From contig OX424566.1 in NCBI GenBank assembly GCA_949152475.1, positions 25,644,423-25,708,422 on the forward strand: 64,000 bases of DNA, given 5' to 3'. The first letter of the stretch is position 1. Each line of letters begins with the position of its first letter. Under the pieces are notes generated by a model. That model was given only the letters and a program-made list of their open reading frames with translations. It was not told the origin of the DNA and made no database searches. This stretch comes from Terebella lapidaria (taxonomy: Eukaryota; Annelida; Polychaeta; Terebellida; Terebellidae). The position numbers and the translations under genes are program-made. This document shows, piece after piece, positions 1 to 64,000 of the stretch.

Positions 1-8
1 GAGATTTT

Positions 9-350
9 CTTGTGAACGCGCTACAGGCCGCAATTCTCACCCGATCACCATTATTTTTTGCAGGCACATATATAATGGTAAGATCCCGACACCAATCGAT
101 TTTGGTTGCCGTGGCAACTGAATTGGTCGTTTGGGGACACATTTTGCATTGAAAACAGCCTGTTTGAGACACATGGCTTGTGAACGCGCTACAGGCCGCA
201 ATTCTCACCCGATCACCATTATTTTTTGCAGGCACATATATTATGGTAAGATCCCGACACCAATCGATTTTGGTTGCCGTGGCAACTGAATTGGTCGTTT
301 GGGGACACATTTTGCATTGAAAACAGCCTGTTTGATACACATGGCTTGTG
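9..350. repeat. 168-bp tandem repeat inside Helitron-like copy 1
   Basis: Two consecutive units starting CTTGTGAACGCGCTACAGG (9 and 177) are almost identical, followed by the start of a third, diverged unit near 345. The matching segment occurs once in the copies at 8490 and 19201, so the duplication is private to this copy. Confidence 0.85.
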
Positions 351-599
351 AACGCTCTACAGATGGCAATTTTTGACGAATCTTGATAATATTTGGAAGT
401 GTTGTTGGGAAGGGCTGTCACACGAAATCAATCGTTTTTTAGAATGATCATATAAATATTAATATGTTAACAGCCTAACTTATTACAGAATTTTGAAATA
501 TCCATTTTGACATGTACGATCATTCCAATAGCCTGTACAATGGAAGGTAATGACACTGGTTTCTTGTTCAGAATGGAGAACTGATGTTTTCAGTGAAAA

Positions 600-1640
600 C
601 AGGACAATATTACTGAATAAGTTAACATTAGTTTTACTAGTTAAGTCTATTATTGTCCACAATAAAAATAGTTAAGACGAGAAACGTTTATTATTAAGCT
701 CAACAAGGTAAAGGTTTTGTCCAGTACAGATTTCATGGGTGTAACTGAATAAGTTAACATTATTTCTAATAGTTGAGTCTATTATTGACCACAATAAAAA
801 TAGTTAAGACAAGAAATATTTATTATTAACCTCAACAAGGTAAATGTTTTGTTCAGTACAAATTTCATTGGTGTAACCGAATTTAAGTTAACATTATTTT
901 CACTAGTTAAGTCTATTATTGACCACAATAAAAAATAGTTAAGTCTATTATTGACCACAATAAAAATAGTTAAGATGAGGAATATTTATTATTAAGCTCG
1001 ACAAGGTGAAAGTATGTCCAGTACAGATTTCATGGGTGTACTGAATAAGTTAACATTATTTTTACTAGTTTAGTCTATTATTGACCACAATAAAAATAGT
1101 TAAGACAAGAAATATTTATTATTGGGCTCAACAAGGTAAAGATTCTGTCCAGTAGACATTTTATGTCTGTAACCAAATAAGTTAACTTTTTTTGCTAGTT
1201 AAGTTTATTATTGACCTCAATAAAAATAGTTAAGATAGGAAACAATTATTATTGAGCTTAACAAGGTTAAGGTTTTGTCCGGTAGAAATTTCTGGGTGTA
1301 ACCGAATAAGTTAACATTATTTTTACATGTTAAGTCTATTATTGACCACAATGAAAATAGTTAAGACAAGAAATATTTATTATTGGGCTCAACAAGGTAA
1401 GCTGAACAAGGTTAAGGTTTTGTTCGGTAGAAATTTCTGGGTGTAACCGAATAAGTTAACATTATTTTTACATGTTAATTGTTAAGTCTATTATTGACCA
1501 TAATGAAAATAGTTACGACAAGAAATATTTATTATTTGGCTCAACAAGGTGAAGGCTTTGTCCAGTAGAGATTTTATGGCTGTGACCAAATAAGTTAACA
1601 TTGTTTCTTGCTAGTTAAGTCTATTATTGATCACAATAGC
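600..1640. repeat. Tandem repeat, unit about 130 bp
   Basis: Roughly eight diverged units are marked by AGTTAAGTCTATTATTG and by ACAATAAAAATAGTTAAGA. The same unit is tandem at 9010-9430 in copy 2 and appears once near 19755 in copy 3. Confidence 0.85.
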
Positions 1641-2600
1641 TTTTTATGAAAACGTTGATCAACTTTTACTTTGAATTTCAACTTGAGACCATGTTTGGCA
1701 CAAATTATGAGTTAAAATATAACTTATGGTAAAAAATTCGACCTGGCTCCAATTTCGTCATCTTGAAATGCAGTTTTGGTCAACTTTTACTTTGGATTTC
1801 AACTTGAAAGCATGTTTGGCACATATTATAAGTTGAAATATAACTTATGGTGAAAAGTTCGATCTGGCTCCATTTTCGTCATCTTGAAATGCAGTTTTGA
1901 TCAATTTTTAGTTTGAATTTCAACTTGAAACCAAGTTTGGCACATATTATGAGTTAAAATATAACTTATGATGAAAAGTTCGATCTGGCTCCAAATTCTT
2001 CATCTTGAAATGCAGTTTTGGTAAACTTTTAGCTTGAATTTCAACTTGAAACCAAGTTTGGCACATATTATGAGTTAAAATATAACTTATGACGAAAAGT
2101 TCTATCTGGCTCCAATTTCGTCATCTTGAAATGCAGTTTTGGTCAACTTTTACATTGAATTTCAACTTAATACCAAATTTGGCACATATTATGAGTTGAA
2201 ATATAACTCATGGCGAAAAGTTTGATCTGGCTCCAATTTCGTCATCTTGAAATGCAGTTTTGGTCAACTTTTAGTTTGAATTTCAACTTGAAACCAAGTT
2301 GGGCAGGTATTATGAGTTAAAATATAACTTATGACGAAAAGTTTGATCTGGCTCCAATTTTGTCATCTTGAAATGCAGTTTTGATTAACTTTTACTTTGA
2401 ATTTCAACTTGAAACTATGTTTGGCACATACATGTATCATGAGTCGAAATATAACTTATGGTGAGAAGTTCAATCTGGGTCCAATTTCGTCATCTTGAAA
2501 TGCATTTTTGGTCAAATTTTACTTTGAATTTCAACTTGGAACCAAGTTTGTAAAATACTCTGAGTTGAAATATAAATAGGTGAAAAGATTGATCTATCTG
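1640..2600. repeat. Tandem repeat, unit about 121 bp
   Basis: About eight units are marked by GATCTGGCTCCAATTTCGTC and CATCTTGAAATGCAGTTTTG. Copy 2 keeps about two units at 9430-9650 and copy 3 essentially none. Unit number therefore explains most of the length difference among the three copies. Confidence 0.85.
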
Positions 2601-3587
2601 TATTTTCGTTATTTTATCAAACATGTCGAAATGGAAATTCATATAAAAAGATTTCAGTGATGATTTTGAATTCGACCTTCAATAACCTCGGAAAATCAGT
2701 GCAGCAATTTTGGTGGGGAAAAGAAAACAGTTGTGACTTGAGATTTAACATTTCTCTGGTAATCTTTTTTAGCCCTTGCTCTAGTTTTTCACACTTGACA
2801 GTGATATATTTGGGGCAACAGAGATGATAGGACTACGGGGGATACACCCAAGCGGTCGTAGGCGACCGGAAGCGTCTAGTCGTTATTTGCCATACCTTAA
2901 GAACACGCTTAAAGAATAGAAATATCATTCAATTTAGGGATAGAAGGAGTAGGGAATTTCGTAACCGGGTACTCATTAGGCCGCCACCGAACTGTAACCG
3001 GGTACCCATTAATATATAAACTCAACTGAACATTATAATGAGTGGCGATTTTGCCCAAAGATCGCGGCAGGTGGTTCTTTGTTAAACACACTTGTTTCTC
3101 GGCCTTTGTTTTGGACGCTTCTGTTCCATGCACACGCTGCTTAGCAACGCCCTCCAACTCTCTCGCCCAGTATACTGTAACAACGGTCTTACATCATTTT
3201 CTTCGTTTCTTGTGCTGTGGGGTATAAATATTCTGGAGCCGTGTTGTTCATAGATGTCTCTGAGCAAGGCGAGAGAAACGACGGAGGGCTCGGCCATGAG
3301 CTCTACGTCCTCGCTCCGTGGCTAAGGCCCTTGCGGGCCCCTGGGGACAATTTCCATAGGGGGCCTGGGTGGGGAAGACCTTGATGACTCGGGGGTGTAC
3401 GCCCTCTGGATCACCGGTCTCCCACCCGGGATGGTATGGCACTGGCTCTGGCGGACTGTCGGGCTGTCCTGGGTTCCATCCGCGGCGAGCCGGATGATGA
3501 TCCTGTATCTGAATGGTGTCCGCATGTCTGGGCTCGCTGGGCGGGCTGCTACCTGGTTAACGTTCTGATGATAGAGTAGGCACTGTG

Positions 3588-3705
3588 CCCGCAGTGACCC
3601 TCGGTGAGCGGACTATCCGCGAGGATCTGAGGATAGTGGGCGTGCGTCCGCCGTGACCCGTGGTGAGAGGACTATCCTCTAGGATCCCGGATAGCGGACG
3701 ACGTT
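3588..3705. repeat. Two-unit GC-rich tandem repeat inside the hAT-like element
   Basis: Two units of about 55 bp are built on GTGACCC..GGTGAG..GGACTATCC and GAGGATC/AGGATCC. Each can fold locally because GGACTATCC and GGATAGT recur in inverted order. Function unknown. Confidence 0.5.
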
Positions 3706-3721
3706 AAAACTTTACATAATA

Positions 3722-4079
3722 ATATGTGAAGTCTTTATATAATGCTTTTCCAGGAACCGCTCAAAGCGCTTCACAATTATTACCCCCGATATATGGCCAG
3801 GAACCACTTTCCGACTTCCTGGGGTCCATAGACAATCACCTATTTGTCAGAGACTTTTTGCTGCCATATTGGCGCAAGGTGACTAGGATACACGTACAAT
3901 TGCCAACACTGCCAATCGGTTACTCAATTGTACGACTGAGTGAGCCGAGACACATTGTGGTACACATCTTGCCCAAGGGTGTTAGACAGCCAACACAGCA
4001 GCGCCAGCGCCGCGGCTCGAACCAACAACCTGCTGGTCACGAGACGAGCGCCTTAACTGACTGCGCCAACTGCCCCCAA
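3722..4079 (-). repeat. tRNA-derived SINE
   Basis: Read on the minus strand, the head has a pol III A box (TGGCGCAGTCAGTT, 4055-4068) and, about 30 bases on, a B box (GGTTCGAGCC, 4014-4023), as in a tRNA gene. The body is non-tRNA. The tail region reads GTGAAGCGCTTTGAGCGG and then AAAAGCATTATATAAAG, a 3' module seen in many invertebrate and vertebrate SINEs. It lies inside the hAT-like element and may be a nested insertion; I could not assign its target duplication. Confidence 0.75.
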
Positions 4080-5039
4080 TCGATCTGAATCCATGAGCCT
4101 GAGATATAGCCAAAACACTGTTGGATAGACCTACTGTGTTTTCAATTGACTCGTTTTCATAGATGTAAACGAACATACTTCTGTAACTGAATATTTGCCA
4201 AGTATGCAACATTTGTTCTCAATATCATTTTCATCAATTGGCAAATAAATCCTAATAAATAAATGTAGCATAATATATAATACAGTTTCCCCGTTCAGCT
4301 TTCCAGCTGCCACTCACAACATTTAACAAGCCGCCATGACTGAGTCACGCGATCTCAAGAAAGTAGTCCCGGTCTTTGTCCATCTACCGTAATGCCATGA
4401 ATGGAGTAGCCTACTTGTAACACAAAATACACAATGTGAAAGTAAGCCATTTATCTTCCAAACAAACACTTACATTGATCGAAATGTAAAGCCTGCCATA
4501 CCATGCATACTGCACAGTGCGCATGAATCTCATTTAGGGCCTCATCACCAGATAACACGACGCGTATGCATTTACACCGGAGCAGAGTGGTGAACAGTCA
4601 ATTATTTCTTTATTTGCTGCATGCTAAGAGTCAGATTTGAAAACATGATAGCAGGGCGGGAACAGTTCAAAGGCACTCGAGTTTTGAAACGAATAAAAAC
4701 GAAACTAACGCTAATATTGGAAGCCTAGAGTAGGTTTTAACACATTCACGGGTGATGGTTAATTGATATCCTAACCGGGTAATAGCCATACCCGAACCTA
4801 ACTGAGTTACCCGAGTACTCCTTCTATCCCTAATTCAATTGGGCACAAATAATTGAAATAATGAAAGAGACATCCATAAATGTGTTGTTGACTTTATTCA
4901 TGAGTAAATACGACCATCTGAAGGTTTATTTTCCTTCCATGTCATTTCTGCACATGCGCAGTGTTTGTGTTTGTTACTGTAATGTTGCCTTTTTTGGTGC
5001 GTAATTTTTTCGTTCTTATTTTGGTTGTCACATGTGGTT

Positions 5040-5149
5040 AAATGGTACTTGATATGTGTTGGACTAAAACTTGAACGAATACTCGAGTGCGATTAGATTA
5101 TTGATACTCTAATACTCGAGTACAAAATTTCGTACTCGTCTCAGCCCTA
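5040..5149. mobile_element. Single end of a second hAT-like element
   Basis: Read on the minus strand from 5149 the sequence is TAGGGCTGAGACGAGTACG, a typical hAT terminus, followed by internal inverted words around ACTCGAGTA (5080-5122). No partner terminus was found nearby, so this is a truncated relic or a lone end. Confidence 0.45.
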
Positions 5150-5589
5150 ACCCCAACACCTCCCACCAGGATTCTCCAAGATATAGAAGTTAACTGAAAA
5201 CATTAAAATGGTGTTACTGTACATGTAATTAACCTTGTCAACTTGTCATAATCATGATAATGCAGTGGACCTATTTAGAGTTCCAAAACTTTCTTGAGGC
5301 AGTCTCGACAGCACTGAGGAACCATATGCAGTCAAATTGGCGGCCTTGTGCAGTCAATTGCCCTGGCGGCCAGATTGCGCATACATCCCTGACCACCCCC
5401 CTCCCCTCCGTCTCCTCTGCATCGTCACACACGATGCATCCATCACCATGTTCACTGCCACTGATCTCAGTAACTTAGTCAGTATTCACCTGCTCAGCCC
5501 TAGCGCTATCGCTGCCAAGTCAAGATAATGATCTAGACTGTGAATAAATTTTTGTGAGAAACATCATCTTTTTGTATCACCTACTTCAG
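5150..5589. other. Gap upstream of the AT-hook/zinc-finger gene; possible extra exon
   Basis: An open stretch at about 5290-5528 (+) reads protein-like (it includes PDCAYIPDHPPPLRLL) but ends in a stop, and I could not find a donor in the phase needed to join the next exon at 5590. An AATAAA lies at 5542. It could be the tail of another transcript or chance. The start codon of the downstream gene is probably in this gap or farther upstream. Confidence 0.25.
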
Positions 5590-8500
5590 GTCGAGGATTT
5601 GTTCCTGGCCGGCTATAACCTTCCACAAGTCTTGCAAGTCACAGCTGTAACGAGTGTGGAAGAGAGGCTGGAAACATGGAAGAGCAAACTGACTCTCGAA
5701 GAACCTGGGTATGGATGAAGAAATTGACATTTTCGCTTATAAATTCCTTGACCTCATATTCAATTCTGAAATATTATCTCCCTATCATGTACCTATATTA
5801 CCTTTTTTTCATTCTGATAACCATGATAATGGTTAACGCGATCCCTTTAGTAATCTCAAAAATGAGAAATGTTTTTGCATGCTGTTATAGATCTACTCCA
5901 AAGAAAAGTTTATCAACTGAACATTTTATTGACCTAATAAAATCTATAATACCAATAAATTCTGTGATATTAACCAACAATCAGCATTATCACTGACACG
6001 TGCACTTTCAAACTTTTGTTCGTCGCACAGGACTGAGTCGTTTATGTTGGAAACTAAGTTTGAAGTGGAGACTGCTGAAAGCTCGGCAACTGAAGCCACA
6101 ATTACTTCTGCAAATGAGGAGCCGAAGAATCTGAGTATCGAAGTCGTGAACGACGATCTAAGGACTCCTGATGTGCCTACACTTGAAACACTCGCCAACG
6201 AATATGCATCAAATACTGGGACACCGGAACCGTATCCAGACCCGCAGACTCCGATCCGTGACTCTGAGAAAGGAACCAGCCACACAGGTTTGAGCTGGGA
6301 AAATATATGGCACTAGAGTAATATCGTAAGTGCCTCGATGGGTTTCTGATAAGTATGTATGGATAAAACTCTTTGCATAAAACATTGGGTCATTCTTTAC
6401 ACTGAAACTCATGTTTACATGTATGACCATGATGCAATGGTAATCACTTTTGTTAAAATACTTATAAACTGGAATCTATGCAATCCAATACTTTTCTCTC
6501 ATCACCATGATCACAGGAATAAGACATGTAAAAAATGGTGTTGCATTTCTGATTTTTATTCAATTTTCATTTCAAAAAGAAAATATGAACCAACACTCAA
6601 TTCTCAATTCTCAATTCACACAAAGGTCATGGTTATTTAGTGTCATATTCCTCAGATTCTATCGATGCTTGATTTCAGCTGAGAGTCCTGAGCGTATCTC
6701 AATCAAGCATGAGAATGGCATGCATCAATCACCGACGACTTCCACGCCAGGGCCGAAACGAAAACGAGGGAGACCGCCTGGCAGTAAAAACAAGAGTATT
6801 ACGCGGACTCCTACGGGTAAGTGAATTAAACTTCACTAATGATTGAATCATATGTGTAAACTATGTATGCGGTATTCTTTTCATTATGAACAATTGATTT
6901 GCACTGCGCTACCTTCACACCATGAAATTGATGAACCACATATTTTCCCTACAGATGACGATCTATATTCACCGAAAGTTTCTAAATCTCAAGAAAGACC
7001 ATTCAAAGTGGAGGATGAAGAAGCTACAGATTTCACCCCCAAATCATCGAGTGTGCGAAAGCGTGGCAGACCACCGGGCAGCACAAAGAAAAAGACACAA
7101 GTTCAGCCATCGCCTGATGATATGGAAAATGATGCTTCTGATCTAGATGGAGCAGGTTAGCTTCGGTATAGTTTGACGTTGTGCCCAATAGATGCATTGC
7201 AAAAAAAAAGATAAAATCACTGGGAATTCAACAGCTATATGTGAAATTTGAGAAGTTTTTTCATTGGTTGCCATCAGCGATCGTTCGAAAACGTGGCAGA
7301 CCACCGGGCAGCACGAAGAAAAAGAAGCTAACTCGGTCACCACCTGACGAGACGGACGACGATGCCACTGATTTAGATGAATCAGGTGAATTTAGTGGAA
7401 TTGTGATACAGGAATTCATTGGATTACATGTACGACAAATCTCCCGAGAGTCATGTTGTTTGTATATGTTATGATTACCATGGTTACAATGCTATCTGCA
7501 GGTGACACACCTCGACTGGATCTTTCTGCAGACTCTGGTGCATTTGTACCACGAAAACCGGGTCGACCGAAAGGTTCTCTAAACAAAGCCCTCAAGAAAA
7601 ATTACAAGGGAAATGATGACAATGGTACAATTTTGCTAATGATGCTATTCCCAATCACCACATAATGTTGCTTCAATTGAATTCAGTTCACTTGAATTGG
7701 TTTGACTATTCACAGGGGATACGGAGTATTTCGAGTGTGAGGACTGTGGAAAGCGATATGACTCGGGCGAGAAACTCGAGCGACACAGGCTGGTTCACCG
7801 CAAGGGTCCTATAAACTGTCCCAACTGTCCTAAACAGTTCCAGTCTATCAGCGGATATGGTGAGAACATCTTCCAGCACAACTGTCACTATTCAACACTA
7901 TACTACTAATCCATCCACCATGCATATATTTTTTCGTTTGAACAATATCCACATTGTGACATACATCAGTGCATTTATTAAAATATTAACTACAATGCAT
8001 AGAAGCTGATTATTGTTTGGATTACAACTAATTTAACTCCTTCAAGCCAATGTTCGATAGCTGGTGACAATATTTTCCCAATAGTTCCCAATAATATTGC
8101 GCTGCCTGTTTTAACATCTGTCCATACATGGTACAGAGGTCCACATGCGACTACACACTGGGGAGGGCTTGCACAAGTGTGTGTTCTGTAACTACATCAC
8201 TGGCAGTAGCGGCATGCTCACCGCACACATCACCCGCGTCCACGAGAAGCTGCGCAAACACCTCTGCGACACATGCGGAAAAGGCTTCGTCACGTCGTAC
8301 ATGCTTCGGCGACACAACGAAGGTCGGTGTAGTGATGTGCAGTCAGAGGCTTTGTATGTGTCTAATGACAAAATAAGTACTGTTGGTTGTGAAGCAAAAT
8401 TTCCATTATTTTGTTAATCATGCCATGTACTGCTACTGTATATCACATGTGTATTGCATGTTTTGCAACAATAAAACAATGTAATTGTATCCCCCGAACA

Positions 8501-10993
8501 AAGTTCAGCGGATACTATGGATTTACGATCGTCGCGCCGCCGCCGCCGCGTCCGCAGACACTTTCTTGTGAACGCGCTGCAGCTTGCAAATCTTAACCGA
8601 TTTTGATAATATTTTATATGGACATGTCTTATGGTGAGATCACGACACCTATCGATTTTGGTTGCCATAGCAACCAAAATAGCCGATTGGCGTAACATTT
8701 TGTGCTCAAATTAGCCTGTTTAACACACATGGGTTGTGAATGCTCTACGGGTGGGAGTTTTCGATGAATGATGATGAAATCGCACAGGCTCAGTGAGAAA
8801 GACCATCACACGAAACCTATTGTTTTTCAGAATGATCGAATAAACATTAATAAGTTTGAGAGGTTAACTTATTACAACAATTAAAATACCTACTTTGACA
8901 TGTGTGATCACTCCAATAACTTGTACTATGAAAGCAAATTGCACTGGATTCTTGTTCAGAATACAGAACTGATGTTTCTGGTGAAAACAGAACAATATTA
9001 CTGAATAAGTTAGCATTGGTTTTACTAGTTAAGTCTATTATTGACCACAATAAAAATAGTTAAGACGAGAAACATTTATTATTGTGCTCAACAAGTTAAA
9101 GGTTTTGTCCAGTAGAGATTTCACAGGTGTAACCGAATAAGTTAACATTATTTTTACTAGTTAAGTCTATTATTGACCACAATAAAAATAGTTAAGACAA
9201 GAAACATTCATTATTGGGCTCAACAAGGTAAAGCTTCTGTGCAGTAGAGATTTCATGACTGTAGCCGAATAAGTTAACATCGTTTTTACTAGTTAAGTCT
9301 ATTATTGACCTCAAAAAAAATAGTTAAGACAAGGAACATTTATTATTGAGCTCAACAATTTAAAAGTTTTGTCCAGTAGAGATTTCATGGGTGTAACCGG
9401 ATAAGTTAACATTATTTTTACCAGTAAAGTCAATTTTTACTTCGAATTTCAACTTGAAACCAAGTTTGGCACACATTATGAATTAAAATATAATTTATGG
9501 TGAAAAGTTCGAACTGGCTCTAGTTTAGTCATCTTGAAATGCAGTTTTTGTCAACTTTTGCTTGAATTTCAACTTGGAACCAAGTTTGTCAAATATTCTG
9601 AGTTGAAATATAACTTTAGGTGAAAACCTTCATCTGACTGTAATTTCGTTATTTTATCGAACATGTCGAAATGGAAATTCGTATGCAGTGATTTTAGTGG
9701 TGATCTTGAATTCGACCTTCGATAAGCTTGAAAGGTTTCACACTCACAATGTACATCAGTGATATATTTGGGGCAACAGGGATGATAGGGCTACGGGGGA
9801 TACACCCGAGCGGTCGTAGGCGACCGGAAGCGTCTAGTTTAAGCTATTTTCAAAAATGTTACCAATAACTTCACAGATTAATTCTAGCTTACTGGTCAAA
9901 CATGGGCCATAAGAAATTTTTACAAGGGTTATTCACAAGTAAATGTAAACAAAGAATATTACCACAATTGTTACCTGTAACTTGCCTTCCAGCTATCCAC
10001 CAGCGCGAGAAGTTCAAAGACATGTTCGGCTGTGACATCTGCGAGTACAAGACCCACTCGGAGGCGTGCCTAAAGAGCCATGTCCGGAATCGGCACACGG
10101 AGACTCCCGGCTACGTCTGTAACCTGTGCGGAATCACGGTCAAATACAAACACTCGCTGTTTGAACATCAACAGCGCCACTACAGCGACAAGAAATGTGC
10201 ATGTCCGGAGTGCCCCTTCAAGGCCATTTGTAAGTCAAAATGCTGTTGTGTTTGATAGTGTTAAAATTGTTTTGCATGGTGATACAAGTAGTATTTGTTG
10301 TGTGATATATTGTCTGTAGCCCTGCCGGTGAATAGAGAATTGAAAAAAAACTAAACATTGATTTTCGAATTGTTCAGATAAAACAATAAACAACAACAGT
10401 ATTGAAAGACATTTCCATTCATATATGTTTCAAACTATAAAATCAATACAGACAAATACTTTATTTTGACAGGTGAAGCCGATGTGCGCAAACACATAAG
10501 ACGGCACCACCGCCAGGGCAAGAAGTACATCTGTGAGGTCTGCAGTAAGGGCTTCAAACAGAAAGTCCACCTTGATCGGCATTTCACAGCGATCCACACC
10601 ACCGACAAAAACTTCCCCTGCTCCGAGTGCACCTACCGCTGTAACGACAAGAGCAACTTAGCCAAGCACCTCTGGCACGTACACAAACTGAAAGACCGAA
10701 CCAAGCCGGTGCTCATGAAGTTTGACCGCGAGGCAGCCGACGTGAAAGAAACGAGCTCAACTCCAGTAATCGTCAGTACAGTTTCCATGCATAACACACA
10801 AAATAACGAGCATGTCCCAATGGAAATGGCGCCAGACGAGTCAGAGTCAATGATTGCGGCCAACCAGATTCACATTGAGACTGCAAGAGAAGAAGTTGTG
10901 CAAATGGAACCCGTGGACCAGGTGGAGCAGATGGTTATCAGCGTACACGACGGAGCGTATCAGATGGTTCAAAACGTACAGTACTGGTCCTGA
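5590..10993 (+). CDS. Nuclear protein with four AT-hooks and nine C2H2 zinc fingers (10 exons seen, 5' end not found)
   Basis: Exons by splice signals and phase: 5590-5708, 6031-6287, 6679-6816, 6955-7155, 7278-7385, 7502-7624, 7716-7859, 8137-8322, 9993-10229 and 10473-10993 (stop). All joins are GT-AG and keep frame, giving about 677 residues. Exons 3 to 6 each carry one AT-hook (KRKRGRPPGSKNK, RKRGRPPGSTKKK twice, RKPGRPKGS), which binds the minor groove of AT-rich DNA. Exons 7 to 10 encode nine C2H2 fingers, several split by introns, among them FECEDCGKRY, HLCDTCGKGF and YICEVCSKGF. The first two exons are acidic and unrecognised. The C-terminus is acidic and rich in Met and Gln. It is likely a sequence-specific chromatin or transcription factor in the nucleus. 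I cannot name an orthologue. An intron holds Helitron-like copy 2. The first AATAAA after the stop is at 12015. Confidence 0.9.
8490..9837 (+). mobile_element. Helitron/Helentron-like non-autonomous element, copy 2 (complete, intronic)
   Basis: The element starts TCCCCCGAACAAAGTTCAG at 8490 after an A, and ends with hairpin CGGTCG/CGACCG (9811-9816, 9821-9826) plus CTAG at 9834-9837 before a T. GTATCCCCCG at the start is the inverse of CGGGGGATAC just before the 3' hairpin; such asymmetric inverted termini are described for Helitron2/Helentron elements. A (GCC)n run lies at 8536-8549. It sits in the intron between exons at 8137-8322 and 9993-10229 of the AT-hook gene, in the same orientation as the gene, and leaves both splice sites intact. 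Confidence 0.75.
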
Positions 10994-11295
10994 TTGGGAG
11001 TATGTCATGTGACTGTGTATAGTTGTGTATATAGGAAATTCAATTCTTTGTGGTTTTCATCTATATATGTGTATACATTCGAGCATTCTGTAGGACTTAC
11101 TTTCGTAGATTGCATGTGACATTACTAATGCTTACATGAACTCGATAAACTTCAAAACAACTGATAAATTGGTGAATAGAATTTGATTGAGCAAATCTTT
11201 GTGCAGTTAGGAATAATATGAATTTCTAATGTCATCATTACAGAAATACGTTTTTTTTATGTTTTAACAGATTTTATGTGAGCTGATGTGTATGA
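10994..11295 (+). other. Probable 3' UTR of the AT-hook/zinc-finger gene
   Basis: AT-rich sequence with no coding signal follows the stop. No AATAAA occurs before 12015, so the transcript may run through MITE 11296-11776. Confidence 0.4.
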
Positions 11296-11776
11296 TATGG
11301 AAAGCCGGTGCGACATGCGAGAAGTGACATGTGAGAAGCGACATGTTACATGCGAATAGCGAGAAATATTGGCCCATGTAGGGCAGGTTACTATTTTTTC
11401 TAAATTCAATGAAGATTAAAAATGTGCCAGACGGATTAATTATGGTATACATTCAGTGGGTGAGTAGTGTTAACAGAGTAAGGTGCGCTACTTGGGCCGA
11501 AATATTGCCTACATGAACATGTGAGTTAGCCTAGAAAACTGCGATATGCGACCTGCGAGCTATAAACTGCGACATGCGAGTTAACTTTACAAACTGCGAC
11601 TTGCGTGAAACAAAATACAACTTGAATATCCTACACAATTTTTCGTATTAAACCATGGTTTGATACGGAATAAGTTATAGTGTGCAGGTCGCATGTCGCT
11701 TCTCACTTGTCACTTCTCGCATGTCGCTTGTCACTTCTCGCATGTCGCTTCTCGCATGTCGTACCGGCGTTCCATA
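11296..11776. mobile_element. MITE with long, microsatellite-like terminal inverted repeats (family M1, copy 1)
   Basis: The left end TATGGAAAGCCGGTGCGAC and the right end, GTACCGGCGTTCCATA, are inverted versions of each other. The match continues inward as repeats of GACATGCGAGAAG and its inverse CTTCTCGCATGTC. If the outer TA on each side is a target duplication, the element begins TGGAAAGCC, consistent with a Tc1/mariner-type MITE. There is no coding capacity. Confidence 0.75.
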
Positions 11777-12397
11777 GTAAGACTCAAAGGACAATTACAT
11801 TTAAAATTACACTGTATGCTTGTTTGTGCTGTTGAAGAAGTCCCATTTGTTCTGTTACATCCATACATTCATTGTTAGAGGTAGTAAAATACGTGTATGT
11901 AGTAAAACTTATTTGGGATGAAGAGATTTCACTGGAATTTATCACACAAAAACTGAAGTTGGATTGTAAAATCACATTTTACTTGCAATTTGTGGAAATA
12001 AGAAGCAGTGTGGAAATAAATATTGCCTGCTGGTCAGAAATTCAAATACATGTAAATATGAGTTTACAAATCTGTATGTACATCTAGTGGGCCAACAATT
12101 CAGTAATGTGTGATGGAAATAGATATTCTCAAATAAATTTTTGGATGTAACACAAAGGAAAGACCAGTGATACTAATGCAATATAATAAATGTTTGTAAT
12201 CTATTTGTGTGTGGTTGTTCCTGGCCCAAGTATATTCATTAAGTACATGTATATGTGTGATGTGAATACCTGTACCACCGAAGGAATGCTTCATGTTCTT
12301 TCGCAAGGTACCAACATTACATTATAACCATTATGGTAAATCATCATGCGGTGAAACTGTATAGAAAAATTGAGTGAATGGCTGTGATGTGGAATCA
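11777..12397. other. AT-rich interval with poly(A) signals
   Basis: AATAAA occurs at 12015-12020 and 12132-12137 on the plus strand, either of which could end the AT-hook gene transcript. Nothing else is recognised. Confidence 0.3.
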
Positions 12398-12615
12398 TAT
12401 GGGAAGCCGCTGCAGCATGCGAGAAGTGACAAGCAATGAGAACTAATGCCTACATGTACCTGTGACTGAAAGTTAGCCTGTAAACGGCGAAATGCGAGCT
12501 ATTAACTTTGACCTGTAACATACGAGTTAACTTTACAAACTGCATGCAACAAAATGAAACTTGAATATTTGGTATACAATTTTTTTCGTATCAAACCATG
12601 CACCGGCTTTCCATA
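12398..12615. mobile_element. MITE family M1, copy 2
   Basis: Ends TATGGGAAGCCGCTGC and GCACCGGCTTTCCATA match copy 1. The inside shares GAGTTAACTTTACAAACTGC and TTCGTATCAAACCATG with it. The GACATGCGAGAAG repeats are reduced to about one, so the copies differ mainly in terminal repeat number. Confidence 0.7.
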
Positions 12616-13099
12616 GAATCATCCTATGAATAAAGAAGATGTTGGCCTCGTGAAAAAGTAACAGTGTTGAATTCATATAGTGAAACATATGTTGATACTA
12701 TTTCTGTAAAATACACAATAAACAACAGTGGAGAGAATTATTTATGTGGTGAACAAAGATGTTTTGGAATAGGTATAACTGGGGTTAGATCAATTGGGAA
12801 AACACGAAATAAAAAAAAAAAACGCCATTCAGCATAGCACAATCCTCGATATTCTACTGTCTTGCAGAAGTGTTTGCAAATTCTTTAATTGCTTCTCCAA
12901 GACCCTTTAGTGGAATCTTAGAAATTTCTCTGGAAATCAGTACATTTTTATGTGTGAATGGTCTTGACACTTAATAGCACATCTGAGAAATGTTACGTAA
13001 AAGCCCCCTAGCAAGAAATGTTTTCTCATATACATCTCTAATCCAAATTTCTATATACTCCTGTTTGATCATTTGGATTGTTATTGATTGAAAACTAGG

Positions 13100-13500
13100 T
13101 AGGCCTAGGCACTCGCTCATTTTGGCACCAAAAATTGGCAATTCAGGCATTTCGGAAGAAATGCCTTTATGGTTTTAGCAAAAAAAAATTTTCTTTTTTT
13201 TCCCGTTGTTTTGGTTTCCAACCGATAACTTAAGTTGGCCTCGATGTATCTTCGCCAAATTTTCAGCATTGGTCAGACATATTATGTGGAAGAATCCTCT
13301 TGTTTTTTAGCCGGATCCGAGGTCCGTGAGGATGAAATCCATGTCGAGTTTCAGCACGATAACTCAAAAAAGAAACAGGCAATGGCTGCATAACTTTGCA
13401 TGGAGGGTCAAATATCAACAGGGAACAACCCTATTGCTTTTGGGATCAATCAGTCAGACGACCTTTGACCTAGAGGTCAGAAGAGTTTTCATTCAGTCAT
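13100..13500. repeat. Leader of the tandem-repeat block
   Basis: Single-copy sequence precedes the array. It contains a perfect 9-bp-stem hairpin, AGGCATTTC/GAAATGCCT (13143-13164). GAAATGCCT occurs again at 14242-14250, just before a CTAG (14271-14274) that may be the 3' end of a second Helitron-like family. The link is tentative. Confidence 0.35.
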
Positions 13501-15693
13501 CCTTGAGGTTTCCTGCATATCTCGGAAATAGTGCGTCGTAGAGCGAAATGGACCTTACTTTCAGACTCATCGCCTTAGGGGTATTAGGGATGACCTATGA
13601 CCTTGACCTGAATTTTTTTTGCCGAGTGGGCATTTTTTGTTTTGTTCGATATCTCGGAATCGGTGTGACGTAGAGCAAAACGAACGTTATTTTCGGACTC
13701 GTCGCCCTAGACAAACATGTACCAGGGATATTAGGGATGACCTTGACCTTGAATTTTTCTGCAGAGTCGGCATTTTTCGTTTTCGTCAATATCTCGGAAA
13801 CGGTGCGTCGTAGAGCGAAACAGACGTTATCTTCGAACTCATTTCCCTAGACACACATGTCTAAGGGGTAGTATGGATGAACTTTGACCTTGACCTGAAT
13901 TTTTTTTTACTGAGTCAGCATTTTTCGCTTTCGACGATATCTCAGAAATGGTGTGCCCTAGAGCGAAACCGACTTATTCTCGGACTCGTCGCCCTAGACA
14001 AACATGTTTGAGGGGTATTATGTATGAACTTTGACCTTGACTGGAAATTTCTTTGCAGAGTCGGCATTTTTCGTTTTCAACAAACATGTCTAAGGGGTAT
14101 TATGGATTAACTTTGACCTTGACCTCAAATTTTTCTGCTGAGTCGACATTTTTTCATTTTCGTCAATATCTTGGAAACAATGTGTCGTAGAGCCCATGGT
14201 AAAATGTATGTTATAAATATTATAAATTAGTCTTAACACCGAAATGCCTCCAAGGTATCTTTAGGCCTTGACGTCTAGTTTTTCTGCTGAGTCGGCATTT
14301 TTCTTTTTCGTTGATATCTCGGAAGCGGTGCGTCGTAGAGCGAAACAGACGTCATTTATGGACTCGTCGCCCTAGACAAACATGTCTAATGAGTATTATG
14401 AACTTCGATCTTGACTTGACATTTTTTTGCCTAGCCGGCATTTTTCGTTTTCGTCGATATCTCGGAAACGGAGCATCGTAGAACGATACGGATATTATTT
14501 TCAGACTCGTCGCCCTAGACAAACATGTCCGAGGGGTATCAGGGTAGGGATGACTTTTGACCTTGACCTTGAATTTTTCTGCACAGTCAGCATTTTTCGT
14601 TTTCGTTGATTTCTCGGAAACGGTGTGTCTTAGAGGGAAACAGACATTATTTTAGGACTCGCGACCCTAGACAAACATGTCTAAGGGGTATTAGGGCTGA
14701 CCTTGACCTAAAATTTTTCTGCTGAGTTGGAATTTCTCGTTTTCGCCGATATCTCGGAATCGGTGCGACGTAGAACGAAACGGACGATATTTTCGGACTC
14801 GTCGCTCTAGACAAACATGTTGCAGGGGTATTGGGGATGACCTTTGACCTTGACCTTGAATTTTTCTGCTGAGTCAGCCTTTTTCGTTTTCGTCGATATC
14901 TTGTGATCGATGCGTCGTAGAGTGAAACGGATGTTATTTTCGGACTCGTCGCCCTAGACAAAGATGTCCAAGGTTATTAGGGTAGGGATGACCTTTGACC
15001 TTGACCTTGAATTTTTCTGCAGAGTCGAAATTTTCCGTTTTCGTTGATTTCTCGGAAATGGTGTGTCTTAGAGCGAAACAGACATTATTTTAGGACTCGT
15101 GACCCTGGACAAACATGTCTAAGGGGTATTAGGGTTGACCTTGACCTAAATTTTTTTTGCTGAGTTGGCATTTTTCGTTTTCGTCGATATCTCGGAATCG
15201 GTGCGACGTAGAGCGAAACGGACGGTATTTTCGGATTCGTCGCCCTAGACAAACATGTCACAAGGGTAATGGGGATGACCTTTGACCTTGACCTTGAATT
15301 TTTCTGCTGAGTCAGCTTTTTTCGTTTTTGTCGATATCTCGGGAAGGATGCGTCGTAGAGCGAAACGGATGTTATTTTCGTACTCGTCGCCCTAGACAAA
15401 CATTTCTAATGGGTATTATGGATGAACTTTGATGTTGACTTGGAATTTTTTTGCCGAGTCGACATTTTTCATTTTCATCGATATCTCGGAAACGGTGCAT
15501 CATAAAGCGAAACGGATGTTATTTTCGGACTCGTCGCCCTAGACAAACATGTCTAAGGGGTATTAGGAATGACCATTGACCATGAAGTGCCGTGTGTCGT
15601 AGTCGAAACGGACGTTATTTTCGGACTCGTCGTCCTAGACAAACATTTCTAATGGGTATTATGGATGAACTTTGATGTTGACTTGAAATTTTT
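13500..15693. repeat. Tandem array, unit about 145 bp (left block)
   Basis: About fourteen diverged units are each marked by TTTTCGTCGATATCTCGGAA, GTGCGTCGTAGAGCGAAAC, GTCGCCCTAGACAAACATGT and a stretch of TGACCTTTGACCTTGACCT. The array ends where an inverted-repeat element interrupts it at 15694 and resumes at about 17114. Short reading frames here (Arg/Ser-rich) are by-products of the repeat. Confidence 0.9.
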
Positions 15694-17113
15694 AGGTTAC
15701 CGGACCAATGGTCCGATAACCTATTGGCATGGCGTTGCGTCCGTCGTCCGTCGTCGTCCGTCGTCGTCCGTCGTCGTCCGTCGTCGTCCACATTTTTATC
15801 TTTTTTGTTTACAGGCGAATTTTTCTGAAATTTTGCACAAAAATACTTAAAAATAATTCAAGAAGGAGGTACTTTTTAGTTTTTTGATTTTCGCATTTTT
15901 TTTCAAAATGGCGGCCGTTTTCAACGAAAAATGCCTGATTTTGGACTTTGGCGGCCATTTTCTCAAAATCTGTTCAGTAACTTTTTTTCTTTTTGATAAA
16001 TAACACTCCTCATATGTACTCCTATGATGTCTATAAATTTCGTTGCGCTTGAATCGCTCGAAGTGGGCCATTTTGGCCCAAACTCGGCTCAAATGGGACT
16101 TTCCCATGTTAAATTCTCCTATGCTTTATAATGGGACACATTATGCCTAATATCTCACTTGATATTGAGATTAGAGACTAGGAATCAATTGTGGACCTAT
16201 AGGAAATGATATATGCTGAATATTCTCGTGACCTTGAATTTGACCTCTGACCTCAGTTTCAAGGTCAGAGCACAAAATGGCTTATATCTCGCTTATTATC
16301 GACTCTACAGCTTAGGAATCAATTGTGGACATATAGGAAATGATATATTCTGAATATTCTCGTGATCTTGAATTTGACCTCTGACCTCAGTTTCAAGGTC
16401 AGAGCACAAAATGGCTTATATCTCGCTTATTATCGACTCTACAGCTTAGGAATCAATTGTGGACATATAGGAAATGATATATGCTGAATATTCTGATGAC
16501 CTTGAATTTGACCTTCGACCTCATTTTCAAGGTCACAGGACAAAATGGCTAATATCTCGCTTGTTATCGACTTTACAGCTTAGCAATCAATTATGAACAT
16601 ATAGGAAATGATATATGCAGATTATTGTCATGACCTTGAATTTGACCTTTGACCTCATTTTCAAGGTCACAGGACAAAATGGCTAATATCTCACTTATTA
16701 TCGATTTTACAGCTTAGGAATCAATTGTGGACATATAGGAAATGATATATGCTGAATATTCTCGTGACCTTGAATTTGACCTCTGACCTCATGTCCTTGG
16801 TCCAAGGACAAACTGGCTCATATCTTGCTCCTCTATTGACTGTATGGCTTGGGAATCAATTGTGGACATGATATACATGATATAGAAAATGATATACACT
16901 GAATATTTTGATGACCTTGAATTTGACCTTTGCCCTTTCATTTTCAAGGCTACAGCATAAAATTGCTAATATCTCTCTGATTATTGAACTTACAGCTTAG
17001 CAATCAACTGTGGACATGATATATGCTTAATGTTATGCTGAATATTCTCTTGACCTTGAATTCAACCAGGGACCTGGCTAACACCTAAAATATTAAACAT
17101 TGTCCGGTAACCT
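15694..17113 (+). mobile_element. Non-autonomous inverted-repeat element inserted in the tandem array (AGGTTACCGG family)
   Basis: The left end AGGTTACCGGACCAATGG and right end CATTGTCCGGTAACCT are inverse. Just inside the left end is a (GTCGTCC)n stretch (15735-15790). Next comes a conserved segment with GAAGTGGGCCATTTTGGCCC (16057-16076), then a tandem array (16150-17060, unit about 125 bp) marked by AGGAATCAATTGTGGACATA and GTGACCTTGAATTTGACC. Degenerate minus-strand relatives lie at 34600-35830 and a fragment near 23060-23140. There is no coding capacity. Confidence 0.75.
16150..17060. repeat. Tandem repeat, unit about 125 bp, inside the AGGTTACCGG element
   Basis: About seven units contain CAAAATGGCTAATATCTCGC, AATCAATTGTGGACATATAG and AGGAAATGATATATGCTGAA. 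Each also carries TGACCT/AGGTCA half-sites. Confidence 0.85.
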
Positions 17114-18740
17114 ATCTTTGGCCCTTGGCCTAATTTTTTTGCCGAGCCAGCATTTTTCGTTTTCGTCGATATCTCGGAAACAATGTGTCGTAGAGCGAAA
17201 CAGACGGTATTTTCGGACTTGTCGCCCTAGACAAACATTTCGAAGAGTATTATGGATGAACTTTGATCTCGACTTGAAATCTTTTTGCCGAGCCAGCATT
17301 TTTCGTTTTCGTCGATATCTCGGAAAAAAGTGTGTCGTAAAGCAAAACGGACGTCATTTTCGGACTCGTCACCCTAGACAAACATATCGAAGGGGTATTA
17401 GGGATGACCTTTGACCTTGACTTTCTCGAAAACAGTGCGTCTTACAGCAAAACGGACGTTATTTTGGGACTCGTAGCCCTAGACAAACATGTCTAAGGGG
17501 AATTATGGACAAACTTTGATTTTGGTCTGAATTATTTTTTTGTGTTTTCGTCGATATCTCGGAAACGATGCGTAGTAGAGCGAAACAGATTATTATTTTC
17601 GGACTCGTCGCCCTAGACAAACATGTCTGAGGGCAATTAGGGTAGGGATGACCTTTGACTTTGGCCTTGACTTTTTCTGCAGAGTCGGCATTTTTCGTTT
17701 CGTCGATTTCTCGGAAATGGTGTGTTTTAGAGTGAAACAGACGCTATTTCAGGACTCGTCACCCTAAAAAAGCATGTCTCAAGGGTATTAGGGATGACCT
17801 TTGACTTTGGCCAGAAATTTTATTGCCGAGTCGGCATTTTTCGTTTTCAGCGATATCTCGGAAACGGTGCAATGTAAACCGGAACGGACGTTATTTTCGG
17901 ACTCATCGCCCTAAAAACATGTCTCAGGGGTATTAGGGATGACCTTGACCTTGATTTTTTTTTGCTGAATCGGCATTTTTCATTTTCATTGATATCTCGG
18001 AAAAGATGTCTTGTGAGCGAAACGGACGTTGTTTTTGGACTCGTCGCCCTAGACAAACATGTTTAAGGGGTATTAGGGTAGGGATGACCTTTGACTCTGA
18101 TCTTGAATTTTTCTGCAGAGTCGGCATTTTTCGTTTTCCTCGATTTCTCGGAAATGGTGTGTCTTAGAGCGAAACAGACGTTATTTTAGGACTCGTCACC
18201 CTAGACAAACATGTCTAAGGGGTATTAGGGATGACCTTTGACCTTGGCCTGAAATTTTTTTGCCGAGTCAGTATTTTTCGTTTTCAGCGATATCTCGGAA
18301 ACGGTGCGACGTAGAACGAAAAGGATGTTATTTTCGGACTCGTCGCCCTAGACAAACATGTCTTAGGGGTATCAGGGATGACCTTGACCTTGAATTTTTC
18401 TGCTGAATCAGCATTTTTCATTTTCGTCGATATCTCGGAAACGGTGTGTTGTGGAGCGAAACAGACGTTATTTTCGGATTCAACACCCTAGACCAACATG
18501 TATGAGTCGTATTATGGATGAACTTTTGACCTTGACCTGAATTTTTTTTGCCGAGTCAGCATTTTTCGTTTTCGGCGATATCTCAGAAACAGTGTGTCGT
18601 AGAGCGAAACCGACCTTATTTTCGGACTCGTCACCTTGGACAGATATGTCTAAGGGGTACTAGTATTATGGATGAACTCTGATCTCAATCTGAAATTTTT
18701 TTGCTGAGTCAACATTCTTCATTTATGTCGATATCTTGGA
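17114..18740. repeat. Tandem array, unit about 145 bp (right block)
   Basis: About eleven units of the same repeat as 13500-15693, separated from it by the inserted element. The last units decay around 18735, where an inverted-repeat arm begins. Confidence 0.9.
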
Positions 18741-18770
18741 TAGTCTGTGGGCCATTTTGAAAAAAAAAAA

Positions 18771-19190
18771 TTTCGTCGCCAAATCGGGCATATTAGGTTT
18801 ATTGGTGTCATTCTGTAGGTTTTTATATCAGGAAAAATATCAGATCGGGTAACCTTCTCTAAAAGTGTCCAAACAATGGAAAAAAAGTCTTTTTCCAAGA
18901 TGGCCACCAAGTCCGATCAAAAAGTTTGTTTTTGTTTTTTCCCTACTTCTAGACGTGCTAGAAGTGTAATCTTAGTGTCCTTTCTTAGGTTTTGAGGGTT
19001 GAAGAATCCAATCAAACACATTCCAATAACAATTATGCATTTTTTTCAATTGCAAAAGTGCACTTCGACTGGTATTTGAGTGTCAGAAATAGCTATTTGC
19101 GAAGGAAGTCTGTTTTCAAATGAAGTTGCGCTATTCATTACCACGTATTACCATTTTGAACAAAACAATCCCATGAATACATCATTAAGA
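18771..19190 (+). repeat. Left arm of a long inverted repeat
   Basis: The segment from CGTCGCCAAATCGGGCATAT to CCATGAATACATCATTA is present in inverse orientation at 22130-22540, with many substitutions. The arms are about 420 bp and the spacer about 2.9 kb; the spacer holds Helitron-like copy 3 and an LTR-like/minisatellite region. Confidence 0.75.
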
Positions 19191-19200
19191 GTTTATTGTT

Positions 19201-20209
19201 TCCCCTGAACAAAGTTAAGCAGATACTATGAATTTGCGATCGTCGCGCCGCTACAAGTGCCGTACAGACTTGCTTGTGAACGCTCCACAAGGTGCAAATC
19301 TGAACTGCTTCTGACAATATTCCATATGGATATGCCTTAAAGCAGAAACCCATAAGAGATCCTCTTATGGATTTCTGCTTATAGTAACATCTCAAAACGT
19401 ATCGGTTCTGGTTGCCATGGGGACCAAAATGGCCGATGGGCGACACATTTCTTGACAAAATTAGCTGTTTCGACAAACATGGTTTGTGAAGGCTCCAGGG
19501 GTGGTACTTTTATAGGTATCACTAGAATATTGAAGAGGCATATTGAGCAGTGACCAGACACAGAGATATTTAATAATTATAGTTAATGAAAAGACTTCTT
19601 AAAACAAAGTTGATATCCAGCTCGAGGTCAGCGATCATTCCTTTCGGTTGCAATTAGGAAACATATCACACTGGATGTGTGTGCAAGTATGGAGCTGATG
19701 GATTTGTTCAAAATATATACTATTATCGAATACATTAACTTGACTTTCATCAGTTAAGTCTATTATTGTCCACAATAAAAATAGTAAAGATGAGAACATT
19801 TTATTATATGATTAAACGTAGTAAGTCTTTTGTCCAGTATATATTTTATATCTGCAGTGATAATATTAATTAGTTAATATCACTAACTTATTACAACAGT
19901 TGAATCATATTTATTATCAGCGAATGTAGATAAGAAATCACTTGTATTGTTGGGAATTGGATAAGCTGAATTATCTGGTAAGAAATAATATGGTGAATAT
20001 TTCAGTAGTTGAAAGTATTACTGCATGGCATAAAATTAGTTAGGACTTGGAGCTTTTATTGCTGACACTGATGAAAGACACTGGGGCAGCAGTGCTACTT
20101 TGATATAAGATATTTTGTCTGAATTAACATAATATATTTTGGGCAACAGAAATGACAGGGCATCACGGGGATACACTCATGTGGTAGGAGACGACCGGAT
20201 AGCGTATAG
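19201..20209 (+). mobile_element. Helitron/Helentron-like non-autonomous element, copy 3 (diverged)
   Basis: Start TCCCCTGAACAAAGTTAAGC and the following GCGATCGTCGCGCCG match copy 2. The right end reads GGGGATACACTCATG and GACGACCGGATAGCGTATAG before a T. The hairpin is eroded and the final CTAG has become ATAG. Only one or two 130-bp units and almost none of the 121-bp units remain. It looks older than copies 1 and 2. Confidence 0.65.
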
Positions 20210-20234
20210 TTTTATGAACATCAAATACATATAT

Positions 20235-22010
20235 TGTAACGGTTCTAGCGTTGATATAGTAGTAGCATATGTTCGTTGGGTTGAGCTTAGCTGACCAGAT
20301 GCCTATGAGTTTGGCTTTTTGCCTCGTCTCAGACTGCGGGGGTCGCTCAGTTAACTCGGAATGGCCGCTTGGCTGACTCTGGTTCTCCATCTGGAATGGC
20401 CGCCTGGCTGACTCTGGTTCTCCGTCTGGAATGGCCGCCTGGCTGACTCTGGTTCTCCTTCTGGAATGGTCACTCGGCTGACTCTGGATTTCCGACTGCA
20501 GGGGTCGTTCATCTTGAACTGGTTCTCCGGTTAGAATGGCCACTCGGCTCGACTCCGTTTCTCCGTCTGGAATGGTCATTCGGCTGACTCTGGTTTTCCG
20601 GGTGCAAGGGTCATTCGGCCGCTCGACTGACTCTGGTTCTCTGGCTGGAATGGTCACTCAACTGACTCTGGTTCTCCGGGTGCAAGGGTCATTCGGCCGC
20701 TCGACTAACTCTGGTTCTCTGTCTGTAATGGTCACTCGGCTGACTCTGGTTCTCTGGGTGCGAGGGTCATTCGGACGCTCGACTGACTTTGGTTCTCCGT
20801 CTGGAATGGTTACTCGGCTGACTCTTGTTCTCTGTTCAGCTTACTCTGGTTCTCTGACTGGAATGGAAGGTCGACTGACTCTGGTTCTCCGGCTGGAATT
20901 GTTACTCAGCTGACTCTCTGGCTGCAGGGGTCTTTCGGCTGACTCTGGTTCTCTGGCTGGAATGGTTGCTGGGCTGATTCTGGTTCTCCAGCTGCAGGGG
21001 GTCGTTCGGCTTACTCTGGTTCTCCGGCTGGAATGGCTGGACGACTGACTCTGGTTCTCTGGCTGGAATGGTTGCTCGGCTGACTCTGGTTCTCCAGCTG
21101 GAATGGCTGGATGACAGACTCTGGTTCTCCGGCTGGAATGGTTGCTCGGCTGACTCTGGTTCTCCAGCTGGAATGGTTGTTCGGCTGACTATAGTTCTCC
21201 AAATGCAGGGGTCACTCGGCTGACTCCGGTTCTCCTGGGGCAGGGGTCACTCGGCTGACTCTGGTTCTCCGGCTGGAATGGTTGTTCGGCTGACTATAGT
21301 TCTCCAAATGCAGGGGTCACTCGGCTGACTCCGGTTCTCCGGGTGCAGGGGTCACTCGGCTGACTCTGGTTCTCCATCTGGAATGGTAACTCGGCCGACT
21401 CTGGTTCTCTGGCTGTAGGGGTCGTTTGGCAGACTCTTGTTCTCCCACTGTAGTGGTGTTTCAGGGGACTTTGGTACTCCGGCTGCAGTTTGTCTCGAAT
21501 GACTTCCGGTTTTGTTTCGGGTGACGTCGGTTCTCTGGCTGCAGGCGGTCTCGGGTGGTAGCGGGTTTGGTCTGCAGTCACTCCTTGCCTGTGCAAAGTA
21601 AGGATCGCCAATCATTCGGGTTTTAGTCCGCATTCCTCATCAACCTTTTCCTCTTCGTCTGATTGTTCAGTTGATAGCTTGGGTTCTGAGCTATTTCAGA
21701 CGTTATCAGCTTTATTTTATCCAACGGGTCTTCCAATCAATTCCACGTTCAACTTTGGTTGACTTTACTTCTTGAAATTCTTTAAGTTCAGTGTCATTCC
21801 ATCTGTATACCCGAACACGGAGTCGGATGGGCCGACTCAAATATCAACTCTCGGCTTGATTTCAAGGTTTCTTGACGAATCACACATTCGGAAGAACTTG
21901 TTGCAGATACATCTAGAGAGGAAGTTGACTATGATTGAACTCAACCACATGTGTTATATATGTTGTACAACAATTGCCAAATTTATTTGTTTCACACAGT
22001 ATTAAATATG
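20235..22010. mobile_element. LTR-like fossil region containing a minisatellite
   Basis: It begins TGTAACGGTTCTAGCG at 20235, the same TGTAACGG start as the solo LTR at 46152, and shares a short AAAGTAAGGATC word (21597) with it. No matching right end was identified, so limits are approximate and the element is broken. The assignment rests mainly on the terminal motif. Confidence 0.3.
20330..21560. repeat. Minisatellite, 30-bp basic unit
   Basis: About forty units of GGCTGACTCTGGTTCTCC followed by GGCTGGAATGGT or GGGTGCAGGGGTCACTC. Because the unit is a multiple of three, minus-strand frames stay open in places and give a repeating TRVSRxTIPxGEPES-like peptide. I regard this as a by-product of the period, not a gene. 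Confidence 0.85.
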
Positions 22011-22129
22011 AAGTAGAAAAAAAACAAGACCTTAGAAACGAATGTTCAGCAAGTAGATAGCATATGATCTATATGGCCATTGTTCCGCTTTTCTTCATAT
22101 AATTTGGATGTGCATAAACTGATATGTTG

Positions 22130-22540
22130 ATGATTTATTCATGGAATTGTTTTGTTCAAAGTGGTAATACCTGGTAATAAATAGCGCAGCTACATTTAAA
22201 ACAGGCTTCCTCCACAAATCGCTATTTCTGACGTTCAAATACCAGTCAAAGTGTGGTTTTTCAATTGAAATAACGCATAAATGTTCTTGAAATGTATTTC
22301 ATTGGATTCCTCAACCTTCAAAACCTAAGAAAAGACACCAAGATTACACTTCTAGCTTGTCTAGAAGCGGAGAAAAAACAAAAACACTTTTCGATAGGAC
22401 GCGGTGGCCATCTTGGAAATGTCATTTTTTCCATTGTTTGGACACTTTTTGAGAAGGTTACCAGGTCTAATATTTTTCCTGACATGAAAATCTACAGAAT
22501 GACACCAAAAAACCTAATATGCCCGATTTGGCGACGAAAA
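22130..22540 (-). repeat. Right arm of the long inverted repeat
   Basis: Inverse of 18771-19190: starts GTTGATGATTTATTCATGG and ends GCCCGATTTGGCGACG. It is followed at 22580-22635 by GTGTCGTAGAGCCCATGG and TTGACGTCTAG, which also occur at 14183-14274 in the left array, so both sides of the block share an end sequence. Confidence 0.75.
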
Positions 22541-22639
22541 CCTATTTCAGAGGTCTCCTGGAAAATTGCCTAAGGACTAGGAAACAGTGTGTCGTAGAGC
22601 CCATGGTAAACATGTTATAAATATTGACGTCTAGTTTCA

Positions 22640-23244
22640 CCTTTGTTGCCTGTGCACACAGAACAATTACATACAGATCTTATGTTTATATTACAGGCAT
22701 AATGGGGATCATATATGGTGGATCTATTGGTTACTTTGAACTTGACCCTGGACTGTTTTGAGTATAAATTTTCTCAATATCACGTTTGAAAAAGTTTGGA
22801 AATGTGCAAATCGGCATTTGCATTCAAAATTAATGCTTGTGGATAAGGAACTTCGGGTTGTTTTATGAGCATGCAGGGAATCATGAATGGTGGACTATGA
22901 AAGGTCAATACAATTTGGTGTGAAAAAAGTTAATGCTTAATAGTTAACACTATACATTTCTTCAGTAGCCTTTCTTAAACCTTACTATCTATTTTTTGAA
23001 TCACCGTATTTATAGTTTGACAGCTCATTGTTGTGATGTGTGAGCTTGTGTCCATTGTCGACGTCAGTCCACATTTTTATCCTTATTTGCACAAAAATAG
23101 CTAAGAATAATTCAAGAAGTATTTTTTTCTAGTTTAATTAGGTCCACTGAATACTTTCGACGAAAATAATGACCAAATAATGAATTTTATTTCTGACCAT
23201 TCGTAATAAGTATAAAAACGGAATTCCTTCAGTAATAGGCTTAA
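22640..23244. other. Degenerate repeat interval
   Basis: No gene. A fragment resembling the AGGTTACCGG element (CCACATTTTTATCC and AATAATTCAAGAAG) lies near 23068-23120. Confidence 0.4.
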
Positions 23245-23661
23245 GGTAGTCCGCTCCAAACAGTGAGGGAAGGGGTCAAAGGGTTTTTTAAAAATAAATA
23301 CCTGTATCAACAAAATCTAAAGCTTCAAAATGATATATTTTATAGCGTAACTGTTCAGCATCCTAAAACTATAAAGAAAATAGGGAGTCACCGTATCCGT
23401 TTGCATGGAAAACACGATGCAAGATGTAAATATGGACCAAAAAATGTACAAAAATGCCGGAATTTATGTCATTTTAGGTAAATATGTATGATTTTGATCG
23501 AATATGCAGAAGAAACAAGCACGGTGACCCCCTATTTTCTTTTCAGTATTAGGTTGCTAATCATTTACTCTATAAAATAATGTCATTTTGAAGAGATAAT
23601 ATTCAAGAAATGACTTTTAAATTTTGACTCTCCGTTACCTCACTGTTTGTAGCGGACTACG
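23245..23661. mobile_element. MITE flanked by TTAA target duplication
   Basis: TTAA at 23241-23244 and 23662-23665 flank a 417-bp element. Its ends GGTAGTCCGCTCCAAACAG and CTGTTTGTAGCGGACTACG are inverted repeats of about 24 bp with two mismatches. A TTAA duplication points to piggyBac or Kolobok mobilisation. There is no coding capacity. Confidence 0.8.
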
Positions 23662-23959
23662 TTAAGTAGAGTATAGGCCGAAATTTCACTTTTAGACACT
23701 TTGCTCGAAGTTTGTTCAGTACCTTCCTGTCTAATTTCACATCTGGTTGGCAATTTGTACTGTTAAATTCTCTGCTTACATAATACTTCCAGATGTAGCT
23801 TAGGTTTGTATTATGAGTACATACAAGGAGAGGGATTCATATAAGGCTGATATTTTGTGACCTAGAACTTGACCTCGGATGATTTGGAGTAGTAAATTTA
23901 AAAGTCATGTCCAAAGTGAAATGTGTGAACTGACCTTTGCATATGAATTGACTGCAGAT

Positions 23960-26900
23960 AATACTAGTACGTGTATGTTTGCATTATGAACATATAGGTC
24001 AAATCTCTTAAAGATCTCAAAACTAACCTCAGATACCCTTGAGTGGTAAATCCGAATGACTGAAAATTCGAACTGGAAATTCTTAGGTACTGCATTTTGT
24101 CTCTGTTGGTGTGATCAGTCAGTGTGATAGCCCGTTGGTATGCATGGGCACCGTATTTCCATGCAGCTTGCCAATCCAATGCTCGATTTTCAAAACATAA
24201 CATTGCAGTTTCGTTATAGCCACCAGACGAGCATGCTGTCAGCATTCCCGTACTCGGTGTTATCGTCATGGTAACACATATTGCACTGCCACAGATATTC
24301 ATGCAGTATGATCTCTATCATATGTTCAAAAATCGTAGACACACTACTGCTACATCCAAACGGCATGACTCTCAAATGGAGTACAGCTCCCTTCAGTTCG
24401 CAATCCACTTCAACTTGTCAAAACCCTGCAGTGAGATCGAGGGCTAAAATGGGATCCCAGGAGGAAGTCGTGCATATCCTGAATGTTGGGCATGTGATTA
24501 GGGAGTCGGGTAGTGGGTACGAATCTTGTGATGTCATTTTAGGAGTTAATAGTCGATGCAGAAGTGTACCTGCTTGTTCGTTTTGGAATAATTGCGACCT
24601 CAAAGGGGAAGTGGATGTCTTGATGGCACCTGGTTGAGTTACTCATACATAGCGTGTTGTTATGACTTGGGGGATTTGGTGTTGTTGCTGTTTTATGGGC
24701 GCCTCTGATCTGGTGTCGATCCGAAGTTGAAAAACTGTAATGTGGCGAAGAGGTTCATCTGGTGACCCGAAGCTGTCTTGTTATCGATTATCGACTGCCT
24801 AGATTACAGCTGTCGATCATTGATCTCTCACGTTGGTTGGCTCCATGTCGGGTGCTTAATTGGTCAGCAATTCGACAATGCCTCCGACAATGCTATGTTC
24901 ATGTCAGGGCGGCCACTGTTTGGAAACGGACTCTCGAGTGCACTTTCTTGTGAGGTCACTGAGAGTTTAGCACACAACCAGGTCAGTCGCAATGGGAAAT
25001 CCGCGAGTGGTTCCATAATAATTGGGGTGATGACGTCGTGGGTACCACTAGTACGGAGTTCGCACTGTTGCACTAACAGGTGCCGACAGTTGGGCGGCAC
25101 TGTCCCACTGTTTCCTACCGATCTTGATTGGTCGCTGCCAACAGGCATGGGTCGCGTGGCTGAGAAGCTCCTCTGTAGGTGTATTTCTCTCACAGTCACA
25201 TGCCATGCCGTTGAATTTGGACATGACTGTGGGATGTGCATTTCTCCCACAGTCAGATGCCATGCCGTCGACTTTGGACATCTTGCTATCGTCAGTGGCG
25301 TTATCACGTCGGTGTCACACCCGGGCCTGACCCGGGGCGATGGTTGGTGGCAAAAATGTCTTGTTGGTTGGTTCGAATGTCTGACGGTGTCCTGTGTCAA
25401 CCCTGTCTTGCGTGGGTTCAATGCAAGACAGGGTTGCACATTGGTGTGAAGTTTATCTAGTTCCCGTCAATGCTATCCACGAACAGCTCCACGGCGTCTT
25501 CCTCTACCAGTATGAGTTTTGGTGGGCTCGGTTTTTTTTGCAGTGCTGTTTATATACGGTGTCAGTGCACTGTTTCCTCGGTCGCAGTCGTTAAACTGTC
25601 ATGGTGTTGCACTCATCCCATTTTTAGTCAGGAGGTCTTGCCGAGTGTTGGCCTGTGCTCTTGCAGAAGAAGCACTTCATGCGCTCATTGGGTTCAATGG
25701 CTCAGTCGCCAAATCAACCATTCATGGTTGATCGAAAGAGAGTATTTTCTCCTCGTACCGTTTGTCTGCCTCACTGTCGACGAGTGTGGCATGCTTGAAC
25801 CCACCCCACTTCTGTGAGTCCTGTGAAACTAAACTTTCAGCTAATCCATAAACATCGTCATCTTCCTTCTTCTCTGACGCAGATGCCATGCACAGCTTGT
25901 ACTCGTCACTGTTGGTTGTACCTCATTGTAGGTTGTACATGTTCGTGAGTAGTTTACGTCGCATGACAACAATCTGGTGGGTCCTTGAGATGTTTCATGG
26001 AAACAGTGAAACAGCTGTTTTAATCACATCAGTCAGTGTGTCATTCTTGATTATCTTAAATGGTTGTCAGGTGTGAGCTACGCATTCCTCAGACACTTCA
26101 TATATAATGCAAGGTTCGTCAACGCACTCGAATCATTCTCAATGAATCATTCTGCTCATTCACGTTACATGGTTTGGTAGATGTACTTCCACAGAACCAT
26201 TCCCTATGGGCAAGTGTTGTTCGAGATGGTGAGCACGTCCATACAGATTGCTTCGGAACAAAGCCATTTTCTCCTCCTCTGTCCACTATGTCACTCCTGC
26301 TTTGTTCAGACCCAGTGTGATGTATTTGACCATGTCGCCTTCATCCTTTTAACCAAATGCTTGCACCATGGTACCATCTGTATCTCGTGGCCGTTTGTCG
26401 GTGCTGTTTCCATCGACATATTACTCTGGGCAGTAATCGTTGTCGTCACAATGGTTGACCTTGCCGCCATTCCCATCATACAGATCGATACTCTGATAAA
26501 TGGGAGCCAGTGTTGTGACTGTGATGGGTGTTAAACGGGTCACTGGTAGGTCTTCTGGCTGGGGGATGTTCCTTGAAAACGTTGCTTCTGCAGTCATCGC
26601 GATAGTGTATGTGATAGATTGGTGTGCATGTAGTCGGCTCTAGCATCAGCTTTGTATAAAAGAGGATGGGTAGCTTGGCAGGCCGATGTTCGTTACATCG
26701 GGCGTTGGCATACCTACCGTGTTCTTGGTGCTCCAAAACTTGGCAGGGCCATCACGGTCACTCCTGTTGCTGGTAGAAGAAAATGTCGTGGTCATTGTCA
26801 GTGTTATGTGGATCAGTCACATCAGTGATTGTAGTTGCGGGAAGTTACTGACTGTCGTCGACCACTGTCTCGATCCCGTGGCAAGTGTCGGGGCAGTGGC

Positions 26901-27300
26901 AAGTGGCGGTCTGCATATCATCCGTCCTCATCATATGACTGATGGCTAGCTGCATCAAGGTCTCCATCACGTTCATATGAACTGACTCCTGAGTTAGCGT
27001 CGTGCTGACACCGTGGTCGCTATCCTTGGGTTGCGCCTGTTCATTGGGTCGTTGGTGGTGCCACTCTGTCCATTGTTTGTCCTCACAGCCTGGATCGCCT
27101 GTCACCTCACTAATCTTGAAAGTCACTTCACAATTTTATCCAGTTTCAATGTTTCAGTCGTGTTCACGTCTATAGCTGAAAGTTTGTATCTTGGTCATTC
27201 GGTCCCATATGTAGACAATTTTCAGCCTATGAGCCCAGGCATTTGTGAATCGAGAGAGGCGTTACTAGTATTTGACTTCAATTGAATGGTGGTCGATTCA
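23960..27300 (-). mobile_element. Ty3/Gypsy-type retrotransposon fossil
   Basis: On the minus strand, pieces of a Gypsy reverse transcriptase are readable at about 24200-24600 (a DSYPLP block, LALDLTAGF, then LRVMPFG and the catalytic-site region). Upstream are protease- and gag-like stretches with a degenerate zinc-knuckle near 25660 and an acidic/His-rich gag-like segment at 26845-27126. The copy is heavily broken, clearly old, and its LTRs were not identified. Confidence 0.6.
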
Positions 27301-27910
27301 TGTAGCGCTGTGCGTGGATTCTCGTGTACTCTTTATGTGTCTTTGTTCACGTCTACGCGACTCACTGATTCATGACTGGTATTCCGTTTCAATGGCTGGT
27401 ATTTCGTTTCAGGAATGTTTATTCCTATGTCCACGGTTCTTTCAACAACGAGAGGTACTTTTGTATTTCAAATCTGTACAATATTTCTGAATATCCCCGA
27501 AACACGTACTTCTCATATAAAATGTCTAATACAACTGTCAAATGTCATGGTGTTGTCATGTCCAAGTAGCTGATGTGATCGTCCCAATCGTGGGTTCTGA
27601 ACATGCTGTCCTAGCCAGATCCTCGGATCATGCATACTTGCCTAGTACGAGCGCACTGCCCACGTGTCCGTCAAGTGGTTTAATCGTCCTGGGCGCACGT
27701 CACGTGAGCAACCACGGGGCGATGTCCTTCTACTTGTAGTTTTTTTTCGGAACGAGTCCTTGGGTTCAAAATATATTCAAATGTCACTGTCGACCGTCTA
27801 TACTGGTAATCGCTACATTGTACATTAAAGTTTTGGATATATACCTGTTTGCAAAGAGCGCCTAATGGATATGTTGTGTAATAATGAAATCAGTTGGTGT
27901 TGTGTCACTG
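27300..27910. other. No recognisable gene
   Basis: May contain the 5' flank or LTR remnants of the preceding Gypsy fossil, but no terminal motif was convincing. Confidence 0.3.
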
Positions 27911-28467
27911 TACTCTGATTTTTGTAACTTGTTTACACTGTTTTTCGCTGATGTTTTTGCGATGCTAAATGGTATCGCTCTATAACTTGGTATACTTTAC
28001 CTAGGAGTCGAATGGCATTTTTTTTTACCGAATTTCTATCGCGAAAATTGGAAAAGTTAGCAATCTACGTTATCTACCACAATGTTAAATTTAGCAATAT
28101 CATTAAATTTCTGGGTCCGCACACAATTTTGTGCATTTGCTCAGTTTTGTGGCGGTACAGTTTTTTTTAAATCAACATGTTTGTGCAGAATACACCCCAA
28201 TGTGACTCAAAATTACAATAATACCTCGAGTCCTGATGGATGTAAACATGACTAAATCATCGAATATGCCAGATTGTCGAGATCACGTTTTGGACTAAAA
28301 TTTAAAATTGATTGCTATCTTCTTCAATTTTTGCGATAGAAGTATGGAATGTGGTAGAAAATTGCCGTTTAACACCCAGATAAAGTATGCCAAGATGTAG
28401 AACGATAACATTTAGCATTAAAAAAATCGTCAAGTACCGGTGTAAACAAGTTGGAAAAATTGGAGTA
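27911..28467. mobile_element. Foldback MITE with arms of about 150 bp and TA target site
   Basis: The left arm starts TACTCTGATTTTTGTAACTT and the right arm ends AAGTTGGAAAAATTGGAGTA. The arms match inverse over about 150 bp, sharing AACTTGTTTACAC, a GGTATACTTTACC/GGCATACTTTATC segment, and TCTATCGCGAAAATTG. The outer TA on each side suggests a Tc1/mariner-type target. No coding capacity. Confidence 0.75.
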
Positions 28468-30027
28468 TAGTACCTTGAGGATCGTCACTGGTGTTACCGA
28501 ATCCAAAACTTCAAGCCCAAACAATCAGCCATTTCTCTTTTATAATGGGAGCTGTGCCGAGTGAACACCTGAATTACTGCAATATAGAGCTTAGATACCG
28601 GCACACCCAGATAGGAAGTCATTTATGGCATTTACAGTGATGACCTTGAACTCGACCTTTGATTACATTGAATTGTTCAAAGGGAATTTAAAACACCACC
28701 TCATTGTTCCGTGATCCTGGTGCTATACGTGATTATTAAACGTGAGTGACATATATTAACCTCATAATATTTGATTGAAAACAAAACCCCTTCTGTTTCG
28801 AACATCGATTTACTTGAGATGTTTGATGTGCAGCCATGTGTCCCAACATCTGGTACCTCATCAATTGATACATGTAAGTCTATTTATCGGTATATCACTC
28901 TCACACACTGCTATGTGTTTCAGTTATGGCGTGTACAGTATTTTAACCATTTATCAGCTTCACCCAAACCATGCATGCTGTCATTGAGTGCATAATACTA
29001 TGAGACTGTAAAGAAATCCTGTCTTCAGATTTGCCATTAATTGTTGAAACAAAGTTTTATTGGTAACTAGATGCATCTCATATAGTTACCAAATTTCCGG
29101 CCAATCTGAATTGGAAATGAAATGAGAAATTCATTGTTACATGCGGTCTGTAGTACTAGTATAACTAACACAGCAAATTATGATCGAACTTTATTCAAAC
29201 CTCGGAACTGAATCATTCAGCACATTTACTAATATTTAAATCATTGAATGTGTAACAACTGGTAAACAATAATGTCAACTTCTTAGCATTTAGGCAGATG
29301 TGAAAGTAGACATCGTCATCATGGAATTTCAGCATATGATCAAATGTACACTATCATGCTTTCAAATTCTCAGCTCCATTAGAATGATTCAAGTAATGTA
29401 CTGGACTAAAGTACGATTTCGAATAGTAACCACCATAAATTCGAATGAGAACAATACTTCTAATGTGACAACAAACATTTATCATGTTCACAGCAAAAAC
29501 AACAGTAGACGTGGGACCAATGGAATTTCGCAACACATTGATCATGTTGATTAACCTTCTTCAAGTAATATATACAGTGATAACAGAATATTCCTTGACA
29601 ATCAGCATGCAGTGTACCTCTTATCTCATCCAACCCTCGCACAGTATATCATTTTTTGATAATAAATGTAGGATTATTCAATCAAAAAATTATACCGAAA
29701 CTTGGATTACATTGTTGTTTTGATGGACTAATAATTACTCTGTCTTGATCAGCATAGGTTGAAATGAATATAAAAGGGGTGATACAGATACCGTTATTGC
29801 CTGTTTCTGAATAACCCTGTACAATTCCTGTCATCATTGGGGGGATGGTACTATTTACATATTTTTTGTGGGCATACACATACTACTTGCTTCGTATCAT
29901 AAGCTGAACCGTTTCATCTACATCACTGAAGACAAAACAATGCCGCCTTAACTATAAACAAAATACGGCCAATGTAAACAAACGGCATTTGACAGTAAAA
30001 ACGTCACGTGGTCTGAGGTTGGTGAGT
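28468..30027. other. AT-rich interval downstream of PRDM9
   Basis: No coding, RNA or transposon signature was recognised. The inverse of AATAAA (30027-30032) overlaps the PRDM9 stop and could end its transcript. Confidence 0.4.
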
Positions 30028-33000
30028 TTATTGTTTGTGAGTTCGCACGTGTTTGTTATAGTTACTGCTGTCACTGAAACATTTACCACAAGTTGTACAT
30101 TTGTACGGCTTCTCTCCTGTGTGGATTCTCATGTGTCCGTGGAGGTGTCCAAGCTGATGGAAACATTTACCACAAGTTGTACATTTGTACGGCTTCTCTC
30201 CCGTGTGGATTCTCATGTGTGTGTGGAGGGGACCAGACTGATTGAAACATTTACCACAAGTTGTACATTTGTATGGTGTCTCTCCTGTGTGGATTCTCAT
30301 GTGTTTGTGGAGGTCACCAGACTGATTGAAACATTTACCACAAGTTGTACATTTGTACGGCTTCTCTCCTGTGTGGATTATCATGTGTGTGTGGAGGTTA
30401 CCAGCAACATTGAAACATTTACCACAAGTTGTACATTTGTGCGGTTTCTCTCCCGTGTGGATTCTCATGTGTGTGTGGAGGGGACCAGACTGATTGAAAC
30501 ATTTACCACAAGTTGTACATTTGTACGGTGTCTCTCCTGTGTGGATTCTCATGTGTGTGTGGAGGGGACCAGACTGATTGAAACATTTACCACAAGTTGT
30601 ACATTTGTACGGCTTCTCTCCTGTGTGGATTATCATGTGTGTGTGGAGGTTACCAGCAACATTGAAACATTTACCACAAGTTGTACATTTGTGCGGTTTC
30701 TCTCCCGTGTGGATTCTCATGTGTGTGTGGAGGGGACCAGACTGATTGAAACATTTACCACAAGTTGTACATTTGTACGGCTTCTCTCCTGTGTGGATTA
30801 TCATGTGTGTGTGGAGGTTACCAGCAACATTGAAACATTTACCACAAGTTGTACATTTGTGCGGTTTCTCTCCCGTGTGGATTCTCATGTGTGTGTGGAG
30901 GGGACCAGACTGATTGAAACATTTACCACAAGTTGTACATTTGTACGGCTTCTCTCCTGTGTGGATTATCATGTGTGTGTGGAGGTTACCAGCAACATTG
31001 AAACATTTACCACAAGTTGTACATTTGTACGGTGTCTCTCCTGTGTGGATTCTCATGTGTGTGTGGAGGGGACCAGACTGATTGAAACATTTACCACAAG
31101 TTGTACATTTGTACGGCTTCTCTCCTGTGTGGATTATCATGTGTGTGTGGAGGTTACCAGCAACATTGAAACATTTACCACAAGTTGTACATTTGTGCGG
31201 TTTCTCTCCCGTGTGGATTCTCATGTGTGTGTGGAGGGGACCAGACTGATTGAAACATTTACCACAAGTTGTACATTTGTACGGCTTCTCTCCTGTGTGG
31301 ATTATCATGTGTGTGTGGAGGTTACCAGCAACATTGAAACATTTACCACAAGTTGTACATTTGTGCGGTTTCTCTCCCGTGTGGATTCTCATGTGCAGTC
31401 GGAGTGAACCAGCATGACTCAATTGTTTACCACAAACCGTGCACACATTTGGCAGTGTTTCGTGAATTTTTACGTGATTGGTGAAAACAGTATCACCAGT
31501 AAAGTTCTTTCCATATGTACTACATTGACGTTTTACATCAGCTTTTCCACCAGTGTTAATACCTGCCACACTAGATATAGTTCTTTTCGAACGGTGATCA
31601 CATGTAATAGATACACTGGTATGTGAATTGACAGAATTGGCTACACACTTAGTGACACTTTCTTTCATATCTGAATCTCCATAGTGTATAATATCATTCT
31701 TCCTGTTGACAACATCATGGCGCGAACAATTTACAGTTTCTTTCTTTGATGACACATCATAATTTGCATGGTCGTCTGTACAATCACCAACATTATTTTC
31801 AACAACAGGTTTAGTTTTCAAATGACGCTCCATCTCTCTGTTTTCTCTCTTCACTTTCTCAATCAGTAGGTATATTTGTAGTGGTAGCGCATCTCCGTGT
31901 TTTAACTTTCTGTGCTTGTGATACAAGATTTCATTGGTGTACATACGATTACAATCTTTACAGTGAAAATCTGAGTTCGACTTTTCCACATTCAGCTCAG
32001 CAGTTTTCTGATCTAACGTTCCATGACAAACGTCTGATATCGTACAGACTTTCTCTTTCTTCTGGAAGGGTTCTATGCCGAGGTCTGTGCCGTATTCCGC
32101 CCCGTACCACACCAGGATCTCTGTGTTGGCTGGGATGTCTCTGATGGTCCTGTAGTACACCTCGCCTCGGTACTGGAAGGCCACAAGATTCTGTTGCTCC
32201 TCGTTACAGGCGCAGTTCACGAAGCGCATCCAGTTGGCTCTGGACTCGTCATCAGCATCGACGTAGTGTGATGGTTTGCCATCTTTGTAGATCTCCCAAC
32301 AGTACCTAAATAAGAAGAGGTGAACACACTTTGACGAACGCGAAATATCTAAGTTCATAACGTGGAAAGAGTACATGCTAAAAAATTAAAAAGGGTCATT
32401 TTTTTTCTATTAGTATATCTGAGTTTTAATTCACATCAGAACCTGTCACTGTTATTCACATCTATAGATCTTTTTTATAGATATTTATTCTTACAACATA
32501 ACTACTATAACACTATTTGTAGACTTAGGTACTCACCCAGATTCATGGGCGATTTCTGGTTCCTCCACGACAACACCATCATACGGTCCAAAGCGCACAC
32601 CTTTGGGAATATCCGCTGTCGCCCAGACACCCTTGCCTGCTCCATGGATCATGGACTCGCGGATGTCGAGATCGGGAGGTACGGTGTTGTGTGCTCGCTT
32701 GGGGTCACTGCCATCCTTCGCTACAACGCGGTCCTCTACGACTATCAGAGGACCGTGGATTGGACAGTCACCGTCGTATTCCTTGTTGCAGTCGTCACAG
32801 AAGATGTAGTAGTCATCGTCGGGGACTTCAAGGTCGGCGTAGTTCCTACGGACGATATTGCGTTTTGGGTAGCGCTGACGGTTTTTCTTGCGCTTTTCTT
32901 CTTCCAAACTCATCGCTGCGAATTTCTTCAGGGTTTTCTCCGATGTTGGATCACGCATCTCCTCCTTTTCAACATCTTTCACACTCCTGACTTGTTCAAG

Positions 33001-33552
33001 ATTTTCCAAGCCTTTCTTTATTTTGGAAATATTGTTTCTAACCAGTTGCCTTTTGAACGCAATCTCATCGGGAGTGAACCCTTCGAATGTTGTTCCCATA
33101 TTCGGTAGGCTCAATGTAGATTTCATGGCTTTTAATACTTCAGGATGCAGACACAGTACAGGCTTGCTGTCAAGAACTTTTTCCACTTTTGTTGTCTGTT
33201 TCCGCGGGGCCCTTGGCTTCACAAATTTCTTATAAGGTGTCTCTTTTTGTAACTTTTCCAAATCTGGAGTCCATTCCACTTCATCTGGATGTTGAAGTTT
33301 CAACTGTTTCTTCCGTTCTTCTAATGCTTTCTCTGCCTTCGTTCTCATGAACCATGGTTTTCCAATACTGAGACCAAAGAACTGCATGGCGTGGTAGTTT
33401 TGTTTGATTTTTCTGAGCCTATTTTTCTCATATTCTACCATGTTGTCGAGCTGTTCCCTCGTGAAATATTGCTCAATATCAATCTTTTCCAGTGAATTTT
33501 CATCATACAGTCCAGGGACCTGGGAGAAGTCAATATCCGTGTCGAAATCCAT
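30028..33552 (-). CDS. PRDM9: PRDM9: KRAB-like, SSXRD, PR/SET histone methyltransferase with zinc-finger array
   Basis: Coding exons 33552-32537 and 32305-30028, joined GT-AG in phase 2, give 1,097 residues. The ATG at 33552 is 16 bases after an acceptor at 33569, so a non-coding first exon is likely; the frame is open further upstream. Order: KRAB-like motif about 25-75 ([17 protein letters not shown], then VEWTP as in mammalian PRDM9); SSXRD-like block about 227-255 ([14 protein letters not shown]); PR/SET about 294-412 ([41 protein letters not shown]); an isolated finger about 453-477; a basic linker; then 17 tandem C2H2 fingers from about 622. In vertebrates PRDM9 trimethylates H3K4 and K36 at DNA motifs bound by the fingers and places meiotic double-strand breaks. 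All expected domains are present and the frame is unbroken, so a working gene is likely. Confidence 0.95.
30031..31458 (-). repeat. PRDM9: PRDM9 zinc-finger minisatellite: 17 units of 84 bp, partly in 168-bp dimers
   Basis: Each unit encodes one 28-residue finger on a [16 protein letters not shown] frame. Sixteen units form essentially two types that alternate: A (helix NVAGNLHTH, then MIIH) and B (NQSGPLHTH, then MRIH). From the N-terminal side the order is one divergent finger, A B A B A B A B A B B A, then [19 protein letters not shown] and a final SDSSNYNKH. Units are almost identical at DNA level outside the helix codons, as expected for an array that turns over by unequal exchange or conversion. 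Confidence 0.95.
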
Positions 33553-33570
33553 CGTTGAATCTGTCGGTCT

Positions 33571-34600
33571 GAAATGAGAAATCATGACTTTTGTAATACA
33601 TTTGCATGTCAAAGAATTGCCCACATGATATTACACATAAGTTTTATGACGATGGCATACTAGTACATGTGTTTCTCGAAAAAAAATTGAACGCATATCA
33701 TGGACAACACACGTAAAGTATCAAATAATAAAATTGGGCCAAGAGCTGAGAAATTCTTCCGTAGAATTGTTCAGTGTCAAACCACAACTTTCTTTCCACC
33801 AACATAGCTGTTTACCGTTTTGACTTTCAAGGTCATTGAAGGTCAAATTCAAGGTCACATGTGAATTCGCCAAACATGTGTATGACTTCCTATTTGAATT
33901 TGCCAATATTTAAGTTCTACCTTGAAAGGTTCTATTAGTTGACTTCATGCCGCTGTCGACATGAAGGAAATATTATGGAGGAAAAACAAGACAAGAAGAA
34001 CTTTATTAATCCCTAGGGGAATTGATGCATTCACATCGTTGTGCATAGAAAACCAACAATCGGTACAGATGAGTATGATGAAAGTTTACCGGAATAGAGA
34101 CACCAGACATACATTTTTTCAGTAATATTGCTGCTTTGACATATCAAGTCCATCAAAGGTCAAACTCAAGGTGACCAAAGAAACACCCGATGTGACTGCC
34201 TACATGCCCGCTCCATTTTCAAGCATTATATCTGCTTCGGTTAATTTACATTATTCACGTTGAATGTTACCTCGGCGATTACCACTCAATGTCATCTTAG
34301 GTCAAGTTAAAGGTCACCAAAAGATGCTCCATATACAACTTCCTATCACAAACCAGAGGTCTAAGTGGAAGGGTTTTGGTCCCAGAGGCCAATGTATGCA
34401 TATCATGCCATTTTGGGCTTTCCTGCCCCATGGATTGGGTCAATACATCAATTATCAATCGGCAGGTCCTGAAATAAAACTATCAAACCTGTTTTTTTCC
34501 GAGGGGTACACTTTTTTCCCATTGAAAGTGGGCCAAATGGATGGTGACATGATTTGGAGCAAAATTTGTTTCTAACAAAGCTACCAAAAAATCGAAATGG
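33571..34600. other. PRDM9 upstream region with degenerate repeats
   Basis: The first, non-coding PRDM9 exon and promoter should lie here or beyond, but no clear promoter motif was seen. Several AAGGTCA-type half-sites occur (33828-33858, 34155-34172, 34290-34320) in what look like decayed repeat copies. Confidence 0.35.
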
Positions 34601-35830
34601 CCGCCAGAGCAAAATTTATACAAATCACATAGATACATATGTGTAAATTAAAAAAAAGGTTCTGAACAGATTTTGAAAAAGTGGCAACCAAAGTCCAAAA
34701 TTAAGCGTTTTATTTATTTTTTTTTTGAAGCAGGGGAAACAAAGTGCCGAATTTCTTTTTCAAAAGGAGATTTTTTGGGCTGAAAATGCCTCAAAACAAA
34801 TACCCAGAAGTAGCGTGATTTGAAAAAAAAAAAATCTTTTTTGCCAACCCGTGTACACGCAGACCGGTGATTCAAGGGCAAAGAAACTTATGCATGTCAC
34901 AAAGGTACATAAGGGGAATATTTGCAAAAAGAATCACAGAAATTGCTCGATAGGTTTCTGGATAATATATGTTTTATATATTAGCCATTATGTCTCCTGA
35001 TCTTGAAAGTAAGGTTACAAGTCATATTCAAGATCACTAGATTAAACAGTATATATTATTTCCTATATGTCCACGATTGATTGCTGAGCTGTAAATTAAT
35101 AAGAGATATATCAGCAATTTGGTGATGTGACCTTGAGATGGAAATCAAAGGTCAAATAAAGGTTATCAGCATATTCGGCATATATCATTTCCTGTATGTT
35201 TACAATTCAGTCTCAACTTGTAAAGTCGATAATAAACGATATATTAGGGTCAAAATACATGTAGGGTCAAAGGTCAATTTGCAGTTCATAAGAATATTCA
35301 GCATATCATTTCATACATGTCCACAATTGGACATATTAGCCATTTTGTCCTGTGACATTGAAAAATTAGGTCAAAGATCAAATTCAAGATCACGAGAATA
35401 TTCAGCATTTATCAATTCCTCTGCGTCCACAATTGATTCTTAATCTCTAATCTAAAATTTAAGTGATATATTAGGATTACTGTGTCACATTATGGAGCAT
35501 AGGAGAATTCAAAGTGTATAAAGTCCCATTTGGGCCGAGTTTGACCTAGAATGGCCCACTTCGGGCGATTCAAGGGCAACCTGATACACATCACAGGGAG
35601 TCTTAGGCTCCACAGAGGAGTGTTCAATGCAACAATAAGAAATATATAAGAAATACTGAACATTTGGGGGGAATGACCCTTAAAGTTGGGTGTTTTTCAT
35701 CGAAAACGACGTCAGTTTTTCTTTTGAAAAAAGTCAAATCAAATAACTAAAAAATACCACTCTCTTATTTTAAAATGTGTTGACTGTATACTTTAAAGAT
35801 AAAAATTAGCTGAAACAGGTTCCTGACAAT
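34600..35830 (-). mobile_element. Degenerate relatives of the AGGTTACCGG element
   Basis: On the minus strand, segments match the element at 15694-17113: the GGGCCATTCTAGG/CCCAAATGGGACTTT region (35525-35580), the tandem unit with ATCAATTGTGGAC and AAGGTCA half-sites (34975-35460), and the poly(A/T)-rich leader twice (34630-34760 and 35640-35830). At least two old, rearranged copies are likely. Confidence 0.55.
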
Positions 35831-37130
35831 ATATGTTTTATATTAGGATAATAGCCATTTTATTCTGTTTACCTTGAAAATAAGGTTACTGGTCAAATTC
35901 AAGGTCATGAGAGTATCGATTGAAAGGGTATTGCTAGATACCCCAATCTAGATACCAGTCTAAATACCCCAATCTAGATGGGGTATTGCTATAAATGATA
36001 TAAAATATACATGTATGATAATGTCGAAGACAAAATCAAAGTCCCTACAAAAGTTTTGCAATAATGATGAGCCGTCGAGAATTGTTTTCAAATTAATTAT
36101 TTAATTATTAATTATTCGCTAATTCTTTGGGGGTTACCAAAAGCTACAAATTTAATTTATATCAATTATGTAACCGAACACGGGGATGCTATGAGTATAG
36201 CAACAGACTATATATGCTATCTATTGGGAACAACTGTGAAAATTAAATCAGCCAAAAGACTTGGAAAAAGGGGTATTAAGACCAGATGCTACTAACAAAT
36301 GTCAGTAAGGGTTTTTCATCTTAGTGATAAATATGACATTCTCCAGAAAGCAAAGGAAATGAACCCGGTAGATGTAACACATTATGATTTGAAGCCAGAA
36401 AACTCGTTCCATGAGAAATGCACACACAGTTTTTAAAATCGACAATGAACATAAGTAAATATTCCAGTAATTCGGCACTGAGATGTGAACCCGGTCGTAT
36501 TCCATTGACAGTCAAAGTTTTATCAAACTGTTATATATTGGCATAGGATTGAAGGTGATATTTGTCCTAACCTGCTTGTAGAAGCAGCTCTACAGTCAGA
36601 ATGTGGACTCAAGTATATACGGGATGGGGGCACTGTAATTTTCTCCTCTTCCTTATACAAATTGCTGAAAACACAGCTGACCAGTATTTGCAGAATCGGT
36701 TTTCTAATAACCCTTTTATATTTAATATGGTACAGTAAAAGGAAACATACAAACTGAGTGACTACTTATATTTGATCGAATCACCTTCGATCTTGCTTTT
36801 CTACGCACTATATTAGTATTTGCTTTAAACTTTAGATTAATTGGGATGGCCTCAAACAGTGTTACAAGAAATTATACAGTGAATGCCCACACTGCTGCGT
36901 TAATTGCAATAATATTGTACATCATACGGTATGTTACTACATTGCTTCGCAACAAGAACCCCTCGAAAAACACTTAGTTATAAGTTGAATAATGATCTGT
37001 ATATACCTTTCAATGATATCCACCAAAAGGAACAGATTTCTCTATTATCATATCTTCATGGAAGATATCTAAAAATGCCCCACTATCGGATAGGGTCATC
37101 AGCATCATCTCTTCATGTAGAATATTTATG
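35830..37130. other. AT-rich interval, no gene recognised
   Basis: A short imperfect palindrome built on TACCCCAATCTAGAT lies at 35938-35987. Nothing else is supported. Confidence 0.35.
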
Positions 37131-40100
37131 ACCGTAACGACCCAAAACGCTCCCTCACACGTTCTATCACTCCACATACACGTCACAGACTCAGCACATG
37201 GTCAATACTCACATAACGTCATTCACCCGCATACCGTGACAGCCACCGCAGAACATGTAAACATTGCAGCCATCGTCCTGACATTCCATACATTCAACAA
37301 TCAGAGCATTTCCAGACATTAAGCCACATCCATCCAGACATGACATCACATTCAACTTATCACACACAACTTCCGTTACCCGACGCGGGAAAATTTCCAG
37401 ACACCACGCACATGTCCCGCGCTTCATAGGACTTGGATTTGAGATGTTGAGAGAGCATGAAATGAATAAACTAGCTGAGAAGATATTGGACTAAGAAATG
37501 AATTGTGAAGCCATAAGAAGTTGGATTACAACAGACTTATTATTGTCGGACTTAACCCGGCAATTTCATGTTGGAGTGGCCTTGATCATCGTAGATCTAC
37601 TATCTTTTTTTTTCCATTTTATCTCAGACTCGCAGTCCATATAAAAATAACAACATATAAGTGTATAAGCAGCTCTACTATCATCTAAATGAATCTAAAT
37701 AAATCTATAGGTCCGTCAAAGGCCTGATAACGACCTGATGAGCGTTATTCATCACATTGGTGCCGAGACCAGGATCTCAGAAGACTGATCTGGCGTACAG
37801 GTCAAAATTCCTGAAACAGTCGAACATCAAGCCGCACTCCTCTGGTGAAAAATGCTCGGACGACATTCAATCCGGTTTCGCCGAGCCATCAACCCTCACG
37901 ACCCTGTTAGGTCACTATGAACGACACTCTGCTGTTATCACAAGAACCATCACCAGCCAGAATTTACGACTCGCTGCATGGTTGGCCATCCTCGAGGGCG
38001 TCAAAATCAACCGAGGGCTACACACTGCGGTTCCTGGAGGAAGATCCACTTGATCCGCTCCATATGCTGAATAACATCCCGAGCGTGCACGGCCAGTGTA
38101 GCACGACCATGGTACACCTGCCAAGTCGCCAAGGCCGCCACCTAGTGATGACGCTGAAACGGACTATCTTCGCTTGCGACAGCGAACAAATTCCTTTGAC
38201 TATGCAGAACACAGTCTGCAGTGTGCGGGCGTGCGGCCTTTGAACATTAATGTGTCGCTAATAACGCATTTAGCCAGTCCTGCACTCAGCAATGGGTGAG
38301 TGATCATGACAGTTTCGCTGAACTTCCACCGTCAAACACCATCATGCTGATACGACCATCGGTAGTGCCAATGACATTGATTTGACACAAATGCACTCCA
38401 CGGGGGTATTCCTGTGTGCCGACCAACCCAGCTGGGACGGGAGGTGTGCCTAGAGGTTTCGACCGAGCCGGACAAGATCAACTCTAGAAAGCACCCCAGT
38501 GATTATTGCTGAATGCACGCATGTCCTGCCGATGACAGCAACGACAATAGCTCCTCCTCGGACTTAGTTATGGGTTGAACATTAACCTCGTTAAGCCGCA
38601 AATGTGTGAAAGTGACGGTGTTTGTGTTTTCGTATAAGCTTGTGGATACGGGAGTTATCCTGACACATTCAGACCTTGTTGTCATCGCCAGCCCACTTGA
38701 ATGTATTGTGGGCGCCCTGCCGAATCCCGGAGAAACGGATATTCCCCAATCGAACGGTAATCACTACGGTGATCTTCCGCCATACCTGCAAGAAATGTTG
38801 GATAGGGCCGGACTTGCACCTAAGCAACAGCGCCACTAACCTATAACATCAATACAAGGATACGTTCGTGTGCCTGGATGGACAGCTCAGACGTACTCAA
38901 GTCGTACAGCACCGTATTGAGACTGAAACAACCGCACCAATCCGCCAGCGGCAGTGCCCCGCACCTCAAGCCCAGCAGCACATCATAGATGAAAAAGTTG
39001 ATAAAATGCTGCGGCTGGGATACTAGTATATCAAACCTTCAGAGTTGCCATGGAGTGCGCAAGTCGTACTTGTACGTAAAAAGAATTTGCAAGGTTCGTT
39101 TTTGTGTCGACTATTGTCTGCTCAATGACGTCACCCGTAAAGACTCCTACCCTGGGTGAACATTCAAGATACGATGAAGCACTTGCAGGAACTACGTACT
39201 TCTCTGCCTTGGACCTCAACTCTGGATATTGGCAGGTCGATGTAGACCCCGTCGACTGACAGAAGACCGCCTTTGCCATGAGAAAAGGACTATCAGGGTC
39301 TATCAGGACTATCAAGGTCATGCCGTTCTGACTAAGTAATGCACCGGCGACCTTCGACCGTCTCATGGAGATCATCCCCAGTGGATATCTCTGGACTCCG
39401 TGTAGGTGCTATCTGGATGATGTGATAGCATACGGACATACTTTTCATCATACGCTTGCCAATCTGGAAACGGTCCAGGATAGAATTCGAACTGCCGGGT
39501 TACGTCTGCATTCCAAAAAGTGTGAACCGTTTCAGCGAGAAATCCTTATCGTCAGTGGACAAGGGATTAGAGTCGACCCTAACAAGGTGAAAGCTATCAA
39601 GGAGTGGCCGACCATCTGTGAAACCTCGGACGTATGAGCCTTCCTGGGATTTGCCAATTATCGCAAGAGGTTCATAAAAGACTATGCTGACATTGCGGAA
39701 CCTTTAGTCGCACTGACCCAGGGTGATAGCCATTTCACCTGGGGATCACCTCAGCGAAAAACCTTCAGGGGGCTACGTGACACACTTATCAAGGAATCCA
39801 AGCTCACCCATCCATCCATCCGCCACGGCATGATTATTTCATCCTTGATACAAATGCTAGGAGATACCGATCAACTTTGCAAGCAAGACGCTTTTGATAC
39901 AACACTACCGGCGTTATTTGTGTGGACGAAAATTTCTGCTATGTACCAACCATAGCTCTCTGCGATGGTTACAGAACTATAACGTTGCAGATGGCATGCT
40001 GGCTCGTTGACTAGCCAATTTGCAGCAATATAACTTTCGAATGAACACCGTCCCGGAAAGCTTCACGGAAATGCTGATGGGCTTTTCCGATGCCATAGCT

Positions 40101-41120
40101 GCAAGCACTCGGACTGTCCCAGTCACTTAATCCTACTCCCCACGTACCCAGAAACGAGCTCTGGGGAGCTCCCATTCAGACAGAAAACAGCTGTACCTGC
40201 CTTACTCGAGAAAGACCCCCTAGACAGTAATTCAATAACATCATCGGTCTTGTTTTGTCTGGTCTAGGTGCGCCAAGCGGCCCAAGTACGCGCACTGGAT
40301 GTGAAATTGGATGGACAAAAATGGATATCAGATTACTCCACCACCGACATCGTTGCCCCCCCAGCAGGCCAGGTCCAGCATCGGAAATGTGTGATAATGG
40401 ATACTGGACGGAACGAAACCTACCACGAAAGAAGCTGCGTGCCATGGTGAAGAGGTGAAAACTCTTGTTTTAAGATGTAGTTTGTTGGCGCTACAGAACA
40501 GAGTATGATAAGGAATACCTAGCCAGACCCAACTGGAAGAACTGTCGTACAAATTATTACCTGCCACACTACCAACAGTAGTCCTACACCAACTACACGA
40601 TTTCAAGTTCACCTTGGAATACAGCGTACTATCGAAAGAGTTAAGTACCGGTTCTACTATCTGGCACTTGCACTGGACGTTGCCCGCTGGTGCGCCCGCT
40701 GCCCACATTTTGTATCACAAAAAGGAAAGCCAGCGCCCAAAAGATCGCTGCTAATGCAATTGCCGACTGGCGCCCTGTTCAACCGGATAGCAATGGATAT
40801 CTTGGATACCCACTAGGTTACCGGACGAGGGCATCATTATATTCTCGTCATCTCGGAGTATTTCTCAAACAGATAGTCCGAGATAGTTTCTCAGACAGAT
40901 GCATTCCCACTCCGCTGCCATACAGCTAAAATGTTGCCGACGTCCTTGTGAACCGGTGGATAGTGTATCACGGTGTATCAAAGGCTATTCACAGTGACCA
41001 AGGAATTGAATTTGAATCAAAATTATTCCGTAATGTCTTCTGGGCCTGAAGAAAATTCAGACTGCACCTTATCGACCACAAAGTGACAATCAGGTCGAAC
41101 AATTCAATCGGACTCTTGAA
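37130..41120 (+). mobile_element. Ty3/Gypsy-type retrotransposon fossil
   Basis: A possible 5' LTR ends at about 37758 (..CATCACA) and has a TATA-like ATATAAAAATAA at 37640 and AATAAATC near 37698. Directly after it, TTGGTGCCGAGACCAGG looks like a tRNA primer-binding site. Readable parts in order are a protease-like VDTGVILTHSDL (about 38640), Gypsy reverse transcriptase (YFSALDLNSGYWQVD near 39200, YLDDVIAYG near 39410), RNase H side sequence (AFLGFANYRKRFIKDYA near 39640), and an integrase-like region to about 41100. The copy carries many breaks and is old. No intact 3' LTR was found. Confidence 0.7.
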
Positions 41121-41438
41121 TATGTTGAGTGCATTCGTCAGTGATCAAGGAAATGATCAGGAAATGAAATGATTTGCACTTACCATACATATCCATGGCG
41201 TACAGCACCTCAGTTATCTGAGTGTATACCACACTTAATGTTACAAGTATGGGCACTAATGCAATTTGCCGGTAAATGATAGTTGTAGGAATACCTGAAG
41301 TTATCTTGCCATAACAATAAATGAAGTGAGCGAAACTAAATGAAATGTATTGAGGGGGCCTCCGAGGCCAATTATGTGCTATTAAGGGTTAAGGTCATTG
41401 GAGGTCAAGTTCAAGGTCACCACTGAACCCACATTATA

Positions 41439-44400
41439 TTGTAACAAAACCAATAAAGCAGAGCGCGCCAAAAACGTTCATTAGGAAGGAGAGTCTCTCG
41501 CAGAGGCACTGTGCACGGAAGTACCGTTCGCGGAAGACTACTGGCGGAGGCACCGTTCGCGGAGGCACCGTTCGCGGAAGAATACTCGCGGAAGAACCGT
41601 TGCAGAAGAACCGTTCGCGGATGCAGCCTTCTCCACGAGGTACTGAGTGTGGAAGAGTCATTCGCGATCGAGGATGTGAGCACAGCCACCCAGGCTATGT
41701 AAGGGCGAGCGGACGACCACTCAGTGAGCACTGCAACAGCGACATCGACCGTGGGAAGATCGTCACCGCCACGACCAAGGGACTCAAAAACCTTCGTGCG
41801 GCCGACTCCTTCTTCAGGGCCTTTGAGTCAGTGGGATTTCGACTAACTACCTGGAGAAACCAATCGACTAACGAGAAGGGAAACGTTACCGAGACGGGAC
41901 AGAGAGAAGCCTTCGGCAAAGAACTCTTTTTTAAGTTGTGCCCTCGTGCACTATTATTTTTAATGTGATCATACAGTGCTTCATGTCCGAACTTCATATC
42001 TGTACGTCACTTGGGTGACCGACAATTCCATTGTAAGTTACTGATTTGATGTTGAAAAATCTTCATTTATTCACGTCTAATAGACGTGGAATCAATACCC
42101 AGTATTAAGTATTCCGAGCAAACAAAACAGGGTCCGTTATCCAATCTCATAGTCCGGGGACAGAAAGTCATATCAGGCATACGAAGTTGATTCTAAGTTG
42201 ATTCTTGCCTGAGCAAGCCGGTAAGCTACTGAGTGATGCACCGAAAATAGTGACGGCTCTTGAATCACAACGAGCAGGAGTTACGAAATTCTATACGATC
42301 AGGAGGCAGGGTTTTTGGGCAGACAAAAACATAACAACAGTCATACCACCACGTCACAACTTGGTGCACATGACCAGGATCCCCGAGGGTTTACTGCCAG
42401 GGAACGAACCTCAGCATCACTCATGTGAGGAGGAAACGACGAAACTACCCCAGGGAAGACAGGAGGTGAAGAAGAAGACTCTTCGCGGATGGCCTCACTT
42501 GCGGAAGAGGACGACGATCGTTCACGGAAGACGACCTTGGCAGAAGAGGACGACGACCGTTCGCGGAAGGCGACCTTGGCAGAAGAGGACGATGACCATT
42601 CGCGGAAGGCGACGTTTGCGGAAGACGACCGATCGCAGAAGATCAGCTTCACAGCCAGGGGTGGACGTGGTGTTTCGACGAATGAGGAACAACAGGGAGG
42701 TCCAGATCTACTGTGGGCGGACGAGGAGGACTCGCGAACGAGAGTATGGCGACCAATCTTCCTTTCCAGTTTTTCAGAGTAGACGGGGAAGACCATTCGC
42801 GGATAGGGCCGTTCGCGGAAGACCAGTGGAAGACAGTGCTTTGTGGAAGAACGTCTCGGAGGCATCTTAGCGGACGAGCCGGTTCGCGGAAGACTCGCGG
42901 AAGACAGCGTTTTTCGGGAGCTGAAGAGTCAGTTTGCGGAAGGTTCACGGAAGACAGCGTTCCGGAAGAGGGAGGTCTTCACCCAGTCTACAACCGAGAC
43001 AGCCATCCCCCTGGAGGAATTAAGCTTCCATTTCAGGCAACCAGGGATGCCGGAGACAGCACCCTTTCTGATCATTGGGTGATGAATGGCCGTCATCGGA
43101 AGAAGGGACCGACAGCAGTCATGGTTACCCAGGACGGGGGAGGTCACCACCGAGGCAGGGGCCGCCGCTGCATCTATAAAGCCCCAGGGGGAGACGGAGA
43201 AAACTCGTCATCCGAGGATAGCTCAGCCTGGAACCAGAGCGGCAGAAGGAACTGAAAGATGCTCACACCTGACAAGTTCGATGGGACATCTATAGAGTGG
43301 CTGGTGTACCGGGTCCACTTTGACGTCATCGCAGATTTCAACGGATGGAGCAAGTGAGAACAGAGCGTCTACTTAGCCGGGAGTCTGACATGAGAGGCGC
43401 GACGAATGCTGATGAGCTTGAGTCCTGACTGTCAGGAGGAGTCGTACAAGGCGACCGTGGGACAGAGAACCTGCAGGAAGGCAGAGAAACCCCAGCAGTA
43501 TGGCTATGAATTGCAGCGACTGGCCGGCTGGGTTATCCGGATCTGAACTCCGCGGCTCAGGAGGCTATCACCTTAGACCACTTCTGGAAAGGCCATCCAG
43601 ATGGGGACATGAAGGTGATGGCGCTCATGAAGAAAATGAAGACCATGGAGGAGGCCATAGCGTTCGTAGCCCAGTACGAATGTGTCAAACCCAAGCATGG
43701 AAAGCCGGTGATGTCCATCGAGTTGGAAGACTCCGAGCCAGCAATAGGACGGGTCCCAGATGGGGACATGAAGGTGATGGCGCTCATGAAGAAAATGAAG
43801 ACCATGGAGGAGGCCATAGCGTTCGTAACCCAGTACGAATGTGTCAAACCCAAGCATGGAAAGCCGGTGATGCCCATCGAGTTGGAAGACTCTGAGCCAG
43901 CAATAGGACGGGTCCTGCAGCTACTGTAGAATCAGCAGGAGGGCGATGCTACAACCAGTGGGCAGCAGAGCAACCAGCCAAATGCAGCGGGTCTACCCAG
44001 ACTTCCCTACTTCAAGGGGTTCTTTGAGAGTCAGGACAGGAAGCTGGATCGACTAATCGAGCTGTGTGAGCAGGTGCTGTCTATCAAACCAGTAGGGCTC
44101 ATACCAGCCCTCAACCGTATGGGCCAGTGGCAGGTGTGTGCACGGCTTCGCAGGAGGGAAGAGCGACGAAGACGTGACGAACACATTACCACGGGGGAAC
44201 TTTCAGGATCGAATTCTCGACTATTTAGAGGGCAAGCCTGTCGAAACAGACGGGAGTGCCAATGTACAGCAAATTGATGGAGCCGTGGAGCATCTAAGAC
44301 CCACGGAGTCGTCAACGACATGCAGACTGATGGAGCTGTGGAGCATCTGGGGACCCACGGAGACATCAACAAGGTTTTTGCTAGCAGCAAGGAAGACCAG

Positions 44401-45330
44401 CAAGTTACAAACTTGAGGCTAGAAACTGCGAAACAGCAGCCCCCCCCCCCCCCCCCACATTCATTTGAACTAAAAGCTGCCGTAAAAGAGGAGACAGAGG
44501 GCCTGGTGAGCGGAAAGACCGATGGGCCAACGCAGCAGCCATTGCTGGTGGACGACTCAGTAATTATCCAAAGCGGCGGTTCTGAGGGGAGTGCAACCTT
44601 AAGATTTACAGAGAGGACCAGGGTGATGCACCATTGTGGGTGGACGACTCAGTACTTATCCAGAGCGACGTCCCTGAGGAGAGCTTTCTTAATATTGACA
44701 GAAATGGCCAGGTGGTGTCGTTGTCAGCCGGTTCCCGAGGCACATTGGCGTGGTATGCGGCGTGCCACGTTATGGGGATGGTGACTCGTATGTTGTTGGA
44801 CACGGGTTCCTCCTCCACCGCTCTGGACAAGTTTCTCTTCGACCAACTGGATGACGAACATAAAGCGATGATAAGGCAGACGAGAATAAGGTTACGGGCA
44901 GCAACCGGAGACTACCTACAGGTTCGAGGTGAAATGACAGCACAACTTCTACTGGGCACATGACTCGTGTCAGCGGACGTACTGGTAGCCAAGCTGGGAA
45001 TCCCGGGTGTGCTAGGGCTAGATGTACTTCAACAGATTGGGGAACAGCTGGATCTGCATAAGGGCGAGTGGCAGGTGGGCGACACTACCGTAGTGATGAA
45101 CTCGGGCCACGAGGACGCCGTCTACACACTGGTGACGGAGGAGACGGTCGTCTTGTCACCCTTTTCAGAAATGATGGTGGACCTCAAACTGACGGGAAGT
45201 GAGGGAGGAGTTCTAGGTATATCATGGTTTTATCTGAAAAATGTCTGCTTGATAACAACAAATTTTCAAGCTTGGAGAGTCTCAGAATTCACCACAGAGC
45301 ATCAAGAGGTCGTTGGCTTCTGGGGACGCC
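41439..45330 (+). mobile_element. Second Gypsy-type fossil: leader, gag and protease
   Basis: The element may start with TGTAACAAAACC at 41439, and a primer-site-like TTGGTGCACATGACCAGG lies at 42360. A gag-like segment begins near 43258 (MLTPDKFDGTSIEWL), as in Gypsy capsid proteins, and a retropepsin motif, LLDTGSSSTAL, lies at about 44790. The gag region contains an internal 159-bp tandem duplication (43601-43918). No reverse transcriptase follows. The copy is truncated and broken. Confidence 0.6.
42480..42980 (+). repeat. GGAAGACGA/TTCGCGGAAG minisatellite
   Basis: Short units of about 36 bp built on TTCGCGGAAGGCGACC and AGAAGAGGACGACGA are repeated in the leader of the second Gypsy-type fossil. 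Related CGTTCGCGGAAG words occur at 41520-41620. They open several Arg/Lys-rich frames on both strands that are not genes. Confidence 0.7.
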
Positions 45331-46151
45331 CGCCTCTCTCCCTGAATCCGTCCCTAACATGCAGTGTATAATCTATGGAAAAAGAAAATCATCACACTTG
45401 GGGAGACCGTTATTATGCAGTAAATCTACCGGTATAACATTTTTTTTCAATTCAGTAAACGTTCTATGTATTGTTGAGTTGAAAGTACACTGCCAACTCG
45501 ATTAGCGGTCCGTTTCCGATAAGCGGTCCGTTTATAAGATAAATTACGTTATCTCACGTTATTTTACGTTTTACGTAATTTTGCGGTCCCCTCGTTCATT
45601 CGCGGGTGATTCTCAACGAAAATCGGCGGTACCGACCTAAACAAGTCAAAATGGTGCCCTATGCCTGCTGACAGGCATGCATTCTCAGATGCGTCTCAAT
45701 AATCTGTCCAACCAAATAAACAGACGAACATAATTTATAGTAATATTACATGTACAGTACATACCCTTTCTAGAATAAATGAATCATCTTTATCGACATA
45801 AATACAGTATGATATAAACACATAAATAAACTGATCGATGATCCTGTTGTACACCAACCTGTCAATATTTTCAACTACCGCGTATGTACATGTAAGTGTG
45901 GATTCTTTGAAGTGTGCCAGCAAGTCGAGAGATTTTATGCCAAGGACGAAGAAAATCGTCAATTAAGGTAGATTTCTACTGAGACGTAGTCACTAGGATG
46001 TTGATACATGTACGTTATACCAGTATATAATTCAATGCAAGTCTATCATAATGAATTAGCTGACGCCATATATTGAACCGTTATGTAACCTGAAAGACCG
46101 TGAAGGTGCAGAGACAACGGATCTGCAGAGAAACAGCTGAAAGTTAAATAT
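45331..46151. other. Interval with a possible pogo/Tigger-like end
   Basis: TACACTGCCAACTCGATTAG at 45487 is followed by a doubled GCGGTCCGTTT, and resembles termini of pogo/Tigger elements. No matching opposite end was found, so this is only a candidate relic. Confidence 0.3.
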
Positions 46152-47532
46152 TGTAACGGGTTTGCACCCTTCTGTGACGTCTTGATGAACCGGTTTTCTA
46201 GGGAGGTGGGTGAGTTGTTGTTTAACCGGAGCTGAAACGGTAAAACTCCGGGAAACTGCTACTGCTGTACGGTTGAACTCCGGCTAGAAGTCTCTAAGGT
46301 TGGTAGCGTGGTCTGGAATGGACCTCTTAACCGTCGTCCGACTGCTAATCTGCAACTGCACCTGTAAAGTAAGGATCCGGAGGCGTTTCCGTCTCCGGGT
46401 ACTGCAACTGCTCCGTCGGGAAACCGCTTTACTGCAACAGCTCCGTCGTTTTCCGTCTTACTGCAAACTGCGACTGCGCCTGGAATAAAGAATCCGGGAA
46501 CGTTGCCGTTTCCGAATACTGCAACCGCTCTGCCAGGTTCCGCCGCACTGCAATCTGCTCCGGTTGGCTCCGCCTCACCGCAACCTGCGACTGCACCTGA
46601 AATGGAGTATCTCGGAAGTGTTCCCACTTCCGGTTACCGCAACCGCTCCGTCAGGTACTGCCTCTGCAACTCCGTCGTCCGGTACCGCCTCTGCAACTGC
46701 TTCGTCGTTCCCGTCTCTGCAACTGTTCCGTCCGATACCGCCTCCATAGTTGCTCCGTCGAATTCCACCTCCGTCTCCGTCTCCTTCCTCGGTGATCTGG
46801 GTTCTTGGATCACCCTAAGACGTCTTTACAACTTGGTCTTAACGACTGTAGTCTTATCTCCCTTTACTCCGTATTACTGTCTTTTCCGGTGAACTAACTT
46901 TATTATAACTTCCAGTTCCCTAACGAACACGGAAAAACAACTCGGTTGAAGTTTTCATGTTTATTTTCCAAGTGCACAGTCGGAAGACTTAACTGCTATC
47001 ATCTGGATGACTCTATCCGGAACAAGGGAGTACTCTGCTATGGGAGAAGGGGTCTGCACAGGTCGACGTCAGGACACCAACTCCGCCGTCCGCTGTGAAG
47101 CGGGGGCTTTTATAGACCTGAGACCCACGTCACGTGACCAACCTATTGTGACGTCATAGTCCGCCAAAACACTGATATTTTCCGGATTTCTAAAAACACT
47201 CTAGAACCAATCAGTGGCTGACACGTCACCTTTTAAACCGAAAACGAGGCTGATCACATGACCTTCCGGAAATAACGTCATTACGTTTTTGTACTCCATT
47301 GTTCCGGCTCCGTGTCCGGTTCCGTCTCCGGTTCAGGCTCCGCCTCCGGCTTTACCGACATCATAAATTACTAAGTTCCGAGACGGAAAACCTTTAAAAC
47401 ATTAACAATACGGAACCGTATGAACCTTTAAACACATATACATTTTAATAAACGGTTATTTAACCAAAATATCACAAAACACTAACAGAATTACCTAGGG
47501 GAAACTTTTGGGTACGCCCCAAAACCGTTACA
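46152..47532 (+). mobile_element. Solo LTR (Gypsy-type)
   Basis: It begins TGTAACGGGTTTGCACCC and ends CCCCAAAACCGTTACA, i.e. TG..CA with an extended inverted terminus, and is flanked by ATAT on both sides (46148-46151, 47533-47536). A TATA-like TTTTATAG lies at about 47107 and an AATAAA at 47446, so transcription would run on the plus strand. Repeated CTGCAACTGC and CTCCGTC words fill 46300-46790. No internal region adjoins it, which fits LTR-LTR recombination. Confidence 0.65.
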
Positions 47533-48479
47533 ATATTATATATGGGCCACAAAACACCTGTAGAGGACTACTGTAGGTCTCTTTCATACACACCATTCAA
47601 CTAGTAGTATATACTACTGTACAGATAATTTTGTTATAAAAGCACAAATCGACAAACATAAGCAGTCGTTCCGTGTCCGTGCCACAGGTTTACTGGGACA
47701 TGTCTCACGATGCGAAGAAAACATGATTAGAAGACCACGAAGGATTTTATTTCATCATATTGGATATTTTCTTCAGGCTCAACGTACATCAGTTCTTACA
47801 CGAAGAGCGGTCTTTATTTATAAGCGTGATAACCTTTTATGATCACGCATATTTTTATTTTATTAGTAACCATCGCTTCTGATACTCAGTCAACATACAA
47901 CATACTGAATGCACCGTACACAGTTTGGATAACTGCTTGGGTGGCGTGTGAGGTGGTCCAAAACCAAACATACATGTATGTTGTATAATAATAACCACGT
48001 CACTGAGTTGATGAGCCTAGATGCCAATACAACCCTAAATAATTTGGGCAAACTCACCCGTATGGGATTTTTCAAAACCTTTCATATACGGCGCACCCAT
48101 GATGTGATTTATCAACAGGTATGAATGGAAATATCGATATCGATGGGGTATTACCCCCACAGATGACTCTCGCAGGTGACCACATATGAATTGCTATGTT
48201 TAAAAACGTTATGCCGTTTTTTATGTAATACAATCCGCTTATCGAGAAAAGATCAGTCTCAGATTTGCCCAAGACCCCACGCCTGCTTACTTTGTCAGTC
48301 TAGCCAACTGCGCCCCCTCTTTTCCCAAATCTTGTATTCGCCACTGAAAAATACTTCAGGAAAAAAGGCAATAATGGTTGCCAGAATGCTTAAAAAAGGC
48401 CATGTTTAAATGTCAAAATGACACCCCCACTTTTTCATTTTCGTGGATCCGTCCTTGCTTCCTGGATCCGCCCCTGGGC
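47533..48479. other. No gene recognised
   Basis: Mixed-composition sequence without coding or repeat signature that I can support. Confidence 0.35.
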
Positions 48480-48720
48480 TGACTTCTCACCAATGTAATC
48501 GGTTTGGGCACGGGTTCGATCCCCAGCCGCGACAGTATATGTGAGATGGTATGATTGTGGTCACTAATCGGGCAAGTGGGATTTCACCAGGTTCTTCGGT
48601 TTCCTTTCATGATATTACTGACCACTCTTAAGCCTACGCCCAGATCCGGGCTAACAAGAGATGCTAAACTCAATGAAACATTGTGCATTGACTCCCATTG
48701 AATCAGCAAACCGCGCGAGG
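48480..48720 (+). repeat. Degenerate tRNA-derived SINE
   Basis: A B box-like GGGTTCGATCCCC at 48518 is followed by a body with GTGGGATTTCACCAGG and TTCTTCGGTTTCCTTTC, a module common in invertebrate SINEs. The A box is not clear. It is a different family from the SINE at 3722-4079. Confidence 0.5.
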
Positions 48721-50457
48721 TTTGAATAAAGTTCACGAGATTGTCATACTACATGTATATGAGGTCAATTGTCATCTGAAAAACATGCATATTTTATCCA
48801 TACCTTAAAATTATTACTTGTAATTTGGTCCAAGATAAATTTTGAACCGTAATATCAACGGCGAATACTGAAAACAAGAACCATTTTCACTTCATTCATA
48901 TACGAGATGTCACTTGCCAAGTGAAAACCGGACGCGGGCCGGCCCTCCACAGTTCTATCAGGAACACGGTACTAGTAGTTAGGCCTACTATACCAAAACA
49001 AAGCTGAAGATTTGAGACACCCGAGAAAAAGTCACCGTTCCCCAACAAAAGCCAGAAGACTTTCAAATTGACACCAATGCAAACAAAGCTGAATAGCTTC
49101 TAGGGATGTCCAGCCATCTTGGAAACTACTTTCGAGGTCATAAGTCTCCAGTATCTGACGGATTTCCACGATTCAAACATCTACGTGTGTGTTTTTGCCT
49201 CCTGATCCGGCCTAGATTAACTGCACATAAATTATATTTTACCCTGTTCCCATAGGTCCGATGCGCAAACAAACTTGTGTCTTGTGCACGCAGATGCAAC
49301 CGTCAATTAACTGGACAGCGCATGCGCAGGTCACACAAATGAGGAAACACATTCGTTGGTGCGGTTTAAATCAGTTTAAACGCTTGCAAAACTTGACTGC
49401 GCATGTGCGACCCAGTAAAGGCGATTCGAGAGAACGTTTCATTGTGCTAAGCGTATTGCTTGTTCTTCAATTGTTGTAAAAATATATAGATAGAGTTTAT
49501 TTAATTTAAATTAAAACTATCAAGGTTCAATCCGACTACCATGAACAAAGTTTTGGTTCTGTGTTGAACTTGAATAAGTCTACGGTGTAGTATCTAGACC
49601 CTAGATCTAAATCTATGGCAAGCTAAGTCTATAACTATAAGGCCAGTGAAGCAAAGAAGACTGTCTTTTTACTCACCGGCGAGAATTCAGTCACAGATGG
49701 GTCTGAATCAATCAGCTTTTCATTTGGTTCGAATCTTGTATTATCTACACGTAGATCTACACACGATTTTGCATCATCCAGTGTGTATAAACATGAAATT
49801 TAGTTGAAAATTTAGTTTAGGTCTAGATCTAGCAGGCGATTTTCTGACACAATCGTGCTCCACTAGCATGCTAACTTGCACATGTATGATTACCATGGTA
49901 AGCACGTGCAATTACTGACGTTCGAATCTGTGATGGTTTAGTTGCCTGGTAACACATGAATATTTACTTTCGACACGCGCTACTGTTTTACCTGTTTACG
50001 TCTCCAACAGATACTAGTAGATAGTGGCCCATGCACGGTGGGTAGGCAGACAGTAGTCTAGCATGATTTCCGAACTCTAACTGATGCACTAAGAACTCTC
50101 CCCATGCCGTGGGGAACACGACACTCGGTTGCCAATGATTGCATGTAGACAGATACTAAAGATACTGTATGTAGGTACCATAATAAAAATGACCATAAAT
50201 TATGAATACTAGATCTAATACATATCTGATAGTTCGTAATGATCTGAGTTATTTTGATATCAACAAATAATATACAGCTTTTCCTTTCACATATTTACAG
50301 TATTCTACAAGGATGAGTCACATAAATGAGGTACCTGTGTGCCATAGAAACAGTCTACTGTGTCATGTGATGCAAAAACGTGATAATGTTGCGTTAAAAT
50401 TTTGTCATGTTTGTTTTCGCATAATGCAGACAATGGAAAATTACGGCATGATACCCA
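48721..50457. other. Gap before the ISL2EU-type transposon
   Basis: No gene is supported. GCGCATGCGCAGG (49317) and GCGCATGTGCG (49399) are NRF1-like words that could mark an unseen promoter, but no open frame follows. Confidence 0.3.
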
Positions 50458-50459
50458 AT

Positions 50460-50539
50460 GGGGCGTTATGCCGAAAACGTTTTCACCGTCATTCGACAGG
50501 CGGCGCTAGTGTACTATGAGGCATTTTGTTGACCTTCGA
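50460..50539 (+). repeat. Left terminal inverted repeat of the ISL2EU-type element
   Basis: Key blocks: GGGGCGTTAT (50460-50469), CATTCG (50490-50495), GGCGGCGC (50499-50506), TGTACTAT (50510-50517), AGGCAT (50519-50524). Confidence 0.85.
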
Positions 50540-50600
50540 CTTGTCATTCGGAAATCACCGCGACGAACACATTTTGGATTAATTATCAATCACTACCCGT

Positions 50601-53600
50601 ATGGCATACGTAAAACTGACAGTGAAACAACTGAAAGAGGAGCTTTTGAAAAGAAATGCATCCACTAGAAGCCGCAAAGCTGAACTTTTGTCGAGGTAAT
50701 GTGTGAAATACTCACGGATGTATCAATTATCGCCCACTCACTCATAAACGAAAGGCCCTAATGCACTCGCATGATGAATATGGTATCAAATGTGGTATGA
50801 ATAAGGTATATACCTTATTCATACCACATTTGATACCATATTCGGTATGATGGTAATCATTAGGGTTTTAATTAGTTATTTTATGAGCTCATCATAAGTT
50901 TTCGGGAGCACATATATAATTTAGTGGTCAATCCTGTTTCTCTATGATAATCAATGACAATGATGAGTTTATGTACTTTATCAGTGGCACAAAATGATAA
51001 ATACAGATAAAAAGAATATTTAGTTTGCAATAAAGAACATTTTTCTATCATAACCAATTGTCACTCAGGATCCTAAGTATGGGAAATTAGTTGGTAATAA
51101 AATTGCCCACATTATTGTACATCCTAGCCGTTATTCGTAACGTAATGTCATATGTGTCACTGTTCATTCATATCCTGCCGTCTTTTTTTCCAGAGAAAAT
51201 AAATATCTCTAATAGATTTCAATGGAGATAAATCAGAAGCAAGTTTTACACTTATGCAGATCTATTTCTTTTTATTTTTTGTTTTTAGAAATACGAGATC
51301 AACCCCACAAACATGTTAGTATTCAGGTAATATTGTTAGGTCAGAAGAATTGAATATTGATGTAGATTATTATATTATTACTTTTCAGGCTGGAAGACTA
51401 TGACAGGAACCAAAATTTTGGAGTTGAGCCAGTGGTACTTCTGGATCCAACCATACCTGATTGGCCTGAGAGTTTGGCTAACTTCAGACAACTTACCATT
51501 GGACATGCAGCCTCGATACCGGCCGTGTCATCCGAGGAAATTACCAGTTATCTACAGTGGCAACAGGCATGCCCAAAATGTTTATACTTTTTATTAATTG
51601 TTTCTATTTCGAAAATTATGATATTACATCTACATGTATGGCGAATACAAAAAATTGCCGTCACTCATGTGTCATTGAGTCTATAATTGTCCCACAACTT
51701 ACAGGCTACTGACAACCAAGCTGTAGCTAACTTGAAATCGATGGAAAAGGCTGAGCGATTGGTCGAAGCAGGGCGCGTAGCTGCTTGCAGCTTTCTGGCA
51801 AGTGATGGTTGCGTGTTCTTCTCTGGATTTGTGGGAGCTGCTATGAAGAAAAAGGTATGTATCGTTCCTTGTTTGATTTCGCTGCACCATGTATAAGACG
51901 TTGAAAGTTATTCCAGTTAATGTTCCAGTTAGTTAATCATGTTTCACATGTTGTATTTCTTTTTAGTCTACAGACCACAACACTTGATTTTACTCAAGCC
52001 ACTGAACCAGAGGTAAGAATTTGGGATATTGTAATTTTTCACTCTTTTCATACATGTACAGTGGCCCCCTCAGATAACATCCTGCTCTCTCTATAAAGGT
52101 ATGTTTGTGTGGGGTTCGGATCAGTTTAACATTGGAATGCCCCCTCTAATAAAATGTACCCTTAGATAAGACCTCATGAGTTGTCTGGTATATTGTTATA
52201 TTTTATCTCAGGGTGACTACTGTACTCAAAATACAATGCTACAAACATGAATGATGAAGACTGAAGTAAATTAAGGAATAAGCTTTAGAAATCTGATTAC
52301 AGGGATAATTCATTGCAGGTTTTTTGATAGCATTTGAGAAGGTTTGAATACATGTTATGAATTAGCATATCCATGTACCATGTGTACATGTACATATATT
52401 GCTCCTTGAATGATTATATTTGCATATTTTTTAAAAAATACATGATATATCATGTATATGCATATATAATGTATAATGTTCCTAATTGACTAGTAATGAC
52501 TAGTAATGTTCCTAATTGACTAGTATAAATGGTTGTAAATACATATATGTACACCAGTAGGGGATGGGATACAGGCTTGTGTATTCATTGTCCTCATGAT
52601 CAGTAAATTATTCCACAGGTATCTTACAACTTCAAGCTGAGAGTAGACACCAGTGTACCTGCCAAAGTGGAAAATGCTCACTGCGAATGCCCAGCCGGAA
52701 GAGGTCCGAAGGGGACTTGTAAACATGTAGCTGCGATCTTGTTGGTGTTGCACAAGTTCAAGGAATCCGGAGATCTTCAAATCCCTGGGACATGTACAGA
52801 ACAGCTACAAAACTTCCATCATCCACCAAAGCTACACACCGGTTAGTTTATGATTAGGCCACACCAAAGTTGCTGTATGGAATCACCGCCTATAGGAAAA
52901 AGAGTTTCACTTTTAATCACCACTACAAATTACCATGATATCAAAAAATGTTTATTTTTATTTCACCCCCACTACCCGTATTTCATCTTGGACTGTTAAC
53001 GAGCAAAGTGGTTCGATATAAAATTCCGATTAAAATATGGTACTAAGCAGTTTTTTTTCCCAGGGAATACATGTAATAACAATCTGATTGGGAACACTTG
53101 ACCAAAATACCCTCCGTATAGAAAATATTGGTTAGAAGGCCATTGAGCTAAACTTTTTTGCAGAAAATTATTGTCGAAAATCCATAGAAGAAATATTTAT
53201 TTGTGAAAAAAAAATTCTCTGTATACAAGATTTTGGTCGAAATTCCATAGATGAAGAAGTTTACTTGTGAAAAAAAATCTCCTCCACATACAAAATTTTG
53301 GGGAAAAATCCTTAGACCAACTTTACAATTTGGTGTGGCCTTATCTTGCGTGCATGATATAGTCACTGTCAATACTGGATGGTTTACAGCAGTTGCTCCT
53401 CAGTAATATGTACATAAAGTTGCCAACATGGCACTTTTCCGAAGATTTAGGTCATTTCTCCAGAAAGCTATATGGAACAATACAAGTAATTGTTTTAATG
53501 TTAAAACACATCAATAAATATTTTTTGCTTTTGAGAGTACCAGTGAAATGGTGAATCACACTAACACTTGTTGCAGGGCAACATTGAGGTTGTATGGAAT

Positions 53601-54565
53601 CCCTGATATGTTTGTGTTTATATCATATATATAGATCTATATATATTTTTTTTTCAGGTAGCCCAGTGAAGGCATCTGATCTGTCAATTCAGAACAAGAG
53701 GAAGGAAATTGACATCTCTGATCCCAGACCAAAACGGTTTCGCAATCGGGAAGGGTACCGTGACTTCGTGAGGAACTGTGTGTACAATTATGTGGCACAC
53801 ACAGGTGAGGATTTGACTCTGCGTTACAGCTATCCCAAAGCTGACTTGCAGGCGGCTGTCTTCGACCACGATTACTGTGCTTTGCCATTCACTGAACACT
53901 GGGTCGACAACTCAAACAAAATCAGCCAGCCAGTAGCAAAAGTCGTTGAAGAGCAGACCAGATCTCAATCTCAGTCGGTGGAGTGGCTGAAGCAACGCGA
54001 GTGGCGCCTGACCGCAAGCACGTTTGGGACGATATGCAAGGCCACTGTCCGCAGGAACAAGGAGAAACTCTGTCAGAGTCTACTCTGTCCACCAAAGCTC
54101 TCAACACCCGCTATCCTGCACGGTCGCAGATGTGAATCTGTTGCTATCCAGAAATTCTCGAGTCTCCATGACGTCACTGTCCAGAAATGTGGCCTGTACA
54201 TCCGACCCGACCTAGCCTACCTGGGAGCGTCTCCGGATGGACGCATCGATGAAGATAACATCGTTGAGGTCAAGTGCCCCTACAGAGGTCGCAACAAAAA
54301 GATCAAACCAAACAAGTACTTCCCATTCCTTGAATGGAATGGGAAGGAGATAGAATTGAAGGTTTCCCACTCTTACTACGACCAGGTACAGGGTCAAATG
54401 CTGATCGCCAAAGCAAAAATTTGTCACTTTGTAATATACACCTTCAAGGACATCAAAGTAGTCAAAGTGACCTATGATGAATCATACTGTAACCAGGCGT
54501 TGGTACCCAAACTTAAGTCTTTCTATGACACAGTCTATCGAAGGCATGTTGCCAGTAAATTGTGA
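50601..54565 (+). CDS. SAP-SWIM-YqaJ nuclease of the ISL2EU-type transposon
   Basis: Six exons: 50601-50695, 51389-51566, 51705-51854, 51974-52012, 52619-52841 and 53658-54565, giving 530 residues with no break. Residues about 5-35 are a SAP motif (LTVKQLKEELLKRN, SRKAELLSRL), which binds DNA. A SWIM zinc site CxC..CxH is formed by C176, C178, C188 and H190. Residues about 338-500 are a YqaJ-like PD-(D/E)xK nuclease: WRLTAS, E388, SPDG with D422, E432-V-K434, and QVQGQ. Its role in transposition is not established; resection or end processing is a guess from the fold. The second intron starts with GC instead of GT. The start ATG lies 141 bp inside the left end. AATAAA at 55261 follows the stop. 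Confidence 0.88.
50776..50843. repeat. 68-bp perfect palindrome in intron 1 of the YqaJ gene
   Basis: Two 33-base arms, beginning GAATATGGTATCAAATGTGG on each strand, meet at a central TA with no mismatch. This could extrude a cruciform. Confidence 0.95.
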
Positions 54566-54779
54566 GATGACTGACGTGGGCAAATTATGATTGAGTGCTT
54601 TATAATTTGCAGTGATGTTCAAAGTTATTGATATTTGATAAGTTCACTGTTCACCAAATACATTCATGTGCATATACCAAGAATCATTACTCTGTACTCA
54701 TGGTTCTGATAAAATAGTGTGGACATTAGACAAATAATGTTGTCTTTGTACATTCTCGTCAACTTTTCACATTCAACTT

Positions 54780-55260
54780 TGTGCACTTTGATATGAGATG
54801 TGTAGTTTGATGAGATTGAGATGTGTACTTTGATTTGTGATGTGTATGTGTACTTTGATGTGTACCTTGATATAAAATATGCACTTCGTTTTGAGATATG
54901 TTTCATGGTATAAGACATAAAAATATGAACTTTGCAGAGATGTGTACTTTCATGCGATATTTGTACTTTGATACATGTAATTTGCTGGGATGTGTATTTC
55001 ATGTGAGATTTGATCTTTGATGTGACATGCGTACTTTGCAAAGATGTGTACTTTGATGTGACGTGTACTTTGCACAGATGTGTATTTTCATGCGAGATGT
55101 ATACTTTGCTGAGATGTTCACTGTCATGCGAGATGTGTACTTTGCGGCTCCAGATATTTTGTTTCATGCGAGATGTGCACTTTGATGTGAACTGTGCACT
55201 TTGCTATATATGGAATGTGAACTTTGATTTGATATGTGAACTTTGAAATGGGATTAGAAA
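54780..55260 (+). repeat. Minisatellite in the 3' part of the YqaJ transcript unit
   Basis: Irregular units of about 20-27 bp built on GATGTGTACTTTGATGTGAG. They lie between the YqaJ stop and AATAAA at 55261, so they are probably 3' UTR. They open a His/Tyr/Thr-rich minus-strand frame (54664-55167) that is not a gene. Confidence 0.8.
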
Positions 55261-55759
55261 AATAAACATGATTCATAGCATTCGAGGTAGTATTTATTAT
55301 CAGTTAGCTACCTAACCTCAGCTCCCTAACTATTTCACCACAGCTCAGTTACCAAGCAAGTTATCTTTAGTATCATTTTTGAAAATGTTCAGGTGCAGTA
55401 CAGAAAATCAACCAATACATTTAGTGTCCCTATTTTTCACAGACTTGTAACATGTAAGACACTCATAAATGAATATTTCATTCTAAATTTGTTGAGCCTC
55501 GGGACTGAAGTTACTCTCATTACCCATTTTATATTCATTGGCATACCACCTGAGCTCTGGTGACATATTTTGGGGTCTAAAATAACAATTTACACATCAT
55601 GGAATAGACACAGAATTAAAACACACTTTTATTGGATATAACTTGATGTTCATATGACCCACATTGACTAAATTAGGCCATTTTCAACATCATTACATGT
55701 ACTTACTCATAATACAGTTCTTAAAATTAGTGAGATAGAAGCAGACTGAAATTATGTGA

Positions 55760-57270
55760 TCACCCAGAACTACACGTTGGGCAGAAAGCTCTTTTCAAAA
55801 TTTTGAAAGTTTTGGCCAGTCCAATGATGCGTTCCACATGTATCCGTTTGGAGGCAATTCTGCGATCTTTCAGAACTGCACTGGCACTCAGTTGACTTTT
55901 CCCTTTCAGGAAAGTTGGAATGTTAATTTTCACGTCCTTTGAAGCGAATAAGTCCTGAACATTGAAACCACGATCCGCCATGATACTGTCTCCAGGGGAA
56001 ATAACGGATGGATCAGTCAGAAGTTCTGAGCGTTCACAGATCTGGCGATCACTGACACTCCCTCCGTAGGCTGGGCTGACATACGAGACAACTCCACGTG
56101 GTGTACATCCAACCAACACTTTCAGAGTGTTACGGTTCTTGTATGTGGAGAATGTAGCACACTGAGCTTCGACTTTCGATGGCTTCTGGATTGGAATTTC
56201 TGTTCCATCAACAATCATCCTTGTGGTCGGGAATTGGGATCGAAAGTCCTGAGGCATGAATTCCTGCACTACATCTGTTGGTGGAGATTCCATAATTTCC
56301 TTCAACTGAAAATAAAGGAACTTAATCCAGATGTGGGTGATGGTACTAACAATGTTTTGTCGAATGTCAAACAATAAACTCAGTTCAAAATCTTCTTTTG
56401 CTTGACGTAACTTAATCAAAGTCAAGAAAAGTTGGTTTTTGGGATGGAGATGACAACTGATACCTAAGTGATCCACACAATCACCCAGAATGGTAAACAA
56501 AAAAGAGAAATGATCATAACTGTTGAATCCGGTGTAATATTTAATTACATCTGGTCGGAGTTGGAATGAGTCAATCGAGAAATTGACTTTGTTTTCCAGT
56601 ATCGTGCAGTTCACAGATGCCTCGGCAGTTTGAGTTGTGACTTCGGCACTTGTTTCCGATACTGGGAGCTCTGGAGGAGAGTCACTGACCACCACCACTT
56701 CTGCGCCAAGCCCGATGTCCTCTGCTTTTGATGCTCCATCAGTGGTAGACTTCACCTCAGCTGCACGAGCAAGCCGTGATGTTCTCTCTCTCCGCTGTTC
56801 TAAACGCTTCCGTCTTGCTTCATCCACTCTCCGAGGCTTGAATGAGAATACTGATGGGACAGCATTGGCCAGCAGGCGTTTCTTCTCTCCTTGAAGATAA
56901 AAACAAATAACAATTGGTTACAAACAGCAGGAATGAATGAAACAAATTTGTAAATTCTTTTTAAACTACAATACTTGTTCAACATTTTTTGTTTCCCTCT
57001 GCAGTAAAGAGGGCCTTCACAGTATGATAATGATAAATATCTACTGATGGACATTCTTATTGACATACCTAATAAAGTCTGAGCATAGTCACTGTCTGTA
57101 AAGTGGTCTGAACAGACTACACTGTGCTTGCCAGACTCCCATGGCTTTTTGGTGATGGGGTCACATCTTCTGATGGCGAAACTCCATATCCTTTTCACCT
57201 CAGGATCTGATGGGAACTGGTGCCCTCCACGCTTGTTTCTGCAGCCTGGTACGCAGCAGTAAAAAGGCAT
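55760..57270 (-). CDS. THAP-DDE (DDE_Tnp_4-like) transposase of the ISL2EU-type transposon, apparent C-terminal frameshift
   Basis: Exons 57270-57069 and 56889-55760, GT-AG, phase 1, give 443 residues; an acceptor just before the ATG implies a non-coding first exon. Residues 1-82 are a THAP domain (FYCCVPGC, the C..H pair in VVCSDHF, and AVPSVF at 77-82), a C2CH DNA-binding zinc module. An Ala/Glu-rich linker follows. The catalytic core resembles IS5-like DDE_Tnp_4 transposases: D295 (VDGTE), D373 (MADRGF), E420 (HVERIIG). The frame stops at 55760 after FCPTCSSG. Near 55787 the -1/+2 frame continues ELSAQRVVLGDHIISVCFYL down to a stop at 55693, like the usual C-terminal tail of the family. 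That implies one indel, or a sequencing error. AATAAA on the minus strand is at 55633. Confidence 0.85.
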
Positions 57271-57838
57271 TTCTACTCTGCAGATAAAAATATATAGTTG
57301 ATGATAACCATTCAACATGTACACTAATTCTTCTAATATAGATACTCGTATATTTCCTGATAACAAAAAAAAAAAACAACACTAGATCTAGGCCTATTGA
57401 ATTTAGTAAAACAGAGTCTGTACATGTGCTAGGCTCCTCTCACCACTATCATGACCACTATAGGCTAGCTTAAGCCACTAGATATAATATTGTGCACAAT
57501 ATGTTCAATTGAGCGCGATCAAAAAAAAAATCATGTGAACTGACAAATTTTCTAGTGGTGCCACAACCCACTAGATTGATACCGTGCCACAATCACAAAC
57601 ACTTGACTTTCGCGATTGACCAGGTGACAGACGACACAAAGCCTACTAGTAACCTGCTAACGGGCGATAATACAGGAAAATACCGTTTCCTTTTCCATAA
57701 TACATCTCACATTCGTATACCAGGAGTTACCAGCGATATTTTCTGAGAAATATAGATTTATTTTATCAGTTTATTGGTTTCTTACCTGTCTGGAATTCAT
57801 AAATGCGTTGACATAAAGGACGAAAGTGTATAACAGTG

Positions 57839-57922
57839 GCGAAGCTGTGAAAATCGCCTGGTTTTTCCAGATGCCTGATAGTACAGTGGCGCCGCCAAGC
57901 GAATGAGTTTTGATAACGTCCC
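57839..57922 (-). repeat. Right terminal inverted repeat of the ISL2EU-type element
   Basis: On the minus strand from 57922: GGGACGTTAT, CATTCG, GGCGGCGC, TGTACTAT, AGGCAT, in the same order as the left end. Confidence 0.85.
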
Positions 57923-57924
57923 AT

Positions 57925-59700
57925 TAAGACACACACAAATTCAAGTTGATTCGATTATCCAAAACAAAACTACGGCCAAAAAGCGTGTTTCACTGACATA
58001 TGAATTGACTTCAATGCTCTATGTTTGGAAATTGGCGTACTTAATGTTGTTAATTGATTTGAGCAAATTAACTGAATTATCGCATGAATATGAAGCGTAG
58101 GGACCGGTGCTATATGCATATCATAAAGATACACGTACAAGACTACTTCAGATGACAGGACAGCAAATAAACAGTCGATCCTACCAGTGCAGTTCTCATA
58201 TTTCGATAAATTATTCTGACAAGCTTCAATGCCACAAGCTTAATGCCACAAGCTTACAAGGAAAGCATGGACTTATGAACCGTTAGTCTAGCGGTAAATC
58301 AGTTTGTTCTGCTACACTTAAAAATGCTGCACCGACAGTTGCAAAGAGTTGCGAACAGTTAGTTTTCTTCGGTTTTTTTGGGCTAAAATATTGTTTGTTG
58401 AATTAGTGTAGAGCGATGCCAATAATAATTGATTCAACAAGACATGATCAATTATAAATCCATTTTCATTCGATTTAGTCTGCTGCGAATCAATATGCGA
58501 CATGTATGTCCAACTTTCAATGCTCAATAATATTCAAGATGCACGAGCAGGAATTCAATCACTGTATTACACACAGCGTGCATGTGATCACAGTAAAACA
58601 CCATCGCTGTCTTCAAAGTCTAATCTGTTTGCATTATCCAAGATCTGATCGCACATGCATGGTTTGATTCAAATTGTTGTAGAAATAACATACATGTAAT
58701 GGTTATACCAAGATCTCTATGGGCTTTCCAAATATGCTTTAATATGCTGAAATTGAATCATGGGAAATATATGTACGTAATACTGTAATAGGTGCATACG
58801 TATTTACCTTAATGTATCGAGAATTTAACACTTTTCAACCAGCCAAATTAGAATATCACCATCAAACAACAATCTATTGATAAATGTGATCCAATGCTGA
58901 CTCTACACATATTAACATATGGGATATTATGCATTAATCTTTTCCTAATGAGAAAGTTAGCATGGAACGACAGTTTATTGATACTTTCTCACTGTTAATG
59001 AACATGCATGTCAAATGGAGTCCATTTTATTGCATTTTTCTTCAATATTATTGTTATCAACAAACCGAATTTTACCCGTAAATTGTTCATGATTATTGGT
59101 CTAGTTCCATCATTTCCGGGAAACAATTTTTTACACAATATAGCCAAACTGAACACGACCTTGTTATCATAATAAATATTTTGCGATTTTGTCTTTTTGT
59201 CTGCTATTTTTTCATGCGACCAAAATTAACATTGCTGAGGGTTGTTCCGTGAATATAAGATTTGAACAAAATACCTATAAAGATACCATTTCTGTCCTTA
59301 TTTTCATGAAAAGAGAGAGATTATCATGTTGATGATTATACTCCATTATTACAATATGAATTTCGAAAAGGCAAATTATAATTTGAAATGAAAGAAATAA
59401 TTTTCGGGTAAAACCATTAGTAACAGCTTTGTCCACAGCTTTGTCATCGGCGTACTTATCACCATGGTAACCAGCATCGTATTCCACTCGAGACTTTTTT
59501 AAATCTGGATTTATGAGAAAATTATGGTGATAATTCTCATTTGAAATTGCTAAACAATCCCCTAGATATCCCCCCCCCCCTGATAATATGCCTAGAGAAA
59601 CGTAATCTCGAAGGCAACGAAGATATTTTGTATCCCTTATTTTGTCCATGTAAAAAATACGACCTAGCCATGGTAGGATACTAGCTAAGAATTATATCCA
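57925..59700. other. AT-rich flank, no gene recognised
   Basis: No coding frame, RNA gene or transposon end can be supported. Confidence 0.35.
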
Positions 59701-59706
59701 TGATGG

Positions 59707-59985
59707 ATGAAAAAGGTCTCTCCATCACGCGGAAGTGTTAGTCTACGTGGAATTGCAAATATTGTGAAAGTGGCATCTCCGCCAGCGGGAGAGACTTTTA
59801 ATATCGCCCGATCCATGTATGCGGCCAATTACACCAGCTGGAATGAGACCCTCCACCTCTCACCGAGTTACTTGGTACCACCGACTGAACTCCAATCGAG
59901 GTTCGATGATTATGATGAAATTTCAGACCGTGAGACGCGAGCTGGTAGTCGGTTACTAGTAGTTGACCCGCTGCCATGTGAATAG
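59707..59985 (+). CDS. Possible short coding exon, unrecognised
   Basis: A 92-codon open frame in AT-rich surroundings has balanced composition and a protein-like C-terminal half. An inner ATG at 59815 would give MYAANYTSWNETLHLSPS, with two N-glycosylation sequons (NYT, NET), as in the extracellular N-terminus of a membrane receptor. No hydrophobic segment or convincing downstream exon was found. It may be a first exon, a decayed exon or chance. Confidence 0.25.
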   Translation: MKKVSPSRGSVSLRGIANIVKVASPPAGETFNIARSMYAANYTSWNETLHLSPSYLVPPTELQSRFDDYDEISDRETRAGSRLLVVDPLPCE

Positions 59986-59999
59986 AACACTATCTGAAC

Positions 60000-61890
60000 A
60001 TAATTCTTGCATTTGGACCTCCTATGGTTGTCTCTGTTAACAAGTGTACAAATGAATTAAACACAAAGACGATAAGAACGATGACTTTCACGAGAGGTAA
60101 AACAAATAGTGAGGAAATGAAATTTTCTCGTACATATTTCATTGTCCTACTTTTATTGTCATAATCATTGTTATATTTCATTCATTATTTTAACATGTTA
60201 ATACATGTAGTCTAAGTATATATTATAGGCATAATATTGTGTCCATATAACTGCACTCTATGAATTTGTCTGTTATTGCATTTCAACTTAATAAATATTA
60301 CATTCATTTACAAATTGTTTGCCAGGAAAAATATCATGTGACTCACAGTGATTAGTTTATTTGATCATCCATGCGAAATATTATACCAATTGTATAGTGC
60401 ATTATCCTAACCAATTTGATTCATCAAAGTATAATAACATTTATGCTAATATTTTGATATACGTGCCATGTATATACAATATGTTCCTCTGTTCCGAACC
60501 ATGGGGAAACCCGTATTACAACAGAAAATGGAAACAAGAGGCTGTGCAAACTTCCTCGGCTTTGATAGTTCTATTTTAATGTACTCTCATATTTTATTAA
60601 AACAACACAAATATACCTCGGTGAACCTTCCATTACGTATGCAAAACGTTACGCGGGACTGCACCTGATTCCAGAACGCATTGGAGTATTGAACATCTTT
60701 TTTATTCCTTTTGTGAATGTACTGTGAATGGTCATCATCGCTCATTCTAAAGTGGCAAATGTATACAAGAGTTCCTTGGGTGATTAAAAATATACTACTG
60801 CACCCCCTGACAAAGGTTTGCACACTTACTTCAATCACTACACAAATGTGCCTGAATTGTGCATGTGAACGTCCTCTTAAGATTACAATTGTCCGAGTTT
60901 TCTTTTTATCCGTTTTAATACATATTTTGTAACGGTTTTGTATATAAACAATCGCGCTTCGATCACATCAAGTCCACTTCGAGTACATTTACCAGTTCGT
61001 ATCTGCATACATAGTGTAGTTATGAGATAATAATCAGTGATATACCAAGATGTACGTGGAATAGTCAGCCATCTTGCACTTCTATGCTTTGTTTACATTT
61101 GCGTGTGATGGATACAGTTCCTGTATTTACGCAAGAACCAACTGTTCAAATGAGCAAAATTTCCCAAATGAATGGTCATGGTCATTACATTTGATGTATA
61201 TCTCATTCAGTGAATATTCATACATAATATGAAATGTAGTTTCAAAAAAATATTGACTGTTTTCGAAGGCAGTTGCTTTAACTTTGCGACCATTTTAGTG
61301 CGCATATGCAGTACTGCGTCGTCAGAACCTCATGATATGACACAGGCAATAAAAAAGGAAACCTGACTCGTTGAATGTCCACTTACTTGCATGTCTGTGG
61401 ATCGGAAGTCCACCAAGACTACATGTATTTAGTTTCTACAGCTTCACGTGATAATATTATCCATTCCTCAACAAAATCCGCAGAATGCGACCTGCCCTGA
61501 CTTTTTTCCCGACCTCATTTATCAAATCCCCACTTGGCACCCACTGCAGTGAAAAACACAACAGAGTTGTACACAATAAACAACAAGGATACTTGGAGTA
61601 ATATGGATACGAATACTGTAGCGATTTGCCAACTTCAATATGCACAACAAAACATAACATAAGTGACGTAGATAGAAGTTTACGTGTAGTTGTGGTAATT
61701 CAATAAAGACCAGCGACGACATCTGAGAGTGGATGTGACAGGCACATAGATGTAACAGCATAGACAATGTGTCCCTACCATGAGTACGAGATGAGGCAGG
61801 ACAGTTTCCGACCATTCCCTTCAAAGTTATTGAGCATCATTGATGAACGATAGCACAAGAACCGGATGCTATTTTCATCACCAGATACTA
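60000..61890. other. AT-rich interval
   Basis: TGTAACGGTTTTG followed by TATATAAAC at 60928-60949 resembles the start of the TGTAACGG LTR-type sequences or a core promoter. No second end or downstream gene supports either reading. Confidence 0.25.
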
Positions 61891-61891
61891 A

Positions 61892-62371
61892 TTATCCTCT
61901 TAAAATATTGATTACCCCTTGAAGGATGAGCAGCATCTCTGTGCGACCACAAATCAACGTGGAACAAAAATACGATGTGTTTTCAGAATAAACAACACAG
62001 AGAAGGAACAAAGCTGATATTATGCTAAACAATAATTCATTCAGAGAAAACGAATAATAAGCCATGATCACTAGGTTGGTGATTTTCTTCTCGTTATCCA
62101 TAAGCTCCAGCAATGAAGCATCTACCCAGTAAGTAAAAGCATGATGTTTTCCCGGATTCAAAACTAAAAGCGGTATAGTGAGGAAACAAAAATATATTCG
62201 TGATATAACAGAATATATTGTCAGTGATATCCACCACACCATGAGGTTTATCTGGCGACAAATCTCCGTGGTATTCTTGAAGTTATTACGTTGAGAAATT
62301 GAACACCACATGTAGACAACAAAATGATTCGCAGAACAAATCACAAGAATTGTATTTGAACTGATTTTCAT
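61892..62371 (-). CDS. Possible multi-pass membrane protein fragment, unrecognised
   Basis: A 159-codon frame, long for this AT-rich sequence, has four hydrophobic stretches (around ILVICSANHFVVYMW, WWISLTIYSVISRIYFCF, FSIISALFLLCVVYS and a weaker C-terminal one). The first stretch plus SQRNNFKN loosely resembles the end of helix 7 and helix 8 of a peptide GPCR, but the rest does not fit that position. It has no clear start context or splice partner. It may be a decayed gene or chance. Confidence 0.2.
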   Translation of the reverse strand: MKISSNTILVICSANHFVVYMWCSISQRNNFKNTTEICRQINLMVWWISLTIYSVISRIYFCFLTIPLLVLNPGKHHAFTYWVDASLLELMDNEKKITNLVIMAYYSFSLNELLFSIISALFLLCVVYSENTSYFCSTLICGRTEMLLILQGVINILRG

Positions 62372-62741
62372 TCAGATATATCACAAACAAGAACGTGTAT
62401 AATGCTAACAGCATGAATATTATTTGATTGCATCAGTCTGAAGTTCCTCATTGTCCCGTTCATATCCAATGTCTTTGACATTCTACATCCAAACAATGAC
62501 ATTCACCACAAAATATTGCCTTCCTAGACAGACAAATGTTGTCTCAGGATATTGCCCAGACAACATCCGGTGGTCATTGTGTATCTTCCTAATGGCCAGC
62601 GCTTGTTCTTTCAATGTTTTACTCTGTGCTATTAATTACGCCAGTAATATGAACGCTCCTGTAAAGTATGTAGTGTGTATCGAAGGGGATTTTGCCACTG
62701 TTACGCATCTTGTTTCATCAAGTTTACATTAAACATTAAAC

Positions 62742-62830
62742 TACTGTAAACGTATGAAATTTCGCGAATTTCGCGTTTGAAAAAATAACGCGAAAATAAA
62801 AACAAGCGAAAATACGGTGAAAATATATAC
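62742..62830. mobile_element. Single end of a TACTGTAAA/CGCGAAA-type MITE
   Basis: TACTGTAAACGTATGAAATT followed by TTCGCGAATTTCGCG and AACGCGAAAATAAA is the style of terminus seen in a widespread group of animal MITEs. No opposite end was found. Confidence 0.35.
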
Positions 62831-64000
62831 ATATATATGCAGACCACATCACGCTTGAAATCTTATCAAAGATTTTAATGTGTTCCATCCGTGCTGTCCT
62901 CACCAAGAAAGGCGTTTGTGAGACGATTATCGCCCATAGGTCGCGGAAGGTGTCACGTGTCAATCTGACGGTGGTATGCTTTTCTGACCGACAGCACTAT
63001 GTTAGTGTAGTTCTTCGGGAAAATGACCAGCCGGCAGAAGAAATTATGTGATAATTGTCTCACAAATGCCTTCCTTGGTCTACTAAAGTATTTTGGTCAA
63101 CCCATGATGTTTTTGTGACCTTGTGTCATGTGTGTCCAATCTTGTGTCACACATACATGTATGTAGATATTACGCAAGATTATTTCATACTGCACCGTGT
63201 TTGAAACGTGACATATTATAGGGACTTTGAGAAACTGCCGCAGAACATGTCATTGCAATTGCATGTCATGACATACACTCCATAGGATACGTCATGATAA
63301 TTTATTTATATTTATTCATTTTCCAATCGCCACCAGTATCATATGAGAATATCATGTCATACATCGAGGATGGCTCGTCCACTTATACTGAACAAATATA
63401 TATACGTCCCATGTCAAATAGACTTTGTTGTTCGACATGAGCGTTTATATTTTGGTTCAGGACAGGTATATGGTCACATTTATATATCTCGATATAATAT
63501 CATGAATATGGACCGGGCAACATTGCATGCATATTTCAACACAAACAAGTGATTACAATTCCAGAATAAATCTTCCTCAATGCACTTCTCATTTAATGTC
63601 ATTTCCGCTCAGACCTTGTTCACGACGGCCATATTAACGCGAGAGGGAAAACATGTCAAATCATATTTGATCCCCTGCCTGTCAGCCTGCGAGATCACAA
63701 TACAAAGTGATGATACGATAGATTTGGAACTAATACCAACAATAAATGTATTCAGTACTATCAACAGTTCAACACCATATAGCTACATGTTCTATTTACA
63801 ATGGATCGAATAACTCGATAGTCAACAATTTTGGAATCTACCAGTAAGTAATGCATTAAAACTCAATAAAATCAACTCAATGAATTTCGAATAAGTGAAC
63901 GAAACATTATATTTTGCATCCCATGACCTTTCCCAGAACAAAATTGCCTGTCTAAAGAGACTTCCCCGGAGATTGACCAGACAAAATCTATCGGTCGTCA
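62830..64000. other. AT-rich interval to window end
   Basis: Open frames up to 77 codons at 63343-63813 lack domain or splice support. Nothing else recognised. Confidence 0.3.

Follow-up and report, generated by a model that had tools for sequence, protein, structure and literature searches.

In mammals, PRDM9 chooses where chromosomes recombine, and a locus in the genome of the polychaete annelid Terebella lapidaria raises the question of whether an invertebrate gene might do the same. A first-pass annotation of the window, by which we mean the whole 64,000-nucleotide stretch of DNA that was analysed, had proposed that a complete PRDM9 with all of its recombination-related domains lies here. 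We describe the locus as a functional-looking PRDM9-type gene of the PRDM7/9/11 subfamily that would choose the start sites of meiotic recombination, a reading to which we give a probability of roughly 0.55. The locus has an intact reading frame, an ordered set of domains (from a KRAB-like box and a weak SSXRD-like stretch through a zinc knuckle and the PR/SET domain to one isolated finger, one degenerate finger and a tandem run of 17 C2H2 fingers), the catalytic tyrosines of the SET domain, and a homogenised finger array. Methyltransferase activity, germ-line expression and the targeting of breaks we infer from mammals and fish.

The gene lies on the minus strand, as do all of its features described below, with its ATG at 33552 and its stop codon ending at 30028, exactly the limits that had been proposed for the coding region (30028-33552). 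The two coding exons are also without a break, as had been claimed: the spliced frame comprises 1,097 codons with no internal stop. Coding exon 1 (32537..33552) is an open frame of 338 codons that runs from the ATG to the donor site (GG/GTGAGT, the slash marking the boundary) and carries the KRAB-like box, the EWTP motif, the SSXRD-like stretch, the zinc knuckle and the first part of the PR/SET domain. The GT-AG intron of 231 bp (32306..32536; GTGAGTACC ... TTCTTATTTAG) starts with GTGAGT and falls within PR/SET (HESG/YCWE), where splicing restores the SET alignment. Coding exon 2 (30028..32305), likewise an open frame, carries the remainder of PR/SET, the isolated finger, a linker, the zinc-finger array and the stop. 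Both splice sites of this two-exon frame look strong, and an acceptor-like AG at 33569..33570, read from the sequence 16 bases upstream of the ATG (TTTCTCATTTCAG/ACCGACAG), suggests the possible end of an intron in the 5′ UTR. An open frame arising by chance was rejected: in 1000 mononucleotide shuffles of exon 1, the longest open run over three forward frames never exceeded 199 codons, against 338 in the real exon. Neither Rfam at gathering scores nor ARAGORN with the bacterial code gave a match in the window, and a bacterial promoter scan of the upstream region is meaningless for an animal gene. The compact two-coding-exon structure, together with the two-finger alternation of the array, is possibly unusual.

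A frame of this kind bears directly on whether the locus might instead be a PRDM7-like paralogue, either decaying or recently duplicated, with a better copy elsewhere in the genome. Against this, there is no stop or frameshift in any of the 1,097 codons, the catalytic residues are conserved and the splice sites are clean; the weak SSXRD-like stretch would fit with decay, and since the analysis covers the window alone, further copies are possible. On balance we regard this explanation as unlikely.

All of the motifs named in the first-pass annotation are present, namely the KRAB-like box, EWTP, the SSXRD-like stretch, NCA, YRT, WYG, the isolated finger and the long array, and it is at the N-terminus that their identity calls for the most care. 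The KRAB-like domain occupies residues 25-69 (33346..33480, ending in KPWFM), and it was compared with reference sequences of PRDM9, SSX2 and the KRAB-A box of ZNF10, with 5000 shuffles for each. Against the mammalian PRDM9 N-terminus the score was 120, reached by none of the 5000 shuffles, and the alignment extends as far as the EWTP motif (residues 93-96; 33265..33276), which aligned with EEWTP of the PRDM9 reference. The SSX2 box scored 67, again unmatched in 5000 shuffles, whereas the score of 33 against ZNF10 KRAB-A was reached by 426 of 5000. Because the PRDM9 and SSX2 scores beat the shuffles and the ZNF10 score does not, the box is, by sequence comparison, of the ancestral PRDM9/SSX type and not a modern KRAB; a modern KRAB zinc-finger protein was rejected on that ZNF10 score and on the lack of a listed Pfam KRAB. 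What had been called KRAB-like stands as a PRDM9-type box, and not as a canonical KRAB. Its core reads FTREQL, where that of the PRDM9 reference is FTKEEW, so that the tryptophan is lost and a leucine stands in its place. The SSXRD-like stretch (residues 227-249, RYPKRN...DDDYY; 32806..32874) is a weak match, its score being reached by 4 of 5000 shuffles against the PRDM9 reference and by 765 of 5000 against SSX2. Ancestral and modern KRAB domains are distinguished likewise in a 2022 paper (PMC8835667), which traces the PRDM9 type to protostomes, and according to Baker et al. (2017) some fish SSXRD domains are also weakly predicted.

Pfam listed no KRAB and no SSXRD match, either with an E-value limit of 1 for the two exons or with a limit of 10 for two segments, the looser limit being one at which the HMMER filters discard most matches above about 0.1. 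Among solved structures the N-terminus had no relatives, the two matches obtained (E 0.34 and 1.7) being unrelated proteins. The silence of Pfam would suit a chance or mis-joined string of domains drawn from an unrelated, KRAB-less zinc-finger gene, but the N-terminal match was never equalled by shuffling, the exon join falls inside SET, and PRDM9 of mouse and of human aligns across that join without a gap there (a one-residue gap lies a few residues earlier). This alignment across the intron in the main refutes a mis-joined gene, which we hold to be highly improbable.

Further along the protein, the pre-SET zinc knuckle (residues 252-268; 32749..32799) matched Pfam PF18445 with an E-value of 1.7e-5 and 25.0 bits, just under the cut-off of 25.8. 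Its matches to structures were weak (PRDM4 2l9z, E 0.003; PRDM9 4c1q, 0.02; PRDM11 3ray, 0.12), and the unrelated chain 2prv (0.0083) sits among them. The PR/SET domain (residues 291-416), interrupted by the intron, spans 32074..32682. When the stretch from knuckle through SET to finger was compared by phmmer with the sequences of solved structures, which for PRDMs limits the comparison to those with a structure, it matched 15 distinct sequences with E-values no higher than 0.001. Three PRDM9 chains came out on top, at 155.7 bits (mouse, 4c1q), 150.9 and 150.4 (human, 4ijd). They were followed by PRDM14 (97.0), PRDM12 (91.6), PRDM1 (85.4 and 85.2), PRDM2 (84.5 and 84.1), PRDM4 (82.8), PRDM11 (81.1), MECOM (64.7), PRDM16 (61.9), PRDM10 (58.7) and PRDM5 (55.9). 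Among the PRDMs of solved structure, PR/SET is closest to vertebrate PRDM9. Identity over knuckle plus PR/SET was 82/164 to mouse PRDM9, 80/164 to human PRDM9 and 54/157 to PRDM11, and over shorter stretches 46/136 to PRDM12 and 49/107 to PRDM14. The equivalents of the catalytic tyrosines Y276, Y341 and Y357 are kept in GPY, YYRT and VWYG, as placed by alignment and script numbering; with what we presume to be the first residue number of the human PRDM9 chain, all three positions come out right. In the tally of Baker et al. (2017), 57 of 227 vertebrate orthologues carry substitutions at these residues, and none of those 57 is complete. Outside animals, an 83-residue SET stretch matched a single locus (L001) in a scan of IMG/VR, with 21 residues matched at 57% identity, and of 36 stretches that came up as candidates in a collection of bacterial and archaeal genomes, none held up as a relative.

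To which PRDM does the gene belong? Another member of the family was rejected on the bit scores (150-156 for the PRDM9 chains against 97 for PRDM14) and on a FastTree phylogeny of six SET domains, those of this gene, two PRDM9, PRDM11, PRDM14 and PRDM12. In that tree the gene falls between PRDM12/14 and the vertebrate PRDM9 plus PRDM11 group, with a local support of 0.968 on the split; the two PRDM9 form a pair (0.895), as do PRDM12 and PRDM14 (0.985). With the root on PRDM12/14, the sister group of the gene is vertebrate PRDM9 plus PRDM11. PRDM11 itself was rejected as its identity, given the 17 tandem fingers and only 81 bits to 3ray. The SET tree that had been proposed as a check therefore places the gene with no other PRDM, but outside vertebrate PRDM9 plus PRDM11 and not inside PRDM9, among the six sequences compared. 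Since it lies outside that group, it may be the pro-orthologue of the whole group, and PR/SET alone is insufficient to tell a PRDM9 from a pro-orthologue of PRDM7/9/11; either the gene predates the split of PRDM9 from PRDM11, or the long branch of PRDM11 distorts the tree. In the tree of Fumasoni et al. (2007), support is good except where PRDM7/9, PRDM11 and PRDM17 branch among themselves. The placement outside the vertebrate group is also in keeping with a gene of non-vertebrate origin. The name PRDM9 rests on the architecture of the protein together with the highest identity. A complete PRDM9 domain set, as first claimed, holds up in identity, architecture and PR/SET, but is qualified by the weak SSXRD-like stretch and by a Pfam result that contains neither KRAB nor SSXRD.

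The fingers themselves provide a different kind of evidence. A regular-expression scan found 18 canonical fingers, of which one stands alone after SET (a C2H2 finger at residues 452-475; 31897..31968) and 17 lie in tandem (residues 625-1095; 30037..31449) as an 84-bp repeat, 16 of them of 28 residues and a last one before the stop. Just before the array the translation contains a degenerate finger (RQCSTYG...HVKIH; 31462..31530) in which the second cysteine is replaced by tyrosine; human PRDM9 also has a degenerate finger ahead of its array. From helix position −1 to 6, six of the 16 complete fingers in the array read VAGNLHT and seven QSGPLHT; DNA identity is 99.6% and 98.5% within these two types respectively, 88.5% between them and 89.4% on average over all 16, which comprise just 8 distinct DNA sequences. 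Fingers 2 to 11 form five two-finger units of 168 bp that are 98.2-100% identical. By the formula of Baker et al. (2017), and with −1, 2, 3 and 6 as the contact positions, these positions hold 0.365 of the amino-acid diversity in the 16 fingers, or 0.410 without the first finger; of the 10,626 ways to choose four positions other than Cys/His within this array, 290 reach a share of 0.365. Diversity at the contacts is 0.66 at position 3, 0.54 at −1 and 0.33 at 6, with position 2 being glycine in all 16, and much of it sits off the contacts, at helix position 1 (0.55), the first residue (0.51) and an Arg/Ile position (0.47). From these identities, the diversity share, the invariant position 2 and the off-contact diversity, the array is strongly homogenised with a moderate excess at the contact sites, and it alternates mostly between two finger types. 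It shows concerted evolution. Among the entries compared from the table of Baker et al. (2017), complete vertebrate orthologues have shares of 0.331-1.000 (one entry is without diversity), so that the value here is near the bottom of their range. The low share, the invariant position 2 and the off-contact diversity count against the main reading, as do the lost KRAB tryptophan, the weak SSXRD-like stretch and the tree position. Assembly error may have affected such a repeat array.

How would a protein of this kind work? During meiosis in the germ line, the zinc-finger array would bind particular DNA sites, the PR/SET domain would trimethylate H3K4 and H3K36 on nearby nucleosomes, and the KRAB-like and SSXRD-like N-terminus would help to recruit the break machinery, so that the three parts would jointly choose where recombination starts. 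This division of labour, in which fingers pick sites, SET marks H3K4/H3K36 and the N-terminus recruits, is described for mammals and salmonids (Baker et al. 2017; a 2026 review; a 2025 salmonid paper). The chief alternative is that the gene is a pro-orthologue of PRDM7/9/11 acting as a histone methyltransferase and transcription regulator in the germ line or embryo, without placing breaks, and this is a real if less likely prospect. It draws on the position of the gene outside vertebrate PRDM9 plus PRDM11, on a published report of high PRDM9 in the blastula of the bivalve Mulinia lateralis, and on the 2026 review, by which PRDM9 may or may not have kept its function across animals. A methyltransferase that places no breaks, however, fits poorly with an array that is homogenised with an excess at the contacts, the pattern that Baker et al. 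(2017) link to complete, recombination-directing genes, and with a retained KRAB-like N-terminus, which by the same account was lost in vertebrate copies thought to be non-directing.

A more specific and rather speculative idea is that a non-vertebrate PRDM9 directs meiotic breaks through a recently homogenised array whose allele favours short tandem repeats over one long motif; we think this improbable. Since two finger types alternate, the target would have a 6-bp period and could be bound in several registers. Were this true, PRDM9-directed recombination would exist outside vertebrates, and with a repeat-like target.

The first-pass annotation had presented a complete invertebrate copy as news in itself, and here the literature runs ahead of it. 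Oliver et al. (2009; PMC2779102) described concerted evolution of Prdm9 finger arrays in Nematostella, Lottia and Capitella, as well as germ-line Prdm9 transcripts in a snail and a sea urchin, and the 2026 review reports full-length homologues in cnidarians and sponges. An origin of PRDM9 early in metazoan evolution is cited by Baker et al. (2017), and the 2025 salmonid paper considers it ancestral to all animals. Because complete invertebrate copies are already known, the intact PRDM9-type gene is a sound but ordinary example and not a first; its existence alone is one more case of a pattern in print since 2009. With an intact gene and a full array, the worm does offer a definite species for studying the role of PRDM9 in invertebrate recombination.

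Set beside known systems, the gene most resembles vertebrate PRDM9/Meisetz (mouse 4c1q, human 4ijd), with which it shares the order in which the KRAB-like and SSXRD-like regions, the zinc knuckle, PR/SET, the isolated finger and the tandem array follow one another, an identity of 49-50% in knuckle plus PR/SET, and the three catalytic tyrosines. It differs in the leucine that replaces the KRAB tryptophan of the PRDM9 reference, in the weakness of its SSXRD, and in an array built largely from two finger types that alternate in 168-bp units; in mouse, moreover, the finger array is exon 12 (PMC10917509), whereas here there are two coding exons in all. PRDM11 (3ray), placed in the same subfamily by Fumasoni et al. 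(2007), can be aligned through knuckle and PR/SET, but it is only 34% identical, has WYS in place of WYG and is without zinc fingers. Among invertebrates, Lottia gigantea, Capitella and Nematostella vectensis (PMC2779102) share with this gene the concerted evolution of the array; for Nematostella the diversity is reported at −1, 3 and 6, a likeness drawn from the published description, and for Lottia 23 finger sequences are reported against the 17 tandem fingers here. The Pacific oyster Crassostrea gigas offers a likeness at the level of PR/SET: the qPCR primers for its Prdm9 (LOC105330008; PMC12111275) read EEAHETG and ELLVWY and bound an amplicon of 222 bp, and in the worm EIAHESG to EILVWY likewise spans 74 codons, or 222 bp once spliced, the oyster gene being known here from its primers only. 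In the same report, oyster Prdm9 and Zcwpw2 are both highly expressed in the male gonad.

On the minus strand, a THAP-domain ORF (56803-57381; PF05485, E 2.1e-11) neighbours a second ORF (55763-56917) in which HTH_Tnp_4 accompanies a DDE_Tnp_4 nuclease (E 2.1e-40), and the combined stretch, 55763-57381, is probably a THAP-type DNA transposon split over two frames. Pfam model PF09588, the YqaJ viral-recombinase domain, matches a 325-codon ORF on the plus strand (53588-54562) at E 5.4e-16. Between 41393 and 46889, the GC content is raised, and there are short repeats and a 159-bp duplication at 43597-43915; a scan of six ORFs from this stretch returned two weak Pfam matches, one gag-like (E 2.2e-4) and one aspartyl-protease-like (E 0.0077), both below the cut-off, and the stretch is perhaps a decayed retroelement. 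Several satellite-like tandem arrays of various periods lie at 9-2595, 13577-18663, and 20358-21445.

Two plus-strand ORFs with C2H2 fingers (9869-10252 and 10406-10990, spanning 9869-10990) may be exons of a further zinc-finger gene. Antisense across the finger array of the PRDM9-type gene runs a 499-codon open frame (29908-31407, plus strand), which the 84-bp repeat probably generates incidentally and which ORF finders could report as a gene.

The single IMG/VR locus from the SET scan, L001, encodes 21 residues at 5001-5063 with 57% identity to the SET core of the window gene. Coding exon 1 (32537-33552) alone holds the KRAB-like and SSXRD-like domains, the knuckle, and half of SET. The PRDM9-type gene has few coding exons compared with mouse, where the array is in exon 12.
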